DNA of 64,000 nucleotides from a virus, in the IMG/VR virus record IMGVR_UViG_3300020178_000897, positions 103,519-167,518 of that record. The stretch is one strand, 5' to 3'. Shown piece after piece: positions 1-64,000 of the stretch (the stretch's first letter is position 1; the number at the start of each line of letters is the position of its first letter). The position numbers were made by a program, and so were the translations under genes. The notes below the pieces were generated by a model, which was not told where the DNA came from, did no database searches, and saw only the letters and a program-made list of their open reading frames with translations.

Positions 1-1
1 T

Positions 2-3000
2 CATTTAGATCAAACATTTACAGTAGCCGGAACAGAATTAGGTGGAACAACTCCAGCTAACGATGCTACTATAACTGTTGCTACTGTAAGTGGAACTGAT
101 GGATCTATTACAGGCGTAACTATTGCAGGCAGTGCTCCTGCACTACCAACATCATTTAGCGGTGTTGCAGGTACTAATCAAGCACATGCTGGTGCAGGCG
201 GCACATTAAATATTACTAGAACAGCAGGAACATATACGATTGCAATTAATGCATCGGGATCAGCTTATCAAATTGGTAACAAAATTACTATTGAAGGAAC
301 AGCACTTGGAGGTATTTCACCTACAAATGATGCTACTGTATTAGTAACAAACGTTGACGGCAGTGGCGGATTAAACACTGTTACTATTGAAGGAACAGGC
401 GCTGGTGGCGGCAGTTTAAATTTAGTTAACGGTGTTACACTTACTGACTTTAGTACTCAAACAATTACTTCAGGATCTGCAGTCGACTTTGAAGCACTTG
501 CAACTATTGAAATTACATGGCCGTATGCACACGGTATTGTTCCAGGTGATACATTTATTGTTGACGTTGCATCTGATGATGGAGGAACTAATAATCACTC
601 GTTAGCATCAGGTTCGTTTATTGCAATTAATATTCCGACCACTAAGAAACTTAGATACAATGCTAGAGCCCCAGGAAATATTTTAGAAGCCACAGCCGGC
701 GATAGTACTGTTGATAAGATTCAAGGTAACATTTATATGCGTCCAGACAGTTTCTTTATTCACAGACCATATGACGGCGGCGTGCAGTTAGGCACAGGTG
801 GTCCACAACACGGTGCGCAAGCAATTCGTCAGAGTAAAAAATATATTAGATATCAGTCAGGTAAAGGTATTATGTACACAACTGGTGCATTGTTTGCTCC
901 AAGTTATGATGTACGTACTGTAACATCAACAGGCACAGAACTAGGAAATACTATTACTATCGTTACTGACGACAATGATCACGGCGCACAAGTTGGTGGT
1001 AAAATTAGACTTATTGGAGTTGAAACAGCTGGGTATAACGGCGAATATATAGTGACACAAATTGTAGATGAGCGCACACTACGCTGTCAGAATTTAAGAA
1101 GACTAGGAAGTACAACAGCCACACTTGGATTTGCCGCACAGATGAGTGTAGTTAGTTGGCATGGTGCAACAGTACGATCCGGCATCTTTGACGATCAAAA
1201 CGGAATTTACTGGGAATTTGACGGTAAAAATGTAAGTGTAGCCCAAAGAACAAGTACAAAACAATTAGCTGGAACAGTAAGTGCTACACCGGATAATAAC
1301 GTTCTTTACGGTACTAATACAAGATTTAGAGATCAGTTAAAAGCTGGTGATAGAATTGTATTAAAAGGTATGACACACGTTGTTGCTAACGTTGACTCAA
1401 ACTCACAAATTACTGTAACACCAGACTATAGAGGTGTTAGCTCAATAGGTGCAGCCAAAATTAACTTAATTACAGATAAAAAAGTTCTACAAGAAGAATG
1501 GAACTTAGACAGACTAGACGGCACAGGGCCAAGTGGATACAATATGGATGTTAGATACATGCAGATGATTGGTATTCAATACAGTTGGTATGGTGCTGGT
1601 TTTATTGACTGGATGCTACGTGGTGCTGATGGTAACTTTGTATTCTGTCACAGAATGCGTAACTCAAACGTAAACACAGAAGCATTTATGCGTTCAGGTA
1701 ACTTGCCTGTGCGTTATGAAGTTACTAACGAAGGTGCAACTACTGCACTAGCGGAAAGCATGGATACTACTCAAGATTATATTCCGTTAGTAGAATCGAA
1801 GTTCTTCCCAAACAACGGTACAGTGTATATTGATAACGAAATTATTACATATTCATCAATTGATCATACTGCTAAACGACTTCTAAACTGTACACGTGGG
1901 ACATTCTTAAGTAATTTCCAAGCTGGAGCCAATAGACAATATCAAGCTGGTCCAGCAAGTAATCATGAGATTAGAACAGGAGTTGTATTAATTAGTAATA
2001 CAATTACTCCGCTTATTAGTCACTGGGGTTCTGCGTTTATTACAGATGGCGGATTCGACGAAGATCGTGGTTATATCTTCTCATACACAGAAACAGGACT
2101 GGCAGTGACAACAACAAGACAAACAGCGTTCTTGCTACGTCTAGCACCTAGTGTTTCAAATGCTATTGTTGGAGATTTAGGAGATAGAGAACTACTAAAC
2201 AGAGCGCAGTTACTTATGCAAGGTCTAGAAATTACCTCAGACGGACTTGATCCAACCAACTCTAACGCACCAATTTACGGTGGTATTGTTATTGAAGGTA
2301 TTCTTAATCCACAAAACTACCCACTCAATCCAAACGATATTGGTTGGACAGGATTGTCAGGACTAGCACAAGGTGGACAGCCAAGTTTTGCTCAGGTTGC
2401 TTCGGGCGGTAGTGTTAACTGGAACAGTGGTGATACTGCTACATATACTACAGCGGCAGTTATGCCAAAAGTTACAACGTCAGCGCAGTTAATGCCATGG
2501 TGGGCTTTTAGAACAAATAGAAACTATGCATACTTTGACCAAGTATCTTGGGAACAAGCTAACTTATCTACAGGTGATCTTGTAAATGCAGATGGCGGCG
2601 GCAACGAATACTTCCCAGCAGGAACTACAATTCAACAAATTGTAGACCAGACTATTTACGGAAGATATTTAGTTTACTTTACACGTAACTCAAATAATAA
2701 CAGTGGCAACGGTGCTATACAAACATTTGAAAAAGGTGGCGATCTAGATAACGCTTCTTATGCATTCTTTACTAAAGCTGTTTGGGACGCATCAGGTGCA
2801 AGAGCAGGCACAGCATTAGGCGACGCGGCAGGAGATCCAACTAACCAACCTGATATTACTATGCCTTCAGGTACAGCGGTTAACAGTATTCAAGGTCCGT
2901 TAACTTTTGGTGTTACAGGATCAGGAGGTATTGAATACTTTAAAGTTAACTTTAATAACTCGTTTAATGGTACAGTTAGTCCAGGAGATTTGTTTAACTT

Positions 3001-3238
3001 TACATTCCAACAGCCTCCGTATGCACAACCAGGAGAAACAGTATTCTCGTTCATTGCGCAACCTGGAGAAAGAGCTACATTAGATTTAGGACAGTTGAAA
3101 GAACTTACAAATACTACATTAGGTGGTAGAGGTACGTTCCCGAACGGACCAGACGTATTGGCACTAAACGTTTATAAAACGTCAGGTGAACCTGTAAATG
3201 CTAATATTATTATTAAATGGGGTGAAGCACAGGCTTAA
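2..3238 (+). CDS. Large virion structural protein, 5'-partial
   Basis: The reading frame is open from the left edge of the window, so this is the C-terminal 1078 residues of a longer protein; the ATG at 737 is internal. The first ~240 residues are Gly/Thr/Ser-rich beta-type sequence with an imperfect duplication (LGGTTPANDAT near nt 62 and LGGISPTNDAT near nt 325, about 265 nt apart). From residue ~246 follows a segment (MRPDSFFIHRP, QHGAQAIRQSKKYIRYQSGK) that I recall from very large virion structural proteins of marine T4-like phages. Probably a tail or baseplate-associated surface protein; exact role unknown. It ends 4 nt inside the convergent cupin gene and is followed by a hairpin terminator. 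Confidence 0.75.
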   Translation, partial: HLDQTFTVAGTELGGTTPANDATITVATVSGTDGSITGVTIAGSAPALPTSFSGVAGTNQAHAGAGGTLNITRTAGTYTIAINASGSAYQIGNKITIEGTALGGISPTNDATVLVTNVDGSGGLNTVTIEGTGAGGGSLNLVNGVTLTDFSTQTITSGSAVDFEALATIEITWPYAHGIVPGDTFIVDVASDDGGTNNHSLASGSFIAINIPTTKKLRYNARAPGNILEATAGDSTVDKIQGNIYMRPDSFFIHRPYDGGVQLGTGGPQHGAQAIRQSKKYIRYQSGKGIMYTTGALFAPSYDVRTVTSTGTELGNTITIVTDDNDHGAQVGGKIRLIGVETAGYNGEYIVTQIVDERTLRCQNLRRLGSTTATLGFAAQMSVVSWHGATVRSGIFDDQNGIYWEFDGKNVSVAQRTSTKQLAGTVSATPDNNVLYGTNTRFRDQLKAGDRIVLKGMTHVVANVDSNSQITVTPDYRGVSSIGAAKINLITDKKVLQEEWNLDRLDGTGPSGYNMDVRYMQMIGIQYSWYGAGFIDWMLRGADGNFVFCHRMRNSNVNTEAFMRSGNLPVRYEVTNEGATTALAESMDTTQDYIPLVESKFFPNNGTVYIDNEIITYSSIDHTAKRLLNCTRGTFLSNFQAGANRQYQAGPASNHEIRTGVVLISNTITPLISHWGSAFITDGGFDEDRGYIFSYTETGLAVTTTRQTAFLLRLAPSVSNAIVGDLGDRELLNRAQLLMQGLEITSDGLDPTNSNAPIYGGIVIEGILNPQNYPLNPNDIGWTGLSGLAQGGQPSFAQVASGGSVNWNSGDTATYTTAAVMPKVTTSAQLMPWWAFRTNRNYAYFDQVSWEQANLSTGDLVNADGGGNEYFPAGTTIQQIVDQTIYGRYLVYFTRNSNNNSGNGAIQTFEKGGDLDNASYAFFTKAVWDASGARAGTALGDAAGDPTNQPDITMPSGTAVNSIQGPLTFGVTGSGGIEYFKVNFNNSFNGTVSPGDLFNFTFQQPPYAQPGETVFSFIAQPGERATLDLGQLKELTNTTLGGRGTFPNGPDVLALNVYKTSGEPVNANIIIKWGEAQA

Positions 3239-3654
3239 CAGCCCGTACTTTCATCGGAAAGAATCTCAGGTATTGCCTGAGATTTTTTTTGACTATCTCC
3301 TGGCATAATTCTATAATTATCTTCTACACTGTCAGGAGTACTTACCTCTGTAATACTACTACCTGCTTCCATACATACTACTTGATGAGGTTGAAGAGGA
3401 GGATTATGCCAAGTCATTCCTTCAGTAAGTTCTTGCGATTTAAATTCAGCAGTTTCAGTATCGATCCATTTTAACAAAAATCTTCCGTTGTTTACAAACC
3501 ATGTTTCGTCTTTTTCTTTATGAAAATGCATACTAAATTTTGCCCCAACGCGATCAAACACCATAATCTTACCACAGTACTTGTCATTAGTTGCCCAGAT
3601 TAGTTCATATCCCCAACCTTTATCTACTTTGCCTTCAAGTCTAGTTGGCTCCAT
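3235..3654 (-). CDS. Cupin-fold sugar isomerase-like protein
   Basis: 139 residues with a single cupin barrel of the type found as the C-terminal domain of type II phosphomannose isomerase/mannose-1-P guanylyltransferase: KGWGYELIW start, metal-ligand region FSMHFHKEKDETWFV and a second cupin motif HNPPLQPHQVVCMEAG. Last gene of the leftward cassette; it overlaps the HldD gene by 14 nt, so it is probably translationally coupled. Likely acts on a (nucleotide-)sugar in the same pathway as HldE/HldD; substrate unknown. The 3' end carries the terminator of the opposite gene. Confidence 0.7.
   Translation of the reverse strand: MEPTRLEGKVDKGWGYELIWATNDKYCGKIMVFDRVGAKFSMHFHKEKDETWFVNNGRFLLKWIDTETAEFKSQELTEGMTWHNPPLQPHQVVCMEAGSSITEVSTPDSVEDNYRIMPGDSQKKSQAIPEILSDESTGC
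3262..3290 (+). terminator. Rho-independent terminator of the structural gene
   Basis: AATCTCAGG (3262-3270), loop TATTG, CCTGAGATT (3276-3284), then an unbroken T run to 3290: a perfect 9-bp stem plus U tract on the plus strand. It lies inside the last ~30 codons of the convergent cupin gene, so that coding sequence doubles as a terminator. Confidence 0.9.
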
Positions 3655-4477
3655 TTAAATATTCCTCCACAGTAATCCAATGTCTAATTGGAATTGTATT
3701 ATGTAATCTTGCATTATCTGCACATGTATATTCTTGATATTGTCCTTTAAGTTTATCAGGCATATCAATATATTCAATAGTTGCATTATGTTTTTCAGCA
3801 ACTAATTGAGCAACTTTTTCTACACTAATTGCGTTACCAGTTCCAACATTATAGATACCGCTAACATCTTGTTCCATCATTTGTTCGTGTATACGCACTA
3901 TATCATATACACAGACACAATCACGTTTATACTGATCACTGTTTTTAAAAAGTTTAATAACACCGTCTTGTTCTGCTTGACGCTGAAACTTGCTTACAAG
4001 ACTCATTTGATCACCTTTATGACCTTCTCCAGGACCGTATACGTTAAAATAACGGAAGCTCTGTACATTCATTTGAAATGAGTCTGGTTGATAAATTCCA
4101 TGATCAACTAGAAATTTATCAACTAAGTATTTGCTCCAAGCATAAGGTGTTTGCGGATATTTTGGCGCATCTTCATTAAAATCGGTATATGGACCATACA
4201 CACTTGCACTACTTGCTAGTTGAATATTTGTGCCGTAATTATCACAAACTTGCAATAGCCTTAGCGTAAACTCGTAATTATGAGCCCAAACTTTTTCAAT
4301 ATCTCTTTCTGTCGTATCTGAAATTGCACCAGTATGAATTACCCAATCATATTGATCTACTGCCGGAACAACGTTTTCAACATATTCAAAACCTTCAACC
4401 TCGTGCCCTTTATGCAACATATAATTTGCAATGTGACTTCCAATAAAGCCTTTATGTCCTGTTACTAAAATTTTCAT
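3641..4477 (-). CDS. hldD: ADP-L-glycero-D-manno-heptose 6-epimerase (HldD-like)
   Basis: 278-residue short-chain dehydrogenase/epimerase (bacterial HldD about 310). The Rossmann motif GHKGFIG is at residues 7-13, and YAWSK supplies the YxxxK catalytic pair. Segments diagnostic of HldD are present: FRYFNVYGPGEGHKG, KLFKNSDQYKRD, VSGIYNVGTGNA and PDKLKGQYQEYTCAD. The family converts ADP-D-glycero-D-manno-heptose to the L-glycero epimer used for LPS inner core. It overlaps the upstream HldE gene by 26 nt, which fits the same pathway. GmhA and GmhB are not in the window, so host enzymes would have to supply the early steps. Confidence 0.9.
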   Translation of the reverse strand: MKILVTGHKGFIGSHIANYMLHKGHEVEGFEYVENVVPAVDQYDWVIHTGAISDTTERDIEKVWAHNYEFTLRLLQVCDNYGTNIQLASSASVYGPYTDFNEDAPKYPQTPYAWSKYLVDKFLVDHGIYQPDSFQMNVQSFRYFNVYGPGEGHKGDQMSLVSKFQRQAEQDGVIKLFKNSDQYKRDCVCVYDIVRIHEQMMEQDVSGIYNVGTGNAISVEKVAQLVAEKHNATIEYIDMPDKLKGQYQEYTCADNARLHNTIPIRHWITVEEYLNGAN

Positions 4478-5723
4478 GTATTCTCTCTACTATATTTGTG
4501 GTTGACTTTCCTTTAACTGTAGGAAAAATTTCTACATTATAATCTTGATGACCAACTACAGTCTCTATTATATAGTCTCCGCCCTTAATAATCAAGTCTG
4601 GATTGACTATTTTGAGCAAATTTTCTGGGGTATCTTCTGTAAATACCTTTACTTCATCTACCCAAGGAAGCACTTCAAGTTGTTCAATACGTGTAGCAAT
4701 ATCGTTAATTGGTCTATTAGAACCTTTTAATCTTTGAACACTAGCATCACTATTAACACCAACTACTAATTTATCACCTCTACTTTTTGCATATTTTAAC
4801 AATTCTAAGTGTCCGGCGTGTAGTACATCAAACACTCCATTTGTAAATATTACTTTTCTTTTAATATCACGCATTGTTACAACATGCACTCCACGATGTT
4901 CAACAGATCTTGCACTTGCATAGCATGCAAGTTCGCATGCTTTAAAAATATCCATACCTTCGTTAATTCCATATGCAATTACTGCCAATGCAGTATCACC
5001 AGCACCAGTAACATCAGCAACTTCTTTAACAGGTTCTTTAAAATGCCTGTAGGTTAAATCGTTACATAGTACATGCATTCCGTTTGCACCGTCTGTGACT
5101 ACGAGATATTTCCAGTTATGATTTTTAAGATGTACAATAGCTAATTCTTTTTTAAATTCACCAAACCATTCAGTATATTCTTTCATATTAGGTTTTACTA
5201 AAAATGCACCATCATAAAAATCAGGTGATTGTTTAGGATCAACAATTACTTTACATCCTTTAGATACTAAGGTTTGTACAGTATTTTTTCTAATTACACC
5301 TTTATCATAATCGCTTATTACAACAACATCGTCTTTATTAATTTCTTTTAATAATTTTTCAAATGCAGTATTATTAGAATATTTTTCTTCTCTGTCCCAT
5401 CGTACTATCTGTTGTCCATTTTGTCCTACTACTCTATTTTTACTAGTGGTTACATTTGCATCCATTACTACATTAAAATCAATATTTGTATTTTTATCAA
5501 AACATTCGACGAGCTGATATCCTTCTTTATCTGTAGATATGGCACCGTATAAACTAATTTCACCAACTAAACTAGAAATATTTAATGCAACATTGCCAGC
5601 GCCTCCTGGTTTTAATTCTTGATGTGTTTCGAGCAATACTGGTACAGGTGCTTCCGGACTAATCCTAGATGCTTCTCCGATAATCCATCGATCTAACATT
5701 ACATCGCCATAAACTTTGATCAT
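4452..5723 (-). CDS. hldE: Bifunctional heptose-7-P kinase / heptose-1-P adenylyltransferase (HldE)
   Basis: 423 residues versus about 477 in bacteria, with both HldE domains. The N-terminal PfkB-type kinase has YGDVMLDRW, SRISPEAPVPVL, PGGAGNVALNI and the anion-hole motif DVTGAGD at 237-243. The C-terminal cytidylyltransferase-fold domain starts near 290 with GVFDVLHAGH (296-305) and ends with the family motif STTNIVERI. The product is ADP-D-glycero-D-manno-heptose, the substrate of the adjacent HldD. The shortened linker between domains accounts for most of the length difference. Abuts the halogenase stop (nt 5723), so the cassette is a single operon. Confidence 0.92.
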   Translation of the reverse strand: MIKVYGDVMLDRWIIGEASRISPEAPVPVLLETHQELKPGGAGNVALNISSLVGEISLYGAISTDKEGYQLVECFDKNTNIDFNVVMDANVTTSKNRVVGQNGQQIVRWDREEKYSNNTAFEKLLKEINKDDVVVISDYDKGVIRKNTVQTLVSKGCKVIVDPKQSPDFYDGAFLVKPNMKEYTEWFGEFKKELAIVHLKNHNWKYLVVTDGANGMHVLCNDLTYRHFKEPVKEVADVTGAGDTALAVIAYGINEGMDIFKACELACYASARSVEHRGVHVVTMRDIKRKVIFTNGVFDVLHAGHLELLKYAKSRGDKLVVGVNSDASVQRLKGSNRPINDIATRIEQLEVLPWVDEVKVFTEDTPENLLKIVNPDLIIKGGDYIIETVVGHQDYNVEIFPTVKGKSTTNIVERIHENFSNRT

Positions 5724-7198
5724 TACATTCCTCTTATATATTTTGTGTTATCGGGTAAATTTTCTGACTTCATATGATGTTGTTGAACATGGTATAGATA
5801 TGCACTATCACTTAACACTACATCATTATTATAGTTCAATTCTTTACGTGCAACTATATCTGTTAATGCGCCAGTACCAGTTAAAACAAAACTCCATAGT
5901 GGCCATCCGGCACTTCCTTCTTGTCTTGGAAATAGTGTAGCATTAGGAACTCTGTGTTTGCATATTTCGTGAATGGAGTTTACAAAATCAGTTTTTGTTG
6001 CACCGCTATCAATATGTTTCCAAAATTCTGTATCATTTCTGCCGCAGGTATAATGTGCTACAAGAAAATCTTTCATTGTATCGTACAAGTGTCCATTAAC
6101 TTTATTGTAGTTTTCTACTTGTGCATCATTACATGTTTCTTGGACATGTGATCCTAAACAACCAAATATAAAATGTTTTAATTGGAAAATAGTTGTATGA
6201 ATACTAGTTGCTTCTAACGGTTCAGCAAACGCCGCACACAAGCCAATTGACAATACGTTTTTAATCCACAACTTTTCTTGACGGCCACTATCAAACTTTA
6301 ATAATCTAATTGGATCAACTTTGCGTCCAATTGTTTGCTCTAGTTCAGCATGTGCTTGATCAGGGGTAACAAAGTCATCACAAAATACATATCCGCATCC
6401 TCTCCGATTCTTTGTCGGAATCTGCCAACACCATCCATTGTTCTGCGCCCATGCATTAGTAACAGGTTCAATAATTTCATCATCTTCATACGGTAATAAA
6501 AATGGTAAGGCACTATTTACAGGCAAGTTTTCTTTATAACTTTTCCATTTTCCACCTACTGCTTTCATTAGCACTTGATTAAATCCACTAGCATCAATAA
6601 ACATATCTCCAATTACAGATTGACCATTAGATAAATTTAGTTTTTCAATGTATCCTGACTCACTGTTAAGTATAACATCATTTACTTCACTGTCAATATG
6701 TTCAGCATTACTAATCTTTTTAAAGTATTGTCCTACTTTGTGAGCATCAAAATGATAAGCGTGATTTCCTGCTGGCTCTACAAAACTGTTTTTATTATGA
6801 TGTATTTTATAACCTAATTCTGTTGAAATATGTAATAAGTTATTATCTCGGTAACCTAGTGCATGCTGAAAAATAAGATCAGACCGATCATTTGATGTTG
6901 GGCTACCGTCAATTGGACCTATGTAAAACTTACTAGGATCTTTGTTCCACCCAATATGTTTAATACCTAGTTTAATAGTAGCATCACATTCTTTAATAAA
7001 ATCTTGTTCATTACATCCAAGATCCCACATCTCATTTTGTACAATGTTAGTTAGTGATCCAGTTGATCCTTCACCAGCACCGATAATACCTATCTTAGAG
7101 CTTTCAATTACAGTAACTTTATGTTCAGAACGTATTTTTGAAATCATTAGCGCGGCTAGCCAGCCGGCAGTGCCTCCACCGACAATAACTATTTTCAT
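5723..7198 (-). CDS. Flavin-dependent (tryptophan-type) halogenase B
   Basis: 491 residues. FAD-binding GGGTAGWLAA at 7-16; Lys76 in TIKLGIK aligns with the catalytic lysine of PrnA-type halogenases; GWCWQIP at 255-261 matches the family signature GWxWxIP. The usual EPLEST segment is EPLEAT here (326-331), with Ala replacing the conserved Ser beside the catalytic Glu. The family uses FADH2, O2 and halide to halogenate electron-rich aromatics (indole, pyrrole, phenol); substrate here unknown. No flavin reductase is adjacent; a nitroreductase-family flavoprotein lies far away at 60.9 kb. Overlaps the second halogenase by 4 nt. Confidence 0.88.
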   Translation of the reverse strand: MKIVIVGGGTAGWLAALMISKIRSEHKVTVIESSKIGIIGAGEGSTGSLTNIVQNEMWDLGCNEQDFIKECDATIKLGIKHIGWNKDPSKFYIGPIDGSPTSNDRSDLIFQHALGYRDNNLLHISTELGYKIHHNKNSFVEPAGNHAYHFDAHKVGQYFKKISNAEHIDSEVNDVILNSESGYIEKLNLSNGQSVIGDMFIDASGFNQVLMKAVGGKWKSYKENLPVNSALPFLLPYEDDEIIEPVTNAWAQNNGWCWQIPTKNRRGCGYVFCDDFVTPDQAHAELEQTIGRKVDPIRLLKFDSGRQEKLWIKNVLSIGLCAAFAEPLEATSIHTTIFQLKHFIFGCLGSHVQETCNDAQVENYNKVNGHLYDTMKDFLVAHYTCGRNDTEFWKHIDSGATKTDFVNSIHEICKHRVPNATLFPRQEGSAGWPLWSFVLTGTGALTDIVARKELNYNNDVVLSDSAYLYHVQQHHMKSENLPDNTKYIRGM

Positions 7199-8706
7199 AC
7201 CAGCGATCCTCTATCGCCCCTAGCCTGGGCTAACTGAAACCAATCTAGTCCTAAGTTAGTTGATTTGATAGCATCTGTATGCTTTAAACTAGTGTGCATT
7301 CTAATCTCTTCTGCTTTTTGAAAATCATGTAACAAAAAATCAATCTCCTGTGGTGGCATATAGTTTAAATCTACGTTTACAGGATAACCCATTTGTATTA
7401 ACCATAAGTGCCAATTAGGCGGATGGAATAATGTTCTTGATTGGACAGGAGTGTAAAATTTACGTTGTGGATCTTTTAACCAATCCTCATACCATAGATG
7501 TTTTTCTGATTTTACATGTGTTTCTTTTACATAATTCCAGAATGGCGTATCCCATTCTGTGTCAGCATAATGACTGTTTACAAAATCAACAGCGTCATTA
7601 TACCAAACTTCCATTTCTCTATTGTAGGTTTCTATATTAGTATCATTATAAGCGTATTGAGGGATCATATCCATTAGTTTCTCAACACCCGTAGTCATAC
7701 TAGCAAGTCCAGTTGATTCTAGCGGTTCGATAAATCCACCACTTAATCCAATCGAAACAACGTTGCCCTCCCAAAAGTTTTTACTGTAGTAAGGTACCCA
7801 ATCAATTAATTTTAAATCTTCTGGTTTGATTCGATTATTCCAATGCTCACAGAAATAGCGTTTTGCCTCTTCTACGTCTGTAATATCCTTGTTAAATACT
7901 AGTCCTGAACCAATACGTGATTGTACTGGAATTTTCCAAATCCATCCATGATCAACAGCAGGACATTTTACATATGGTACACATTCTTTTTCAAAATCAT
8001 CATATGGAATGTGTCCAGCAACAGCGGCATTAGTAAACAATCTACCTTCACCTAGCAGTTCTACCCTGTCTGCTTCTTTAAGTATACTTGCAAATCCTGT
8101 ACAATCAATAAAAAAATCACTATGATGAACAACACCATTTTTAAGTTCTACGCTGGTTACATTATTTCCGTCTTTGTTTACTTTAACAACATCACTTTTA
8201 ATTACAGTTACATTATTTTGACAAATTCTTTGTAATTCAGTTACTAATTTACCTGCATCAATATGATACGCTAAGGTTTCAAATGCTCCCCACATATCTA
8301 ATTTATTCATCATGTTAACTTCGTATGTAGGTACAGATGTAGTTTTGAAATCTAAATTTTGGTGTTGCGCCCAAAGATCATACGCTGTACATCCTTGTTG
8401 GAAATAACTTCTATTCAAGTAAAAAGGATGCCACACATTGTTTTCTGGCTTCCGCCATCCAGGAAATTCAATTCCTGATTTATAAGTTGCATCAATATTA
8501 GCAAACCATTTGGGTAGATTAATTCCGCACTTTCTTAAAAAATGCGGAAAAGTTAAAACGGTTGCTTCACCAACGCCAATAGGATTACCTACTTCTTTGT
8601 CAATTACTGTAACAGGTAAATCCCAAAAGTTATTTTGAATATAAGTAGCCGCAAGCCATGCCGCTGATCCACCACCTACTATAGTAATGTTTTTAATTTT
8701 CTTCAT
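7195..8706 (-). CDS. Flavin-dependent (tryptophan-type) halogenase A
   Basis: 503 residues with a full set of halogenase motifs: GGGSAAWLAA (11-20), Lys76 in ATYKSGIEF, GWIWKIP (254-260) and EPLEST (327-332). Unlike halogenase B it keeps the Ser after the catalytic Glu. The two proteins are clearly paralogous but diverged throughout, so they likely differ in substrate or regiochemistry. Translated between the NUDIX gene (14-nt overlap) and halogenase B (4-nt overlap). Tryptophan-halogenase-like genes are known from some marine cyanophages; the function in phage is not established. Confidence 0.9.
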   Translation of the reverse strand: MKKIKNITIVGGGSAAWLAATYIQNNFWDLPVTVIDKEVGNPIGVGEATVLTFPHFLRKCGINLPKWFANIDATYKSGIEFPGWRKPENNVWHPFYLNRSYFQQGCTAYDLWAQHQNLDFKTTSVPTYEVNMMNKLDMWGAFETLAYHIDAGKLVTELQRICQNNVTVIKSDVVKVNKDGNNVTSVELKNGVVHHSDFFIDCTGFASILKEADRVELLGEGRLFTNAAVAGHIPYDDFEKECVPYVKCPAVDHGWIWKIPVQSRIGSGLVFNKDITDVEEAKRYFCEHWNNRIKPEDLKLIDWVPYYSKNFWEGNVVSIGLSGGFIEPLESTGLASMTTGVEKLMDMIPQYAYNDTNIETYNREMEVWYNDAVDFVNSHYADTEWDTPFWNYVKETHVKSEKHLWYEDWLKDPQRKFYTPVQSRTLFHPPNWHLWLIQMGYPVNVDLNYMPPQEIDFLLHDFQKAEEIRMHTSLKHTDAIKSTNLGLDWFQLAQARGDRGSLV

Positions 8707-9142
8707 TTTCTAAAAATCCTATTAAATCAAAAACTGTTTTTAATTTTGTTTGATTTGATTTATTTTGCAAAGTGCTACGTAATCCCATATGTAAAGGCAT
8801 AGGCCACTTTCCAAAACTAACCCATGCATATCCATCGTGTTCGGCATTAAGTACAGGTAAAAATTCTTCTTTTATAACTACTAGATACGTATGAAAGCTA
8901 AATTTTTCGTCAGTACTAACAAATGTTTCAAGGGGAATAGTTTTGATTATATTAGGTAATCCACCTACTTCTTCGTGAATTTCTCGTTGCAAAGCAGGCC
9001 AAGGGAGTTCATCCTTACCGTTAGTGCCGCCAACAAGTCCCCAAACATTTTTTTGTTTGCTTTGTGTGCGGTGTAATAATAAGAATCGTTTCGTACTTAG
9101 CGAATAAATTAATGCTCCGCTACAAATTATCTCATGGTTCAT
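8693..9142 (-). CDS. NUDIX hydrolase
   Basis: 149 residues. A complete Nudix box GX5EX7REUXEEXG runs from G39 (GTNGKDE) to REIHEEVGG (53-61). The upstream segment KNVWGLVGGTNG is typical of small NTP or NDP-sugar pyrophosphohydrolases. It could hydrolyse a nucleotide sugar (ADP-heptose or GDP-mannose type), given its place ahead of halogenases and heptose genes, or act as a housecleaning MutT-like enzyme; the sequence does not decide. Starts 13 nt after the gp15 stop on the same strand. Confidence 0.85.
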   Translation of the reverse strand: MNHEIICSGALIYSLSTKRFLLLHRTQSKQKNVWGLVGGTNGKDELPWPALQREIHEEVGGLPNIIKTIPLETFVSTDEKFSFHTYLVVIKEEFLPVLNAEHDGYAWVSFGKWPMPLHMGLRSTLQNKSNQTKLKTVFDLIGFLENEEN

Positions 9143-9155
9143 ATAACTAGTTATC

Positions 9156-10691
9156 TTAGAATGCTAGTCGCCATGTTCCTTTTCGGTATAATCCTTCGAA
9201 CGATAAAATCCAATCAGATCCGGTCCATCTGTACTGAATTCCAGTGTTAAGATTAGTAACATACTTTGTAGTTGTACCTGGGTCTGCACTAGCATCAAAT
9301 ACGATATGCCATTGATATCCATCCCATTCTACAATGTCGTTTTCGTTTGCTACAAAATCTGTACCGTCTGCATTTTTCCAAGCATCTGGACCATCATACG
9401 GGTCTCTACTACTTCCGTCATTTGGATCTTGGCCAAATGTCATTAATCCGCCAACATTTTCACTGTTATTTAGATTGCCAAGTAATAGTACTCTTGCTCC
9501 AGCATCTGTTGGATCTACATCTGGATTATATTTTTCAGGATCGATAATTAAATCTACACTTCCAGTATTGTTTCTTCCGCTAACAGTTGGAAAATCAGTA
9601 TTTGTAGGTATAGTGTCTGGGTCCCATTGCACTAATAATTGTGTATCATCAAGAGAGTTTAATGTGACAACACCATTTACGCTATTAGTAACTGATTCTC
9701 CTTCGATTGTAACTCGTTGTACTTGTAATTGTGTAAGTCCGTTTTGAAAGCCAGGTCCTTCTGGAGCTCCTTCTAAGAATTTAGGCCAAGATACTCCACC
9801 AAGTCTACCTTTATATATTAGTTGTGCAATTCCGTTGAGTACTTGCATATCAAAACTACCCCAACTAGATGCCATTACGTTTCCTGTAAGACTGCTAGTA
9901 TCAAACGGACCATTGCCAGCCGGGGTAAAGTTATTAGGATCTGTACCTCTCATTGCAGGACGATTTGTATCAGTCCATGCAAGTAATTCTGGTTGTGATG
10001 TACCTAACGAAATACTTCCTCTTGATTCGTCAAATATACTCATTACGACATCAGTAATAACACCGAGCTTTTTAACTTTAACTGGCATATTAATATAGAT
10101 AGGTGTTGTAAATCCTAATTGCGCTACATCAATATCACTTTCTGTACCAATTGGAATTGATCTACTACTAAAACTCATAGATGTAAGTTCAACACTAGTT
10201 AAACTACTCCAGTCAATATAGTTGTCTGTAGTTTGTATTTCTAAACTAGGATTAAACAGCATTAATATCTGTTCAAGTATTTGTAATTTTTGATCTGTAT
10301 TAGTTGACCATATATCTACATTTATGTTAAGTGTATATGGACTTGGCATAATACGTTCGACTGTATAATTTTTTCCTTGAGTGTTTAAGTACTCTTTATT
10401 TTCGACATCATAAGCACGTTCACGAATATTAACTTTATTAGTATATGTAGAATCAGCTGTCCTTGATCTGTCTTGTTCAAGTCCAGTAATATATACACCA
10501 ATACGAGGTGCACTCGGAACTTTATTTTCGGAATTGTCTCTAAGAATATGTCCTACTTGACGTGTAATATCTCCATATAAAACAGGTACTTGTACTATTT
10601 TACCGTCGCCGTCTTTATACGAAAAGTTACTAAACAACCTTACTAATTGTGTAACATATCTTCTTATTTGACCATCATAGAAATGTTGCAT
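9156..10691 (-). CDS. gp15: Tail sheath stabilizer / tail terminator gp15
   Basis: 511 residues, almost twice T4 gp15 (272). The N terminus FYDGQIRRYVTQLVRLFSNF closely follows T4 gp15 (FYNSSFRRYATLMGDLFSNI), and PSPYTLNINVDIWSTN...QILEQILMLFNPSLEI matches its conserved core. gp15 caps the tail tube and sheath and joins the tail to the neck. The extra C-terminal ~250 residues hold beta-rich sequence with repeated aromatic modules (VEWDGYQWHIV, YRWTGSDWILS) also seen in gp14 and gp18 here. Translationally adjacent to gp14 (shared nt 10691). Confidence 0.88.
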   Translation of the reverse strand: MQHFYDGQIRRYVTQLVRLFSNFSYKDGDGKIVQVPVLYGDITRQVGHILRDNSENKVPSAPRIGVYITGLEQDRSRTADSTYTNKVNIRERAYDVENKEYLNTQGKNYTVERIMPSPYTLNINVDIWSTNTDQKLQILEQILMLFNPSLEIQTTDNYIDWSSLTSVELTSMSFSSRSIPIGTESDIDVAQLGFTTPIYINMPVKVKKLGVITDVVMSIFDESRGSISLGTSQPELLAWTDTNRPAMRGTDPNNFTPAGNGPFDTSSLTGNVMASSWGSFDMQVLNGIAQLIYKGRLGGVSWPKFLEGAPEGPGFQNGLTQLQVQRVTIEGESVTNSVNGVVTLNSLDDTQLLVQWDPDTIPTNTDFPTVSGRNNTGSVDLIIDPEKYNPDVDPTDAGARVLLLGNLNNSENVGGLMTFGQDPNDGSSRDPYDGPDAWKNADGTDFVANENDIVEWDGYQWHIVFDASADPGTTTKYVTNLNTGIQYRWTGSDWILSFEGLYRKGTWRLAF

Positions 10692-11854
10692 TAATTATCC
10701 GCCTTTGGTCTAAGTGCTTTCGAAATACTTTGTCTTTCAACAGTCTCTTCGCCGCCAATAGTATCAGTATTAGTGTTATTAATAAAGCTACCTTTTTGTG
10801 TTTTCTTAGTATCAGTATTACTCAGCGTCATACGTACTTTATCTTCCATTTTAACCCACATTGATCCATTGTATCTAAACAATCTATTTGGAAACATATC
10901 AACTCTTAAGAAATAGTCGCCTTCAACACTAGTTGTAGGGAAACTGATTCCGCTACCAAATGCTTCACCATTGGGTGCAATTCCGTCTCCAATCAAATAT
11001 CCCTGATATCCATTTCTATCAGGTGTTTGATTAACTCTACTTGCATCTAAATTTCCACTAGCAATACTAGCATCAATGTCATTTTGATCAGCTCTAACTA
11101 CTTCTGGAATATTATTTTCATCAACTTGTAATGTAAAGAAACTTGTAGTATCATAACCTGACATATCTGCATCTGCTTCAGCTTGCGAAATAATTGCATT
11201 ATTAATTTGCATTTCTTTTTCGTAAGTTGATAATACATCACGTAATGTTTGTGAACTACCTTCTTCAGTTGGCAAGTCAAGAATTTCTTTAAACTCTTGA
11301 CTATCCATAATCTGTTTCATTTTAACACGATACAAATGCGGATACCAAGTAGGACTAAATCCTTCGCTTGCACGATTAACATCTTCTACAACATAAAATC
11401 TTTTTAATGCTACACTATAATCATTTAATGCAAATTCGTCTTTTAGATGCGGCAATTCAATTACATCTCCTGCCATAATTTTTCGACCCAGTGCCTTAAC
11501 ACTGTAATTAATAGGTATTGTCATAAAAACAATATCGTTTTGTAAGAACAATCCAAATTGACTCATGTCAAAATCTACATCACTTACGTTGTAGATTCCT
11601 CTCATAGTATAAATGTTTGGATCGTATTTTCTATCTCTGTTTTCCATAAACAACATATCTTGTATGTTAGTTTCTTTAACAGCATCATAACGAGGTTGAT
11701 CAGCAGTTGCATCTACTTCCTCTGGGTTCTTAGGACCTAAGTATTTGTGAACAAATACGTCGGTACCTCCGACAGTAAACATCTCTGTTATAGTCTTATC
11801 TAAGAAATCGTAATCTTTCCCTCTTTCGGGTTTATATAAACTGAGTCTTGGCAT
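10691..11854 (-). CDS. gp14: Neck protein gp14
   Basis: 387 residues from the ATG at 11854; an upstream in-frame ATG at 11923 would run through the promoters and the gp13 leader, so it is rejected. The core FGLFLQNDIVFMTIPINYSV...GRKIMAGDVIELPHL...FYVVEDVNRA matches the gp14 neck family (T4 gp14 is 256 residues). gp14 and gp13 form the neck complex that closes the head after packaging. The C-terminal extension contains LFRYNGSMWVKM (about residues 325-336), the same aromatic module as in gp15 and gp18. A GATAAATA late promoter lies 8 nt upstream of the ATG. Confidence 0.85.
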   Translation of the reverse strand: MPRLSLYKPERGKDYDFLDKTITEMFTVGGTDVFVHKYLGPKNPEEVDATADQPRYDAVKETNIQDMLFMENRDRKYDPNIYTMRGIYNVSDVDFDMSQFGLFLQNDIVFMTIPINYSVKALGRKIMAGDVIELPHLKDEFALNDYSVALKRFYVVEDVNRASEGFSPTWYPHLYRVKMKQIMDSQEFKEILDLPTEEGSSQTLRDVLSTYEKEMQINNAIISQAEADADMSGYDTTSFFTLQVDENNIPEVVRADQNDIDASIASGNLDASRVNQTPDRNGYQGYLIGDGIAPNGEAFGSGISFPTTSVEGDYFLRVDMFPNRLFRYNGSMWVKMEDKVRMTLSNTDTKKTQKGSFINNTNTDTIGGEETVERQSISKALRPKADN

Positions 11855-11862
11855 AGTAATGT

Positions 11863-11870
11863 TATTTATC
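11863..11870 (-). promoter_or_regulatory. T4-type late promoter, leftward
   Basis: GATAAATA on the minus strand, 8 nt before the gp14 ATG. With T4 spacing (start about 6 nt after the motif) the leader would be about 3 nt. It forms a back-to-back pair with the rightward promoter at 11875. Confidence 0.75.
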
Positions 11871-11874
11871 GTTG

Positions 11875-11882
11875 CATAAATA
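11875..11882 (+). promoter_or_regulatory. T4-type late promoter, rightward (gp13)
   Basis: CATAAATA on the plus strand, 22 nt upstream of the gp13 ATG, followed by a Shine-Dalgarno-like GGAG at 11890-11893. Only 4 bp (GTTG) separate it from the oppositely oriented promoter at 11863-11870. Confidence 0.75.
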
Positions 11883-11903
11883 GTATAGCGGAGATGAAAG
11901 AAC

Positions 11904-12665
11904 ATGGCTAATAATATTAACACAAAAAGACAAGAAGTTTACAAGTATGTAGAACTTAATCTAGGCGGCGGCATGATTGACGTTGAATTAGATCCGGATC
12001 ACTACGAAACAGCATTAAATACAGCACTTGCAAAATTTAGACAGCGTTCTGATAACAGTGTTGAAGAATCGTATTTTTTCTTGCCAACAGTTATTGATCA
12101 AAATGATTATATATTACCAGACGAAGTTATGGAAGTTAGACAAATTTTCCGCAGATCAATAGGGTCAAGAACAGGCGGTGGCGATGGCGGAACATTGTTC
12201 GAACCATTCAATATGGCTTACACAAATACCTATTTGCTAAGTTCTTCTAATATGGGCGGTCTTGCTACGTATGCAATGTTTGCAGGATACCAAGAACTAG
12301 TAGGACGCATGTTTGGATCATTCATTGAATTTAAATGGAATAGATCTAACAAAAAACTTACAATTCTACAACGATCAAGAGCAGAAGAAGAGTTACTACT
12401 ATATGTGTATAACTATAGACCCGACTTTGAACTGCTAGACGACTATCTAGCAAGCCAGTGGATTAAAGATTACACACTTGCAAAATGCAAATATATGCTA
12501 GGCGAAGCACGTAGTAAATTTGCTACCATTGCAGGACCACAAGGTGGTAGTAGTCTTAATGGTGATGCCCTTAAAGCAGAAGCCGCTGCCGAGTTAGAAA
12601 AGTTAGAAAACGATGTAGCAATGGCTGTACCAGGCGGCACAGGATACGGATTCACAATCGGCTAA
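11904..12665 (+). CDS. gp13: Neck protein gp13
   Basis: 253 residues (T4 gp13: 309). Sequence features of the gp13 family include an N-terminal helix followed by GGGMIDVELDPDHYETALNT and a conserved WIKDYTLAKCKYMLGEARSK helix near the C terminus. It partners gp14 in the neck. Read rightward from the bidirectional late promoter while gp14 is read leftward, so stoichiometric partners share one regulatory region. GGAG ribosome-binding site at 11890. Confidence 0.85.
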   Translation: MANNINTKRQEVYKYVELNLGGGMIDVELDPDHYETALNTALAKFRQRSDNSVEESYFFLPTVIDQNDYILPDEVMEVRQIFRRSIGSRTGGGDGGTLFEPFNMAYTNTYLLSSSNMGGLATYAMFAGYQELVGRMFGSFIEFKWNRSNKKLTILQRSRAEEELLLYVYNYRPDFELLDDYLASQWIKDYTLAKCKYMLGEARSKFATIAGPQGGSSLNGDALKAEAAAELEKLENDVAMAVPGGTGYGFTIG

Positions 12666-12673
12666 CATAAAGG

Positions 12674-12702
12674 TTGACACTTTATAAATTATTATGTATA
12701 AT
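12674..12702 (+). promoter_or_regulatory. Consensus sigma70 promoter upstream of gp1
   Basis: TTGACA (12674-12679), a 17-nt spacer, TATAAT (12697-12702). Perfect -35 and -10 hexamers at optimal spacing, likely an early promoter used by host RNA polymerase. The predicted start near 12709 leaves a ~19-nt leader with a TAAGGA ribosome-binding site. Confidence 0.92.
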
Positions 12703-12727
12703 ATATGTAAATTTGTAAGGATTCGTC

Positions 12728-13354
12728 ATGATTATAGGTATTTGTGGATTAATTGGTAGTGGTAAAGGTACCGTTGCTGATATTCTTGTAGAAGAACACA
12801 ATTTCCAAAAGATTAGTTTCGCAGATAAACTTAAAGATGCTGTATCACTTTTGTTTGATTGGGATAGAGACATGCTTGAAGGCGACACTGCTGAAAGCAG
12901 ATATTGGCGAGAACAACCGGATAATTTCTGGTCAAAAGAAACTGGCCGCACAATTACACCTAGATTAGTACTACAAGAATTTGGCACAGATTGTATGAGA
13001 AATGGATTCTATGACGGAGTTTGGGTTAGTTTTTTTAAAAAAACAGTATTAGATAATCCTAAAACTAATTTTGTAGTACCAGACTGTCGTTTTGAAAACG
13101 AAGCAAGTATGATCAAAGAGCTTGGCGGAAATGTTTGGTGTGTAAAACGTGGACCTGATCCTTTATGGTTTAGACAATACATTGATTTAGATATACAACC
13201 AACAGACGTACATATGTCAGAATGGGCTTGGGCCAAAGTTCCATTTGATTTTAATATCTATAACGAAGGTACTCTTGACGATCTTAAAAGTCAGGTACAA
13301 GGTCGCCTTGCTTCCACCTTACGCCTTGCTTCTGTAGTACCCTCTGACAGTTAG
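12728..13354 (+). CDS. gp1: Deoxynucleoside monophosphate kinase (T4 gp1-like)
   Basis: 208-residue P-loop kinase: the Walker A motif GLIGSGKGT is at residues 7-15 and the central segment VLQEFGTDCMRNGFYDGVW is typical of phage dNMP kinases. The family phosphorylates dGMP, dTMP and hydroxymethyl-dCMP to diphosphates for phage DNA synthesis. It has its own consensus sigma70 promoter, which fits early expression in the middle of late structural genes. Its last 71 nt overlap the convergent HNH gene. Confidence 0.88.
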   Translation: MIIGICGLIGSGKGTVADILVEEHNFQKISFADKLKDAVSLLFDWDRDMLEGDTAESRYWREQPDNFWSKETGRTITPRLVLQEFGTDCMRNGFYDGVWVSFFKKTVLDNPKTNFVVPDCRFENEASMIKELGGNVWCVKRGPDPLWFRQYIDLDIQPTDVHMSEWAWAKVPFDFNIYNEGTLDDLKSQVQGRLASTLRLASVVPSDS

Positions 13355-13622
13355 CACATATTGTTTTTAAGTTACTGTGCAACGTGTTAGATAAATCACC
13401 ATCTATATGGTATACATTAAATTGTTCTTTATGTAGTGATTTGAATCCGCATTTTTCGCATTGCTCTTTTTGACGATATCCGTTCTGATACCATTTAGGA
13501 ATACCCCATTTTTTCTGTCCGTGATGTAAACAAGTATCACACGATTTCCTATAATAAGTTTTACCGTCTTTTTTATAGTTTACGGCCGCCGGCCTGTATC
13601 CACATTTACACAAAGGTCTCAT
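13284..13622 (-). CDS. HNH endonuclease-like zinc protein
   Basis: 112 residues from the ATG at 13622. Three cysteine pairs (CKCG; CDTC; CEKCG) are followed by VYHIDGDLSNTLHSNLKTICANC, an HNH nuclease core with His, Asn and Cys-Cys zinc ligands. Likely a freestanding homing-type or nicking endonuclease. I chose 13622 over 13637 because GGTAAATA-N5-ATG precedes it in exactly the pattern seen at four other genes. Convergent with and overlapping gp1 by 71 nt, and placed just before the sheath gene. Confidence 0.75.
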   Translation of the reverse strand: MRPLCKCGYRPAAVNYKKDGKTYYRKSCDTCLHHGQKKWGIPKWYQNGYRQKEQCEKCGFKSLHKEQFNVYHIDGDLSNTLHSNLKTICANCQRVLQKQGVRWKQGDLVPDF

Positions 13623-13627
13623 AATAC

Positions 13628-13635
13628 TATTTACC
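13628..13635 (-). promoter_or_regulatory. Late promoter of the HNH gene, leaderless geometry
   Basis: GGTAAATA on the minus strand, then GTATT, then ATG. The terminase promoter at 21815 has nearly the same sequence (GTTAAATA-GTATT-ATG). Confidence 0.6.
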
Positions 13636-13690
13636 ATACCTTTACACCACCTTTTATTCGGTGTTTCTCCATACTTTTTTAATCAAATCA

Positions 13691-13698
13691 TATAAATA
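13691..13698 (+). promoter_or_regulatory. T4-type late promoter of the sheath gene
   Basis: A perfect T4 consensus TATAAATA, followed by a ~34-nt leader with an AGGAG ribosome-binding site (13724-13728) before the ATG at 13738. The strength of both signals fits a very abundant product. Confidence 0.85.
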
Positions 13699-13737
13699 CT
13701 TTTAACAGTTGTTTTATTTTAACAGGAGAACTACAAA

Positions 13738-16700
13738 ATGGCATTAATATCACCAGGTGTACAAGTCAGTGTAATCGATGAAAGTTTTTACACACCAGCA
13801 GAACCAGGTACTACTCCAATGTTGTTTGTTGCGTCTAAACAGGACAAAGCAAACGCGGCAGGAACAGGTACAGCAAGAGGTACAACAAAAGCGAACGCAG
13901 GCGTTCCATTCTTAATTACCTCACAAAGAGATTTAGCAGATACGTTTGGAGATCCAATCTTTCAAACTGATGCAAACAATAACCCAGTAAACGGTGGGGA
14001 ACTTAACGAGTATGGTCTACAAGCGGCTTACTCATATTTAGGAGTTTCAAACAGAGCGTTTGTTGTAAGAGCAGATGTTGACTTAGGTGAACTAGAGCCA
14101 AGCGCAAGTGCGCCAGCGGCAGCTCCGGCAAACGGAACATATTGGTTTGATACTTCCCTAACAAAGTACGGAATTTTTGAATGGAATTCAAATGCTGTGA
14201 CTGTTACTGGTGGACAGTCATTTACAAATAAGATTCCATTGGTAATTACTTCTAACACTAATCTAGTTGGCGGATCAAATACAGGACTTCCAAAAGCTAG
14301 TGTAGGACAAGTAGGCGACTATGCAGTAGTAACAACAACTACTACTAACAAAGTATACTACAAGAATTCCTCAGGAACATGGGTTAAAGTAGGAACAGCT
14401 GATTGGGTTGCAAGTCATCCAACTATTAAGGGAACAGCAACTAACCCAACACTAGTAAATGGTGAAACTATCATTATTAATGGTACAACTACTGCCGTTA
14501 CTGGCGTAAATGTTACACAAATGGCAGCTGATATTAACGGCGCAGGCATTACTGGCGTAACAGCTGGAGTTGTCGATAGTAAGCTATACATTTACAGTGA
14601 TGGTAGTTCTATTACTGACGGTGGAAGTGATGTTGACGGAGCAATTGAAATTGCCGCAGGTTCATCAGGTACACTACTAGCAGACTTAGGTTTGACAGCT
14701 GGAACATATTACGCACCGCAACTAATTATTGCACCGCACACTAACGTTCCAGGATTTAAATCATCTGATACACAGCCTAGACCAACAGGTTCAGTTTGGT
14801 TTAAAATGACTGAAGCTAATTTAGGTGCTCAGATGAAAGTTAAAGTTTATAACTCAACAACTAAACTTTGGGCAGACAAAGCGGCTCCTGTGTATAAAAC
14901 ACACCAGGAAGCACTTTACAATTTAGATAAAACAGGCGGCGGAATTAACCTAGCACTAGGTACAGTTTATGTCCAGTCTCATACTACAGAAGCAGAAAAT
15001 GAAGAATTAGACTTTACAATTTTTGCTAGATCAACTTCAGGAGCAACAAAGATTGTTTCAAGTCCTGTTACTGCAAGTAGTCTTACAGCAGGAACATACG
15101 GCTTTACAATGGCAGAAAGCGATCCAAACAAAGCAGCCATCCAAGGCGGCAAGGCAATTAGCATTACTGTTGCAGGAGCAATTACTGATGCAGATGAAAT
15201 TGCTGGCGCAATTAATTCAGCAGGATTTGAAAACATTGTAGCAAGCGTAGATGCTTCTAACAGAGTTGTAATTGAACACAACGATGGAGGCGAAATCCGT
15301 ATTGCAGATACAAATAGCGCACTAGGCGACATTGGCTTTGCGGCTTACAACTATTCAACTAAAGCAGGAACAGCAAACTTGTATGCGGCTCCAGCAGGCG
15401 ATAGTGTTTATGATTTCCATGCTTCAAATTGGAGAATCCTAACACAAACTGCCGGACCAGATGCACCAACAGCACTAACAACTGATGGAGCATTGTGGTA
15501 CAATTCAATTGTTGATGAAGTTGACATTATGGTACATAACGGTACCATTTGGAAGGGATATGCAAATGTTTATCCAGATGCTGATCCAACAGGACCAATT
15601 GTTTCTGCAACTGAACCTACTCAACAGACAGATGGATCATCTCCATTAGTAACTGGCGATTTATGGATTAGTACAGCAGATTTAGAGAACTATCCACAAG
15701 TACACAAGTACAATGCAGATTTACAAAAATGGATTGCATTAGACGAAGGTGATCAAACTACAGAAGATGGTATTTTGTTTGCTGATGCACGTTTTGGTAC
15801 AAGCGGCGGTACAGCTACAGAAGCACCAAGTGGAACTATTCCTGAACTATTAGTAAGTGATTATCTAGACACAGATGCACCAGATCCTGCATTATATCCA
15901 AAAGGTATGTTGCTATGGAATCTACGCAGAAGTGGATTTAATGTTAAGAAATTTGTACGTAATTATGTAGATACTACAGCTAAAAACGTTCGTCAAGGTG
16001 ATGTAAGTATGGCATTGTACTATCCACATCGTTGGGTAACAGAGTCAGCTAACCAACCAAATGGTGCAGGTAGCTTTGGACGTAAAGCACAGCGTAAAGT
16101 TGTTATCCAAGCACTACAAGCAATGGTTAACAGCAACCAAGATATCCGCGATGACGAATCAAGACTATTCAACGTTATGGCAACTCCAGGTTATCCAGAA
16201 CTAATTGGTGAAATGGTAAGCCTAAATTACGATAGAGGTTTAACAGCATTTATCGTTGGCGATAGTCCAATGAGACTAGCATCCGATGCTACAACACTAA
16301 ATGACTGGGGTAACAACGTTGCACTAGCAGTTGAAGATAACGATGATGGTGCAGTAAGCAGAGACGAATATTTAGGTATGTTCTATCCTAGCTTGTTTAC
16401 TAGTGATAATGCTGGTAACAACATTATTGTTCCACCAAGTCACGGTATTATTAGAACACTTGCACTAAGTGATCAAGTTAGCTATCCATGGTTTGCACCA
16501 GCAGGTACAAGACGTGGTGGTATTACTAACGCAACAGCCGCAGGATACATTGATGCAGAAGGCGAATTTAAGTCAATTGCACTAAACGAAGGTCAGCGCG
16601 ATACACTATATTCACTTAATATTAACCCAATTACATTCCTAACAGGAGCAGGACTTGTTAACTACGGTCAAAAGACTCGTGCAAGAAATGCAAGTGCGTT

Positions 16701-17019
16701 GGATAGAATTAACGTAGCACGTTTAGTAATTTACTTACGTTCACAACTTAAGAAACTTGCTAAGCCATACATTTTTGAGCCTAACGATAAAATCACACGC
16801 GATGAAATCAAGGCGCAAGTAGATAGCTTGATGCTAGAGTTAGTATCACAAAGAGCATTGTATGACTTCCTAGTTGTATGTGATGAATCTAACAATACTC
16901 CAAGTAGAATTGATAGAAATGAATTGTACGTAGACATTGCTATTGAACCAGTTAAAGCAGTTGAATTTATTTACATTCCGTTAAGACTGAAAAACACTGG
17001 TGAAATTTCAGGGCTATAA
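13738..17019 (+). CDS. gp18: Contractile tail sheath protein gp18, enlarged
   Basis: 1093 residues, far longer than T4 gp18 (659). The N terminus ALISPGVQVSVIDES and the C-terminal third (about 700-1093, with LLWNLRRSGFNVKKFVRNYV, AGTRRGGITNATAAGYID and INPITFLTGAGLVNYGQKT) are classic sheath sequence. Between them lies an insertion of several hundred residues, Thr/Gly/Ala-rich, with repeated aromatic modules (GTYWFD, YYKNSSGTWVKV, GSVWFKM, GALWYNS, GDLWIST). Such insertions usually protrude from the sheath exterior; the likely role is surface decoration or glycan binding (inference). Strong late promoter and SD. Confidence 0.95.
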   Translation: MALISPGVQVSVIDESFYTPAEPGTTPMLFVASKQDKANAAGTGTARGTTKANAGVPFLITSQRDLADTFGDPIFQTDANNNPVNGGELNEYGLQAAYSYLGVSNRAFVVRADVDLGELEPSASAPAAAPANGTYWFDTSLTKYGIFEWNSNAVTVTGGQSFTNKIPLVITSNTNLVGGSNTGLPKASVGQVGDYAVVTTTTTNKVYYKNSSGTWVKVGTADWVASHPTIKGTATNPTLVNGETIIINGTTTAVTGVNVTQMAADINGAGITGVTAGVVDSKLYIYSDGSSITDGGSDVDGAIEIAAGSSGTLLADLGLTAGTYYAPQLIIAPHTNVPGFKSSDTQPRPTGSVWFKMTEANLGAQMKVKVYNSTTKLWADKAAPVYKTHQEALYNLDKTGGGINLALGTVYVQSHTTEAENEELDFTIFARSTSGATKIVSSPVTASSLTAGTYGFTMAESDPNKAAIQGGKAISITVAGAITDADEIAGAINSAGFENIVASVDASNRVVIEHNDGGEIRIADTNSALGDIGFAAYNYSTKAGTANLYAAPAGDSVYDFHASNWRILTQTAGPDAPTALTTDGALWYNSIVDEVDIMVHNGTIWKGYANVYPDADPTGPIVSATEPTQQTDGSSPLVTGDLWISTADLENYPQVHKYNADLQKWIALDEGDQTTEDGILFADARFGTSGGTATEAPSGTIPELLVSDYLDTDAPDPALYPKGMLLWNLRRSGFNVKKFVRNYVDTTAKNVRQGDVSMALYYPHRWVTESANQPNGAGSFGRKAQRKVVIQALQAMVNSNQDIRDDESRLFNVMATPGYPELIGEMVSLNYDRGLTAFIVGDSPMRLASDATTLNDWGNNVALAVEDNDDGAVSRDEYLGMFYPSLFTSDNAGNNIIVPPSHGIIRTLALSDQVSYPWFAPAGTRRGGITNATAAGYIDAEGEFKSIALNEGQRDTLYSLNINPITFLTGAGLVNYGQKTRARNASALDRINVARLVIYLRSQLKKLAKPYIFEPNDKITRDEIKAQVDSLMLELVSQRALYDFLVVCDESNNTPSRIDRNELYVDIAIEPVKAVEFIYIPLRLKNTGEISGL

Positions 17020-17022
17020 TCG

Positions 17023-17030
17023 GATAAATA
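17023..17030 (+). promoter_or_regulatory. T4-type late promoter of the tube gene
   Basis: GATAAATA starting 4 nt after the gp18 stop, with an AGGAG ribosome-binding site before the ATG at 17050. It allows tube protein to be made independently of sheath read-through. Confidence 0.8.
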
Positions 17031-17049
17031 AAAGTAACAGGAGCATATA

Positions 17050-17679
17050 ATGGCAATATCAACACTTTCAAAATTAACAGTACCATTAGATAGTAACGCA
17101 AGTGCATCTAATCAGGGACTATTGATGCCCAAATTACAATATCGTTTTAGAGTATCACTAGAAAACTTTGGGGTATCAAGTCCGTCAACCGAACTAACAA
17201 AACAAGTTATGGACGTAACAAGACCTAATGTTAGTTTTGAACAAATGACAGTTGACATTTACAACTCAAAAGTATTTTTAGCAGGTAAGCATACTTGGGA
17301 ACCAATTACACTAAACTTGCGTGAAGATGTATCCAACAATGTACAAAAACTTGTTGGTGAACAACTTCAGAAACAATTTGACTTCTTTGAGCAGTCAAGT
17401 GCGGCAAGTGGTGCAGACTACAAGTTTGTTACTAGAATTGAAATTTTAGATGGCGGTAACGGAGCGAACGCGGCAAGCGTACTAGAAACATTTGAATTAT
17501 ACGGATGTTATTTAGAAAGCGCAAACTACAATAGCTTAAATTATGCAACTTCAGAAGTTGTTACTGTTGCCCTTTCTATACGTTACGATAATGCAATCCA
17601 ATCACCACAAGGTACTGGTATTGGTACAGCAATTGGACGTACAATTAACACTGCTATTACAGGCGGCGGCGCTAGTTAA
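17050..17679 (+). CDS. gp19: Tail tube protein gp19
   Basis: 209 residues (T4 gp19: 163). Typical tube features: LMPKLQYRFRVSLENFG near the N terminus, DVTRPNVSFEQMTVDIYNSK and LNLREDVSNNVQKLVGEQLQKQFDF (quoted in parts), then ETFELYGCYLESANY. It polymerises into the inner tube of the contractile tail. Immediately downstream of gp18, own late promoter, followed by a strong terminator. Confidence 0.92.
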   Translation: MAISTLSKLTVPLDSNASASNQGLLMPKLQYRFRVSLENFGVSSPSTELTKQVMDVTRPNVSFEQMTVDIYNSKVFLAGKHTWEPITLNLREDVSNNVQKLVGEQLQKQFDFFEQSSAASGADYKFVTRIEILDGGNGANAASVLETFELYGCYLESANYNSLNYATSEVVTVALSIRYDNAIQSPQGTGIGTAIGRTINTAITGGGAS

Positions 17680-17700
17680 TTTTAAAAAAATAATAAAATT

Positions 17701-17724
17701 AGGGACTTTATTGTCCCTTTTTTT
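17701..17724 (+). terminator. Rho-independent terminator after gp19
   Basis: AGGGAC (17701-17706), loop TTTATT, GTCCCT (17713-17718), T run to 17724. It closes the sheath-tube transcription unit before the next late promoter at 17758. Confidence 0.9.
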
Positions 17725-17757
17725 ATGACCGAATTATCTACACACTTAATTAAAAAG

Positions 17758-17765
17758 GCTAAATA
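17758..17765 (+). promoter_or_regulatory. Late promoter with leaderless geometry
   Basis: GCTAAATA, five nucleotides (TTTGC), then the ATG at 17771. No Shine-Dalgarno sequence fits between promoter and start. Confidence 0.65.
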
Positions 17766-17770
17766 TTTGC

Positions 17771-18958
17771 ATGAGTTTCTTAAACGGTTTTTTAGATAAT
17801 GTAGCATCGGGTGCTTTAAATCCTAAAGGTAATCTTGCGGATTTTGCCCACGCGGCTAGAACGTTTGTTGATGACAATCACAGACTTGCTCCTAAAGTTA
17901 AATTTCTTTATCACGTGTCTTTTAGTATTAATCCTCAAGCGGCAGCAATTATACCTCAGTTTGATCAACGACACAAAGACGAAATTTCTTTGTTAGTAAA
18001 AACAGCACAATTACCTGGATTTAATATCCAAACAGATGTAAAACATCAGTACAATAGAAAAAAAGTAATACAAAAAAGAATTGATTATACTCCTGTAGGA
18101 ATTACTTTCCATGACGACAATCTTGGTATTTCTACAGCATTATGGGAAGCATATTATAGGTATTATTATAGAGATGGCAATTATGCAAAAGTTGGACCTG
18201 CCGGAGGAGTTGAGCCATTAAACAGACATTATGATAATAGTTCATTATTTAACGAAAAGCAATATAGGTATGGATTTGATAACGATAGTTTAACTCCGTT
18301 CTTTAATCACATTACAATCTATCAAATGTCAAGGAAGCGTTATACTGCATTTACATTAGTAAATCCCTTAATAGCATCTTGGACACATGATACAATGGAT
18401 TACAGTGATCAAGGTACTGGTGTAGAAAGTTCTATGCAGATTGAATATGAAACAGTTCACTACAGTAGAGGTCCTGTTAAAAATGGCCAACCAGCAGGAT
18501 TTGCTATAAACCATTACGATAAAATGCCAAGTCCTAATAGTTTATCAGGCGGCGGCGCCGCTAGTTTATTGGGAGTAGGAGGCGTACTTGCTGGAGGAAT
18601 GGGAGTACTTGACGATATTACCGGAGGTAACGTTAGTTTCGGAACTGTACTTAAAGCCGCGAATGCGATTGGAAACGGAAAATCATTAAATGCAAAAGGT
18701 ATTGGACAAGAACTACTAGGTAGTGCAGTCGGCGCACTTGGACGTAGTCAAGGAATTGACGTAAGTGGAGTAGCAGGTGTTTCATTCCCAAGTGGAGGAA
18801 TAGGACAACTAGGAACATTAGCAACAGCCGCCGCAGTAAGTTTAGGAGCAAAAGCAACAAGCAGTAGTAATCCATCAGGCGGAATACTTTCAGCGTTTGC
18901 AAATAAGACTCGATTACCTAACGCAAAGGCTGGACCAGGAGATGAATACGATGAGTGA
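17771..18958 (+). CDS. Baseplate/tail-tube initiator-like protein (gp54/gp48 type)
   Basis: 395 residues. The N-terminal ~250 residues (FLYHVSFSINP, LVKTAQLPGFNIQTD, YNRKKVIQKRIDYTPVGITF, YTAFTLVNPLIASWTHD) resemble marine T4-like proteins annotated as baseplate tail-tube initiator and have the look of a tube-fold domain. The C-terminal ~130 residues are Gly/Ala/Ser-rich and low complexity. Placed directly after gp19. I cannot separate gp54 from gp48 on sequence alone. No SD; the start is set by the late promoter 5 nt upstream. Confidence 0.6.
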   Translation: MSFLNGFLDNVASGALNPKGNLADFAHAARTFVDDNHRLAPKVKFLYHVSFSINPQAAAIIPQFDQRHKDEISLLVKTAQLPGFNIQTDVKHQYNRKKVIQKRIDYTPVGITFHDDNLGISTALWEAYYRYYYRDGNYAKVGPAGGVEPLNRHYDNSSLFNEKQYRYGFDNDSLTPFFNHITIYQMSRKRYTAFTLVNPLIASWTHDTMDYSDQGTGVESSMQIEYETVHYSRGPVKNGQPAGFAINHYDKMPSPNSLSGGGAASLLGVGGVLAGGMGVLDDITGGNVSFGTVLKAANAIGNGKSLNAKGIGQELLGSAVGALGRSQGIDVSGVAGVSFPSGGIGQLGTLATAAAVSLGAKATSSSNPSGGILSAFANKTRLPNAKAGPGDEYDE

Positions 18959-19337
18959 TACCGGATCAATTAGAGGAAATTTACCTCCTAAGAAGGTAAC
19001 TGACAGTGCAGATAACACTAAAAAATATTTTAATACATACTATGCTAAACAGCTATCATATCCTGCAAACGAAGTAGATGCAGTAATTGGATTTTTAGAA
19101 CAAAAAGGGTTTGACCCCGCGGCGGCAGCGTCAACTGGCGCAATACTACTTCAACAAGCAAAACTTGATAACATTAAAGTGTTTGAATTATTAGATACAT
19201 TATCTGGTTTTGATAAGCTACAGCTAAGTGCTACTGTTGCTCAAGTATTAAATTTTAATAGAGAAAAAACAAGTTCTATTGGATTTAAAACTGATAATCA
19301 ATATAATTATCTAGAAGCTAGAAACATTTTAGGTTAG
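18951..19337 (+). CDS. Conserved virion-type protein of marine T4-like phages
   Basis: 128 residues from the ATG at 18951, which overlaps the preceding stop by 8 nt; the longer in-frame start at 18897 lies inside that gene. Helical protein with YYAKQLSYPANEVDAVIGF and AILLQQAKLDNIKVFELLD, a pattern I recall from small structural proteins encoded near the tail genes of cyanophages. No enzymatic motif. Sandwiched between the tube-initiator-like gene and gp4, so probably a tail or head-completion component. Confidence 0.6.
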   Translation: MSDTGSIRGNLPPKKVTDSADNTKKYFNTYYAKQLSYPANEVDAVIGFLEQKGFDPAAAASTGAILLQQAKLDNIKVFELLDTLSGFDKLQLSATVAQVLNFNREKTSSIGFKTDNQYNYLEARNILG

Positions 19338-19341
19338 TGTT

Positions 19342-19776
19342 ATGGCTAAGTTTGCTCAAGGCAAATATACTCTTAAAAATCCTGAAAAATATGTAGGAGG
19401 CAAAACACCAACATATAGAAGTGGATGGGAATTTGCTTTTATGAAATTCTGCGACGAAAATCCTAGCATACAAACTTGGGCAAGTGAAGCGATAAAAATA
19501 CCTTATCGCAATCCATTTACAGGTAAAGCTACTATATACGTTCCAGACTTTTTTATACAATACAAAACTAAAAAAGGTAAAAATATGGTTGAACTAATCG
19601 AAGTTAAACCTGATAATCAAACTATGATGGAAAAGGCAGGAAACAGTAAACATAATCAAGCACATGCAATATTAAATATGGCAAAATGGGAAGCCGCAAG
19701 AGCATATTGTAAATCAAAAGGAATAACATTTAGAGTTATCACAGAAAAAGATATGTTCCATCAAGGAAAACGATAA
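19342..19776 (+). CDS. gp4: Head completion protein gp4 (gp50/gp4)
   Basis: 144 residues. Very close to the T4 family: MAKFAQGKYTLKNPEKYVG, PTYRSGWEFAFMKFCDE, SEAIKIPYRNPFTGK, YVPDFFI, ELIEVKPDNQT. The EVKP and PDFF elements are those of a TnsA-like restriction-endonuclease fold. In T4 the protein acts on packaged heads, preparing the DNA end and portal for tail joining. The gene starts 4 nt after the preceding stop and its own stop overlaps the next late promoter. Confidence 0.9.
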   Translation: MAKFAQGKYTLKNPEKYVGGKTPTYRSGWEFAFMKFCDENPSIQTWASEAIKIPYRNPFTGKATIYVPDFFIQYKTKKGKNMVELIEVKPDNQTMMEKAGNSKHNQAHAILNMAKWEAARAYCKSKGITFRVITEKDMFHQGKR

Positions 19777-19779
19777 ATA
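19772..19779 (+). promoter_or_regulatory. T4-type late promoter (gp16)
   Basis: GATAAATA overlapping the gp4 stop codon; the gp16 ATG is at 19806, giving a ~20-nt leader with only a weak GTGAG ribosome-binding site. Confidence 0.7.
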
Positions 19780-19805
19780 ATAGTAGCAGTTAATGTGAGT
19801 ATATA

Positions 19806-20294
19806 ATGACCAAAAAATTAGAAGAACTTCTTGACTTGCCTGATAGTAAAGAACTAATCAAGCAAGAACAAAAGAAAGAAAAAAAAGAAGTAGTTGAGCA
19901 ACAAAATAACACGATGCGTGATATCGCAGAGTTTGATAAAATTGCTAGTGCATTGCCCGCAGTAAAAGGGCTAGGTGAAATGGCTGATAAAGAGCTTAAC
20001 GAAATCGCTGACAAAGCAATGGAAGCATATGATGATCTAATGGACTTAGGTATGAATGTTGAAAGTCGGTATGCTAGTAGAGTATTTGAAGTAGCAGGCG
20101 GCATGCTTAAAACATCGCTTGATGCTAAAGTTGCTAAGTTAGATAAAAAACTAAAAATGATTGACCTGCAACTTAAAAAAGAAAAAATGGACAAAGAAGG
20201 CGGAACTGGTGATGACGGCGTTATTTCTGGTGAAGGCTATATTATAACAGATCGTAATAGTTTACTTGAAAAACTTAAGAATATGGATAAATAA
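19806..20294 (+). CDS. gp16: Small terminase subunit gp16
   Basis: 162 residues, the size of T4 gp16 (164). Strongly helical and charged, with the conserved block VESRYASRVFEVAGGMLKT followed by a Lys-rich coiled segment (AKVAKLDKKLKMIDLQLKKE) that would build the central ring, and a C-terminal tail. gp16 recognises concatemer DNA and stimulates gp17. It lies two genes upstream of gp17 rather than immediately before it. Confidence 0.8.
   Translation: MTKKLEELLDLPDSKELIKQEQKKEKKEVVEQQNNTMRDIAEFDKIASALPAVKGLGEMADKELNEIADKAMEAYDDLMDLGMNVESRYASRVFEVAGGMLKTSLDAKVAKLDKKLKMIDLQLKKEKMDKEGGTGDDGVISGEGYIITDRNSLLEKLKNMDK
20286..20293 (+). promoter_or_regulatory. T4-type late promoter
   Basis: GATAAATA built into the last codons of gp16, followed by an AAGGA ribosome-binding site before the ATG at 20312. 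Confidence 0.7.
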
Positions 20295-20311
20295 TTTATA
20301 AGGACGGAAAC

Positions 20312-20872
20312 ATGTTTGAAAAATATCTAGCAGAAGCAAAAAAGATTTACGAGTTTAAAGTTGGAGTTGCAGGAGAATTACCTGACGGGTTTGCCGATTC
20401 AATTGAGACCGCGTTAAAGCGTTACAGTGTAGCGTCAATGAGCGCCGGAAAGAAAACACCAATTCAAGAACGTCCGCTAGATTTTCCACAGTTATCTAAT
20501 TGTGAAGTTACATATTACGAAGTTGCATTAAACTATCCTACTACACCACAGGTATTAGAGGAATACATTCCAATGTGTTGCGGTATTGACAGAGCTAATG
20601 TAATTGTACGTAATGTAAACGACCCAATTGACAGCTATCAAGAAACAGGCGATGGTAGTCCATATGTATCTAAACTAGAAACATTAGAAATGGAACAAGC
20701 CGATCCAAAGGCACAAAATACTGTTGGTACAAACAGAGTAATGGATTTACTCAAAGAACTAGAAACTGCAAGAAAGGAACAAGAATATGATCCTATTGCA
20801 GAAGTAAAATCAGGAAATCAAAAAGATATTAGTGATAAAGAAAATTCAGTGTCACCGATAGGGAGCAAATAA
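20312..20872 (+). CDS. Conserved hypothetical protein between terminase subunits
   Basis: 186 residues. N-terminal two-thirds folded (YEFKVGVAGELPDGFADSI, LKRYSVASMSAGKKTPIQE, FPQLSNCEVTYYEVAL), C-terminal third charged and likely disordered. I recall similar proteins beside terminase genes of marine T4-like phages; function unknown. Context suggests a capsid or packaging accessory protein. Starts behind its own late promoter with a good SD. Confidence 0.65.
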   Translation: MFEKYLAEAKKIYEFKVGVAGELPDGFADSIETALKRYSVASMSAGKKTPIQERPLDFPQLSNCEVTYYEVALNYPTTPQVLEEYIPMCCGIDRANVIVRNVNDPIDSYQETGDGSPYVSKLETLEMEQADPKAQNTVGTNRVMDLLKELETARKEQEYDPIAEVKSGNQKDISDKENSVSPIGSK

Positions 20873-20873
20873 T

Positions 20874-21761
20874 ATGGATATGAAAAAAATCTTACAAAAT
20901 ATGGACGCGGCAGCCGTCGGCAACAAACCTTTCAAAGGTGACGAAAATTATAACGATATGAAAAAGATCTTAGAAGGGTTGAACAAAGTAAATCAACAAC
21001 CAACTAAGCAAGTTATTAATGAATCAGCATCAATGAATATTAGCATGACAGCAGATGACGCAAGTCAAGTTGGTGAACTAATGGCATTAATGCGTAATGC
21101 AGGTATGAATCCGCAACCAGTAGGAAATGCATTTATAGATAATCCAAACATCCCAGGACGTGACGATGTACCAGGAGACCAAGATCTAAAAGCAGGAGCA
21201 CTTGGCTCTGCTGTAGGAGCAGGCTTAGGTGCAATGGCAGGCGGACCAATTGGCGCGGCAGTAGGCGGCGGCATTGGTTCAGCACTAACAAGCGATGATC
21301 ATGACGATCCAAATATTCCAGGAAAAGATGATGTACCGGGTGACCAAGATCTACAAGCAGGAATGGGTGGATCATTAGCAGGCGGATTATTAGGCGGAGC
21401 GGCTGGACAAGTAGCAGGCGCACCAGCAAGTGCCGCATTAGGTGCCGCAGGAACAGCATTAGGAACAGCAGTTGGCGGACCAGTTGGCGGAGCAATTGGT
21501 GGCGCGGCAGGCAGAGCAATTCCAGCACTAGCAGGCTCAGTGGTTGGTTCAAAAATTGGTGACAAACTAACAGGCGAAGATTACGAAAACGAGCCAGACG
21601 AAGATTATAGACCAGCTTCAGATATGGTTAGAGGCGGTAACGATATTAATAAGTCTAAAAAATCATATCCACCAGTAGCAGGCGGAGATAATCCAATGGC
21701 AATAAAAGATAAAATTAAAGAAGAGTTATCAGCACTTTACAAACAATTTCAAAATAAGTAA
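20874..21761 (+). CDS. Glycine-zipper protein with internal repeats
   Basis: 295 residues. The helical N-terminal 80 residues precede two copies of NPNIPGRDDVPGDQDL (residues 90-105 and, as DPNIPGKDDVPGDQDL, 145-160). Each copy is followed by a Gly/Ala zipper (GAGLGAMAGGPIGAAVGGG; GGLLGGAAGQVAGAP). Such zippers insert into or span membranes. Together with the neighbouring 745-residue protein this suggests an internal head or ejection protein that could line a membrane pore (inference). Starts 1 nt after the previous stop. ATG at 20874 or 20880. Confidence 0.6.
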   Translation: MDMKKILQNMDAAAVGNKPFKGDENYNDMKKILEGLNKVNQQPTKQVINESASMNISMTADDASQVGELMALMRNAGMNPQPVGNAFIDNPNIPGRDDVPGDQDLKAGALGSAVGAGLGAMAGGPIGAAVGGGIGSALTSDDHDDPNIPGKDDVPGDQDLQAGMGGSLAGGLLGGAAGQVAGAPASAALGAAGTALGTAVGGPVGGAIGGAAGRAIPALAGSVVGSKIGDKLTGEDYENEPDEDYRPASDMVRGGNDINKSKKSYPPVAGGDNPMAIKDKIKEELSALYKQFQNK

Positions 21762-21787
21762 TAATAAACTCTACTACTACTAACTCA

Positions 21788-21813
21788 ATACCCGCTTCGG
21801 CGGGTATTTTTTT
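21788..21813 (+). terminator. Rho-independent terminator with UUCG tetraloop
   Basis: ATACCCGC (21788-21795), TTCG, GCGGGTAT (21800-21807), then T run to 21813. An 8-bp stem with an extra-stable UUCG loop separates the small-terminase unit from gp17. Confidence 0.93.
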
Positions 21814-21814
21814 G

Positions 21815-21822
21815 GTTAAATA
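21815..21822 (+). promoter_or_regulatory. Late promoter of gp17, leaderless geometry
   Basis: GTTAAATA, then GTATT, then ATG at 21828. The promoter starts 2 nt after the terminator U tract, leaving no room for a ribosome-binding site. Confidence 0.65.
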
Positions 21823-21827
21823 GTATT

Positions 21828-23417
21828 ATGGCATCATCATTAGACGGCGTCTTAATTAAGAAGGCGAATAAAAAAGAAACATTCACTGACACACAGATTG
21901 AAGATCTTGCAAAGTGTATGGATCCAACAAACGGTTATATGCACTTTGCTAAAAAGTTTGCATTCATTCAGCACCCCGTAAAAGGAAAACTGTTGTTTGC
22001 ACCGTTTGACTATCAAGAACGTCTACTAAAAAGTTATCATGATTTTCGATTTAATATTAACATGTTGCCTAGACAAACGGGCAAAACAACGTGTGCCGCA
22101 GTATATCTAGCATGGTATGCAATGTTCCACCCAGATCAAACAATACTAATTGCCGCACACAAGTATACAGGTGCACAAGAAATTATGCAACGTATTCGAT
22201 ATGTTTATGAATGCTGTCCGGATTATATTAGAGCAGGTGTTACAAGTTATAACAAAGGTAGCATTGAGTTTGAAAATGGAAGTAGAATTGTTAGTGCAAC
22301 AACAACTGAAAATACTGGCCGTGGTATGAGTATCTCGTTGCTATATTGTGATGAGTTTGCATTTGTTGGTCCTAATATTGCTACTGAGTTTTGGACTGCT
22401 ATTTCACCTACACTAGCAACAGGTGGTCGCGCTATTATTACAAGTACACCAAACAGTGATGAAGATACATTTGCAATGATTTGGAAAGAGTCACAAAATA
22501 AATTTGATGAATACGGCAATGAACAAGAATTAGGTGTAAACGGCTTCCATGGATTTACATGTAATTGGGACGAACATCCTGATCGTGATGACGAATGGAA
22601 AAAACAAGAAATTGGACGTATTGGTGAAGAACGTTTCCGTCGTGAGTATGGATGTGAGTTCTTAGTATATGATGAAACATTAATTAATGCTATCAAATTA
22701 GCTGGAATGGAAGGGACTCCTCCATTAATGAATATGGGTCAAACTAGATGGTATTCAAAACCAACAGCAGATCAAAATTATGCCGTTGCACTTGATCCAG
22801 CAATGGGTACCGGCGGAGATTATGCCGCAATACAAGTTTTTGAATTACCTAGTTACAGACAAATTGCAGAGTGGAGGCATAATGAAACTGCTATTCCTGC
22901 ACAAATTAGAATTTTAAAAGATATCTGTCAGCATATTAAAGATAGTTGTAACACATCTGGTACTAATATATATTGGAGCGTTGAAAACAATAGTATTGGC
23001 GAAGCCGCACTTATTGTTATTAATGACTTTGGTGAAGAAAATATACCTGGATTATTTGTAAGTGAACCTATTCGCAAAGGACATGTTCGCAAGTTCCGTA
23101 AAGGATTTAATACTACACACGGCACTAAAATTACAGCATGTAGCAGACTAAAAACTATGATTGAAAACGATAAAATGAAGATTAATAGTTCTGCACTAAT
23201 TACAGAACTTAAAGGATTTGTTGCTACAGGTACTAGTTTTAAAGCAAAAACAGGCGCCACAGATGACTTAATAAGTGCTACATTATTAGCTATTAGAATG
23301 ATGGCAGTATTAAAAGATTGGGATCCGAGAATATATAACACATTTAACCAATCTGATACAGATTATGAAGATTACGAGCCGCCGATGCCGATCTTCGTTA
23401 CAGGCGGTTTAGGATAA
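21828..23417 (+). CDS. gp17: Large terminase subunit gp17
   Basis: 529 residues (T4 gp17: 610). Packaging ATPase with Walker A RQTGKTT (82-88) and Walker B LLYCDEFAFV (171-180), then an RNase H-fold headful nuclease domain starting near VALDPAMGTGGDY, with a C-terminal acidic element GATDDLISATLLAI. It pumps concatemeric DNA into the prohead and cuts it. Set between a terminator/late promoter pair and the next late promoter. Confidence 0.96.
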   Translation: MASSLDGVLIKKANKKETFTDTQIEDLAKCMDPTNGYMHFAKKFAFIQHPVKGKLLFAPFDYQERLLKSYHDFRFNINMLPRQTGKTTCAAVYLAWYAMFHPDQTILIAAHKYTGAQEIMQRIRYVYECCPDYIRAGVTSYNKGSIEFENGSRIVSATTTENTGRGMSISLLYCDEFAFVGPNIATEFWTAISPTLATGGRAIITSTPNSDEDTFAMIWKESQNKFDEYGNEQELGVNGFHGFTCNWDEHPDRDDEWKKQEIGRIGEERFRREYGCEFLVYDETLINAIKLAGMEGTPPLMNMGQTRWYSKPTADQNYAVALDPAMGTGGDYAAIQVFELPSYRQIAEWRHNETAIPAQIRILKDICQHIKDSCNTSGTNIYWSVENNSIGEAALIVINDFGEENIPGLFVSEPIRKGHVRKFRKGFNTTHGTKITACSRLKTMIENDKMKINSSALITELKGFVATGTSFKAKTGATDDLISATLLAIRMMAVLKDWDPRIYNTFNQSDTDYEDYEPPMPIFVTGGLG

Positions 23418-23420
23418 ATA
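23413..23420 (+). promoter_or_regulatory. Late promoter with leaderless geometry
   Basis: GATAAATA overlapping the gp17 stop codon, then TTAAT and the ATG at 23426. Confidence 0.65.
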
Positions 23421-23425
23421 TTAAT

Positions 23426-25663
23426 ATGAAAAACCTTGATACAGTTGCAGAAGAATTATTTAATAAGATTAGGGGTAGATTTCCTAGTGTAACAGTGGGC
23501 GATGAAAGTGCCACTATTACTAATCAGCCTAATACAGGTAGATTTTTTGAATTTACTTTTGCAAGCGGTAAAAAAGTAAATATATCATTGAATGAAAAAG
23601 ATTTAACTATTATGTATAGTAAAAATCTTTTTGGCGAAGATGAGAATGTTTTAAAAGATAAATGGTTTGATTTTTTAAAAGAGTTAAGACAATTTGCAAA
23701 GAAGAGAATGCTTAATTTTGATACAAGAGATATTAATAAATCAAACTTAGATAAACGAGATTATGAATACCTTAGCACGGAGAAACAAATGAGCGAATCA
23801 AAGATGTATGGTACTAGTAGAACTAGTTACCAAGACGTAGGAACAGCAAGAATGGTAGTAAAACATGCTGGCCCAGTTAACCACGAAAATGCCGCAGGAC
23901 GTACACAAAACGTACATAGCATTTATATCGAAAGTGACGGCGGAGAGAGATTTAAATATCCTTATCGTCATCTAAACGGTGCAAGAGCAATGACAAGACA
24001 CGTTGCGGAAGGCGGAACACCTTACGATGACTTTGGTAAACATATTACAGGACTTTCTGAAGAACTAGTAAACCTACGTAAATTTAAAACATACATGAAT
24101 CGCTCAAGTGTAATGGCAGAAGGCTTACTAGGGTATATGGATATAGTTAATGAAAGACTTAATACAGTTAAAAAGACTGTTGAAATGCTTCAAAGAGAAA
24201 ACTTCTATAAAGAAAGTGTTAGTACTTTTAAAACAGCCGTGCTAGAAGATGTTCCAGAAGATGTTTCAAATACTTGGATTGATGAATTAACTATTAAACA
24301 GTTTAACGAAGAATTAAAAGGTGTATTTCCTTATATCTATAAACTAGTAAGTGAAGCAAACAAAGTTGAAGAAATTGGTCCAGATGAACTATTAGGCGAA
24401 AGAGACGACCTTGCTAATCAAGTTGCAAGAGAATTGTTTGACCAAGGTGTGCGTTATAATAGCGTCGAAGACGAAGACAAAATTCATGATATGATGATTG
24501 ACATGGGCTATGGTAAGTACATGAACGACAGAAATTTTGAAGGTGAAGTTTTTGACGATCTAGCAGGCATGGGCGGCGAGGATGATGACGACGGACAACC
24601 TAGTTCATATGACGAGTATCAAGATCTACATGGCGGTGATGATTGGGATCACGGACAATACGATATGGAAAGTGCATACGAGGCACATTTAGAGTCAATT
24701 ATTAGTAATGCGAAACACGAGAAGGATCCTACTATGGAAAAAACAAAACAATTTGAAATGTTTAAAGAACAAATGGCAATTTCGTCAATTGTTGGTTTAA
24801 AAGAATTTAATTTTAATAATAAAACAATTACAGTTAACATGGATAGTAAATTGGCAGAACAAGTACTTGCTGAAAATCCACTAAGATGGATTGCACAAGG
24901 CGCGGCAAAACTTTTACCATCCGTTGGTGCAGGCGCAAGACAAGGACTAGATGACATTGCTCGCGCGGCAACGTCCGGAGCAAGCAAAGCGGCCCAAGGT
25001 GCAAGAACAGCGGCTCAGGCAGCGGCACCAGCAGTGGGCCAAGCGGCAAGAACTACTGGACAAGCAATCGGTAAAGGCGCGGCAGCAACAGCTGGAGCAG
25101 TTGGTAGAAACGTAGTACAGCCTGCGGCTAAGGCAGCTGGCACTGTTGGAGCAATTGGCGGCGGAGCATACTTAGCAGGCGATCAATTAATGGGCGCGGC
25201 AGGTGATGCTATTGCGGCAGCTGGTGATAAAATTGTAACATCAGCAGGTGACTTAACAGCGGCTCTAGGAGATCAACTAGCAGGAATGGTTCCAAATATT
25301 GGCGAAATTGGTGCAATGGCAGCAAAATATGCCCTCCCAGTAGGACTAGTAATTGCGGCAATTTTTGGCGGTTCTAAATTATTAGGGTACTTGTTTGGCG
25401 GCAAAGACGAAAAAGAAGGTATCGAAGACAAGATGAACAAGAGAAGCGAAACGAACAACGATGTTCCGCTTGAAGAGTTTGTTAAAAGTATGTATGATTA
25501 TACTCGCAATAGTTTTCCAAAAGGTGAAACAGCAGTATTAACACAAGTTCAAAAACAGTATGGTGATCATGCTGTAGATGAAGCTCAATCAGTAATGTCA
25601 CAATTAGTGAGCGGGCAAGACGAAGAAATGGCTCGTATTCAGCATCTAGCAGGCGTACGATAA
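23426..25663 (+). CDS. Large virion-type protein with glycine-zipper C terminus
   Basis: 745 residues, not assigned to a characterised family. Residues ~1-110 look like a compact alpha/beta domain. The middle is highly acidic and helical (for example GMGGEDDDDGQPSSYDEYQD). From about 490 to 650 it becomes Ala/Gly-rich with many AAxAGxxG zippers and a hydrophobic segment LPVGLVIAAIFGGSKLLGYL that could cross a membrane. A charged tail follows. Large proteins at this position, after gp17, occur in marine T4-like phages. A head-internal or ejected protein is plausible but unproven. Confidence 0.6.
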   Translation: MKNLDTVAEELFNKIRGRFPSVTVGDESATITNQPNTGRFFEFTFASGKKVNISLNEKDLTIMYSKNLFGEDENVLKDKWFDFLKELRQFAKKRMLNFDTRDINKSNLDKRDYEYLSTEKQMSESKMYGTSRTSYQDVGTARMVVKHAGPVNHENAAGRTQNVHSIYIESDGGERFKYPYRHLNGARAMTRHVAEGGTPYDDFGKHITGLSEELVNLRKFKTYMNRSSVMAEGLLGYMDIVNERLNTVKKTVEMLQRENFYKESVSTFKTAVLEDVPEDVSNTWIDELTIKQFNEELKGVFPYIYKLVSEANKVEEIGPDELLGERDDLANQVARELFDQGVRYNSVEDEDKIHDMMIDMGYGKYMNDRNFEGEVFDDLAGMGGEDDDDGQPSSYDEYQDLHGGDDWDHGQYDMESAYEAHLESIISNAKHEKDPTMEKTKQFEMFKEQMAISSIVGLKEFNFNNKTITVNMDSKLAEQVLAENPLRWIAQGAAKLLPSVGAGARQGLDDIARAATSGASKAAQGARTAAQAAAPAVGQAARTTGQAIGKGAAATAGAVGRNVVQPAAKAAGTVGAIGGGAYLAGDQLMGAAGDAIAAAGDKIVTSAGDLTAALGDQLAGMVPNIGEIGAMAAKYALPVGLVIAAIFGGSKLLGYLFGGKDEKEGIEDKMNKRSETNNDVPLEEFVKSMYDYTRNSFPKGETAVLTQVQKQYGDHAVDEAQSVMSQLVSGQDEEMARIQHLAGVR

Positions 25664-25690
25664 ATTTTTTCAAAAAAGTCAAAATAATAC

Positions 25691-25719
25691 TTGACTTTAT
25701 ATAAGTAAGACTGTATAGT
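25691..25719 (+). promoter_or_regulatory. Sigma70-type promoter of the gp32-uvsX-uvsY block
   Basis: TTGACT (25691-25696), 17-nt spacer, TATAGT (25714-25719). The predicted start near 25726 gives an ~80-nt leader ending in an AGGAGG ribosome-binding site (25793-25798) before gp32. The long leader leaves room for translational autoregulation, as known for T4 gp32. Confidence 0.82.
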
Positions 25720-25806
25720 AGTAACTGTGCTATACAAAAAAAGGCACAAAGAGTAGCAATAATGTTACTCTTGCACATAGGCATTAACATTTAGGAGGCA
25801 TTAACT

Positions 25807-26790
25807 ATGGCATCATTAGCAGAAATCCGAGCAAAGCTCAAAGAACAAGAAGCCGGCACAGGCAACAACCGCTCATCAGGTGGCGACAACGCAATTTACC
25901 CATTTTGGAATATCAAAGAAGGCGAGAGCGCAACGTTCCGTTTCCTTCCAGATGGCGACGATACAAACACTTTCTTCTGGAAAGAACGTTTGATGATCAA
26001 ACTTCCTTTTGCAGGTGTAAAAGGTCAGACTGATTCGCGTCCTGTGCAAGTACAAATTCCATGTATGGAAATGTATGGCGAAACTTGTGAAATTCTAAAC
26101 GAAGTTCGAGGTTGGTTTAAGGATCCTAGTCTAGAAGACATGGGTCGTAAATATTGGAAAAAACGTTCATACGTATTCCAAGGTTTTGTAACTGACAATC
26201 CTTTGTCAGAGGATACAACTCCAGAAAATCCAATCCGTAGATTTATCATTGGACCACAAATTTTCCAAACTATTAAAGCGGCACTTATGGATCCAGACAT
26301 GGAAGAATTACCAACAGATTACACTGCTGGTGTAGACTTCCGTCTTAATAAGACATCTAAAGGCGGCTATGCTGACTATGGCACATCAAATTGGGCTCGT
26401 AGAGAGCGTCCATTAGGTGATGCTGAAATGAATGCAATCAATACACATGGATTGTTTAATTTGTCAGACTTCCTTCCAAAGAAACCAGGTGAAGTTGAAA
26501 TTAAAGTGATGAAAGAAATGTTTGAAGCGTCAGTAGACGGTGAAGCATTTGACATGGATCGTTGGGGTCAATACTTCCGTCCAGCAGGTATGGCACAGCG
26601 TACAGGTGATCCAAACACTCCTGCGGCAAGTACTCCGGCTCCAGTAGCATCTCAGGCAGCACCTACTCCAACAGCAGAAGCAACTCCAGCACCAGTAGCT
26701 GAAGTAGCGCCTGCAACAGAGGAAGCACCTAAGACTGAAAACAAGGCAGAAGATATTCTGTCAATGATTAGAGCACGTCAATCGCAATAA
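25807..26790 (+). CDS. gp32: Single-stranded DNA-binding protein gp32
   Basis: 327 residues (T4: 301). N-terminal LAEIRAKLKEQE cooperativity segment, OB-fold core (YPFWNIKEGESATFRFLPDG, FFWKERLMIKLPFAG, FIIGPQIFQTI), then a Pro/Ala-rich linker and an acidic C-terminal tail (EEAPKTENKAEDIL) that recruits replication partners. Only two cysteines exist (86 and 94), so the T4 His-Cys3 zinc site is absent. First gene of the recombination block, with the strongest SD in the window (AGGAGG). Confidence 0.94.
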   Translation: MASLAEIRAKLKEQEAGTGNNRSSGGDNAIYPFWNIKEGESATFRFLPDGDDTNTFFWKERLMIKLPFAGVKGQTDSRPVQVQIPCMEMYGETCEILNEVRGWFKDPSLEDMGRKYWKKRSYVFQGFVTDNPLSEDTTPENPIRRFIIGPQIFQTIKAALMDPDMEELPTDYTAGVDFRLNKTSKGGYADYGTSNWARRERPLGDAEMNAINTHGLFNLSDFLPKKPGEVEIKVMKEMFEASVDGEAFDMDRWGQYFRPAGMAQRTGDPNTPAASTPAPVASQAAPTPTAEATPAPVAEVAPATEEAPKTENKAEDILSMIRARQSQ

Positions 26791-26800
26791 GATAACAACA

Positions 26801-26832
26801 CCCCTAGGCTTGCTATATAGGCAGCCTGGGGG
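26801..26832 (+). promoter_or_regulatory. Stable hairpin between gp32 and uvsX without U tract
   Basis: CCCCTAGGC (26801-26809) pairs with GCCTGGGGG (26824-26832 region), extended inward by T-A and TGC/GCA pairs around loop TATATAG. No T run follows, so this is not a standard terminator. It may be an mRNA 3'-end stabiliser, a processing site or a partial attenuator setting the gp32:uvsX ratio. Confidence 0.6.
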
Positions 26833-26861
26833 CACTTTCTAACTTTAATATAGGAGAAACA

Positions 26862-27947
26862 ATGGCTAAATCATTTGATGTTAGTAAGTTCCGCAAGGAC
26901 TTGACTAAAAGTATCTCAGGCATGAGTGCTGGATTTAACGATCCTACTGATTGGATTTCAACAGGATCATATGCATTAAACTATCTTATCTCAGGAGACT
27001 TTCATAAAGGTGTTCCGCTTGGTAAGGTAACTGTGTTTGCAGGTGAATCAGGAGCAGGTAAATCTTACTTTTGCTCAGGTAACATTGTAAAACACGCACA
27101 AGATCAAGGCATCTTTGTAGTACTAATTGACTCAGAGAACGCACTTGATGAAGCATGGCTACAGGCTCTCGAAGTTGACACAAGTGAAGAAAAACTTCTT
27201 AAACTTAATATGTCAATGATTGACGATGTAGCAAAAACCATTTCAACATTTATTACAGACTACAAAGCAATGGCGGAAGAAGACCGTCCTAAAGTATTGT
27301 TTGTAATTGACTCACTAGGTATGTTGCTAACGCCTACAGATGTTGATCAGTTTAACAAAGGTGATATGAAAGGTGATATGGGTCGTAAGCCTAAAGCACT
27401 AACATCACTTGTACGTAATACTGTTAACATGATTGGCTCGTTGAACGTTGGACTAGTGTGTACTAATCACACATATGCATCGCAAGATATGTTTGACCCA
27501 GATGACAAGATTTCAGGTGGTTCAGGCTTTATCTATGCAAGTTCGATTGTAGTTGCAATGAAGAAGTTGAAACTTAAAGAAGACGAAGACGGCAACAAGA
27601 TCTCAGATGTTATGGGTATCCGTGCTGGTTGTAAAGTAATGAAGACACGCTATGCAAAACCGTTCGAAGGTGTGCAGGTTAAGATTCCTTATGAAACTGG
27701 TATGAATCCTTATAGCGGTCTTATTGAATTATTTGAGAAAAAAGGCTTGTTAGAAAAGCAAGGCAATCGACTCAAGTATGTTGACTTAGCCGGCAATGAA
27801 CATCTTGATTATCGTAAGGCATGGATGTCTCCTGAGAAGATGGATTTAATTATGTCGGAATATAACGAGAAAATGACTCCTGTGGTAAATACCCAAGATG
27901 ACATCGTTGATGACGATGTTGAAATTGAAATTACAGAACAGGAGTAA
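26862..27947 (+). CDS. uvsX: RecA-like recombinase UvsX
   Basis: 361 residues (T4 UvsX: 391). Walker A GESGAGKS at 61-68 and Walker B-like KVLFVIDSLGML near 145-156, followed by the DNA-binding loop region around MGRKPKALTSLVRNTVN. It forms presynaptic filaments on gp32-covered ssDNA for recombination-dependent replication. Placed after gp32 and before uvsY. SD AGGAG at 26852-26856. Confidence 0.95.
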   Translation: MAKSFDVSKFRKDLTKSISGMSAGFNDPTDWISTGSYALNYLISGDFHKGVPLGKVTVFAGESGAGKSYFCSGNIVKHAQDQGIFVVLIDSENALDEAWLQALEVDTSEEKLLKLNMSMIDDVAKTISTFITDYKAMAEEDRPKVLFVIDSLGMLLTPTDVDQFNKGDMKGDMGRKPKALTSLVRNTVNMIGSLNVGLVCTNHTYASQDMFDPDDKISGGSGFIYASSIVVAMKKLKLKEDEDGNKISDVMGIRAGCKVMKTRYAKPFEGVQVKIPYETGMNPYSGLIELFEKKGLLEKQGNRLKYVDLAGNEHLDYRKAWMSPEKMDLIMSEYNEKMTPVVNTQDDIVDDDVEIEITEQE

Positions 27948-27950
27948 TAT

Positions 27951-28184
27951 ATGGACAGTGGTTTAATCGTTGACATTTGGAATACGTTTAAAGAAGCAGT
28001 TGATAAAAAACAGATCGAAACTGTAGCCGAAAGATTTGTAGATGTATGTGCAGATTACGGTGCAGACGATACACATTTTAGAGACTCAATGGGAGCATGT
28101 GATATCTTAGATAGTGCAATCTCTTACTACTTAGATGAAGAACCAGATGATTATGATGTCGAAGATGACGGCTGGGATGAATGA
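27951..28184 (+). CDS. Small acidic protein between uvsX and uvsY
   Basis: 77 residues, very acidic towards the C terminus (YYLDEEPDDYDVEDDGWDE), N-terminal part probably helical. No family recognised. Its start is 3 nt after uvsX and its end overlaps uvsY by 4 nt (ATGA), so it is translated as part of the recombination operon and may modulate UvsX/UvsY or mimic DNA charge; both are guesses from context. Confidence 0.65.
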   Translation: MDSGLIVDIWNTFKEAVDKKQIETVAERFVDVCADYGADDTHFRDSMGACDILDSAISYYLDEEPDDYDVEDDGWDE

Positions 28185-28642
28185 TTATGGGATGGTACAG
28201 CGAAGTTAGCCGTAACATTAATAAGATTCCAGATGCGATTGCATACTTTGAAACTGAATTAGTGAAAGCTAGGCATGAGTGTAAGTTATCAGGCAATGTA
28301 GAACGAGCCGCGGCGGAAATGCCTGGCATTGTTGAGCATCGGTTTAATCAACTTCAAGAAATTGAAGCAATCCTTAATTACCTAAATATTGAGCTACGCA
28401 GATTGCGTAGCTCATATTTTAAAAAATATCTTGAAAATTATCAGCGAGCTCTATCTAGTCGTGACGTTGAAAAATACGTTGACGGTGAAACAGACGTAGT
28501 TGACTATGAAAAGATTATTAACGAGTTTGCACTTATGCGGAACAAATGGTTAGGTGTGTTAAAAGCACTTGATCAAAAACAATGGCAAATTACCAATGTC
28601 GTTAAACTAAGAGTTGCGGGCATGGAAGATGCATCAATATAA
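28181..28642 (+). CDS. uvsY: Recombination mediator UvsY
   Basis: 153 residues (T4: 137), helical throughout. The block ELRRLRSSYFKKYLENYQRALSSRD (in parts), KYVDGETDVVD and WQITNVVKLRVAGMEDA follows the UvsY family of marine T4-likes. UvsY helps UvsX displace gp32 from ssDNA. ATG at 28181 overlaps the preceding stop; a second ATG at 28187 is equally possible. Confidence 0.88.
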   Translation: MIMGWYSEVSRNINKIPDAIAYFETELVKARHECKLSGNVERAAAEMPGIVEHRFNQLQEIEAILNYLNIELRRLRSSYFKKYLENYQRALSSRDVEKYVDGETDVVDYEKIINEFALMRNKWLGVLKALDQKQWQITNVVKLRVAGMEDASI

Positions 28643-29399
28643 GTTTCAGGTACCTAAAAATTCAAAAGAAGTAAGAGGACAACTTTTTACGTATTTGTAC
28701 AGAATGTGCGATACAATAACAATAGAATCTCCTCAAGAAATACAAGAAGATCGATTTCTTGCATTTAGTCATCCTTTTGATGATTGGGTATTTGATGCTA
28801 TTCGAGCTAATCCTAAATTAAATTTCTTTCATATTGATAATGGTTATATTGGCAATCATAGACACAAGACTCCGTTCTATTATCGAATCAGTTACAACTC
28901 ATTACAAAATACAAAGCCTTGTCCTGTACCGCATAGTCGGCGCGAATTTTTAGAATTTGACGATAACTTATGGCAAGACTGGAATCCAATTGGAGAATAT
29001 AATCTTTTAGTAATGCCCAACAATAGTAATATTTTTAAATACTTGGGACAGGATTATGATACCTGGAGACGAGATACTATACAGTATTATGAGAGTCAAC
29101 CAACTAAATTAGTTATTAGAGAAAAAGAAGGTAAGCGTAGACAAAGATTTAAAGAAGTTTTGCCGTTGATGTCTAATGCAAAACAAGTAATCACATACCA
29201 TAGTATGGCGGCAGTTGAAGCACTATGTTTAGGAAAGCCAATAAAAATACTAGGTCAAAGTGCTGTAGAACACTGGCAAGGACAAACTAATTTTGATCGT
29301 TCAGAAATGCTTGAACATATTGCATGGAGTCAATTTTCAAGAAATGAATTTGCAAGCGGAACTGCATGGAAATGCACATTTAAATATCAGGTAAAATAA
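28629..29399 (+). CDS. GT-B/capsule-synthesis-like glycosyltransferase, paralog 1
   Basis: 256 residues; ATG at 28629, inside the uvsY 3' end, preferred over a TTG at 28614. Shares with paralog 2 (39630) the block FHIDNGYIGN and with all four paralogs the C-terminal nucleotide-sugar-type motif TYHSMAAVEALCLGKPIKIL, plus a tail SQFSRNEFASG. This pattern resembles KpsC/KpsS-like capsule-type transferases. Likely a cytoplasmic sugar transferase on a glycan lipid; acceptor unknown. Opens the glycan island directly behind uvsY without an obvious promoter. Confidence 0.55.
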   Translation: MHQYKFQVPKNSKEVRGQLFTYLYRMCDTITIESPQEIQEDRFLAFSHPFDDWVFDAIRANPKLNFFHIDNGYIGNHRHKTPFYYRISYNSLQNTKPCPVPHSRREFLEFDDNLWQDWNPIGEYNLLVMPNNSNIFKYLGQDYDTWRRDTIQYYESQPTKLVIREKEGKRRQRFKEVLPLMSNAKQVITYHSMAAVEALCLGKPIKILGQSAVEHWQGQTNFDRSEMLEHIAWSQFSRNEFASGTAWKCTFKYQVK

Positions 29400-29400
29400 T

Positions 29401-30075
29401 ATGTATGTAGAAATTGATGGATGGAGAAGTATTGAAGGTGACATTTGTTTAAAGTCTGCTAAAAAGCAAGGCGCAGGTAACATTAATAACTATCAAAACT
29501 TAGAACTTGCAACAGCAATGAGCTCGTGTGCAAAATGGCGAGTTGCCGTTGATGTAGGAGCTCATGTAGGTATTACAGCATATCAAATGGCAAAAAGTTT
29601 TGAACACGTTCATGCATTTGAAATTAATCCTCAGATTTACAACTGTATGAAACATAATCTTGCTGTTAGAAAAGTTGATAATGTTACAACATATCCTGTT
29701 GGTTTAGGAGCAATAGAAGAAACTGTTGAAATTAACACGACAAATAAAAGTTTCAGTACACACGTTCGTCCAAACAGTACAGGTTCAATTCCTGTAAAAC
29801 CTTTAGATTTTTTTAATCTGCGAGATGTAGATTTTATTAAAATTGATGCTGAGGGATATGAACCGTTTGTAGCAATGGGCGGAATAAAAACCATTGAACG
29901 TTGTAGGCCTATAATCTTATATGAATGTAAAGACCACCCAACACGTTATGGGTATCATGCTAATAGTATTAGAGAAATTTTAAGTCCATTAGGATATAGA
30001 ATGATTAGAAAAATAGGCCGCGGCGAAAAAAATGCAGTAATAGGTTATCGACCCGGAATGGCACCAGATGTTTGA
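29401..30075 (+). CDS. FkbM-family methyltransferase
   Basis: 224 residues. SAM-binding motif AVDVGAHVGITAYQMAK (about 51-67), motif II FEINPQIYNCMKHNL, and FIKIDAEGYEPFVAMGG with IILYECKDHP: the signature of FkbM-type O-methyltransferases that cap sugars in polysaccharides and natural products. Starts 1 nt after paralog 1 and overlaps the next GT by 8 nt. Probably methylates a sugar made or moved by its neighbours. Confidence 0.88.
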   Translation: MYVEIDGWRSIEGDICLKSAKKQGAGNINNYQNLELATAMSSCAKWRVAVDVGAHVGITAYQMAKSFEHVHAFEINPQIYNCMKHNLAVRKVDNVTTYPVGLGAIEETVEINTTNKSFSTHVRPNSTGSIPVKPLDFFNLRDVDFIKIDAEGYEPFVAMGGIKTIERCRPIILYECKDHPTRYGYHANSIREILSPLGYRMIRKIGRGEKNAVIGYRPGMAPDV

Positions 30076-30931
30076 GTTACCGAGATTATATGGAAGTTTA
30101 ACGCCAGCAAGTGAAAGCTGTGTTGTATTCTTTAGTTGTGATTACGATTATTTTGATCGACACGGATTTGCATTACAACAAAGTATTAATAGAACACTAG
30201 GTTGGATGCACGTACACTGTCATATTATAAATGAAGGAAACATGAATAAACTTGTGTTAGATGATTTACAATCCAAATATAAGTTTACGTATACATGGGA
30301 AGATGTCGATAATAAATTTTACACTAATCTAAAAAAGAATCATAAGCGCATGAAAGACGGCATTGATATTTTTAAGACTTCTGATTTAGATTATATTGCA
30401 AGAAGAACTTATCTTGCAAGTGTTAGATTTATGAGATTAGATGAATTATTTCCTAATAAAACTCAACACGTTTTTCAAATTGACTGCGATAGTATTTTAA
30501 GAAACGGATTTCATCAATCAGCATTTATGAATCTTGCTTGTCACGTTGGCATTATGCCTAAACCAAAAGATACAAATGTGTTTATTGCAAGTGCGTTAAC
30601 ATTAGGAATCAATGACGACGGACAACTTTTTAGAAAATTGTTTAGCGATAACATGAAACAAGGGTTTGATGACGGATGTTATTGGTTTATTGATCAAGAT
30701 ATTCTCAGGCAGACTATCTCGCAATGGAATAACGAATTAAACAAACCTTATCATAGTATTCCATATAAGTGGAATGCTTGGGGTCTAAAAAAAGATGATA
30801 TCTTTTCAACAGGTAAAGGCGGCAAGAAAAATGACAAACGTTATAAAGCGGCTCAACTACGTTGGTTACCAAATCATTGGAAAGTTAAAATTGAACAAGA
30901 ATTACGAGAGTTAAATTATGGCAGTAAATGA
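30068..30931 (+). CDS. GT-A glycosyltransferase with DCDS motif
   Basis: 287 residues. FQIDCDSILRN supplies a DxD-type metal/nucleotide-sugar site near residues 138-148; a Rossmann-like N terminus (CVVFFSCDYDYFDRHG) precedes it. General layout of GT8-like and related retaining transferases. Overlaps FkbM by 8 nt and the following GT25 gene by 14 nt. Donor sugar cannot be read from the sequence. Confidence 0.65.
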   Translation: MFELPRLYGSLTPASESCVVFFSCDYDYFDRHGFALQQSINRTLGWMHVHCHIINEGNMNKLVLDDLQSKYKFTYTWEDVDNKFYTNLKKNHKRMKDGIDIFKTSDLDYIARRTYLASVRFMRLDELFPNKTQHVFQIDCDSILRNGFHQSAFMNLACHVGIMPKPKDTNVFIASALTLGINDDGQLFRKLFSDNMKQGFDDGCYWFIDQDILRQTISQWNNELNKPYHSIPYKWNAWGLKKDDIFSTGKGGKKNDKRYKAAQLRWLPNHWKVKIEQELRELNYGSK

Positions 30932-31490
30932 TGGATTTGTCATTTACTTGCCATCATATCCTATTAGTGTCAAGATGGCAAATAGGGCGATACAAACAGG
31001 TAGAGAACATGGATGGAATATTAGTCTCTACGAAGGTGTATTAGGTACTACTAATACACTCGAACAAAATAATCTATATCCAATCGAGCATAAGAAAGCA
31101 AAAAGACTATTAGCTCGTCCTGGCACACAAGGATGCTTTTTAAGCCAATATAATTTATGGAAAAAGTGTGTTAACATTAATACACCTATTTGTATTTTTG
31201 AGCACGATGTTGTATTTAAAAAGCCAATGGGAGAATATGAAGATTGTGATGTATATAAATTTGAAGGCTTTAACAAGGCAAAACCTATACCAGCAGGTAA
31301 CTGGTTTGAAGGTGCTAGAGCATATCGCATTACGCCTACTGGGGCAAAAAAGATACTAGACTGGGTGCATACTAATGGAGTCATGCCAGCAGACTGGATG
31401 TTATGCGACGGTATTGTGGATATGCGCTTTGATAAGTATAGTAAAGTCACATATGAAACAAACGTAAGTTTTACAAAGGATCTATCATGA
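30918..31490 (+). CDS. GT25-family (LPS) glycosyltransferase
   Basis: 190 residues. FVIYLPSYPISVKMANRAIQ at the N terminus, GTQGCFLSQYNLWKKC (the GT25 GCxxSH-like block) and IFEHDVVF (metal-binding EHD) match LPS-biosynthesis family 25 transferases, as does WFEGARAYRITPTGAKKILD. These typically add galactose or glucose to LPS core. A second member lies at 37509. Confidence 0.8.
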   Translation: MAVNDGFVIYLPSYPISVKMANRAIQTGREHGWNISLYEGVLGTTNTLEQNNLYPIEHKKAKRLLARPGTQGCFLSQYNLWKKCVNINTPICIFEHDVVFKKPMGEYEDCDVYKFEGFNKAKPIPAGNWFEGARAYRITPTGAKKILDWVHTNGVMPADWMLCDGIVDMRFDKYSKVTYETNVSFTKDLS

Positions 31491-32272
31491 AGCGTATGAT
31501 TTATCAGGTAGCAGTTGGTGCCCAAAGCAAACTATACTTGCATTGTATTGAAAGTGTAAGACAGTATTGTGCAAAATACAATATTGATCATGTAGTTCAA
31601 ACACAACCTATTTTAAAAATTAGACCAGATATTGAACGGACCGGGCGCAGTAAAGAAGCTGTTGAACGCCTCGGGTATCTACCAATTTTTGAAAAAGAAA
31701 ATGCATTTTCGCATCTATACAAATATGACCAAGTTGCAATTGTAGACAGCGACATTTATATCAGACCAACAGCACCAAATATTTTCGAAGAGCTAACAAG
31801 TGAATATGCCTTTGGCGCGGTTGCAGAACGTGAACTACCGTGTGCAAAAAAATACAAATCAAAAATTAAAAAATACAGCAAGTCGGCATTTGAACCATGT
31901 ACAGATGTAGACTGGAAATGGAACGAACTAGGTGCTGAATTCTATAATATGGGATTAATGGTAATTAATTGTCAAAAGTTTCTTCCATATCTAAAAGATC
32001 AAACACCAAAGGAATTTTTAAGTAGACCCGAGTTTAAAGACTTTGTCGATGGAGTTGGCTATCGTAAATGGTCCACGGATCAAATGTTACTAAACTGGTG
32101 GGTTAAAAAAGAAAAAATTCCTACACTTAATATGAATTGGAAATGGAATGGTTTGTACAAAGGAATTGATGATAAAAGATTGCCCGAAGCATACTTTGTT
32201 CATTTTTTCCTTAAAGATTTATTGCCAGCGCACGGAGAAAATGTACCTGCACTAATGGAATCAATAAAATGA
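31487..32272 (+). CDS. GT-A glycosyltransferase with DSD motif
   Basis: 261 residues. KYDQVAIVDSDIYIRP provides the DxD site (about residues 78-93); downstream FYNMGLMVINC and FVHFFLKDLLP are typical of GT8-like cyanophage transferases. Overlaps both neighbours by 4 nt. Substrate unknown. Confidence 0.68.
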   Translation: MKRMIYQVAVGAQSKLYLHCIESVRQYCAKYNIDHVVQTQPILKIRPDIERTGRSKEAVERLGYLPIFEKENAFSHLYKYDQVAIVDSDIYIRPTAPNIFEELTSEYAFGAVAERELPCAKKYKSKIKKYSKSAFEPCTDVDWKWNELGAEFYNMGLMVINCQKFLPYLKDQTPKEFLSRPEFKDFVDGVGYRKWSTDQMLLNWWVKKEKIPTLNMNWKWNGLYKGIDDKRLPEAYFVHFFLKDLLPAHGENVPALMESIK

Positions 32273-33036
32273 AACATGTAGTAATGAGATACATGAGCAC
32301 TCGTATTAAACACTTGCCTTACGGTTGTCCAGGGTTTGGCGATATTGTACATAGTTGTTTACTAACTTACAACTACGGTTTAGCACATAACGAACCTGCA
32401 ACTTTACACATTGCTCCTCATCAATATAATAGAGATAAACCTGATACTTGGCGTGAAGTGATTGATTTATTTCCTAAGGATAGTTTGCATTTAAAAGTGC
32501 ATGAGTTTTTTGAAGAAGATGACGGAAAGTTTTTAGAATTTGTTCAGCAGTCGTATCCAGATGCATTATTACATTACTACGAAAAGTATCCAGGAAAATT
32601 ACAAAAAGTTTTACAGCCAAGTTTCTTTGTCGATGAATATATGAAAACATTTCCGTGTTTACCTTTTACAAAGTCGTCTGAGATAAAATTACCTAAAAAG
32701 TTTGTAACTGCACAGTTTGATCCTACTAGTAAGAAACGTAAATTAAAACCTGATCAATTGTCATTAATTTTTGAAAAGTGGCAATCATTAGGATATGAAG
32801 TAATTACTGTAGGCGGACAATCATCTAATCTATTACTTCGTAAAGCAACGCATGTTGGATACGTAATGAGTAAGGCAAGAGCTCATATAGGTGTAGATAG
32901 TGGTTACATGCACTTTGCTCAGATGTATTTCCCACCAGAGAATATACACATATATACTAATAGAAGCGAAAGTCAATGGGAACATCATTTAAAAATGTTT
33001 AGAGATAACGGAGCAAAGATTAATGAATACAATTGA
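32269..33036 (+). CDS. Heptosyltransferase-like (GT9-type) protein
   Basis: 255 residues. PGFGDIVHS (21-29) resembles the GLGDxI acceptor-side loop, and AHIGVDSGYMHFAQ (206-218) closely resembles the GT9 donor motif (vDtGxxHlA) of LPS heptosyltransferases. Shorter than WaaC/WaaF (about 320-350). If it uses ADP-heptose it would be the consumer of HldE/HldD product encoded at 3.6-5.7 kb; that link is inference. Confidence 0.6.
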   Translation: MKHVVMRYMSTRIKHLPYGCPGFGDIVHSCLLTYNYGLAHNEPATLHIAPHQYNRDKPDTWREVIDLFPKDSLHLKVHEFFEEDDGKFLEFVQQSYPDALLHYYEKYPGKLQKVLQPSFFVDEYMKTFPCLPFTKSSEIKLPKKFVTAQFDPTSKKRKLKPDQLSLIFEKWQSLGYEVITVGGQSSNLLLRKATHVGYVMSKARAHIGVDSGYMHFAQMYFPPENIHIYTNRSESQWEHHLKMFRDNGAKINEYN

Positions 33037-33514
33037 ATTTAACGGCGTTGAATATCCTGAATTACAAGGAAAAGGATTTGCCGCACAGTATGCGTTTCCG
33101 TTTGCAAAACAATTTTGTATAGGCAAAGGATTCGACATTGGTTGTAATAGAGAACAATGGGCTTATCCGGGCGCACAAATGATTGACCTTGTATTTGATG
33201 ACGAATACGATGCTTATAATTTACCAGATAAAAAGGTTGATTACATATTTTCTTCTCATTGCTTAGAACATTTAAATGATTGGGTAGGTGCTCTCGATCA
33301 TTGGACAACAAGATTACATAAAGGCGGAATTGTATTTTTGTATCTGCCACATCCTAATCAACAGTATTGGAAACCGTGGAACAATAGAAAGCATGTACAT
33401 TTATTACATCCAAGCGATATTAAAGATTATTTTTGTGCTAAAAAATTTAATAAAGTATTTGTTACAGAAGGGTACGATTTAAATCATTCTTTTTATGCGG
33501 TGGCAGAATTATGA
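33023..33514 (+). CDS. Class I SAM-dependent methyltransferase
   Basis: 163 residues. Motif I is GFDIGCNREQW (about 35-45), motif II a predicted acidic strand IDLVFDDEYDAY, and VDYIFSSHCLEHLNDW is the type-11 methyltransferase signature, followed by KGGIVFLYLPHP. Likely modifies a sugar or a lipid-linked glycan in the island. Overlaps the GT9-like gene by 14 nt and the next gene by 4 nt. Confidence 0.8.
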   Translation: MNTIEFNGVEYPELQGKGFAAQYAFPFAKQFCIGKGFDIGCNREQWAYPGAQMIDLVFDDEYDAYNLPDKKVDYIFSSHCLEHLNDWVGALDHWTTRLHKGGIVFLYLPHPNQQYWKPWNNRKHVHLLHPSDIKDYFCAKKFNKVFVTEGYDLNHSFYAVAEL

Positions 33515-34230
33515 AGAAAGAAATAAAAGATTTTAAAAATATTCATAAAGGTAAACGCTGTTTTATTTTAGGATGCGCACCAAGTTTATCTGACGAACGA
33601 TTAGAGTTATTAGATGATGAAATAGTATTTGCATGTAATAAGGCCTTTTATGCTAAGGATACTCTTAAGTTAAAAAAGTTTGATTATTATTTTGTTGGCG
33701 ACGCAATTGTATATAAAGAATTATATAATCATAGATATGATGCACTAGCTAATATGAAAGCTACAAGATTTTATTCTAGTAAAGTAGCAGAAATTAATCC
33801 AACATTAAACATAAGAGAAGACTATGTCAATATACCTAAAACATACGCTGATAAACAATCAGTAGAAATAAAAGGATTTCCTAGTAATATTGAAAAAGGA
33901 TGGGGCACTACTAGGGCAACAGTTATTGATGCCTCTATTATAGCATTTTATATGGGATTTAAAGAAATTTATTGGCTCGGTGTTGATTATGATTATAGTA
34001 ATTTAGAGCGTACACATTTCTACGGAACTGGGCCAAGAGAACAACTGTTAGTTCTTGAACGATTAGAAGATAAGAAGCAAATCACATTTAGACGTACTGT
34101 AGCTACAATAAAACATTTAACAAAACACTTTGGTATACATGACGTTGTTTTTAAAAATCTAAGCAAAGGTTTTAAGCATAAAGATGTTATGCACGTTGAT
34201 AGATTAGAAAATATTATTAGAAAGAAATAG
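33511..34230 (+). CDS. DUF115 / GT42 sialyltransferase-like protein
   Basis: 239 residues. GKRCFILGCAPSLSDERLELL with VFACNKAF and TTRATVIDASIIAFYMGFKEIYWLGVDY (quoted in parts) follow the layout shared by DUF115 proteins (flagellin nonulosonate addition) and GT42 sialyltransferases such as CST-I (GNGPSL, FRCNQFY, ALGYKEIYLSGID, recalled from memory). The next gene encodes a CMP-sugar synthetase-like domain, which is the donor type for this fold. It is a good candidate transferase for a nonulosonic or Kdo-like acid. Confidence 0.6.
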   Translation: MKKEIKDFKNIHKGKRCFILGCAPSLSDERLELLDDEIVFACNKAFYAKDTLKLKKFDYYFVGDAIVYKELYNHRYDALANMKATRFYSSKVAEINPTLNIREDYVNIPKTYADKQSVEIKGFPSNIEKGWGTTRATVIDASIIAFYMGFKEIYWLGVDYDYSNLERTHFYGTGPREQLLVLERLEDKKQITFRRTVATIKHLTKHFGIHDVVFKNLSKGFKHKDVMHVDRLENIIRKK

Positions 34231-34231
34231 A

Positions 34232-35536
34232 ATGAAAACTATAGCATTTGTACCTGCAAAAGGAACCAGCGAGAGAATTAAAAATAAAAATTTACAAATT
34301 TTAGATGGTGAATACCTCTTCAAAAGAAAATTAAAGCAATTACTAAAGTGTGATGAAATTGACGAAGTTTGGTTAGATAGCGAAAGTAAAGAAATACATG
34401 AGTTAGCAAGCGACTTGCCAATTAAGCATCATTATAGAGATTCTAGTTTAGCAAATAATACTACTGATGGACATGCTATGTTTGCTAATGAATCTAAGGT
34501 TGCTGAGGCAGACATAATTGTACAAGTTTTATGTACAGCACCTTTTATTGATAAAACTGTTATTGATCCTGCGTTAGCTGAATTAAAGAAAAGTAATAAA
34601 ACAAGTTTAGTTGCAGTTTCAGAACAAAAATTATATCTATGGGAAAATGGCAAACCTACATATGGTCAAACTATTCCTAACAGTGTTGATTTACCTATTC
34701 ATACAATAGAAGCAATGAGTTTCTATGCTGTTAAAACAAATGGTAAACCTGTACAAAAAAGATATACTTCTGATGCATTACTATGGTCTGTAACTCCGTT
34801 GCAGTTAGTTGATATTAATAATCAAGAAGATTTGGATTTTGCAAAAGATATTTGTGCAGGACAACGTGCAAAGAAAGTTCAACAACTTAAGATGTTAAGT
34901 AAATCAATTTCAAGTTGTTTACTAAGTGATATTTGTAAAGAACACGGTATTGATCATTTTTTAAGTAGTGAAATTAAATCAATGAACAACGGAACATTTT
35001 TAGGATATGCAAAAACATTAAAACTAAAAGCATTACCAGAAGATGAGAAAGATCCTAAACAAAAACATTGGGAAGGTATATTTGATGCTCTTGGCAGTTA
35101 TCAATTTGTAGCCCCAGGTGATGTTATTATTGTAAGCACTGACGTAAAAGATAAAGCATACTTTGGTGATCTTAATGCGCACTTTGCATACCGTAGTGGT
35201 GCAGTAGGTGTAGTTGTAGATGGACAAACTAGAGATGTAGATCGTGTAACACAAATGGGATTGCCGTTGTTTGCCCATGGGCGCATGCCAGACGATATTA
35301 GATACGAAGGCACATTAGAAGAAATGAATATGCCTGTAATTATTAATGGTATTACGGTACGTAATAATGATATTGTCTTTGGAGATCCTGACGGAGTAGT
35401 ATGCATACCAGAAGAAAAATGGGCGTTTGTATTTGAAGAAGTAAAGTCAGCATTGAAGAAAGAAATGCTTGTAAAATTTGAAGCAACATTTGGTAGCGAT
35501 CCATTTGATGTATTAAACAATGTAGGATTGTTTTAA
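34232..35536 (+). CDS. Fusion: CMP-sugar synthetase-like domain + RraA-like aldolase domain
   Basis: 434 residues. Domain 1 (1 to ~205): IAFVPAKGTSERIKNKNLQ is the CTP-binding signature of NeuA/CMP-acylneuraminate synthetases; later IVQVLCTAPFID and VDINNQEDLDFA fit the same family. Domain 2 (~222-434): SSCLLSDICKEHGI, GDVIIVSTDVKDKAYFGDL, GAVGVVVDGQTRDVDRV (323-339) and FGDPDGVVCIPEE are hallmarks of the RraA/HMG-aldolase family, with the Arg-Asp pair at 334-335 kept. The two domains are continuous in one frame. Domain 2 may handle a pyruvate-derived sugar acid or its precursor. Confidence 0.8.
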   Translation: MKTIAFVPAKGTSERIKNKNLQILDGEYLFKRKLKQLLKCDEIDEVWLDSESKEIHELASDLPIKHHYRDSSLANNTTDGHAMFANESKVAEADIIVQVLCTAPFIDKTVIDPALAELKKSNKTSLVAVSEQKLYLWENGKPTYGQTIPNSVDLPIHTIEAMSFYAVKTNGKPVQKRYTSDALLWSVTPLQLVDINNQEDLDFAKDICAGQRAKKVQQLKMLSKSISSCLLSDICKEHGIDHFLSSEIKSMNNGTFLGYAKTLKLKALPEDEKDPKQKHWEGIFDALGSYQFVAPGDVIIVSTDVKDKAYFGDLNAHFAYRSGAVGVVVDGQTRDVDRVTQMGLPLFAHGRMPDDIRYEGTLEEMNMPVIINGITVRNNDIVFGDPDGVVCIPEEKWAFVFEEVKSALKKEMLVKFEATFGSDPFDVLNNVGLF

Positions 35537-36235
35537 ATGAAACCATCGCAGTTAATAACCTACGGTTGTTCTCATACTTACGGACAAGGGTTACCCGACT
35601 GTGTAAACGAGTCTGATGTTCTTCAAGCAGGCCCAGATCCTAGTGCTTTAGCATGGCCTTCAATTTTACGGCAATTATTACAAATAAAACATTTAGATAA
35701 TAGATCAATACCCGGTGCATCAAATAAAATGATTGCTCATAGAATTTTTAATTCAACATTTAATGAAGGCGATGTTGTAGTAGTGCTATGGACTCGTTTA
35801 GCAAGACAAACCATTTATAAATCCAAAGACAAATATCTACATATGATGCCAGCATTTGTCGAAAAGAAAATGTCAAAAGGATTTTGGAAAACTATTAACG
35901 ACAAGTACGGAAGTGAAGTAGATCAATACAAACAAAATATAAGCACGTATTTTTCTGAATTTTTTGAAGAATATGATGCACAGTTTGACCAAATTAATAG
36001 AATAAATCATGTACATGCATTACTAGAATCTAAAAAGGTAAAAAGTTATCATTTGCTTATAGATACAGAAATGCACATTAATCAATTTAAACACATGCTA
36101 TTACCTAATTTAAATTATAAAGAATTTAGCTGGCATCCAGGGTTTAAAATTGATAATGCGTTAGATAACGTTCACCCGGGTGTAGTAAGTCACAAACAGT
36201 TTGCAGTAAACATAAGGAATTGGTTTTTTAAATGA
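35537..36235 (+). CDS. SGNH-hydrolase-like protein, paralog 1
   Basis: 232 residues. YGCSHTYGQGLPD is a block-I like GDSx nucleophile site, NRSIPGASNKMIAHRIF a block-II like Gly/Asn region, and NVHPGVVSHKQFA a C-terminal His block. The layout fits SGNH/GDSL esterases or acyltransferases that add or remove acetyl groups on glycans. Related copies occur at 49002 and 59964. Adjacent to the CMP-synthetase fusion, so sugar O-acetyl esterase activity is plausible. Confidence 0.62.
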   Translation: MKPSQLITYGCSHTYGQGLPDCVNESDVLQAGPDPSALAWPSILRQLLQIKHLDNRSIPGASNKMIAHRIFNSTFNEGDVVVVLWTRLARQTIYKSKDKYLHMMPAFVEKKMSKGFWKTINDKYGSEVDQYKQNISTYFSEFFEEYDAQFDQINRINHVHALLESKKVKSYHLLIDTEMHINQFKHMLLPNLNYKEFSWHPGFKIDNALDNVHPGVVSHKQFAVNIRNWFFK

Positions 36236-36921
36236 ATATAGCAATTTGTATTAGTGGAGTTAATGATAAGCAATCAAATATATTGCCAATGCTAAGACAA
36301 CGTATACCCGGTGTCAACTTTTATTTTCATACCTGGACTAATAAAACACATCTTGTACCTAGAGAGTTGCATGAAAGATTATTTACAATGCACTATCCTA
36401 AGTGGCATTATCACCCACTTCAAGTAGACCCGCCTTCAAAGCACCCAAAATATTTAAAACATAAAGGCGGCGAAGGATTAGAAATTGGCGAAATGTATTT
36501 TGGTGTTGCACCAATTATTGCCCATGCAGATATATGTAAAAAAATACCAAAGCATCACGATTTAATTATTAGGGTTGATTGGAATACTGAAATAGATAGA
36601 CAGGTACCTATTGAAAATTGGATGCGCAAAGCATACGAACACGGACCAGTTGGATTTATGACAAGACCTAATCGAGGTCCAAAATTTGGCTCAGGTCGAG
36701 TTGAAGAAGCAGACAAATTAAATTTAGAAGATGACTGGAATGGATTTTTGCCTTGTGATTTTATTATACATAGAAGAGACCACTTTAATACAAAATTAGT
36801 AACAGAGTTAGTAGATCAACATAAACTTTATCCAGCAGAGTTTGGATGGTATCAAGTTATGAGTGAATGGACTAATGACATTCACACTAGTATGCACGGC
36901 TTTGTTCAGAGAATTAAATAA
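36232..36921 (+). CDS. Possible glycosyltransferase, uncharacterised
   Basis: 229 residues beginning MNIAICISGVNDKQSNILPM and carrying FYFHTWTN and LIIRVDWNTEID. This start and the hydrophobic-strand/RxD arrangement resemble uncharacterised viral and bacterial proteins next to GT genes. C-terminal GFLPCDFIIHRRDHF and YQVMSEW fit that group. No confident family. Embedded in the island with 4-nt overlap, so a glycan role is likely. Confidence 0.5.
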   Translation: MNIAICISGVNDKQSNILPMLRQRIPGVNFYFHTWTNKTHLVPRELHERLFTMHYPKWHYHPLQVDPPSKHPKYLKHKGGEGLEIGEMYFGVAPIIAHADICKKIPKHHDLIIRVDWNTEIDRQVPIENWMRKAYEHGPVGFMTRPNRGPKFGSGRVEEADKLNLEDDWNGFLPCDFIIHRRDHFNTKLVTELVDQHKLYPAEFGWYQVMSEWTNDIHTSMHGFVQRIK

Positions 36922-36936
36922 CATTAGGAGTGTATT

Positions 36937-37512
36937 ATGAAAGTTTATGAATATAAAAGTTATGATGAATACTTAGAAAATCAAATAGAAGCTAATGTAA
37001 AGAAACTTAAAAACATTTACGTTGAAAAGAAAACAATTAATAAGATTTGTGAAGATAAAAAACAAGCAGAAAGAATTTTATGTCACGGCACACGCAATGC
37101 CGCAGAACAATATTACTTTAAAGAAAACTTTCCTAATGCAGAAATTATTGGAACTGAAGTATCACATACAGCATCTGAATTTCCTATGACTGTACAACAT
37201 GACTTTAATGAAGTAAATGATCAATGGGTAGGATATTTTGACATTGTATATTCAAATGCATTTGATCATGCATTTGATCCTATTAAAACTATTAAAGTTT
37301 GGGCTGATCAAATAAAGTCAACTGGTAAGTTGTACTTAGAACACGGCTACGGTCCTGATGATAATAATGCTAGACCGTGGGATCCAGTTGAAATTTATGA
37401 TGACGAATTGCGGCAACTGTTTAAAAATACAGGCTTAATATTAGAATCAGTTTTTGAATCAACCGGACTAAAAGGCAAAGTTCCTTGTAGAGTATATGTA
37501 CTGTCAAAATGA
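36937..37512 (+). CDS. SAM-dependent methyltransferase-like protein
   Basis: 191 residues. ILCHGTRNAAEQYYF in place of motif I, AEIIGTEVSHTA as motif II, and YFDIVYSNAFDHAFDP as the post-motif acidic strand, then GKLYLEHGYGPDD. The canonical glycine-rich loop is degenerate (HGTRNA), so activity is not assured. Preceded by one of the few clear SD sites in the island (TAGGAG, 36924-36930). Confidence 0.62.
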   Translation: MKVYEYKSYDEYLENQIEANVKKLKNIYVEKKTINKICEDKKQAERILCHGTRNAAEQYYFKENFPNAEIIGTEVSHTASEFPMTVQHDFNEVNDQWVGYFDIVYSNAFDHAFDPIKTIKVWADQIKSTGKLYLEHGYGPDDNNARPWDPVEIYDDELRQLFKNTGLILESVFESTGLKGKVPCRVYVLSK

Positions 37513-38168
37513 AAGCGTATGTAATTACTATACCAGGGCATAAAGATAGTCAGCTACATGCTGATAGATGTATTCAATCTGTAAAGGATACAAACTCAGA
37601 ATTAGATATTCAAAAGTTTGACGCAATTACACCTGATACTATGTGGGAAGTAAATTGGAAATGGCCTTACACTAAGAAGACAATTTGTCCTACAACTGGC
37701 ATGACACTTAAGGCATATAAAACATATGATATGACTAAACGTATTGCTGCCGCAGGTAGCCATTATGCACTATGGCAAAAGAGTGTTGAGCTTAATGAAA
37801 CAATTATGATTCTTGAACACGATGCTATTTTTACAAGACAATTTAAACCATTTGAATTTGTTGCCGGCGCTATTAGTATTAATAATCCAGACCATGCTAC
37901 CTTTAATTGGAAACTTTACAATGAGCTAGATAATTCAGGAGAACAGGAAGTTCCGTGGGTAACTGATCAAAATATTCCTCAGGGATTGCCAGGACACAGC
38001 GCATATATTATTAAACCAGAAGCCGCACAGCAGATATGTAACTTACAAGACAATATTGGTTGGTGGCCTAACGATGCTATTATGTGTAAACAGTTATGTC
38101 CTTGGTTACGAGCATATAAGCCTTACTTTACTAAAGTACAAGGTATCAAATCAACAACTAGCAAATAA
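37509..38168 (+). CDS. GT25-like glycosyltransferase, second copy
   Basis: 219 residues. AYVITIPGHKDSQLHADRCI at the N terminus, AAAGSHYALWQKSVE (GCxxSH-like block) and MILEHDAIF (EHD metal motif), and GHSAYIIKPEAAQQICN. Same architecture as the protein at 30918 but with little close identity, so an old duplication or separate acquisition. Overlaps the methyltransferase by 4 nt. Confidence 0.72.
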   Translation: MKAYVITIPGHKDSQLHADRCIQSVKDTNSELDIQKFDAITPDTMWEVNWKWPYTKKTICPTTGMTLKAYKTYDMTKRIAAAGSHYALWQKSVELNETIMILEHDAIFTRQFKPFEFVAGAISINNPDHATFNWKLYNELDNSGEQEVPWVTDQNIPQGLPGHSAYIIKPEAAQQICNLQDNIGWWPNDAIMCKQLCPWLRAYKPYFTKVQGIKSTTSK

Positions 38169-38175
38169 GTACGCA

Positions 38176-38183
38176 TATAAATA
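38176..38183 (+). promoter_or_regulatory. Perfect late promoter inside the glycan island, leaderless geometry
   Basis: TATAAATA exactly as in T4, then TCTAC, then ATG at 38189. The only late promoter I find between 28.6 and 43 kb; it could start a late sub-operon of the island. Confidence 0.72.
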
Positions 38184-38188
38184 TCTAC

Positions 38189-38950
38189 ATGAAAGTAGTA
38201 TTAGTTACCGGAGGATTTGATCCACTCCACTCAGGACATATTGAATACTTTAAGTCAGCAAAACAACTAGGCGATAAATTAGTTGTAGGTATTAACACCG
38301 ATGCTTGGCTTACACGCAAGAAAGGTCGTCCGTTTATGCCGGGCGCCGAACGCACGACAATCATACAACACTTATCTATGGTTGACCATTGTTTACTATT
38401 TGACGATGATGATAATTCGTCTAAGGAAGCAATTAAAAATGTAAGAATGATGTATCCGGATGCTCATATTATATTTGCAAACGGCGGCGATCGAACATCA
38501 AACAATATTCCAGAAATGGATACTGAAGTAGAAAATATTTCTTTTGAGTTTGGCGTAGGTGGGAACAACAAAGCTAATAGTAGCAGTTGGATACTTGACG
38601 AATGGAAAACACAAAAGACAGAACGTGATTGGGGATACTGGCGGGTGCTAGACAACAAACCAGAGAAAGGTTATAAAGTAAAAGAACTTGTAATCTATCC
38701 AGGCAAAGCACTCAGTGACCAAAAACATTTCAAACGTAGCGAACAATGGACAATACTTGAAGGCGAAGTTAAAATGGTAACTGAATGGAACAAACGCCAA
38801 GAGATTACTTACCTAACTCCATTGAGTAGACCGTACGAAATTAATAAAGAAGTCTGGCACAAAGCAAGTAATCCAGGAACAGAAAATGCACACATACTCG
38901 AAATACAACGCGGAGTGTGTTACGAAGAAGATATAGAAAGAAGGGATTAA
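38189..38950 (+). CDS. Fusion: cytidylyltransferase-fold domain + cupin
   Basis: 253 residues. N-terminal domain (1 to ~135): VTGGFDPLHSGH (6-17) and KLVVGINTDAW match the HldE C-terminal/glycerol-3-P cytidylyltransferase fold. C-terminal domain (~148-250): WGYWRVLDNKPEKGYKVKEL and HFKRSEQWTILEGEVKM match the phosphomannose-isomerase-type cupin. The expected ISSTxI-type end of the transferase is replaced by NSSSWILDEW leading straight into the cupin. The same two activities occur as separate genes at 3.2-5.7 kb. Confidence 0.78.
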   Translation: MKVVLVTGGFDPLHSGHIEYFKSAKQLGDKLVVGINTDAWLTRKKGRPFMPGAERTTIIQHLSMVDHCLLFDDDDNSSKEAIKNVRMMYPDAHIIFANGGDRTSNNIPEMDTEVENISFEFGVGGNNKANSSSWILDEWKTQKTERDWGYWRVLDNKPEKGYKVKELVIYPGKALSDQKHFKRSEQWTILEGEVKMVTEWNKRQEITYLTPLSRPYEINKEVWHKASNPGTENAHILEIQRGVCYEEDIERRD

Positions 38951-39627
38951 TGAAGGTATTTGTAGGTTACGACCCAAGAGAAGATATTGCTTATCAAGTA
39001 TGTAAACACAGCATACTAAGTAGACAACCTGACGCAGATGTGCGTCCATTAAAACAAAAAGAGCTAAGAGATGCAGGATGGTATACTCGTCCTGTAGATA
39101 AACTCGCATCAACAGAATTTACATTTACACGATTCCTTATACCAGAACTTACTAACTTCGAAGGCTGGGCAGTGTTTATGGATTGTGACATGATCCTTAC
39201 TACAGACATTAAAGAACTGTTTGATCAAGCAGATGACAAGTATGCAGTTATGTGTGTTAAACATGATTACAAAGTAACTGAGACTACTAAAATGGATGGT
39301 CAGAAACAAACAATTTATCCACGTAAGAACTGGTCAAGTGTTGTGTTGTTTAACTGTGGGCATCCTAGTAATAAGGTACTTGATCAAGATTTAGTAAACA
39401 GTTTAGAAATCAATGGAGCATACCTACACAGATTTAGCTGGCTTAAAGATGAAGAAATTGGAGAACTAGATCATACATGGAACTACTTAGTAGGAGTGTA
39501 TGATGATATTGAAACACCAAAACTAATACACTACACTGAAGGCGGACCATGGTTTGAAAACTACCGCAATTGTGAATTCCACGAACTGTGGAAAAAAGAA
39601 CTACAGGAAATGATGAATAAGGAATAG
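38950..39627 (+). CDS. GT8-like glycosyltransferase
   Basis: 225 residues from the ATG at 38950, which shares one base with the previous stop and follows a GAAGG SD; a longer start at 38917 lies within the upstream gene. FVGYDPREDIAYQVCKHSI is the typical N terminus of this viral GT group, WAVFMDCDMILTTDI holds the DxD site, and HYTEGGPWFENY the C-terminal block. Adds hexoses from UDP or GDP donors in related enzymes; donor here unknown. Confidence 0.75.
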   Translation: MKVFVGYDPREDIAYQVCKHSILSRQPDADVRPLKQKELRDAGWYTRPVDKLASTEFTFTRFLIPELTNFEGWAVFMDCDMILTTDIKELFDQADDKYAVMCVKHDYKVTETTKMDGQKQTIYPRKNWSSVVLFNCGHPSNKVLDQDLVNSLEINGAYLHRFSWLKDEEIGELDHTWNYLVGVYDDIETPKLIHYTEGGPWFENYRNCEFHELWKKELQEMMNKE

Positions 39628-39629
39628 AT

Positions 39630-40496
39630 ATGGGAACTTTTGATATGGAGGGAAATTCTCCAATACCACCTAGGATGCTAATGCTTAATGACGATGACGA
39701 AATTATGAAACATTGGCAGAAAGGCACGAAAGCATTAACTGTTGATCGAAAAGAAATTTGTAGTAAAATAGACAAGTCGCCCTGGGATATTAGTATTCCA
39801 GTATCATTCCGTAGCATGACTAAACGTAAAGAAATTTGGCGTTGTTGGGAAACTAGAAGAGACTTTTATTATATCGATAATGGTTATATGGGCAATTTAG
39901 AAAAGAAAAAATACTTTTATAGAATTGTAAAGAACAACGTACAACATACTAAAATTAAAGATGTGCCTGGAGATAGATTTAACAGATTGGTATCCTTTGC
40001 ACCATATATGAAATATAATGGTAGGAAAGATCCAAAGGACCACAACGGTCCTATATTACTTGTAACACCATCAGAAAAACCGTGTAAGTTTTATAATATT
40101 GATAAAGACAGCTGGGTAGAAGAAACTATATCCAAACTTAAACAATATACAGATAGGCCTATTGTTATACGTGACAAAGGGTTACGGTTTGAAAGAATTA
40201 AAGAAAACAGCGTAGCACATCAATGTAAAAGAGATAACGTGCATGCTGTAGTTACATACCAAAGTATGGCCGGACTTGAAGCAATGCATTATGGTATTCC
40301 TGCATTTACTATGGCACCGTCCTGTATTGACGAGGTAGCAAATAAAGATTTATCTAATATTGAAAATCCATACTATCCTAAAGCAAGTGAATTTTTAAGG
40401 GTCTTACATTATCTTGCATACTGCCAATATTCATTAGAAGAAATGAGTAGCGGAGTTGCATTAGGTATGATCGAGAGGATGAAGTTATATGACTAA
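39630..40496 (+). CDS. GT-B/capsule-synthesis-like glycosyltransferase, paralog 2
   Basis: 288 residues. YYIDNGYMGN pairs it with paralog 1 (28629); TYQSMAGLEAMHYGIPAFTM is the shared donor-site type motif; EVANKDLSNIENPYYP and YSLEEMSSG link it to paralogs 3 and 4. It thus bridges both branches of the family. Overlaps paralog 3 by 8 nt. Confidence 0.58.
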   Translation: MGTFDMEGNSPIPPRMLMLNDDDEIMKHWQKGTKALTVDRKEICSKIDKSPWDISIPVSFRSMTKRKEIWRCWETRRDFYYIDNGYMGNLEKKKYFYRIVKNNVQHTKIKDVPGDRFNRLVSFAPYMKYNGRKDPKDHNGPILLVTPSEKPCKFYNIDKDSWVEETISKLKQYTDRPIVIRDKGLRFERIKENSVAHQCKRDNVHAVVTYQSMAGLEAMHYGIPAFTMAPSCIDEVANKDLSNIENPYYPKASEFLRVLHYLAYCQYSLEEMSSGVALGMIERMKLYD

Positions 40497-41430
40497 TAAT
40501 TTAAGAGTAAATGCCTATATGAAGGCTATACCTCCCGGAAATAAAAATTTAGAAAAACCAAAGTTAATAGAGTATTTTATTCAAGGAGTAAACGCTGTTG
40601 GAGATAAAGGACAGATTATTAATACATTTCAATTTGAACCTGCTGACATTGGTGTACTACAAGGATTTGTACATCCTGAAAGTAAACACGTTCCTCATTT
40701 AGATTTAAGACGTAGGGTTCTTGCAGGACAGTCCGAGATAAATGGAAGAACTGTTATTGCTGATGCAAATTTATTCCTAGCATACGATCCAAAAAATTCA
40801 AATACATTTTTAAGATATAGCTTCGACGGAATTTTTCCAAACACTGGAGAATATTGTGATAGTAAAATACTTGCGCAACGCTGGGCAATACTACGAGATT
40901 CGTTAGGTATAAATTTAAAGCCATGGAAAAAACACGGTGATTATATATTAATTACATGTCAACGAGATGGTGGATGGAGTATGGACGGTCTTAAAATTAT
41001 GAATTGGTTGCATCCTTTATTACAAAATCTTAGAAGATATACTGACAGAGAAATAATGGTTAGGTTTCATCCTGGCGATAAGAAAATTGAAAAACATATT
41101 CAGCAACTAAGAGCAATTGGACACAAAGTTAAGATATCGTCACCGACTAGTTCTTTATTAAAAGACCTCCATGATGCATATGCTGTAGTTAGTTACAACA
41201 GTAGTCCTGGTGTAATATCTGCAATTGAAGGAGTTCCTGTATTTGTTATTGATCCTCAAAGAAGTCAAGCCGCAGAAGTTGCAAATACAGATTTAACTAA
41301 AATAGATACACCTAATTACGACTTTGATAGAGAATCTTGGCTTCGAAGAGTTGCAATGAGTCATTGGACGTTAAATGAATTAAAATCCGGCGAGTGTTGG
41401 AAACATATGAGAGAATGGGCAAAAAAATGA
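40489..41430 (+). CDS. GT-B/capsule-synthesis-like glycosyltransferase, paralog 3
   Basis: 313 residues. REIMVRFHPGDKKIEKHIQQ, VVSYNSSPGVISAIEGVPVF and EVANTDLTKIDTPNYD are shared in order with paralog 4; the C-terminal MSHWTLNELKSGECW box is the family tail. HPGD/RPHP-like strands before the S/N-rich loop are typical of KpsS-like transferases. In tandem with paralog 2. Confidence 0.58.
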   Translation: MTNNLRVNAYMKAIPPGNKNLEKPKLIEYFIQGVNAVGDKGQIINTFQFEPADIGVLQGFVHPESKHVPHLDLRRRVLAGQSEINGRTVIADANLFLAYDPKNSNTFLRYSFDGIFPNTGEYCDSKILAQRWAILRDSLGINLKPWKKHGDYILITCQRDGGWSMDGLKIMNWLHPLLQNLRRYTDREIMVRFHPGDKKIEKHIQQLRAIGHKVKISSPTSSLLKDLHDAYAVVSYNSSPGVISAIEGVPVFVIDPQRSQAAEVANTDLTKIDTPNYDFDRESWLRRVAMSHWTLNELKSGECWKHMREWAKK

Positions 41431-42269
41431 AACAAATAACAGTAGTAACAACTTTTCATCCGGCAGGATATGTAAAATACGGAAAACGTTTTTTAGAAAG
41501 TTTTGCATCAAAGGTTGATAAACGTATCAAACTACTTGTGTATGCAGAAGATGTAGTGCCCGACAATCCCGATCCAAGTCGTATTGAAATATTAGATGCA
41601 AAAGCAGTATTACCTAAATTAAATGCGTTTAAAGACAAATGGCGTAATGTTCCCAAAGCTAACGGAGACGTTAGCAATGAGCCACAGCGTCACACACGCA
41701 AGGATTGGAACAAAGAATTCAAGTGGGATGCAGTTAGGTTCGCTAATAAAACATATGCTGTGTATGACGCTTGTGCGCGGTCTAAGGGGTGGTGTGTGTG
41801 GATGGATGCAGATAGTTTTATTCACAGCCCTTGGGAATATGAAGACTTTGCACAACTACTACCAGACAATGCTTACATTACATATGTTGGTAGAGGTAAA
41901 GGATCGCAGACTTGGCCAGAGTGCGGGTTCTACGGTATGAATCTAAATCATCCTGTGTGTCACAGTTTCTTAGAAGACTTTGAGCGTATGTACGAGGATG
42001 CTGAGAACGGTATCTTCACATTAGAAGAATGGCACGACAGTTATGTGTTTGGCGAACTGCTAAAGAAGTATAGCGAATTTCCGTCACACGACTACTCAGC
42101 AGAAATGTATCTACGTGAAGCAAAGTCAGGCGGAGGCGGCCATCCGTTGATTAATGGTCCGTTAGGCAAATGGATTGATCATATGAAAGGCGGCCGCAAA
42201 GACAAAGGCAAGTCTGATGCTAAAGACATTATGGTAAATAGAACTGAAGCGTATTGGAATGAAATTTAA
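41427..42269 (+). CDS. GT-A-like glycosyltransferase with DAD motif
   Basis: 280 residues from the ATG at 41427, overlapping the preceding stop as ATGA. TVVTTFHPAGYVKYGKRFLE opens a Rossmann-like strand, and GWCVWMDADSFIHSP gives a DxD motif near residue 125. CGFYGMNLNHPVC and EEWHDSYVFGELL follow. Likely inverting or retaining GT-A; substrate unknown. Lies between two capsule-type paralogs. Confidence 0.65.
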   Translation: MKQITVVTTFHPAGYVKYGKRFLESFASKVDKRIKLLVYAEDVVPDNPDPSRIEILDAKAVLPKLNAFKDKWRNVPKANGDVSNEPQRHTRKDWNKEFKWDAVRFANKTYAVYDACARSKGWCVWMDADSFIHSPWEYEDFAQLLPDNAYITYVGRGKGSQTWPECGFYGMNLNHPVCHSFLEDFERMYEDAENGIFTLEEWHDSYVFGELLKKYSEFPSHDYSAEMYLREAKSGGGGHPLINGPLGKWIDHMKGGRKDKGKSDAKDIMVNRTEAYWNEI

Positions 42270-43101
42270 TCTTTGGAGGCAATATGGCGCACTTAATTCT
42301 GGCCCTGTTTTTGACGCCTTTCACGCTGGCGCTAATGCTCTTGGGCATACTTGTGTCGATAACAGTGATGATGGGATTGATGTTATTTGGAGCGTACTTT
42401 GGAACGGTCGTATGGTTGGAAACCGTGCTATTTGGGAAAGGAACGTTTTACAATCCAAACCGACCATCGTACTTGAAGTCGGCGGGATCAAACGAGGAAC
42501 AACCTGGAAAGTAGGACTCAATGGTATTAATAGAGATGCTTATTTTGGGCCTATGGGGAATGATAGTAGTCGTGCTTCTCTTCTCGGACTTACATTAAAA
42601 CCTTGGACCTACGACGGTGAATACATATTAATTTGTGGCCAACACGATAAGAGTTTACAATGGCAAGGTATGCCAAGTATGAGTCAATGGATAATAGATA
42701 CCATAACTTTTATACAAGCACAAACAAAACGTCCTATAATATTTCGACCACATCCAAGATGTCCATTACCGCATATTGAACACGAATTTAAGAATGTTAA
42801 ACGAGAAAACCCTAAGCATATTACTGGTAGCTATGACGATTTTGATATGGGCTTCAATAACATATGGGCTACTGTAAGTTGGTCAAGTAACCCTGGCATA
42901 CATAGTATTATTAACGGAGTACCTGCATTTACAGGCCCTAGCAGTTTAGCAGTAGACGTTGCAGAACAAAACTTACGCAATATTGAAAATCCACTGTACG
43001 GTGATAGAATACAATGGCTTAATGACTACGCACACACCGAATGGACTATTGAAGAAATTTCTAAAGGAATACCTATAAAACACTTGACATCTAAGTTGTA
43101 A
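42259..43101 (+). CDS. GT-B/capsule-synthesis-like glycosyltransferase, paralog 4
   Basis: 280 residues. RPIIFRPHPRCPLPHIEHE, TVSWSSNPGIHSIINGVPAF, DVAEQNLRNIENPLYG and TEWTIEEISKG align with paralog 3. Last gene of the glycan island; its 3' end contains the -35 box of the next promoter (43084). Overlaps the preceding gene by 11 nt. Confidence 0.58.
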   Translation: MKFNLWRQYGALNSGPVFDAFHAGANALGHTCVDNSDDGIDVIWSVLWNGRMVGNRAIWERNVLQSKPTIVLEVGGIKRGTTWKVGLNGINRDAYFGPMGNDSSRASLLGLTLKPWTYDGEYILICGQHDKSLQWQGMPSMSQWIIDTITFIQAQTKRPIIFRPHPRCPLPHIEHEFKNVKRENPKHITGSYDDFDMGFNNIWATVSWSSNPGIHSIINGVPAFTGPSSLAVDVAEQNLRNIENPLYGDRIQWLNDYAHTEWTIEEISKGIPIKHLTSKL

Positions 43102-43112
43102 TACATTATAAT
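43084..43112 (+). promoter_or_regulatory. Consensus sigma70 promoter with leaderless geometry
   Basis: TTGACA (43084-43089), 17-nt spacer, TATAAT (43107-43112), then only six bases to the ATG at 43119, where transcription should begin. The -10/start region TATAATAAGACTATG differs by one base from that of the gp41 promoter at 56326. Confidence 0.88.
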
Positions 43113-43118
43113 AAGACT

Positions 43119-44363
43119 ATGAATGTAACAAGTCCAACTACATGTGAAGAATGTTTGTCTTTGCTAACCGGAGTAGCAATTCCAAAGTCTTCTAGTAAAT
43201 TAGATACTAATTATACTCTCAAGACACCTGATGTTGCTATTTTATCTAGTATTGCTCGCCAATTGTCTAAGGGGATTGCAATGACTGATAGACAATACCA
43301 ATTAGTAAAAACAAAACTTTTAGAATACAGCGATCAATATACATCTAATAATATTGACGTCGAAACTGTGTGTCAAAATTTAATGTATCCGTTGAGAGTA
43401 ATTGATAGGTCACATTGGATTAAAGTTCTTAGATACAAAGACGAAGATATACTAGGTATTCGCTTTCCTTTTAATAAGAAAGTGATTCAACACGTTGAGT
43501 CACTACGTAAATTACAACCTTCAGAAGTTAAGTATGAGGATAATACGCATTTCTTTCCAATGAGTGCAAAAAATATATTTACATTAGTAGAGATTGCTAA
43601 CAGATTTGAAAGTAAGTTTGTTATCCACGATTCTATCTTAGAAATTTATAAACAGTTACGAATTTACGAAGACAATAAACAAGACTATCTTCCTGGCATA
43701 TTTGATTTAAAAATTAAAAATATTCCACAAGAAGCAATTAAATATCTCGAAAATGATATTGGTCTTTTATCTACAGATAATTTAGATCTATATTTTGATA
43801 GACGCAAGCTATACGGAATTCATTATTTCCCTAATGCTGAATTAGAAAAATCAATTAATAAACATACTATCCTAAGTCAACAAATTATTAAACGAGAACA
43901 CTCAACTCATATAGTAAACAACGAAGTGTATTCATTTAACGAGCTTACTTCTAGTATAAACGATCTAAAAAGATTCCCAATACTTTTTGTACTAGACGAA
44001 AAAAATGCATATGATCAGTTGGTAACAACATTTAATTCTTTATATAACTTTATTGATACATCACAAATTAGCGTTATGTTTAGACTAGACGGATCTAGTA
44101 ATCCTTTTAACGAATATATTAAAGAAAAGAAAATTAACAATTCGGTTGACAAGAATACAAAAGTAGTGTATATTAGTAACAATAAACTACCTAAACCATT
44201 GCTTAGTGCAGACTGGAGAGCTAATTGTGTTATTAGTTATAACGCTGGTCGGACAAGAGCTGTGCGAGAATACTTAGATCAGTTTGACTTACATTTGATT
44301 TATGATAATTCTAGTAACATAGGCTATTGGAATAGAACTTTGAGGAAATATATACGTGGCTAG
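43119..44363 (+). CDS. Conserved hypothetical protein upstream of uvsW
   Basis: 414 residues, no family recognised. It has an N-terminal CEEC pair, then mostly alpha/beta sequence; the last 100 residues (VVYISNNKLPKPLLSADWRANCVISY) suggest a Rossmann-like C-terminal domain. A gene of similar size precedes uvsW in marine T4-likes as I recall, so a replication or recombination role is plausible. Driven by a consensus early promoter whose predicted start is the ATG itself. Confidence 0.6.
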   Translation: MNVTSPTTCEECLSLLTGVAIPKSSSKLDTNYTLKTPDVAILSSIARQLSKGIAMTDRQYQLVKTKLLEYSDQYTSNNIDVETVCQNLMYPLRVIDRSHWIKVLRYKDEDILGIRFPFNKKVIQHVESLRKLQPSEVKYEDNTHFFPMSAKNIFTLVEIANRFESKFVIHDSILEIYKQLRIYEDNKQDYLPGIFDLKIKNIPQEAIKYLENDIGLLSTDNLDLYFDRRKLYGIHYFPNAELEKSINKHTILSQQIIKREHSTHIVNNEVYSFNELTSSINDLKRFPILFVLDEKNAYDQLVTTFNSLYNFIDTSQISVMFRLDGSSNPFNEYIKEKKINNSVDKNTKVVYISNNKLPKPLLSADWRANCVISYNAGRTRAVREYLDQFDLHLIYDNSSNIGYWNRTLRKYIRG

Positions 44364-45819
44364 TTGTAAGCTAATTATTGAAGACGAAGTAAACATAAAG
44401 TTAGAAGGACTTGACGTAGATGTACGACGAAAGCTCGCCAATGCTCTTAAGTTTGAAGTGCCATATGCAAAGTATATGCCACAGTACAAGCTAGGACGTT
44501 GGGATGGCAAAGTTGCTTTCTTTGGTATTGGCGGCACAGGCTACGTTAATCATCTTGATGTAGTTAGCGAGGTACTTGCTAAAAATAATGTACAAATTGT
44601 AGACATTGAAGATAGACGACATCCAATTCAATTTAACTTTCAGCCAGTTACAGAAAACTATTGGAAGGACCAAGGCGTTGTATGGCCTAAAGGTCATCCA
44701 GCAGAAGGCGAAGATATTATTCTACGTGACTACCAAGTAGAAGCAATTAATAACTTTTTAAATAATCCACAGAGCTTGCAACAAATTGCTACTGGTGCAG
44801 GCAAAACTATTACTACAGCAACACTGTCACACATAACTGAGCCTTACGGACGTAGTCTTGTTATTGTTCCAAACAAATCACTTGTTGAACAAACAGAAGA
44901 AGACTATATTAACTGTGGGCTCGACGTAGGGGTGTACTTCGGAGACAGAAAGAACTTAGGTAAGACTCACACTATTTGCACTTGGCAGAGTTTGAATATT
45001 CTGGACAAGAAGCATAAGGACGGATCAGCTGTACTATCACTAGCTGAGTTCTTAGAAGGTGTAAGCACTATTATTGTCGACGAAGTACACCAAGCCAAAG
45101 CAGAAGTTCTAAAGAACTTGCTCACTCGCAACCTACGTAATGCACCTATTCGATGGGGACTAACTGGCACAGTACCTAGAGAGAAGTTTGAGTTTGAAAG
45201 TATTCACGCTAGTCTTGGGCCAGTCATTGGACAAATTAGTGCAAAAGAATTACAAGACAAAGGCGTACTATCAGAGTGTCATGTTAATGTTGTACAGTTA
45301 ATTGATACTGTAGTACATAGTGATTATCAAAGCGAACTAAAATACTTAACAACAAATACAGCAAGAATCGAATATCTAGGCAAACTATTAAACACAGTAA
45401 AACAATCAGGCAATACACTTATACTAGTAGACAGAATTAGTGCAGGACAAGCACTAGCTGAACTAATACCAGACAGCACGTTTATCAGCGGCGCTGTCAA
45501 AAACAAAGACAGAAAGGAAACGTATGACACGATTCGTGAAGGGACTAATGAGGTCATTATCGCAACCTACGGGGTCGCCGCTGTTGGACTTAATATACCG
45601 CGGATCTTTAATCTTGTTCTTCTTGAACCTGGTAAGTCTTTTGTTCGTGTTATTCAGTCTATTGGTAGGGGCGTAAGAAAGGCAAAGGACAAAGACTTCG
45701 TTCAAATATGGGATATAACTTCTACGTGTAAGTTTGCGAAGCGACATTTAACACAACGTAAAAAGTTCTATAAGGAGGCTGAATACCCCTTCACCATAGA
45801 AAAGGTAGATTGGAATTAA
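44356..45819 (+). CDS. uvsW: RNA-DNA/DNA helicase UvsW
   Basis: 487 residues (T4: 503), GTG start at 44356 overlapping the previous stop. Superfamily 2 helicase: Walker A ATGAGKT (145-151), DEVH box (242-245), motif III LTGT, motif VI QSIGRGVRK. UvsW unwinds R-loops and branched DNA, switching origin use to recombination-dependent replication. The Q/I motif region LRDYQVEAINNF precedes the Walker A box. Confidence 0.95.
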   Translation: MASCKLIIEDEVNIKLEGLDVDVRRKLANALKFEVPYAKYMPQYKLGRWDGKVAFFGIGGTGYVNHLDVVSEVLAKNNVQIVDIEDRRHPIQFNFQPVTENYWKDQGVVWPKGHPAEGEDIILRDYQVEAINNFLNNPQSLQQIATGAGKTITTATLSHITEPYGRSLVIVPNKSLVEQTEEDYINCGLDVGVYFGDRKNLGKTHTICTWQSLNILDKKHKDGSAVLSLAEFLEGVSTIIVDEVHQAKAEVLKNLLTRNLRNAPIRWGLTGTVPREKFEFESIHASLGPVIGQISAKELQDKGVLSECHVNVVQLIDTVVHSDYQSELKYLTTNTARIEYLGKLLNTVKQSGNTLILVDRISAGQALAELIPDSTFISGAVKNKDRKETYDTIREGTNEVIIATYGVAAVGLNIPRIFNLVLLEPGKSFVRVIQSIGRGVRKAKDKDFVQIWDITSTCKFAKRHLTQRKKFYKEAEYPFTIEKVDWN

Positions 45820-45820
45820 A

Positions 45821-46327
45821 ATGAAAATATTAACACTAGAAAATACTCCGTTAGACTTAAACACTTTGCCAGATCAAATTGAAGAGGATATTCGTTTCAG
45901 CATTTTAGATAATTCGGATAATGATAATCCTGACTTCTTTTTTATTCCGCTAATCTTTTTAGAAAGTTTTAGTTCGCCAAGTGTAGTATTACAAATTGGA
46001 GGGACAGAAATTCAAATGCCTATTGATTGGAATATTGCAGTTGGATGCAGTGACAGCGGAAATGACTTAGAAGTATTACCATTAACAAGTGTTGGCGATA
46101 GAGGATTTGAAGCGTTCTTGTTCAACCCAATGGCCAGCTTTAAAGCAGACTGGGCAGAAGTAAAGGTAATTAATTATTATAATGATGTTAAATGGTTTTT
46201 TCCAAAGGTTAAAAACGGACAACTGCTTGCAGTTCCGTTAGAAGATAAGAAAGAACCTCTGTGTGCGTACTTTATTAAAGATGTAACAAGGCAGACAGAA
46301 GTAATTAAATATGGAGAATTATTATAA
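45821..46327 (+). CDS. Conserved hypothetical protein downstream of uvsW
   Basis: 168 residues with DWNIAVGCSDSGNDLEVLPL, NPMASFKADWAEVKVINYY and ISKDVTRQ-like endings (IKDVTRQTEVIKYG). It starts 1 nt after uvsW. I recall similar proteins near uvsW in marine T4-like genomes but no function. No catalytic motif stands out; acidic, soluble. Confidence 0.6.
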   Translation: MKILTLENTPLDLNTLPDQIEEDIRFSILDNSDNDNPDFFFIPLIFLESFSSPSVVLQIGGTEIQMPIDWNIAVGCSDSGNDLEVLPLTSVGDRGFEAFLFNPMASFKADWAEVKVINYYNDVKWFFPKVKNGQLLAVPLEDKKEPLCAYFIKDVTRQTEVIKYGELL

Positions 46328-46686
46328 TGAAAGCAGGAAAGATTTGGGGACAAACAGAACTTATCCATGCTAACGGTGTACTAGAGTTTCACCGCATCGA
46401 ATACAAAGCAGGATACAAATGCTCAGAGCATGAGCATCAATTTAAATGGAACGGATTCTTTGTTGAATCGGGCAAGATGATTGTCCGTGTTTGGCAAGAT
46501 GATCAAGGACTAGTCGATGAGACTATCCTTAAAGCAGGAGACTTTACTCAAGTAAAGCCTGGCAAGATCCACCAGTTTGAAGGTTTAGAAGACGGTGTCG
46601 CTTTTGAACTATACTGGGCGGAATTTAATCACGATGACATTGTTCGTCGTACAAGTGGCACAGAAGTTAATAAAGGAAAAAAATAA
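46327..46686 (+). CDS. Small cupin protein
   Basis: 119 residues. Single cupin: HRIEYKAGYKCSEHEHQFKWNG holds the His-His-(Gln) metal site, and VKPGKIHQFEGLEDG the second motif with its His. Broadly similar to cupins flanking the LPS genes here. Metal-dependent sugar or small-molecule role likely; substrate unknown. Overlaps the next gene by one base. Confidence 0.75.
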   Translation: MKAGKIWGQTELIHANGVLEFHRIEYKAGYKCSEHEHQFKWNGFFVESGKMIVRVWQDDQGLVDETILKAGDFTQVKPGKIHQFEGLEDGVAFELYWAEFNHDDIVRRTSGTEVNKGKK

Positions 46687-46886
46687 TGTTTACATGGTTT
46701 AAAAATTTGTTTAGTAGCAGTTCAGAAACACCTTCTGAAGCAGTCAAAGTAGAAGAAGCACCAGTTGCTAAAAAGCCAGTGACTAAAAAGCCAGCGGCAA
46801 TTAAAGCAACTAAAAAAACAACTACTAAGACAGCGCCTAAAGCTGACGCTCCTAAAAGACGCGGTCGTCCTAAGAAAGCTGAGTAA
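46686..46886 (+). CDS. AT-hook, Lys/Ala-rich small protein
   Basis: 66 residues. N-terminal MFTWFKNLF amphipathic stretch, then histone-H1-like Lys/Ala/Thr/Pro repeats (KKPVTKKPAAIKATKK) ending in KRRGRPKKAE, a textbook AT-hook (RGRP core) for minor-groove binding of AT tracts. Might compact or mark AT-rich phage DNA, or bind host DNA. Shares its stop/start base with both neighbours. Confidence 0.72.
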   Translation: MFTWFKNLFSSSSETPSEAVKVEEAPVAKKPVTKKPAAIKATKKTTTKTAPKADAPKRRGRPKKAE

Positions 46887-47149
46887 TGGCTAAACTCCTG
46901 CCAGGAGAAGCTATAATATACGAACGTGCAGACGGAGTAGTATATGCACGTTATAGAGATCCTCCGCACAATAATGTACCTCGATGGATCATTGGCGGAG
47001 ATTCCAGTGCGGTTGCTAAAGCCCAAGGAAAATTGTTAGACTATAGTGAATGGCAAGACTTGTGTAGACTAGCAAAAGAACATTCTACATTAGAAAAATT
47101 ATTAGATCAATTAGTAACAATGTATTATGTAGTAAAGGACGAAAAATGA
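46886..47149 (+). CDS. Small conserved hypothetical protein
   Basis: 87 residues starting MAKLLPGEAIIYERADGVVY and ending LEKLLDQLVTMYYVVKDE. I recall short proteins with the same start and end in T4-like cyanophages, near clamp-loader genes. No function known. Overlaps kdsA by 4 nt. Confidence 0.6.
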   Translation: MAKLLPGEAIIYERADGVVYARYRDPPHNNVPRWIIGGDSSAVAKAQGKLLDYSEWQDLCRLAKEHSTLEKLLDQLVTMYYVVKDEK

Positions 47150-47928
47150 GAATTATTGCAGGACCCTGCCAACACGAAACACTAGAACAAAGTATTGAGA
47201 TTGCAGAAAAGTGTGCAAGAGTTTGCGCCAAGTATGGCATTGAATATTACTTCAAAGCCAGTTACGACAAAGCAAATCGTACTAGTGTAAACGGAGAAAG
47301 AGGCCAAGGTTTATTTACTACGTTATACGATTTTCAAACTATGAAAAAAGAAATACCAGGGTTAAAAACATTAACTGATGTACATACTTCTGAACAAGTT
47401 TCTACTATACGCAATCAGTTTAGAGATGCTGTAGATGTTCTACAGATTCCTGCGTTCTTGTGTAGACAAACAGATTTGATTACGTCAGCCTGCGACACAG
47501 GAATGATTGTGAATATTAAAAAAGGACAGTTCTTAGCACCCTGGGATGTTAAAGGAATACTAAGTAAGTGTACAGACGCAAAAGAAGTTTGGATTACTGA
47601 AAGAGGTACAAGTTTTGGATACAATACTTTGGTCGTGGACTTTACTGGTCTACAGTATATGCTTGATAACTATGATGTTCCTATTGTGCTTGATGCTACT
47701 CACGCAGTACAGAAACCTGGAGGCCAGGGTGATAGTAGTGGTGGGAACCGTGATTATGTCCCTGGGATCACTAGGGCTGGGTCTGCTCTTGGGATCACAT
47801 CCTTTTTTATGGAAGTCCATGCTAACCCTGATCTAGCACCTAGCGACGGTCCTAACATGTTAAAACTAGAAAACTTTGAGGAGGTAGTACGTGACATCAT
47901 CAGTCATTCTTATTCCCGCAAGGTATAA
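47146..47928 (+). CDS. kdsA: 3-deoxy-8-phosphooctulonate synthase KdsA
   Basis: 260 residues (E. coli: 284). TIM-barrel aldolase with IAGPCQHE at the N terminus, YYFKASYDKANRTS, TDVHTSEQV, IQIPAFLCRQTDL-type phosphate loop (VLQIPAFLCRQTDL), TERGTSFGYNTLVVD and DATHAVQKPGG. Condenses phosphoenolpyruvate with arabinose-5-phosphate to Kdo-8-phosphate. Cys8 in AGPC is the position that distinguishes metal-dependent KdsA enzymes. Overlaps kdsB by 38 nt. Confidence 0.95.
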   Translation: MRIIAGPCQHETLEQSIEIAEKCARVCAKYGIEYYFKASYDKANRTSVNGERGQGLFTTLYDFQTMKKEIPGLKTLTDVHTSEQVSTIRNQFRDAVDVLQIPAFLCRQTDLITSACDTGMIVNIKKGQFLAPWDVKGILSKCTDAKEVWITERGTSFGYNTLVVDFTGLQYMLDNYDVPIVLDATHAVQKPGGQGDSSGGNRDYVPGITRAGSALGITSFFMEVHANPDLAPSDGPNMLKLENFEEVVRDIISHSYSRKV

Positions 47929-48574
47929 CAGCACACGCTTCAAAGGAAAGCCTATGTGTATGTTAGATGGCGTTCCTATGATAAGACGTGTGTATGACGC
48001 TTGTACAGCGTCTAACCTACCAACATTTGTGCTTACTGACCACCAAGACATATACAACTATATGGGCGGCGGTAAGTGTATTATGGACACAACAGATTAC
48101 CAAAACGGCACAGAAAGATGTGCCGGAGCAGTAAACAGTAGAGTGTTTGACGACTTTGATCAGTTCATTAATGTACAAGGCGACATGCCTGATGTTACTG
48201 TAGAACTAATTGAAAATTGTATTGCTAGTTTATCTCAATATGAAGTAAGCACAGTGTACACAACAATGCCAGCTGAAATGCAAAACGATCCTAACAGTGT
48301 TAAGATGGTACGTGCAGGTGATCAAGCATTATGGTTTGGCAGAGGCATGACAGGATATGGCGACTGGCACTTGGGTGTTTATGGTTATCGCAAACAAGCA
48401 TTGCAAGCATATCCACACCTGCTTATAGAAGCAGAAGAAAGAATTGAGCAACTAGAACAGTTGAGATGGCTAAAAAACGGTTGGCAAATCGGCTGTAATA
48501 GTGTATACTTTAATGGAGTAGAGATTAATACCCCGGAGGATGTTGAAACATGGCAGATAAAAAATTACCACTAA
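47891..48574 (+). CDS. kdsB: CMP-Kdo synthetase KdsB
   Basis: 227 residues (E. coli: 248), GTG start at 47891 within kdsA, preceded by GAGG. IPARYNSTRFKGKP (8-21) is the CTP-binding signature; TDYQNGTERCAGAV and FINVQGDMPDV are the other KdsB motifs. Activates Kdo as CMP-Kdo for transfer to lipid A. KdsC phosphatase and KdsD isomerase are not in the window and would come from the host. Confidence 0.93.
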   Translation: MTSSVILIPARYNSTRFKGKPMCMLDGVPMIRRVYDACTASNLPTFVLTDHQDIYNYMGGGKCIMDTTDYQNGTERCAGAVNSRVFDDFDQFINVQGDMPDVTVELIENCIASLSQYEVSTVYTTMPAEMQNDPNSVKMVRAGDQALWFGRGMTGYGDWHLGVYGYRKQALQAYPHLLIEAEERIEQLEQLRWLKNGWQIGCNSVYFNGVEINTPEDVETWQIKNYH

Positions 48575-49005
48575 AAGATATACTTGCCGCAATAGATATG
48601 GGGGCCATATCTGTTTGGGATGAACTGTCGGAAGAAGAACGTAAACAAGTAAGTTTTTATCTGCTTAACAGATATGTAAGTGCAGTTAAAGGTAATAGAG
48701 AAGCACAAGAACTTGCTGTGTTTAAAACAAATGAATATTACAATAAACATTTCTTTACACTACAAAAACATAAAAAACTTTTATGGCAACTTTTATGCCT
48801 ATCAGGAAATACAAAATCTATTCAGTATCATGAATGGATTGGAAACAAGAAAAAAGATGCTGATAACAACAAAACAGTTAAGTTTCTAATTACATTATAC
48901 CCAAATAAAAAACTTGACGAAATTAAAATGATTGCAAAGCTATCTACTAAAAAAGAAATTATTCAGCTGGCAAAAGATATGGGAATAGACGAGGTTAAAC
49001 TTTGA
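48550..49005 (+). CDS. gp62: Sliding-clamp loader small subunit gp62
   Basis: 151 residues. ADKKLPLKDILAAIDMG, VSFYLLNRYVSAVKG, AVFKTNEYYNKHFF, KLLWQLLCLSGN and YHEWIGNKKK follow gp62 of marine T4-likes. With gp44 it loads the gp45 clamp on primed DNA; gp44 is not adjacent here, the upstream slot being occupied by kdsAB. GGAGG SD at 48535-48539 inside kdsB. Confidence 0.85.
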   Translation: MADKKLPLKDILAAIDMGAISVWDELSEEERKQVSFYLLNRYVSAVKGNREAQELAVFKTNEYYNKHFFTLQKHKKLLWQLLCLSGNTKSIQYHEWIGNKKKDADNNKTVKFLITLYPNKKLDEIKMIAKLSTKKEIIQLAKDMGIDEVKL

Positions 49006-49730
49006 GTCGCTTTTTTGCCTATGGGTGCAGTTTTACAAAATACTATTATCCTACTTGGGCTGACATTATTATTAATGATGTCGATGAAGGATATAACTGT
49101 GGACGTTTAGGCAGTGGCAATCAACTAATTGCAAACCGCATTTGTGAAACCAATGCGTTAAAGAAATTTAATAGAGACGACACAATCATTATCATGTGGA
49201 GTAATTTTTTTAGAGATGATGTTTACAAAGATGGTTGGCAAACTAAAGGAAACATCTTTTTCTATAAAGATAATGTAGAAGACTTAGCACATTACGTGTA
49301 TAGAGATTGCAATCTTATAACTAGCACACTATATAGTTTACGTACTACAGGAGCAACAGTTATTAGTACTAGCATTAATAATCCTTATACTGATAACTTA
49401 CTATTAGAAGATAAAACTATTGCTAATATTTTAGACAGATATGAAACTTGGGTAAGGCCGCAAACAAAAACCTTACAAGAATATTGTTGGTATCCAAATA
49501 TACAAAAAGATAAAACAAGACCTCAAATATTAGCGAATCAAACATGGCAAATTGAAGATCATCCGTTGCCATTAGAGCATTGCAATTTTGTTGAAAATGT
49601 GCTACAATATAAAGTAAGTGAAAAGTCAAAACGTTTTGTTTCAGACTGGCAAGATAAATTACGTTCGAGAGAGTTAATGAAATATGATAGAATATTTGAA
49701 GCCGGCAAAACAATCAAATGGGTCCTTTAA
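49002..49730 (+). CDS. SGNH-hydrolase-like protein, paralog 2
   Basis: 242 residues, TTG start at 49002 with GAGG eight bases upstream, overlapping the gp62 stop. FFAYGCSFTKYYYPTWADII carries the nucleophile block, and GRLGSGNQLIANRICETN the second block, parallel to paralog 1 (NRSIPGASNKMIAHRIF). The terminal region lacks an obvious HP motif, so catalytic status is uncertain. Probably acyl-esterase fold. Confidence 0.58.
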   Translation: MSRFFAYGCSFTKYYYPTWADIIINDVDEGYNCGRLGSGNQLIANRICETNALKKFNRDDTIIIMWSNFFRDDVYKDGWQTKGNIFFYKDNVEDLAHYVYRDCNLITSTLYSLRTTGATVISTSINNPYTDNLLLEDKTIANILDRYETWVRPQTKTLQEYCWYPNIQKDKTRPQILANQTWQIEDHPLPLEHCNFVENVLQYKVSEKSKRFVSDWQDKLRSRELMKYDRIFEAGKTIKWVL

Positions 49731-49734
49731 AGTT

Positions 49735-50424
49735 ATGAGTATTGAAAAGCCATACAAGTGCGAATATTGCGGATCTAGTTATACTAAAGAAAAAACTTTA
49801 GCAGTGCATATGTGCGAAAAGAAAAGACGTGCATTGCAAAAGAATGAGAAACGAGTACAGTTAGGATTTTATGCTTTTCAAAGATTTTATAAACTATCTG
49901 CAGGATCTAAAAGAGATAAAACATATGACGAGTTCTGCGGATCTCCGTATTATAATGCTTTTGTTAAGTTTGGAAGTTTTATTTCTAACGTTCGTCCTTT
50001 ATACCCTGAAAAATATATTGACTATGTAGTAACTAGTGGTATAAAGTTAGATCACTGGTGCAAAGAAGAAATGTATGAAAAGTATGCTATTGATTTAATT
50101 CTAAAAGAAGATATGCAGGTTGCTATAAAAAGATCTATTACAACTATGATGGAATGGGCTGAAGAGAATGAACCTGCACCATGGAATCATTATTTCCAAC
50201 ATGTGAGTTTGAATAGAGCCTTGTGGCATATCAAAGATGGAAAAATATCACCTTGGCTACTTTTAAATTGTAAGAGCGGCAAAGACATGTTAAGTAAATT
50301 TAACGATGAGCAACTTGGAATGATATTTGAGATTGTTAATCCAACACACTGGGCAATGAGATTTAAAAGAAAACATGCTGATGTAGAAGTAGTTAAAGAA
50401 GTGGCAAAGGAATCTAATTTATGA
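49735..50424 (+). CDS. Zinc-finger protein, uncharacterised
   Basis: 229 residues from the ATG at 49735; an upstream in-frame start at 49684 is inside the SGNH gene. N-terminal finger YKCEYCGSSYTKEKTLAVHMC is C2H2/C2HC-like with a basic flank KKRRALQKNEKR. The rest is helical with YFQHVSLNRALWHIKDGKIS and EIVNPTHWAMRFKRK. Likely nucleic-acid binding. Occurs among replication genes; I recall cyanophage relatives without assigned function. Confidence 0.6.
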   Translation: MSIEKPYKCEYCGSSYTKEKTLAVHMCEKKRRALQKNEKRVQLGFYAFQRFYKLSAGSKRDKTYDEFCGSPYYNAFVKFGSFISNVRPLYPEKYIDYVVTSGIKLDHWCKEEMYEKYAIDLILKEDMQVAIKRSITTMMEWAEENEPAPWNHYFQHVSLNRALWHIKDGKISPWLLLNCKSGKDMLSKFNDEQLGMIFEIVNPTHWAMRFKRKHADVEVVKEVAKESNL

Positions 50425-51431
50425 GTGAGTTAGTTTTTACATTAAGAGACACAAACGGACAATTTTCTGATTATCAGTTGTCATATAAAATTAGAGACAA
50501 TAGCTTAGGTAAATTATGGAAAAAGTGTTTGAATAAAAACTTTTTTGAAAACAATCATCCTATTGAAAAAACCTATTGTTTGCATGGCTGGCAAAATACA
50601 TGGGAAACTAATTATCCTAGAAATTTAACATATCTATGCAATCTTTTAAATTCTCATATTTCAAATATTAACAGTTTTATGCCAACTATAGGGTATCCTG
50701 TTATTGATTTAAATTTCACACTAGAAGGATTACAAAGTAATTCTCAAGAAGAGTTATTGAATAAAATACATCATCATTTTGAAATTTTAATTGGACAAGC
50801 ATGGGATCATAGCGAATGGTGGTTGAGAGATGATATTCCTATTAGAGTAAGATTTAGTATAAGAATGCTCAACAATCTATGTCATGAAATAGAAGGAATA
50901 ATTGGATCAATCGAACGTAATAGTAGCCCTGGTATTTTTGGCAGTCTTAACGGTCTTAATTCTAATGGTAGACATTTTGAGAATAAAACTTTTGAAGAAT
51001 TAAATTTAGAAAATTATAAAGACTTTTCTGATGTAGTTCCTTTTGGTTCTTTAACACTTTATTATGCTCAGTTAGGAAAACAACATAAAGAAGTCTTTGA
51101 CGACAATGATACAGATATAGAAAGAAAAAATATTTCAGGAATTAAATACGTTACTGGCGAATGGACTGTAAAGTTTTCTGGACCTAGTCGTACATTAAAA
51201 AATAAAAAATATATTAAGTGGTTAAAAAAGAATAATTGGAACATACACGATCCTCGTCTTGCACTAAAAACAGGCGTAGTCGCAGATCTAATTACAGATG
51301 AAAGTAATCAAAATACTGTTAATGAAATACTAAAACGCAATGATCTGTATAAAATTGAACTAGATGGCAACCAAAAAATTTATAATTACACTTGGAAAGA
51401 TGAAGAAAAATGGCAGGAGAATATAATTTGA
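50421..51431 (+). CDS. Uncharacterised protein
   Basis: 336 residues. Aromatic-rich, with YCLHGWQNTWETNYPRNL, AWDHSEWWLRDDIPIRVRF and GSLTLYYAQLGKQHKEV. No motif I can assign. Low-GC, 4-nt overlap with the zinc-finger gene and 22-nt overlap with the 2OG oxygenase, so co-expressed with both. Confidence 0.55.
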   Translation: MSELVFTLRDTNGQFSDYQLSYKIRDNSLGKLWKKCLNKNFFENNHPIEKTYCLHGWQNTWETNYPRNLTYLCNLLNSHISNINSFMPTIGYPVIDLNFTLEGLQSNSQEELLNKIHHHFEILIGQAWDHSEWWLRDDIPIRVRFSIRMLNNLCHEIEGIIGSIERNSSPGIFGSLNGLNSNGRHFENKTFEELNLENYKDFSDVVPFGSLTLYYAQLGKQHKEVFDDNDTDIERKNISGIKYVTGEWTVKFSGPSRTLKNKKYIKWLKKNNWNIHDPRLALKTGVVADLITDESNQNTVNEILKRNDLYKIELDGNQKIYNYTWKDEEKWQENII

Positions 51432-51991
51432 AAACTCACTTACTAGGTAACGAACATCAATGGATAATTGAAACAAACTATCCTGATCCTGAAGAGTTTG
51501 ACTTTCATTGGGATAAGAAAGTTTTTCCTAGCGATACTAGAGAAGATGTAAGTGACCAAACTACTACTTACAGAGGAAAGCAATTTAACGTACATCCACA
51601 AGCCTATCTAAATGAATGGAAATACAAACCATTTTTACAAGAAAAGATTGACCAAGTTGGATTAAATATAGAGCTAACTGATTTATGTGCATTGTGGATC
51701 GTTGATTACAAAAAAGGCGGCTGGCAAAAAGCACATAGACACAGTGACCAGACTATTAAAAAGATTAGTGCAGTTTGCTATCTAACAGATGGTGACGATG
51801 ATCCTACAGCGTGGCACGGAGGAACATTTGCATTCCTTTATGATGGTCAAGGAAATACACACGATCTTTGCTATAAGCCTAGCAGAGGTGATGTATTAAT
51901 TTTTAAAAGCACAGTCTTGCACGGAGCATATCCTACAAGAACTGACAAAAGGATATTTGTAGTTGATTACTTTTATAAGGAGAAAAAATGA
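51410..51991 (+). CDS. 2-oxoglutarate/Fe(II)-dependent oxygenase
   Basis: 193 residues. GGWQKAHRHSDQTIKKISAVCYLTD (in parts) gives the HxD iron site (His-Ser-Asp), GGTFAFL the central strand, and SRGDVLIFKSTVLHGAYPT with distal His and Arg (DKRIF) for iron and 2-oxoglutarate. Similar short prolyl-hydroxylase-type oxygenases are frequent in marine T4-like phages. Substrate unknown: protein, nucleobase or lipid. Confidence 0.78.
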   Translation: MAGEYNLKTHLLGNEHQWIIETNYPDPEEFDFHWDKKVFPSDTREDVSDQTTTYRGKQFNVHPQAYLNEWKYKPFLQEKIDQVGLNIELTDLCALWIVDYKKGGWQKAHRHSDQTIKKISAVCYLTDGDDDPTAWHGGTFAFLYDGQGNTHDLCYKPSRGDVLIFKSTVLHGAYPTRTDKRIFVVDYFYKEKK

Positions 51992-52503
51992 GTTTAGTAT
52001 ATTATCCAGATGAAAGATTGACATCTAAATGTAAACCCTGGGATTTTGAAAACCCTCCTATGGATCCAGTCAATCTTAAAAAAGAAATGTTTGCATTAAT
52101 GAAAGAGCACGGCGGCATAGGTCTTTCTGCTAACCAGATGGGTTATGACTTTAGAGTATTTGCATTACTTAATACTAGTACTAATAATATTCAAGAAAGA
52201 GATGCACTATGTATCAATCCAGAAGTAGTTGAATATATTGAACCTAGTGTTGATATGTGGGAGTCATGTTTGAGTACTCCTAACATTACGTTATCAGTTA
52301 ACCGTCCGCATAAAATTAAAGCAAAGTGGATTAATGAATTTGGTAAAGTGCGAGAAGAAACACTTACAGGATATACTGCAAGATGTTTCCTGCACGAATT
52401 AGATCATCTAAACGGCATCATGTATATTGATCATGTACCACCAATTAAATGGAAAGAAGCTCAAGCAAAAGCTGAAGCAATAGAACAAAAACAAAATGCC
52501 TGA
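51988..52503 (+). CDS. def: Peptide deformylase
   Basis: 171 residues with all three catalytic motifs: GIGLSANQ (motif 1), ESCLSTP with the metal Cys (motif 2), and FLHELDHLNG with the HExxH-type HELDH (motif 3). It removes the N-formyl group from nascent proteins. Phage deformylases are known from cyanophages and thought to boost processing of selected proteins. Overlaps the 2OG oxygenase gene by 4 nt and the next gene by 8 nt. Confidence 0.92.
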   Translation: MSLVYYPDERLTSKCKPWDFENPPMDPVNLKKEMFALMKEHGGIGLSANQMGYDFRVFALLNTSTNNIQERDALCINPEVVEYIEPSVDMWESCLSTPNITLSVNRPHKIKAKWINEFGKVREETLTGYTARCFLHELDHLNGIMYIDHVPPIKWKEAQAKAEAIEQKQNA

Positions 52504-53056
52504 TATTGATATAGACTTCGCTGATAGAACCATTGTGCTTGATAATCTCAAGCATCGTGTTGCTAAACTTGATACAGACAAGAAGCATAACACCGGAGTC
52601 TATGCAACTGAGATTCCACACAACCCTGTAGACAACTTGGCCACAGTTGACTACAAGACCGCAGAAGAACGTGGCTACTTTAAACTAGACTTCCTTAACG
52701 TGAGCATATACAAAGGCGTTAGGGATGAAGCACATTTAACAGAACTAATGGAAAGGGAACCACTATGGGAACTATTGGAGCACGAGGACTTCAGCGAAAA
52801 GGTCTTTCATCTAAACGGACACAGCAGTCTATTAAAAGTCTTGAAGCCCAACTCGGTATTAGAATTAGCGGCGACACTAGCGATAATTCGACCGGGAAAG
52901 AGACATCTAGCTGGGAGCAGTTGGAATTCGATTTTTCAGGAAGTATGGACAAAGCCAACTGACGGTTCATATTACTTTAAGAAAGCACATGCCGTTTCCT
53001 ATGCAATGGCATGTGTAGTACACATGAATTTAATTTGTGAAACTCTTACTTTGTAG
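52496..53056 (+). CDS. Miniature DNA polymerase III alpha (DnaE)-like protein
   Basis: 186 residues. MPDIDIDFADR matches the DnaE PDFDxDF palm motif; KHNTGVYATEI parallels KHAGGVVIAP; GYFKLDFLNVSIY (60-72) parallels VKFDFLGLRTL; FHLNGHSSLLKVLKPNSV and LAIIRPGKR parallel FQLESRGMKDLIKRLQP and FRPGP; FKKAHAVSYAMA (161-172) parallels FNKSHSAAYAL. The order is colinear and the aspartates of the three-Asp active site are kept, but long stretches between motifs are missing. Probably an inactive or specialised skeleton; I recall cyanophage relatives annotated as hypothetical. Confidence 0.75.
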   Translation: MPDIDIDFADRTIVLDNLKHRVAKLDTDKKHNTGVYATEIPHNPVDNLATVDYKTAEERGYFKLDFLNVSIYKGVRDEAHLTELMEREPLWELLEHEDFSEKVFHLNGHSSLLKVLKPNSVLELAATLAIIRPGKRHLAGSSWNSIFQEVWTKPTDGSYYFKKAHAVSYAMACVVHMNLICETLTL

Positions 53057-53417
53057 GTTTTCTCAAAAGCTGTACACTTTTACGTTTAACTCTTTTTACA
53101 TGCAACTTGTTTAGATTTACGGTAGGACCTAATCCTACCTTAACATCTTTACTATTCATAGTCATCATTGCATACTTAAATTGTTGCATATCTTTATTAA
53201 GAAAGATATTAATAGGAATCATTCTATTTGATTCCCACCACCATACTTCGCCTAATTCAATAAACTTTGCCTTTTCATTTTCTGTTCGTAGTTGTGTAAA
53301 CACGTACATACTAGTAATGTAGGCATCTTGATTATTTACAATTCCTATGTATTCAAGGCCGCCATAAGTAACGACACTTAAAAACGGAAATTTTTCTTCT
53401 ATATCTTTTCTTAACAT
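53046..53417 (-). CDS. Conserved hypothetical protein of marine T4-like phages
   Basis: 123 residues with VVTYGGLEYIGIVNNQDAYI, LGEVWWWESNRMIPINIFL and a basic tail LHVKRVKRKSVQLLRKPTK. I recall this WWWESNR pattern from T4-like cyanophage hypothetical proteins. The basic C terminus suggests RNA or DNA contact. Only minus-strand gene between 13.6 and 61 kb; it overlaps the DnaE-like gene tail-to-tail by 11 nt. Confidence 0.7.
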   Translation of the reverse strand: MLRKDIEEKFPFLSVVTYGGLEYIGIVNNQDAYITSMYVFTQLRTENEKAKFIELGEVWWWESNRMIPINIFLNKDMQQFKYAMMTMNSKDVKVGLGPTVNLNKLHVKRVKRKSVQLLRKPTK

Positions 53418-53422
53418 AATCC

Positions 53423-53430
53423 AATAAATA
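53423..53430 (+). promoter_or_regulatory. T4-type late promoter
   Basis: AATAAATA followed by a 22-nt stretch with AGGGA before the ATG at 53453. It restarts late transcription for a virion-type gene inside an early region. Confidence 0.7.
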
Positions 53431-53452
53431 CACTAGTTAGGGAAATTATTAA

Positions 53453-54223
53453 ATGCAACTAGTGTCAAGATATTTAGTTCAAAATCATTCGGTGGTAGTC
53501 TTAGATGGCTTCCACGGAAAACCAGTGGAGTATAGAAAAGTGTATCAGCGTAATCTAAAAGTAACAAAAGGAATTGACAATGTTATTACCTTTGAAGTTA
53601 AAAACAGTGATCAAAAACCTGTATCAATATTAAACACATATACACCTTATGTAGAAGTGTTTACGGAAAACAATGTTTTATTAAAAAAATACTTAGGTAC
53701 AGTTAAAGAAACTGCTACACCTAACTATAAAGGACAGTTTACAATTAATATTGCTGATGGCGACACTGTAAACATTAACTCCCAATATCTTTCTTACACA
53801 GTTTATCTTTATAAGGATAGTGATCAAACGAACACTATTACATATGCAGACAGCCAATTTGGAATCTCTGGTACTATTGAATTAACAGGGAGCGCATTTC
53901 CAGGACCTATTAATTCAAAAACTATTACAACCTGGATCAACAATACTAGCACTGTAATTGATGCACAGCCTGAAATTAATAGTAATACTGCATTACATAC
54001 TGTTGCAATATATTCTACTAACTTTGCAGGCACAGTAACTATTCAAGGAACACTTGATACCAACGATACTGTTAGTTGGTTTGATATATCAACAGAAACA
54101 CTAGCAACTCCAGACGAACCATACTACGCTAACTTTAATGGTGTGTTTAGTAATATACGATTTAAATATGCTAACGATAGCGGAAATACTGGAACAATTG
54201 ATAAAATTCTTTTAAGAAACTAG
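53453..54223 (+). CDS. Virion structural-type beta protein
   Basis: 256 residues, almost entirely beta-type: KGIDNVITFEVKNSDQKPVS, YTPYVEVFTENNVLLKKYLG and C-terminal TVTIQGTLDTNDTVSWFDIS. The first half recalls T4-like cyanophage structural proteins with an immunoglobulin-like fold; the second half looks like a jelly-roll or adhesin-type domain. Its dedicated late promoter supports a virion role. Exact location in the particle unknown. Confidence 0.62.
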   Translation: MQLVSRYLVQNHSVVVLDGFHGKPVEYRKVYQRNLKVTKGIDNVITFEVKNSDQKPVSILNTYTPYVEVFTENNVLLKKYLGTVKETATPNYKGQFTINIADGDTVNINSQYLSYTVYLYKDSDQTNTITYADSQFGISGTIELTGSAFPGPINSKTITTWINNTSTVIDAQPEINSNTALHTVAIYSTNFAGTVTIQGTLDTNDTVSWFDISTETLATPDEPYYANFNGVFSNIRFKYANDSGNTGTIDKILLRN

Positions 54224-54252
54224 TTGACTTAACTTACATTTGATGTTACTAT
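54224..54252 (+). promoter_or_regulatory. Sigma70-type promoter of the primase gene, leaderless geometry
   Basis: TTGACT (54224-54229), 17-nt spacer, TACTAT (54247-54252), seven bases to the ATG at 54260. A TATAGT at 54250 would be an alternative -10 with a 20-nt spacer. The -35 overlaps the preceding stop codon region. Confidence 0.65.
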
Positions 54253-54259
54253 AGTAACT

Positions 54260-55240
54260 ATGAGTATCGTCAGTGAAACAGTCTTAGCATATCTACCAGC
54301 GAAACGTAAGACTACTCCTAGTGGGTGGGTTAGTTTCAATGCTCCCTGCTGTCACCATAATGGTAATAGTGCAGATACTCGAGGACGCGGTGGCGTTATC
54401 CAAGAGGGTGATAATATAAGTTATCACTGCTTTAACTGCGGCTTCAAAGCAAGTTGGCAACCTGGACGCAATGTTTCACAAAAATTACGTAAACTTTTAC
54501 AATGGGTTGGAACACCTGACGATATTATTAATAAACTTGCACTACAAGTAATGCAAGAGAATGAAGGCGTTGTGGCCAAGACTCGCATAACAGAGCTACC
54601 TACATTCAATACTGTCCCGTTGCCAGAAGATGCGATTAAGATTACAGACATTACAGACTTCAACAAGTACAGCATGGCTGTGTTAGAATACATGGCCCAG
54701 CGTAATCTAAACGTAGACGACACAGACTATTACTGGAGCCCATCACTAGGATACCGTGATAGATTGATCATACCCTTCTACTTTGAAGGTAGGGTAGTAG
54801 GTTGGACTGCTAGGGCTATCACACCAGAGAAGAAGCCTAAGTACCTTACAGAAGTACAGCCTGGATTTGTATATGGATTAGATGAACAAAGACATAATAA
54901 AATGTTTGTTATTGTTTGTGAAGGACCAATTGATGCGTTACACATAGAAGGTTGTGCATTACTTGGTAGCGAAATCAAAGATCAACAGGCCATGCTGATT
55001 AATCAGTTAAGTAAAGATGTAATTGTTGTTCCCGATAGAGACAAAGCAGGAAGTAAACTAGTAGAACAAGCAATTGAGCTAGGATGGCAAGTATCTTTGC
55101 CTGATTGGGATAGCGATATTAATGACATAGGCGATTGTGTGCAACGTCATGGAAGACTTTATACACTTTATAAAATTGCATCTAATGCAGAGTCGTCTAA
55201 ATTAAAAATACAGCTAAGGAGCAAAAAATGGTTTGGTTAA
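54260..55240 (+). CDS. gp61: DNA primase gp61
   Basis: 326 residues (T4: 342). Zinc-ribbon N terminus with C30/C31-H-H and HCFNC (C57, C60), then a Toprim domain with VIVCEGPIDALHIEG and VVPDRDKAGSKLV. Makes RNA primers on the lagging strand with helicase gp41, encoded two genes downstream. No SD precedes the ATG. Confidence 0.92.
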   Translation: MSIVSETVLAYLPAKRKTTPSGWVSFNAPCCHHNGNSADTRGRGGVIQEGDNISYHCFNCGFKASWQPGRNVSQKLRKLLQWVGTPDDIINKLALQVMQENEGVVAKTRITELPTFNTVPLPEDAIKITDITDFNKYSMAVLEYMAQRNLNVDDTDYYWSPSLGYRDRLIIPFYFEGRVVGWTARAITPEKKPKYLTEVQPGFVYGLDEQRHNKMFVIVCEGPIDALHIEGCALLGSEIKDQQAMLINQLSKDVIVVPDRDKAGSKLVEQAIELGWQVSLPDWDSDINDIGDCVQRHGRLYTLYKIASNAESSKLKIQLRSKKWFG

Positions 55241-55350
55241 AAAAGGTATGGAATATAATTAGTAGTCCTTACAAAAAATGGAAGCGTGATAGATTACTAA
55301 AACAAAAAATTGAAGAATTAAAAAAGCGTGATCCATTTATTTACAAATAG
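55228..55350 (+). CDS. 40-residue basic protein ending RDPFIYK
   Basis: Starts at the ATG at 55228 inside the 3' end of the primase gene, preceded by AAGGAG (55216-55221). The 40-residue product MVWLKKVWNIIS...KKRDPFIYK has an amphipathic Trp/Lys N terminus and a basic helix. I recall cyanophage small proteins ending in LKKRDPFIYK, which supports it as a real gene. Could be a membrane-surface or nucleic-acid-binding peptide. Confidence 0.7.
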   Translation: MVWLKKVWNIISSPYKKWKRDRLLKQKIEELKKRDPFIYK

Positions 55351-55358
55351 GAAGTGAC

Positions 55359-56330
55359 ATGATTACATGGGGTATGGTTGGTAACAGCCACGATGCAAGT
55401 TTAGCAGTATTTGATAACAATCAATTGTTATGGGCAAGCCTAGCAAAAGATTTTTCAGGAGTTCCTAACGACCCAGACTTTAATTGGACTCAGTTAGAAG
55501 TAGCCCGACAAAGTTTTGGTCCGCCCTCTAAAGTAATTTGGTACGAACGTCCGTTCTTAAAAACACTACGTCAGCTTAAAGCTGGGCAGGGTTGGCTACG
55601 CAAAGAGAATGATATCAGAGCCTATCTTAAACGTTGGGACATTACATGTAAGATAGAGTATACCCAACATCATTTATCACATGCGGCTTATGCTTATTAC
55701 ACACAACCCTATGATAACTGTGCTGTAATTTGTTTAGATTCAATTGGAGAATTTGAGACCCTAACTATATGGCATGGAAAGAACAACAAACTTAAAAAGA
55801 TTTATAACCAAGGGTACCCGCATAGCCTTGGACTTTTCTACAGTGCTATGACACAACGTATGGGACTAGTACCACAACGTGACGAATACCTAGTAGCCCA
55901 ATGGGCAAAGAAAGGTAATTCGAAACGACTAGTACATGCGATGCGTAAAGAGCTTATCAATTTAGATCATGAAAGTCGCAACCCTCAAAAGATTATGATG
56001 AGAGAAAATCTACACAGAGGTTGTCAGTGGTGGAGACCCGAATTAAATTCAAAGCAAGACATGTACGATATTGCGGCCGCTACACAGACTATATTTGAAT
56101 ATGCAGTAAGTTGTTTGAGCATATGGGCCAAGGTACAAACAGGATCTAATAGTTTAGCACTAGCTGGCGGCGGTGCCCTTAACAGAGATGCTGTAGATAA
56201 GATTCGCAGTCATTGGGATAATGTTTGGGTTCCACCTAACCCAGGAGACCCTGGCAGTTGTGTAGGAGCAGTACTAGCAAAATCTAAGACCAAAATAATA
56301 CTTGACAATCGGTGGTATAAGAAAGTATAA
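55359..56330 (+). CDS. Carbamoyltransferase (NodU/CmcH N-terminal type)
   Basis: 323 residues. GNSHDASLAVFDNNQLLWA, YTQHHLSHAAYAYY (metal/ATP-site His cluster), ICLDSIGEFET and LALAGGGALN are motifs of the Kae1-like domain of O-carbamoyltransferases. Bacterial members are about 550-600 residues with a C-terminal YrdC-like part, which is missing here. Might carbamoylate a sugar of the phage-modified glycan. Similar shortened genes occur in marine T4-like phages. Confidence 0.8.
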   Translation: MITWGMVGNSHDASLAVFDNNQLLWASLAKDFSGVPNDPDFNWTQLEVARQSFGPPSKVIWYERPFLKTLRQLKAGQGWLRKENDIRAYLKRWDITCKIEYTQHHLSHAAYAYYTQPYDNCAVICLDSIGEFETLTIWHGKNNKLKKIYNQGYPHSLGLFYSAMTQRMGLVPQRDEYLVAQWAKKGNSKRLVHAMRKELINLDHESRNPQKIMMRENLHRGCQWWRPELNSKQDMYDIAAATQTIFEYAVSCLSIWAKVQTGSNSLALAGGGALNRDAVDKIRSHWDNVWVPPNPGDPGSCVGAVLAKSKTKIILDNRWYKKV

Positions 56331-56331
56331 T
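56302..56331 (+). promoter_or_regulatory. Consensus sigma70 promoter of gp41, leaderless geometry
   Basis: TTGACA (56302-56307), 18-nt spacer, TATAAT (56326-56331), six bases, then the ATG at 56338. The whole element lies within the 3' end of the carbamoyltransferase gene. TATAATAAGAATATG here versus TATAATAAGACTATG at 43107. Confidence 0.88.
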
Positions 56332-56337
56332 AAGAAT

Positions 56338-57765
56338 ATGACAAGACAAAATACAGATTACGGATACGATATACAAAAGGTTTACCTTGAAATGATGATG
56401 ACAGATGCAGAATCATTTGTTAGATGTCAAGCAGTATTTGATCCAAATAGTTTTGATAGACGCTTACAAGCAAGTGCAAAGTTCTTAAACGATTATGTAA
56501 CAGAACACAATGCACTTCCTACATTTGATATGATCAATGCGGCTACTGATTCTAACTTAAAGCATCCGGGCGATTTGATGGAGAATCATTATGATTGGTT
56601 GTTGCAAGAGTTTGAAACATTCAGTAGACACAAAGCACTAGAAGCGGCAATCCTTAAAAGTGCTGACTTGCTAGAGAAAGGCGAGTATGGCCCTGTTGAA
56701 GATTTGGTTAAGAAAGCTGTGCAGATTGGTTTGCAAAAAGATCTTGGTACTGATTACTTTGCGGATCCTAGGGCACGTTTGGAAGCGATCAAAGACAAGA
56801 ACGGACAAGTAAGTACAGGCTGGCCTGCGCTAGATAAGAAACTGTTTGGCGGATTCAACAGAGGTGAGCTTAATATCTTTGCAGGCGGTTCTGGTTCAGG
56901 TAAGAGTTTGTTCTTGGCTAACTTAGGTGTGAATTGGGCTTTAGCAGGATTGAATGTAATCTATTTGACATTTGAGCTTTCAGAGAACTTGGTTAGTATG
57001 CGTGTTGATAGTATGACATCTGGTATTCCAAGTAGAGATGTATTTAAGAATATCGACGATGTTGAAATGAAAGTTAAGATGATTGGCAAGAAGTCAGGAG
57101 CATTTCAAGTCAAGTATATGCCCACAGGCAAAAATGCAAACGATATCCGTAGTTATTTGAAAGAGTATGAGATTAAAACAGGACGCAAAGTAGACGTACT
57201 ACTTGTAGACTATTTGGATTTGATGCATCCTATTGCGGCTAAGATTAGTGCAGAGAACCTGTTTGTGAAAGACAAGTATGTGTCAGAAGAGTTACGTAAC
57301 CTAGCAATGGAACTTAATACATTGTTTGTAACAGCATCGCAGTTGAATAGATCAAGTGTAGAGGAGATTGAATTTGACCATAGTCATATTAGTGGCGGTA
57401 TTTCGAAGATTAATACAGCGGACAACTTGATTGGTATCTTTACAAGTAGAGCAATGCGTGAACGCGGACGTTATCAGATTCAGTTGATGAAGACACGTAG
57501 TTCAAGCGGTGTAGGACAAAAGATCGATTTAGAGTTTGATGTAGATACATTGCGTATTAATAATTTAGATGAAGACGACGATAATCAAAGTTATAACGGA
57601 CAATCTAGTTCTATTATGAATAGTTTAAAAAGAACGAATACCACAGTACAACCTAACAGTGATGCTGACCCAAGCGAAGGCAAAGCTGTTGGCAAAGTAA
57701 AAGCAGAAGCAGACTCAACTAAACTACGATCATTTTTAGCAAATCTTGGAAACGACGAAGAGTAA
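56338..57765 (+). CDS. gp41: Replicative DNA helicase gp41
   Basis: 475 residues, T4 gp41 size. The start at 56338 is chosen because an in-frame TTG at 56302 is the promoter -35 box. DnaB/RecA-type fold: Walker A GGSGSGKS (183-190), VDVLLVDYLDLMHP as Walker B, LFVTASQLNRSS motif with catalytic sensor, and a C-terminal Gln/Ser-rich tail. Unwinds the fork 5' to 3' and docks primase gp61. Confidence 0.95.
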   Translation: MTRQNTDYGYDIQKVYLEMMMTDAESFVRCQAVFDPNSFDRRLQASAKFLNDYVTEHNALPTFDMINAATDSNLKHPGDLMENHYDWLLQEFETFSRHKALEAAILKSADLLEKGEYGPVEDLVKKAVQIGLQKDLGTDYFADPRARLEAIKDKNGQVSTGWPALDKKLFGGFNRGELNIFAGGSGSGKSLFLANLGVNWALAGLNVIYLTFELSENLVSMRVDSMTSGIPSRDVFKNIDDVEMKVKMIGKKSGAFQVKYMPTGKNANDIRSYLKEYEIKTGRKVDVLLVDYLDLMHPIAAKISAENLFVKDKYVSEELRNLAMELNTLFVTASQLNRSSVEEIEFDHSHISGGISKINTADNLIGIFTSRAMRERGRYQIQLMKTRSSSGVGQKIDLEFDVDTLRINNLDEDDDNQSYNGQSSSIMNSLKRTNTTVQPNSDADPSEGKAVGKVKAEADSTKLRSFLANLGNDEE

Positions 57766-57775
57766 GGAAATTAAA

Positions 57776-58507
57776 ATGGCAACCTTAGAAGAAAAAACTG
57801 AAACAATCGAAACACTAAAAGGACCACGCTACTATAGAATCCAACTTTGGGGATATGGTGGCGAATCAGAATACATGAATCTTACAAAAGAACAGTATGA
57901 ATTTTGGAGCGCACATATTGAAGAACACGGCGATAGCGATGCCGTACACTATTGCATAAGTGCAGAAGATGGTGAGTACGACTTTGACGAACTTGACGAT
58001 GTACCAGAGTTTGCACAGTTTTTAAAAGTAGCCGGCGAAGACTACAGTTCAAGTTGGTATGAGTCGCCTACGGGTTTTACACACCAGTGGGGTATTGACT
58101 ATAACAATTCTCGTGTTACAATTGAAGAAGTTGATAGTATCGAGTATAATGCAAAGCATATTGCTGATGTAGTTGCCGGCGAAGACTTGTCAGCCTATAT
58201 TAACAATCTAGAAGAAGCTAACAATTACGAACTAGAGCTAACGGAAATGGGCGTAGATGAAGGTGAAGATACACAAGGCGATTATGTTGCTCAAATGCAT
58301 TCAGCAGAGAAAGGTACATTCTTTGATGCCATTATCGAAACTGTCGGTGAGTTTGATCCCAAGAAGTTAAAAATTTATACCCTTGAATACCTTAACGGTG
58401 ATGACACTGTACAAAACATCGAGTATGACGGCAATGAAGTAGATAATCAAGGCGGTGATACTAACGGTAAAGGATACAGTTTTCATGTTTGGAAGAACAT
58501 TGAATAA
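57776..58507 (+). CDS. Acidic conserved hypothetical protein
   Basis: 243 residues from the ATG at 57776 (SD AAGGAA). Very acidic with YYRIQLWGYGGESEYMNL, EDGEYDFDELDDVPE and GDDTVQNIEYDGNEVD. No recognised domain; possibly a DNA-mimic or partner of the replication proteins it follows. I know of no assigned function. Confidence 0.6.
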   Translation: MATLEEKTETIETLKGPRYYRIQLWGYGGESEYMNLTKEQYEFWSAHIEEHGDSDAVHYCISAEDGEYDFDELDDVPEFAQFLKVAGEDYSSSWYESPTGFTHQWGIDYNNSRVTIEEVDSIEYNAKHIADVVAGEDLSAYINNLEEANNYELELTEMGVDEGEDTQGDYVAQMHSAEKGTFFDAIIETVGEFDPKKLKIYTLEYLNGDDTVQNIEYDGNEVDNQGGDTNGKGYSFHVWKNIE

Positions 58508-59189
58508 AATTAAATTCATATGCGGCGAACCCAGTGTAGCAAAACATTACCCTGTTGTACCTGCTAGTCAAGCTAAGCCGGAATGGTACAAGAAGACCAA
58601 AGCATGGGTAGGCGAACCGCATCAAAGTTATCCTACTATTAAGAAGTGTATGCCTGTGGGCGATCTAATCAATGCAGGCTATATTGTACCTAACCCTGTA
58701 GAGCAAGAAGTATCTATTGCTCCTAGATTTGATACAGGAGTTACAGGCTTTGCTAGAGAGTACCCTATGGGGTGGACCATACAAGCACCACAAGAAGGAC
58801 ACGAACACGAACAGTGTCCTGTACACATCGAAGGTAAACGCAGAGACTACATTACATTTAGTGTACCGTGGCGTATTGAAACTCCGCCCGGATACAGTTG
58901 CTTGATCATGAGTCCGTTTTGGCATTTTGAAGAACGCTACAGATTGTTCCCTGCAATTATCGATACTGACACTATTGATGTACCATGGAACAACTGGCCA
59001 GGTGCTATACTAAAAGATCACTTTGTATTAGAGCCAGGAGCACCACTTGCACAGATCATTCCATTCAAACGTGAAGACTGGCAAATGGAAATTGACATAG
59101 ATACAAAAATAGAAAGAGACACAGGACTCAAGTTCTTCCTGTCAGATGCATATGCAAAATTATTTCACAGGAAGAAAAAATTTAAATGA
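58485..59189 (+). CDS. Uncharacterised phage protein (Pro/Trp-rich)
   Basis: 234 residues from the ATG at 58485, overlapping the previous gene by 23 nt. Contains ICGEPSVAKHYPVVPASQ, FSVPWRIETPPGYSCLIMSP, NNWPGAIL and EPGAPLAQIIPFKRE. The succession of short Pro-rich strands suggests a compact beta fold, perhaps cupin-like or 2OG-oxygenase-like, but no metal site can be identified. Homologs are frequent in marine phages as I recall. Confidence 0.55.
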   Translation: MFGRTLNKIKFICGEPSVAKHYPVVPASQAKPEWYKKTKAWVGEPHQSYPTIKKCMPVGDLINAGYIVPNPVEQEVSIAPRFDTGVTGFAREYPMGWTIQAPQEGHEHEQCPVHIEGKRRDYITFSVPWRIETPPGYSCLIMSPFWHFEERYRLFPAIIDTDTIDVPWNNWPGAILKDHFVLEPGAPLAQIIPFKREDWQMEIDIDTKIERDTGLKFFLSDAYAKLFHRKKKFK

Positions 59190-59977
59190 AAATTACAGTT
59201 AGCCAGCAACCAGTATTTGCGAGCATTAAAGAAAATTTAGAGTGTATACTAGACGTACTAGATACAAACAAAGATTCAGATTGGATCTTAACACCAGAAG
59301 GCAGTCTTAGTGGTTATTGTGCTAACGTGTGTCACGAAGGAACAGAAGAACAAAAAGGCGAATACTTTGAAGCACTAACAGTGTTAGAAAAGTATTTGCA
59401 TGAGAACAAGCGTAGTATTGCACTGGGTACAGGGCACTATGAGCAAGATGGCTTTCCTTATAATCAGATCCGTTACTACTATCAAGGACAACTTGTAAGT
59501 GCATACAACAAACAATTGCTAACAAGAACACACACAGGATTAGGTGAAAATTATTATTACCTACCTGGACTACACGGTATGATTACACAGTTATCAGAAA
59601 CTGGCCCTACAGTAGGCAGTTTGATCTGCAATGATGCTTGGGCATTTCCTAGCGCAAGTCCAAAAGGCAATCCGTATCTATGGAATGATTATAGAGATGC
59701 TGACTTTGTATTTGTAAGTGCAAACTGCAACACAGAAGAATTTGATCCTGTTATATACAACTATCATGAAAGTCATTTACAGATGTTTGCAAAACTCAAT
59801 TCACAAATTGTATTTGTTGCTAATGCTAGTACAGACATGGTGGGCGGAGTAATAGAACATCGTGTGCAAGCACCAAGCGGCATTATTGATCCTAATGGTG
59901 AATGGATTGCCAAGTGCAATGACACAGGCATGGACACAGTAAGTATGGAGATTCAAACTCGACATGACGACAACTAA
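59186..59977 (+). CDS. Carbon-nitrogen hydrolase (nitrilase superfamily)
   Basis: 263 residues with the catalytic triad in order: Glu38 (LTPEGSLSGY), Lys109 (YNKQLLTRTH), Cys148 (SLICNDAWAFP). Hydrolyses amide or nitrile C-N bonds; the closest functional type (amidase, NAD synthetase glutaminase-like, beta-ureidopropionase) cannot be told. Could scavenge nitrogen or modify metabolites during infection. Overlaps the next gene by 14 nt. Confidence 0.87.
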   Translation: MKITVSQQPVFASIKENLECILDVLDTNKDSDWILTPEGSLSGYCANVCHEGTEEQKGEYFEALTVLEKYLHENKRSIALGTGHYEQDGFPYNQIRYYYQGQLVSAYNKQLLTRTHTGLGENYYYLPGLHGMITQLSETGPTVGSLICNDAWAFPSASPKGNPYLWNDYRDADFVFVSANCNTEEFDPVIYNYHESHLQMFAKLNSQIVFVANASTDMVGGVIEHRVQAPSGIIDPNGEWIAKCNDTGMDTVSMEIQTRHDDN

Positions 59978-60758
59978 CCCATCACTTTGGATTTACGGAG
60001 ATAGTTTTGCAGTAGACTGGAAAGTTGATTGGGGTTGGATGCGACAACTTGCCCCGAGACTCAACGCAGAAAACTGTTACGTACAGAGCTGTGCAGGAAC
60101 CAACAACGAATGGATACTCAAAACATTTGCTGATGATAAACATTCTCCAGGTGATATTGTTGTACTGTTCTTAACTGAACCTAGCAGGCATTGGTTCTTT
60201 AAAGATCGTCCTCACCTAAGCAATCTTGCTAGTATCATAAACACTAAAGATGCGGCAGATGTAAAACGAGAAGATGAAGGCAAGTACGAAGCCATTATGC
60301 AGTACTACGCACATCTACATAGAGATGATCTTGTAGACTTTCGCTTACAGATGATGACAGATTTTATTCGTGTGAAATCAATTGAACGTGAAATACGTCT
60401 ACAGGTTATTCCAGCGTTTATGATGAATATTGACTGGACTGATCTTAATCCATGTAGAGGTAACATGACTTTTAGTATATGCGATAGAGAATTTGCTAAC
60501 CATACTGATATACCTAATTGGTACAATCAAAGCATTGACACTAGAGCTAATCATATGACTCTTGAGAACCATACTATCTTTGCTGACAAGCTGTACACAA
60601 GATTTACACAAGGTGGTATGCTTGATTTAGATTCAGGGTTTGAAACTGGTTTCCTGCACAACCGTGACAAGCTCACACATCCTGGACTGTGTCCTCAACT
60701 GGTTAGCATGGCCATGGAGCCAGGCAATACAATACCAAAAGAGTATTGGCCACGGTAA
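59964..60758 (+). CDS. SGNH-hydrolase-like protein, paralog 3
   Basis: 264 residues. LWIYGDSFAVDWKVDWGWM is a full GDS nucleophile block, QSCAGTNNEWILKTFADD the second block, and DKLTHPGLCPQLVSMA a terminal His block, so this copy is the most canonical of the three. Probably an esterase on glycan or lipid acyl groups. Last gene before the compositional change. Confidence 0.66.
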   Translation: MTTTNPSLWIYGDSFAVDWKVDWGWMRQLAPRLNAENCYVQSCAGTNNEWILKTFADDKHSPGDIVVLFLTEPSRHWFFKDRPHLSNLASIINTKDAADVKREDEGKYEAIMQYYAHLHRDDLVDFRLQMMTDFIRVKSIEREIRLQVIPAFMMNIDWTDLNPCRGNMTFSICDREFANHTDIPNWYNQSIDTRANHMTLENHTIFADKLYTRFTQGGMLDLDSGFETGFLHNRDKLTHPGLCPQLVSMAMEPGNTIPKEYWPR

Positions 60759-60914
60759 AAAACCACCCGTGCGACAGACACCGCAAATGCATATAAAACC
60801 AGCCTAATTGGCTCTTAAATTGCACTTAAGAACATTTGGAGTATGTTTGGCTATCTCAAACTCTAAACGCAATTTAAACACCATTTGTGTGCGTTTAACA
60901 CTAATAAATACTAG
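60759..60914 (+). other. Structured intergenic region before the nitroreductase gene
   Basis: 156 nt without a gene. Several inverted repeats: AGCC-TAATT-GGCT (60801-60813); TTAAATTGC (60815-60823) with GCAATTTAA (60869-60877); GTTTG (60845-60849) with CAAAC (60857-60861); TAAACGCA (60864-60871) with TGCGTTTA (60890-60897). The second and fourth compete for the same bases, so two alternative folds are possible. Confidence 0.45.
60903..60910 (+). promoter_or_regulatory. T4-type late promoter next to the nitroreductase start
   Basis: AATAAATA, four bases (CTAG), then ATG at 60915: near-leaderless, one base tighter than the N5 group. Confidence 0.6.
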
Positions 60915-61487
60915 ATGAGTAAGATACTAGAATGGGCTAAAACAGCAGAACATTGCCAACGCAATTGGCTAGACCTTCCTGTGCAACCCAGTGACATTGA
61001 CACTATTGTAGAAGCATGTACCACTATGCCAACCAAGCAGAATGAACTGCACTATGAATTAGTTGTGGTTACAGATCCCTGGTATCGAGCAAAGGTTGCC
61101 AAGTATGCTGTAAACACCATTGACAAAAAAGGTCGCACACTACCACGTCACGGTAATCCTCAAATGTTGGCTCCACTACAGCTGATATGGTTTAGTAATC
61201 AGCAGTCATTACAAGGTCGCAGAGATGCCAGCAACAGCATAGGCATTTCATCAGCGGCGGCCGCACTGTGCGCACAAGAGCTGGGACTTCGCACAGGCTT
61301 CTGTGCATGTGCTAGAGGAGACATCATACGAGATCTATTTGCAGACTGTTTTGATCGAGATCCTTGCTTGATGGTATTTGAGCTTATGATGGGCATTGGC
61401 CATGCACCCAGCGATGTACCACACAACAGCTACAGTCAAGGACACATACTCACATACGCTAGACAGCGTCGAGTACATCGTCGTTAG
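60915..61487 (+). CDS. Nitroreductase-family flavoprotein
   Basis: 190 residues. CQRNWLDLPVQPSDID, ACTTMPTKQNELHYELVVV (FMN-binding Ser/Arg/Asn region) and SIGISSAAAALCAQELGLRTGFC with ARGDIIRD are typical of nitroreductase/flavin-reductase folds. Such enzymes use NAD(P)H and FMN; one could in principle supply reduced flavin, which the two halogenases need, though they are 50 kb away. Much more GC-rich than the genes upstream of 58 kb. Confidence 0.75.
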   Translation: MSKILEWAKTAEHCQRNWLDLPVQPSDIDTIVEACTTMPTKQNELHYELVVVTDPWYRAKVAKYAVNTIDKKGRTLPRHGNPQMLAPLQLIWFSNQQSLQGRRDASNSIGISSAAAALCAQELGLRTGFCACARGDIIRDLFADCFDRDPCLMVFELMMGIGHAPSDVPHNSYSQGHILTYARQRRVHRR

Positions 61488-61993
61488 AGATAGGCTGTCC
61501 AACTGGGATGTGCAATGTGCATCTCTAATCGTTTGCGATTGGCCACTAGTTCATAATAACTGGGAGCATGAGGAGCACGTAGAGGCTTTACTCGTGTGCT
61601 GTTGCCTTTGCGTCCGTTACAAGGACCACATGCGGCCACAATATTAGTCCACTCGGTCTTGCCACCTCGACTGATAGGTGTTACATGGTCTAGTGTTAGT
61701 TGGCTTTTGCTATAGGGAGTGTTGCAGTACTGGCAGGTGTAGAGATCGCGGATCATAAGATTGTGTTTTGAAAATCTAGGTTGCCGCCGCCGTCGATACA
61801 TTTCTTTGAGCATGACCACAGCTGGCACACGAGTTTCCCATGATGCTGAACTCACAATCCAATCATCATACCATTCCAGTACTGTGACTTTTTCAAGCCA
61901 TAGGTATGTGATTGCTTCTTGCCAAGCAATAGCACTCAAAGGCAAATAGCTGACCGGCTGTGCATCTGCATTTAACAACAGTGTATGAGCCAT
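61484..61993 (-). CDS. HNH endonuclease
   Basis: 169 residues. C-terminal HNH domain: CQYCNTPYSKSQLTLDHVTP holds the Cys pair and DH, GGKTEWTNIVAACGPCNGRKG the Asn, second Cys pair and HNH His position. The N-terminal ~80 residues (MAHTLLLNADAQPVSYLPLS, WQEAITYLWLEKVTVLEWYD) are the usual leading domain of this widespread phage/bacterial HNH family. Convergent with the nitroreductase gene (4-nt overlap). Likely nicking or restriction-like nuclease. Confidence 0.9.
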   Translation of the reverse strand: MAHTLLLNADAQPVSYLPLSAIAWQEAITYLWLEKVTVLEWYDDWIVSSASWETRVPAVVMLKEMYRRRRQPRFSKHNLMIRDLYTCQYCNTPYSKSQLTLDHVTPISRGGKTEWTNIVAACGPCNGRKGNSTRVKPLRAPHAPSYYELVANRKRLEMHIAHPSWTAYL

Positions 61994-61994
61994 G

Positions 61995-62330
61995 TTATAA
62001 AGGGTCTCCCCCGACGATAGGAGTCATCTGTTCACCTGTGGTAAGAAAACAACTGGCAGTGTCATCTATGTCAAACAGTATGGTATAACTCATGTCTTGA
62101 GGATCTAAAAACAATCGTATCTTGCCTAGGTACACTCTATTGGGATCAGGTGATAGTATCTGTGCATCACCTTCTAGGAAAGGTATTTCACCGTACTGCT
62201 CCTCTAGCTTTTCACCTGTGTTGTAGGGAGAGCACAGTATAACCACGCTCAAAGGCATTATTCGTTCCGCTGTTTCTGCATGAGCCATTTGGGTTAGCAC
62301 TGCTAGAAACGTTATGGCTAACCATTTCAT
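61995..62330 (-). CDS. Small secreted protein with signal peptide
   Basis: 111 residues from the ATG at 62330, eight bases after an AAGGAG SD; an ATG at 62336 is too close to that SD. MKWLAITFLAVLTQMAHAE is a clean Sec signal peptide with an AHA cleavage site. The mature part has two cysteines (in ILCSPYN and ASCFLTT) that could form a periplasmic disulfide. No family recognised. A periplasmic phage protein may act on host envelope, lysis or superinfection. Confidence 0.65.
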   Translation of the reverse strand: MKWLAITFLAVLTQMAHAETAERIMPLSVVILCSPYNTGEKLEEQYGEIPFLEGDAQILSPDPNRVYLGKIRLFLDPQDMSYTILFDIDDTASCFLTTGEQMTPIVGGDPL

Positions 62331-62353
62331 ATCCATTCTCCTTGTAGTATGTG

Positions 62354-62361
62354 TATTTACA
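62354..62361 (-). promoter_or_regulatory. Possible late promoter of the secreted-protein gene
   Basis: TGTAAATA on the minus strand within the palindrome TGTGTA-TT-TACACA (62350-62363), followed by a leader with AAGGAG. The palindrome could alternatively be an operator. Confidence 0.45.
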
Positions 62362-62481
62362 CACGAACACCCCTCGTGCAGTCAAACACGGCGAAGCCGC
62401 CCGCGGTAAGCACTAGAAGCGCGAAGCGTTTTCGCAGAAAATTTAGGCTGCCGAAATAGCACACACCTAGAATAAAATTTA

Positions 62482-62489
62482 CATAAATA
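62482..62489 (+). promoter_or_regulatory. T4-type late promoter
   Basis: CATAAATA followed by ATTTTTACAACC and an AGGAG ribosome-binding site before the GTG at 62512. Between 62365 and 62470 lies a GC-rich stretch with short inverted repeats (GCGAA-GCGTT-TTCGC) but no gene. Confidence 0.7.
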
Positions 62490-62511
62490 TTTTTACAACC
62501 AGGAGAACACA

Positions 62512-62805
62512 GTGTACGAATTACAATCACAGTATAAGCAATACTTCGATCCAGATCTAACCTATCAAGACTACATGCATATGATCCGTGCTAAAAGTGG
62601 AGACTATGCAAAGCGTAACAAAGATCAAATGGCAAGTCTAGTTCCTTTCTTTGACAAAGGATATCTCGAAAGCAATCGTCAAGGTGACATATGGCTTACA
62701 GTACTGGGCACTAGAGTACTACAAGCGGCTGGTTGTGATCCATTAGATCCTAGAGAGTTTGCACAAACTTATCCTCACATGTTAGATCTAATGCGTGATG
62801 ACTGA
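62512..62805 (+). CDS. Small conserved-type hypothetical protein
   Basis: 97 residues, GTG start with AGGAG eight bases upstream. YKQYFDPDLTYQDYMHMIRA and WLTVLGTRVLQAAGCDPLDP; C-terminal EFAQTYPHMLDLMRDD. Helical, soluble, no family recognised. First of three overlapping tiny genes under one late promoter. Confidence 0.65.
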   Translation: MYELQSQYKQYFDPDLTYQDYMHMIRAKSGDYAKRNKDQMASLVPFFDKGYLESNRQGDIWLTVLGTRVLQAAGCDPLDPREFAQTYPHMLDLMRDD

Positions 62806-62968
62806 CAAAGAACAATACTATCAAAAGATGGGCTGGGTTGGCTGTAACACCTGCGGTGAAGTGTTCTATGAATACGAACTGTACCTAGCACACGACTGTG
62901 ACTTTCAAGGCATAGTTCCTAGCATAGACAATTGGACTGTAAGCAATGACCCCACTAGAACAGAGTGA
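62798..62968 (+). CDS. 56-residue zinc-finger-like protein
   Basis: ATG at 62798 overlaps the preceding stop by 8 nt. The product contains CNTCGEVFYEYELYLAHDC, a CxxC-x12-HxC arrangement of a single zinc finger. Acidic otherwise, so protein rather than DNA contact is possible. Overlaps the next gene by 23 nt; GC-rich codons like its neighbours. Confidence 0.6.
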   Translation: MTDKEQYYQKMGWVGCNTCGEVFYEYELYLAHDCDFQGIVPSIDNWTVSNDPTRTE

Positions 62969-63176
62969 ATACAAACGTGCATGGCGTGCAAAAGGCTACC
63001 ACACTAGCATACACAGTGATCTACACATAGAAGCTAAAACATGGTTACGCAAACACTGTGAGCGTTGGGAATGGAGCATGGACACCTATACTGACGTGTA
63101 TGCACACACTGTATGGTTTGAACACCCACAACATCAACAACAGTTCTGTGAACACTTCCACAAATGGATACAGTAA
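62946..63176 (+). CDS. 76-residue His/Trp-rich hypothetical protein
   Basis: Contains ten or so His and six Trp residues: YHTSIHSDLHIEAKTWLRKH, RWEWSMDTY and FEHPQHQQQFCEHFHKWIQ. The composition suggests metal binding, but no known motif is formed. Translationally coupled to the zinc-finger gene by overlap. Confidence 0.55.
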   Translation: MTPLEQSEYKRAWRAKGYHTSIHSDLHIEAKTWLRKHCERWEWSMDTYTDVYAHTVWFEHPQHQQQFCEHFHKWIQ

Positions 63177-63181
63177 GAGAG

Positions 63182-63279
63182 AGTGCGTATACTATCGTAA
63201 GCGCACAGTGAAGAGGTTCTCGTTTACACGCTAGAGTACGAGCTGTGCTCGTAGCGCATCGCTAATCGCTCTACGCACT
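63182..63279 (+). ncRNA. Candidate structured noncoding RNA (multi-branched)
   Basis: A closed 8-bp helix AGTGCGTA (63182-63189) / TACGCACT (63272-63279) encloses GTAAGCG (63197-63203) / CGTTTAC (63221-63227) with one G-T pair, TACGAGC (63237-63243) / GCTCGTA (63247-63253) with loop TGT, and a short AGCG / CGCT arm (63253-63256 / 63267-63270). The G-T pair favours the plus strand. It lacks a tRNA T-loop and anticodon arm, so it is not a normal tRNA. Confidence 0.45.
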
Positions 63280-63471
63280 GTTGCCCGAAATGGGTTTTAG
63301 GGTGAAAAAATTTGGTCGCGCAAAAAATTATAAAGAAGTACTTACAGATTCGAGGTGGTGATTTGCTACCACTAGCACTTAAAAAACTGTTTAAAAACAA
63401 TAACTTATAATGCCTCGACCCCTCGAGAAATTTTTTTTATTTTCTTTGCCTCGACAAATTTTTTTTAGAAA
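63280..63471. other. AT-rich intergenic stretch with repeats
   Basis: No gene seen. It contains a small hairpin GTGGT-N8-ACCAC (63355-63372) and two near-copies of a CCTCGA(C/G)-then-AAATTTTTTTTA element (starting about 63421 and 63449), plus another CCTCGAC at about 63413. The double T tracts could be weak plus-strand termination or curved DNA. Confidence 0.4.
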
Positions 63472-63473
63472 AT

Positions 63474-63499
63474 AAAAAAGGAGACAGTTGCCTGCCTCC
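63474..63499 (-). terminator. Minus-strand rho-independent terminator
   Basis: On the minus strand GGAGGCAG, GCAA tetraloop, CTGTCTCC, then TTTTTTATTTTC. The single mismatch on the plus strand becomes a G-U pair in minus-strand RNA, so it is oriented for the leftward genes at 63.5-64 kb. Confidence 0.82.
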
Positions 63500-63542
63500 T
63501 TAGTGTGACTTGATGGAGTGTCACGCTCCTTAGTCGCTAGGA

Positions 63543-63662
63543 CTAATCTCTAAAGCCTTCACCTTTAAACAAGTGCTCTAGCCTGTGTGCTAGGACTAGT
63601 ACTGCTAGCCGTAGTAGGCTAGTCTCTGCGTATGTGCCTGCTGGTACGTGTAGTGTATACAT
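63543..63662 (-). CDS. 39-residue small protein
   Basis: ATG at 63662 preceded by AGGGAGG five bases upstream, a near-perfect SD in the 11-nt gap after the upstream gene. The product MYTLHVPAGTYAETSLLRLA...FKGEGFRD has a Leu/Val-rich helix (LLRLAVLVLAHRLEHLF) that could be amphipathic or membrane-associated. Gene order gene-SD-sORF-terminator argues it is real. Rich in CTA leucine codons, giving many CTAG sites. Confidence 0.68.
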   Translation of the reverse strand: MYTLHVPAGTYAETSLLRLAVLVLAHRLEHLFKGEGFRD

Positions 63663-63673
63663 TGTGACCTCCC

Positions 63674-64000
63674 TTAGTCTGCTCTGCTTCCCATGTATGC
63701 TTTAAAGCCTGCACCACGCAGTACCTCTGCGTATGCTTGCGCTCCTACTTCCTTAACGTCCATGCTCTGGCCCGCATAGCCTGTAGGGTTCCAAAGCTCG
63801 TATGCTTTGCCTGTCCAGTCTTTGCGGAAGCCCATCTGTGCTAGGACTGCTCGCTCTGCTTTGCCTAAGCGTGTGTTACCCTTGTGCTCTGGATATACAG
63901 TTACCCAAGCAAAGCCACAGTACACGGGCTCACCGTATGTGTTGCCACCTGTAGTGTTTACCCAGTTGTCTAGGAACTTCTGTTGTGCTTTACGGCATGC
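63674..64000 (-). CDS. Hypothetical protein, 5'-partial at window edge
   Basis: Frame open to the right edge of the window, so only the C-terminal 108 residues are seen; a GTG at 63925 is internal. Contains FAWVTVYPEHKGNTRLGKAE, MGFRKDWTGKAYELWNP and AYAEVLRGAGFKAYMGSRAD. I recall relatives in T4-like cyanophages with the same SRAD end, function unknown. Leftward, with the small ORF and terminator downstream. Confidence 0.68.
   Translation of the reverse strand, partial: ACRKAQQKFLDNWVNTTGGNTYGEPVYCGFAWVTVYPEHKGNTRLGKAERAVLAQMGFRKDWTGKAYELWNPTGYAGQSMDVKEVGAQAYAEVLRGAGFKAYMGSRAD

Follow-up and report, generated by a model that had tools for sequence, protein, structure and literature searches.

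A gene joining a CMP-ulosonate-synthetase-like domain to an RraA/aldolase-like domain in viruses and bacteria

A single open reading frame in a virus record encodes a 434-residue protein in which a CMP-ulosonate-synthetase-like domain is followed by an RraA/aldolase-like domain. The frame occupies positions 34,232–35,536 (+ strand) of the window, the 64,000-nucleotide stretch of DNA analysed here, which belongs to a 167.5 kb IMG/VR virus record. It starts with ATG, contains no internal stop codon, and has full-length homologues in both viruses and bacteria. We propose, with a probability of about 0.5, that the protein, with its two domains, is a CMP-sugar synthetase belonging to the Kdo branch and that its RraA half acts on the same sugar. 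Taken by itself, the assignment of the fusion to a Kdo-type sugar is likely.

Pfam recognizes both domains well above the gathering cut-offs. CTP_transf_3 covers residues 4–126 (69.4 bits, cut-off 22.6) and RraA-like (PF03737) covers residues 229–390 (95.6 bits, cut-off 24.5). By contrast, all curated NCBIfam models score below their cut-offs, namely the LigK equivalog (TIGR02798, 62.7 bits, cut-off 304.5), PseF (TIGR03584, 52.7 bits, cut-off 205.7), two KdsB models (NF003952, 51.2 bits, cut-off 193; TIGR00466, 19.5 bits, cut-off 155), and the RNase E regulator RraA equivalog (NF006875, 42.2 bits, cut-off 136). PHROGs contains no family for the fusion. In the PDB, sequence matches of the RraA half are the RraA-like proteins 3k4i, 5x15, and 3noj, and those of the nucleotidyltransferase (NTase) half are PpNeuA and CMAS. 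The AlphaFold model calculated with 33 homologues as input reproduces both folds (mean pLDDT 90.8, pTM 0.87) and supersedes an earlier model from 13 close homologues (pLDDT 52). The domains, the model, and the full-length homologues agree with the original prediction that one frame joins a NeuA-type nucleotidyltransferase to an RraA fold, and the fusion is a genuine two-domain gene. A chance join, a frameshift, and an assembly or annotation artefact are each ruled out by the full-length conservation in viruses and bacteria.

The original prediction knew of no described enzyme with this combination, and the literature searched, with most subscription journals outside its scope, yields no description of a CMP-sugar synthetase–RraA architecture. 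Both domains belong to known families; what appears to be undescribed is the role of the RraA half in the fusion. Sequence databases certainly hold such fusion proteins under generic names, and NCBIfam includes other RraA fusions with unrelated partners (PRK07028 and PRK12764).

The C-terminal RraA-like domain (residues 226–434; 34,907–35,533, + strand) matches the folds of 3k4i, 5ir2, 5x15, and 3noj. With HMG/CHA aldolase (3NOJ) and the RraA-like family, it shares the alpha-beta-beta-alpha fold, the class II aldolase signature D-X20-R-D, and an invariant C-terminal glutamate. In particular, D313 (35,168–35,170, + strand) aligns with D102 of the aldolase, and R334–D335 (35,231–35,236, + strand) align with R123–D124. 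The Arg-Asp pair, which the original prediction held to be kept, is invariant in 33 of 33 homologues, as are G312, N315, T333, E411, and the YFG-LNA and TRD stretches, in a domain with a mean pairwise identity of 55%. D313 itself is Asp in 29 of the homologues, Glu in two, and Asn in two, so that not every homologue has a strictly aldolase-like site. Arg-123 of HMG/CHA aldolase matters for catalysis and phosphate activation, this RraA-fold aldolase has a phosphate site, and most RraA homologues with these motifs are regarded as pyruvate aldolases (PMC5065237). The fusion differs from HMG/CHA aldolase in its 23% identity, in the nucleotidyltransferase that it carries, and in its low LigK score. 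E. coli RraA (1q5x) shares the fold at about 20% identity; to our knowledge, it does not have the aldolase metal motif of the fusion. The RraA half is somewhat more likely catalytic than inert. We favour the reading that it works on the 2-keto acid itself, with a non-catalytic scaffold as the main rival.

The N-terminal nucleotidyltransferase domain (residues 1–212; 34,232–34,867, + strand) has the NeuA/PseF fold and CTP loop. Foldseek ranks NeuA proteins (6ifd, 9t4z, 1qwj, and 1eyr) ahead of KdsB, and the CMP-Kdn synthetase PpNeuA (9t4z) is both the closest sequence and the fold match with the best TM-score. Over 210–220 residues, the domain shares with PpNeuA and murine CMAS (1qwj) the fold, a CTP loop with K/R residues, and one metal Asp, at 18–21% identity. 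Residues K10, R15, and K19 are invariant in 33 of 33 homologues. D194, also invariant, aligns with a Mg ligand of NeuA, and residue 196, which corresponds to the second metal Asp, varies: 28 of the 33 homologues have Asn and the other five Asp. Asn is known as a Mg ligand in GlmU and related nucleotidyltransferases, so Asn at this position is no sign of inactivity.

In NeuA (Nm), Asp209 and Asp211 are the metal ligands, and Gln104 and Arg165 contact sialic acid (PMC2901514). When aligned via murine CMAS, the counterparts of Gln104 and Arg165 in the fusion are the invariant residues L100 and S151, which argues that the acid sugar of the fusion differs from sialic acid. The RRQD motif of NeuA is likewise replaced, by an invariant PNS. 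With KdsB/KpsU, the CMP-Kdo synthetases, the NTase half shares the superfamily, and the fusion fills the same reaction slot in a KdsD–KdsA operon, but the identity by structure alignment is only 12–16% and the QGDEP metal motif is missing. The specificity motifs of both NeuA and KdsB are absent, which counts against the Kdo reading. Where the fusion has an RraA domain at its C-terminus, NeuA proteins have no second domain, an esterase, or a HAD phosphatase. Animal CMAS is a NeuA with a KdsC-like HAD domain and E. coli NeuA is a NeuA with an esterase; these provide a precedent for a second catalytic or relic domain, although theirs are unrelated to RraA.

Bacterial gene context suggests a link between the fusion and Kdo. 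The sphingomonad operon has the order ~394-residue protein, KdsD-like protein (SIS+CBS), fusion, KdsA; the fusion has the genomic partnership with KdsA and KdsD that is expected of KdsB. Of 29 fusion genomes, 28 have KdsA. We also sampled 401 genomes of the order to which one fusion genome belongs; 122 of them carry KdsA and 10 carry the fusion, always together with KdsA (hypergeometric P 5e-6, phylogeny ignored). The fusion adjoins KdsA in eight of these ten genomes; in the other two, a conventional KdsB lies beside KdsA. In ten genomes (G002, G003, G018, G019, G022, G023, G025, G027, G205, and G257), the fusion is the sole CTP_transf_3 match above 30 bits reported and hence the only strong candidate for a CMP-Kdo synthetase. 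This count is sensitive to how complete the assemblies are and, in the case of G205 and G257, to an E-value limit of 1e-8. Another CTP_transf_3 protein, mostly beside KdsA, is found in all 30 of the KdsA-positive, fusion-free genomes tested. Elsewhere, the fusion adjoins ABC-exporter capsule genes (Amantichitinum and a gammaproteobacterium) or an NTP transferase and a weakly CDP-glycerol-transferase-like protein (Rhodospirillaceae). In the Rhodospirillaceae and Pelagibacter loci, KdsA is not adjacent to the fusion, a point against the Kdo reading.

Nine sole-candidate genomes of the sphingomonad type, which have KdsD, KdsA, and the fusion, were searched for WaaA and KpsC/KpsS, and none was detected; use of a Kdo-type sugar there must need an unassigned transferase. 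In genomes that do have KpsC/KpsS, such as G011, G015, G021, and G371, a conventional KdsB accompanies them, away from the fusion operon. The ~394-residue operon protein (cluster 3; 7820–9004 in locus L037, with homologues in L024, L033, L040, and L042–L047) has no Pfam or PDB match. Profile comparison with KpsS gives a probability of 50% (P 1.6e-4), and the protein is in the operon of most of the nine genomes without detected WaaA. The comparison is suggestive only, and this weakly KpsS-like protein is a candidate for a new Kdo-type transferase.

Kdo-8-phosphate phosphatase is less regular. None of the 10 fusion genomes in the order sample has KdsC, just 3 of the 29 fusion genomes first found have a KdsC that passes its cut-off, and in most fusion genomes no enzyme was identified that would dephosphorylate Kdo-8-phosphate. 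This point counts against the Kdo reading, but it is tempered by the fusion-free KdsA genomes, half of which (15 of 30) also have no KdsC over the cut-off.

The virus record belongs to a large T4-like marine phage and is probably a fragment, because related viral contigs are as long as 236 and 256 kb. Genes for a gp32-like protein and UvsX lie before a glycan island that contains the fusion; UvsX is nearest to those of jumbo myoviruses such as Vibrio phage 2.275.O and Agrobacterium phage Atu_ph07 (~65% identity). Immediately upstream of the fusion is a candidate glycosyltransferase of the MptE-like type (33,511–34,230, + strand), which matches PF01973 with an E-value of 1.1e-7 and 32.2 bits, just below the cut-off of 34.6. 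A member of this family lies directly beside the fusion in 20 of 29 viral loci, and whether it precedes or follows the fusion varies with the lineage; the member in L064 exceeds the cut-off with 46.5 bits, and the others score 18–33 bits. We take PF01973 to be the family that holds the Maf transferases. A Maf glycosyltransferase of Clostridium botulinum uses CMP-Neu5Ac and CMP-Kdo as donors and moves Kdo from CMP-Kdo to flagellin (PMC11339370).

About 12 kb downstream of the fusion, the phage encodes KdsA, the Kdo-8-phosphate synthase (47,146–47,928, + strand; NF003543 325 bits, cut-off 242; PF00793 1.2e-49), with 46% identity to an Erythrobacter KdsA. The 3' end of kdsA overlaps by 38 bases with a gene for a KdsB-like, conventional CMP-Kdo synthetase (47,891–48,574, + strand; PF02348 90 bits), which is matched over nearly its whole length but scores below the curated cut-offs of NF003952 (168 bits, cut-off 193) and TIGR00466 (120 bits, cut-off 155). 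Of the 29 virus records with the fusion, 7 also contain KdsA; the remainder are mostly short fragments. A KdsA–KdsB pair is annotated in Synechococcus phage S-SCSM2R, so phage kdsA and kdsB are in themselves not new. Across the whole viral record, no homologue of KdsC or KdsD was found at the sensitivity used.

The island also contains four paralogues of a phage family (28,614–29,399, a candidate glycosyltransferase; 39,630–40,496, which on its own gives no informative Pfam match; 40,489–41,430; and 42,259–43,101; all + strand). The profile of this family weakly resembles that of KpsS, the capsule Kdo transferase (P 2.8e-5, 74% probability). The rest of the island around the fusion (29,401–39,627, + strand) encodes two GT25 proteins, a GT8-like protein, and FkbM and other methyltransferases, in keeping with the glycan setting of the original prediction. 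With KdsA, KdsB, the fusion, and candidate transferases, one large phage would have a rather complete viral supply of an activated acidic sugar. Also in the window are a cytidylyltransferase-like domain (HldE/TagD type) fused to the C-terminal cupin domain of mannose-6-phosphate isomerase (38,189–38,950) and a 2OG-Fe(II) oxygenase-like gene followed by peptide deformylase (51,410–52,503). In nine other viral loci, the fusion is flanked by two families with no convincing Pfam match (5197–5961 and 7246–8004 in L055), one of which looks GT-A-like by eye.

From the domains, their conservation, the motif, and the gene context, all of which are observed, we infer the following chemistry. KdsA of the phage or the host would provide Kdo-8-phosphate, and a phosphatase would take off the phosphate. 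With CTP and Mg, the NTase half would load CMP onto a 3-deoxy-2-ulosonic acid for which, as the context implies, the KdsA product is the precursor. The Mg/Arg-Asp site of the RraA half would hold this sugar, in its open-chain form, by the 2-keto acid end, and enolate-type (aldol/retro-aldol) chemistry at this end could give activated Kdo or a close variant. In the phage, the MptE/Maf-like and KpsS-like neighbours may then pass the sugar to an acceptor on the virion or the host surface. The phage and many fusion genomes have a conventional KdsB alongside the fusion, which suggests that the fusion is not merely redundant and that its product may be other than plain CMP-Kdo. A specific version of this idea, quite unlikely in our estimate, is that the RraA half cuts and re-forms the Kdo C3–C4 bond (for example, in a C4 epimerisation) before CMP loading, which would yield a new activated ulosonic acid. 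If so, LPS-less sphingomonads and large marine phages would use a new sugar in protein or capsule glycosylation, with unassigned transferases.

The strongest competitor of a catalytic RraA half is one without catalysis that serves oligomerisation or regulation; the protein would then be a CMP-Kdo synthetase with a trimer-forming domain. RraA-fold proteins assemble as trimers or hexamers, the joining of RraA to unrelated partners in PRK07028 and PRK12764 is expected of a portable module, and D313 is not invariant. Invariance of R334, D335, YFG-LNA, TRD, and E411 despite 55% mean identity looks instead like a kept ligand site, and we regard the scaffold as possible though doubtful. If the RraA half is catalytic, it could alternatively join pyruvate to an aldehyde and so form the keto acid. 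The retained aldolase signature and the reversibility of class II pyruvate aldolases suit this reaction; KdsA, however, already makes the keto acid in both the operon and the phage, leaving it very unlikely. Of the original prediction that domain 2 is tied to a 2-keto acid sugar, the tie itself is strengthened by the KdsD–fusion–KdsA operons and the phage KdsA, and synthesis from pyruvate is weakened by the same KdsA neighbour. Dephosphorylation of Kdo-8-phosphate in place of KdsC, comparable to the HAD domain fused to animal NeuA, would account for the scarcity of KdsC in fusion genomes and would employ the phosphate site known in an RraA-fold aldolase. We consider it highly improbable, as KdsC is also lacking in half of the fusion-free comparison genomes and its absence is hence uninformative, three fusion genomes do possess KdsC, and we know of no RraA phosphatase. 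An RNase E regulator tying RNA decay to glycan synthesis, the other role suggested for this domain, is barely credible: the fold alone speaks for it, whereas the regulator model scores far below its cut-off, the aldolase signature is kept, and the genomic associations are with sugar genes, RNA genes not being associated in the loci examined.

The alternative for the NTase half is a nine-carbon acid (Kdn, legionaminic, or pseudaminic acid) or an acid unrelated to KdsA products. The greater similarity of fold and sequence to NeuA and CMP-Kdn synthetase than to KdsB counts against the Kdo reading, with PpNeuA as the nearest protein and PseF as the best curated NTase model, though far below its cut-off. 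On the other hand, the sphingomonad operon holds KdsD and KdsA rather than NeuB, KdsA is in every fusion genome of the sample, and the sialic-acid-binding motif of NeuA is missing. A nine-carbon or unrelated acid is therefore unlikely. The Kdo-type assignment would tie an RraA-fold domain, from a family mostly without assigned function, to one defined pathway and points to a substrate class, Kdo and its phosphate.

The fusion has full-length homologues, at 43–100% identity, in some 29 viral contigs and some 28 bacterial genomes. Among the 30 genome loci, about 28 hold a full-length gene; the copies in L050 and L052 are cut, and that in L048 is frameshifted. No match was found among 50,697 phage records, the plasmids searched contain no full-length match, and the NeuA-like genes in three plasmid regions inspected have no separate RraA neighbour. 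The Pelagibacteraceae homologue has 62% identity, and homologues outside this family have 43–49%. They occur in Sphingomonas, Erythrobacter, Qipengyuania, Rhodospirillaceae, Amantichitinum, a gammaproteobacterium, a planctomycete, and bins labelled Marinimicrobia. Four contigs so binned (Candidatus Marinimicrobia; L035, L036, L039, and L048) have a neighbourhood nearly identical to that of Rhodospirillaceae contigs and are probably mis-binned or mislabelled. The broken-frame copy in L048 (6636–7926), from a metagenome bin, is a sequencing error or a pseudogene.

The viral proteins form one group (support 88/75) that joins the Pelagibacteraceae protein with support of 100/100. The tree fits an exchange of the gene between phages and a SAR11-like host, the direction being unproven. 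An invention confined to phages is ruled out by the breadth of the fusion in Proteobacteria and beyond and by the position of the Pelagibacteraceae protein as sister to the phage clade. Pairwise identities of the NTase and RraA domains correlate with r=0.94, indicating that both halves evolve and travel as one gene. Purifying selection acts on both domains, with dN/dS, where computable, of 0.03–0.11 across the two and 0.03–0.09 in the RraA half.
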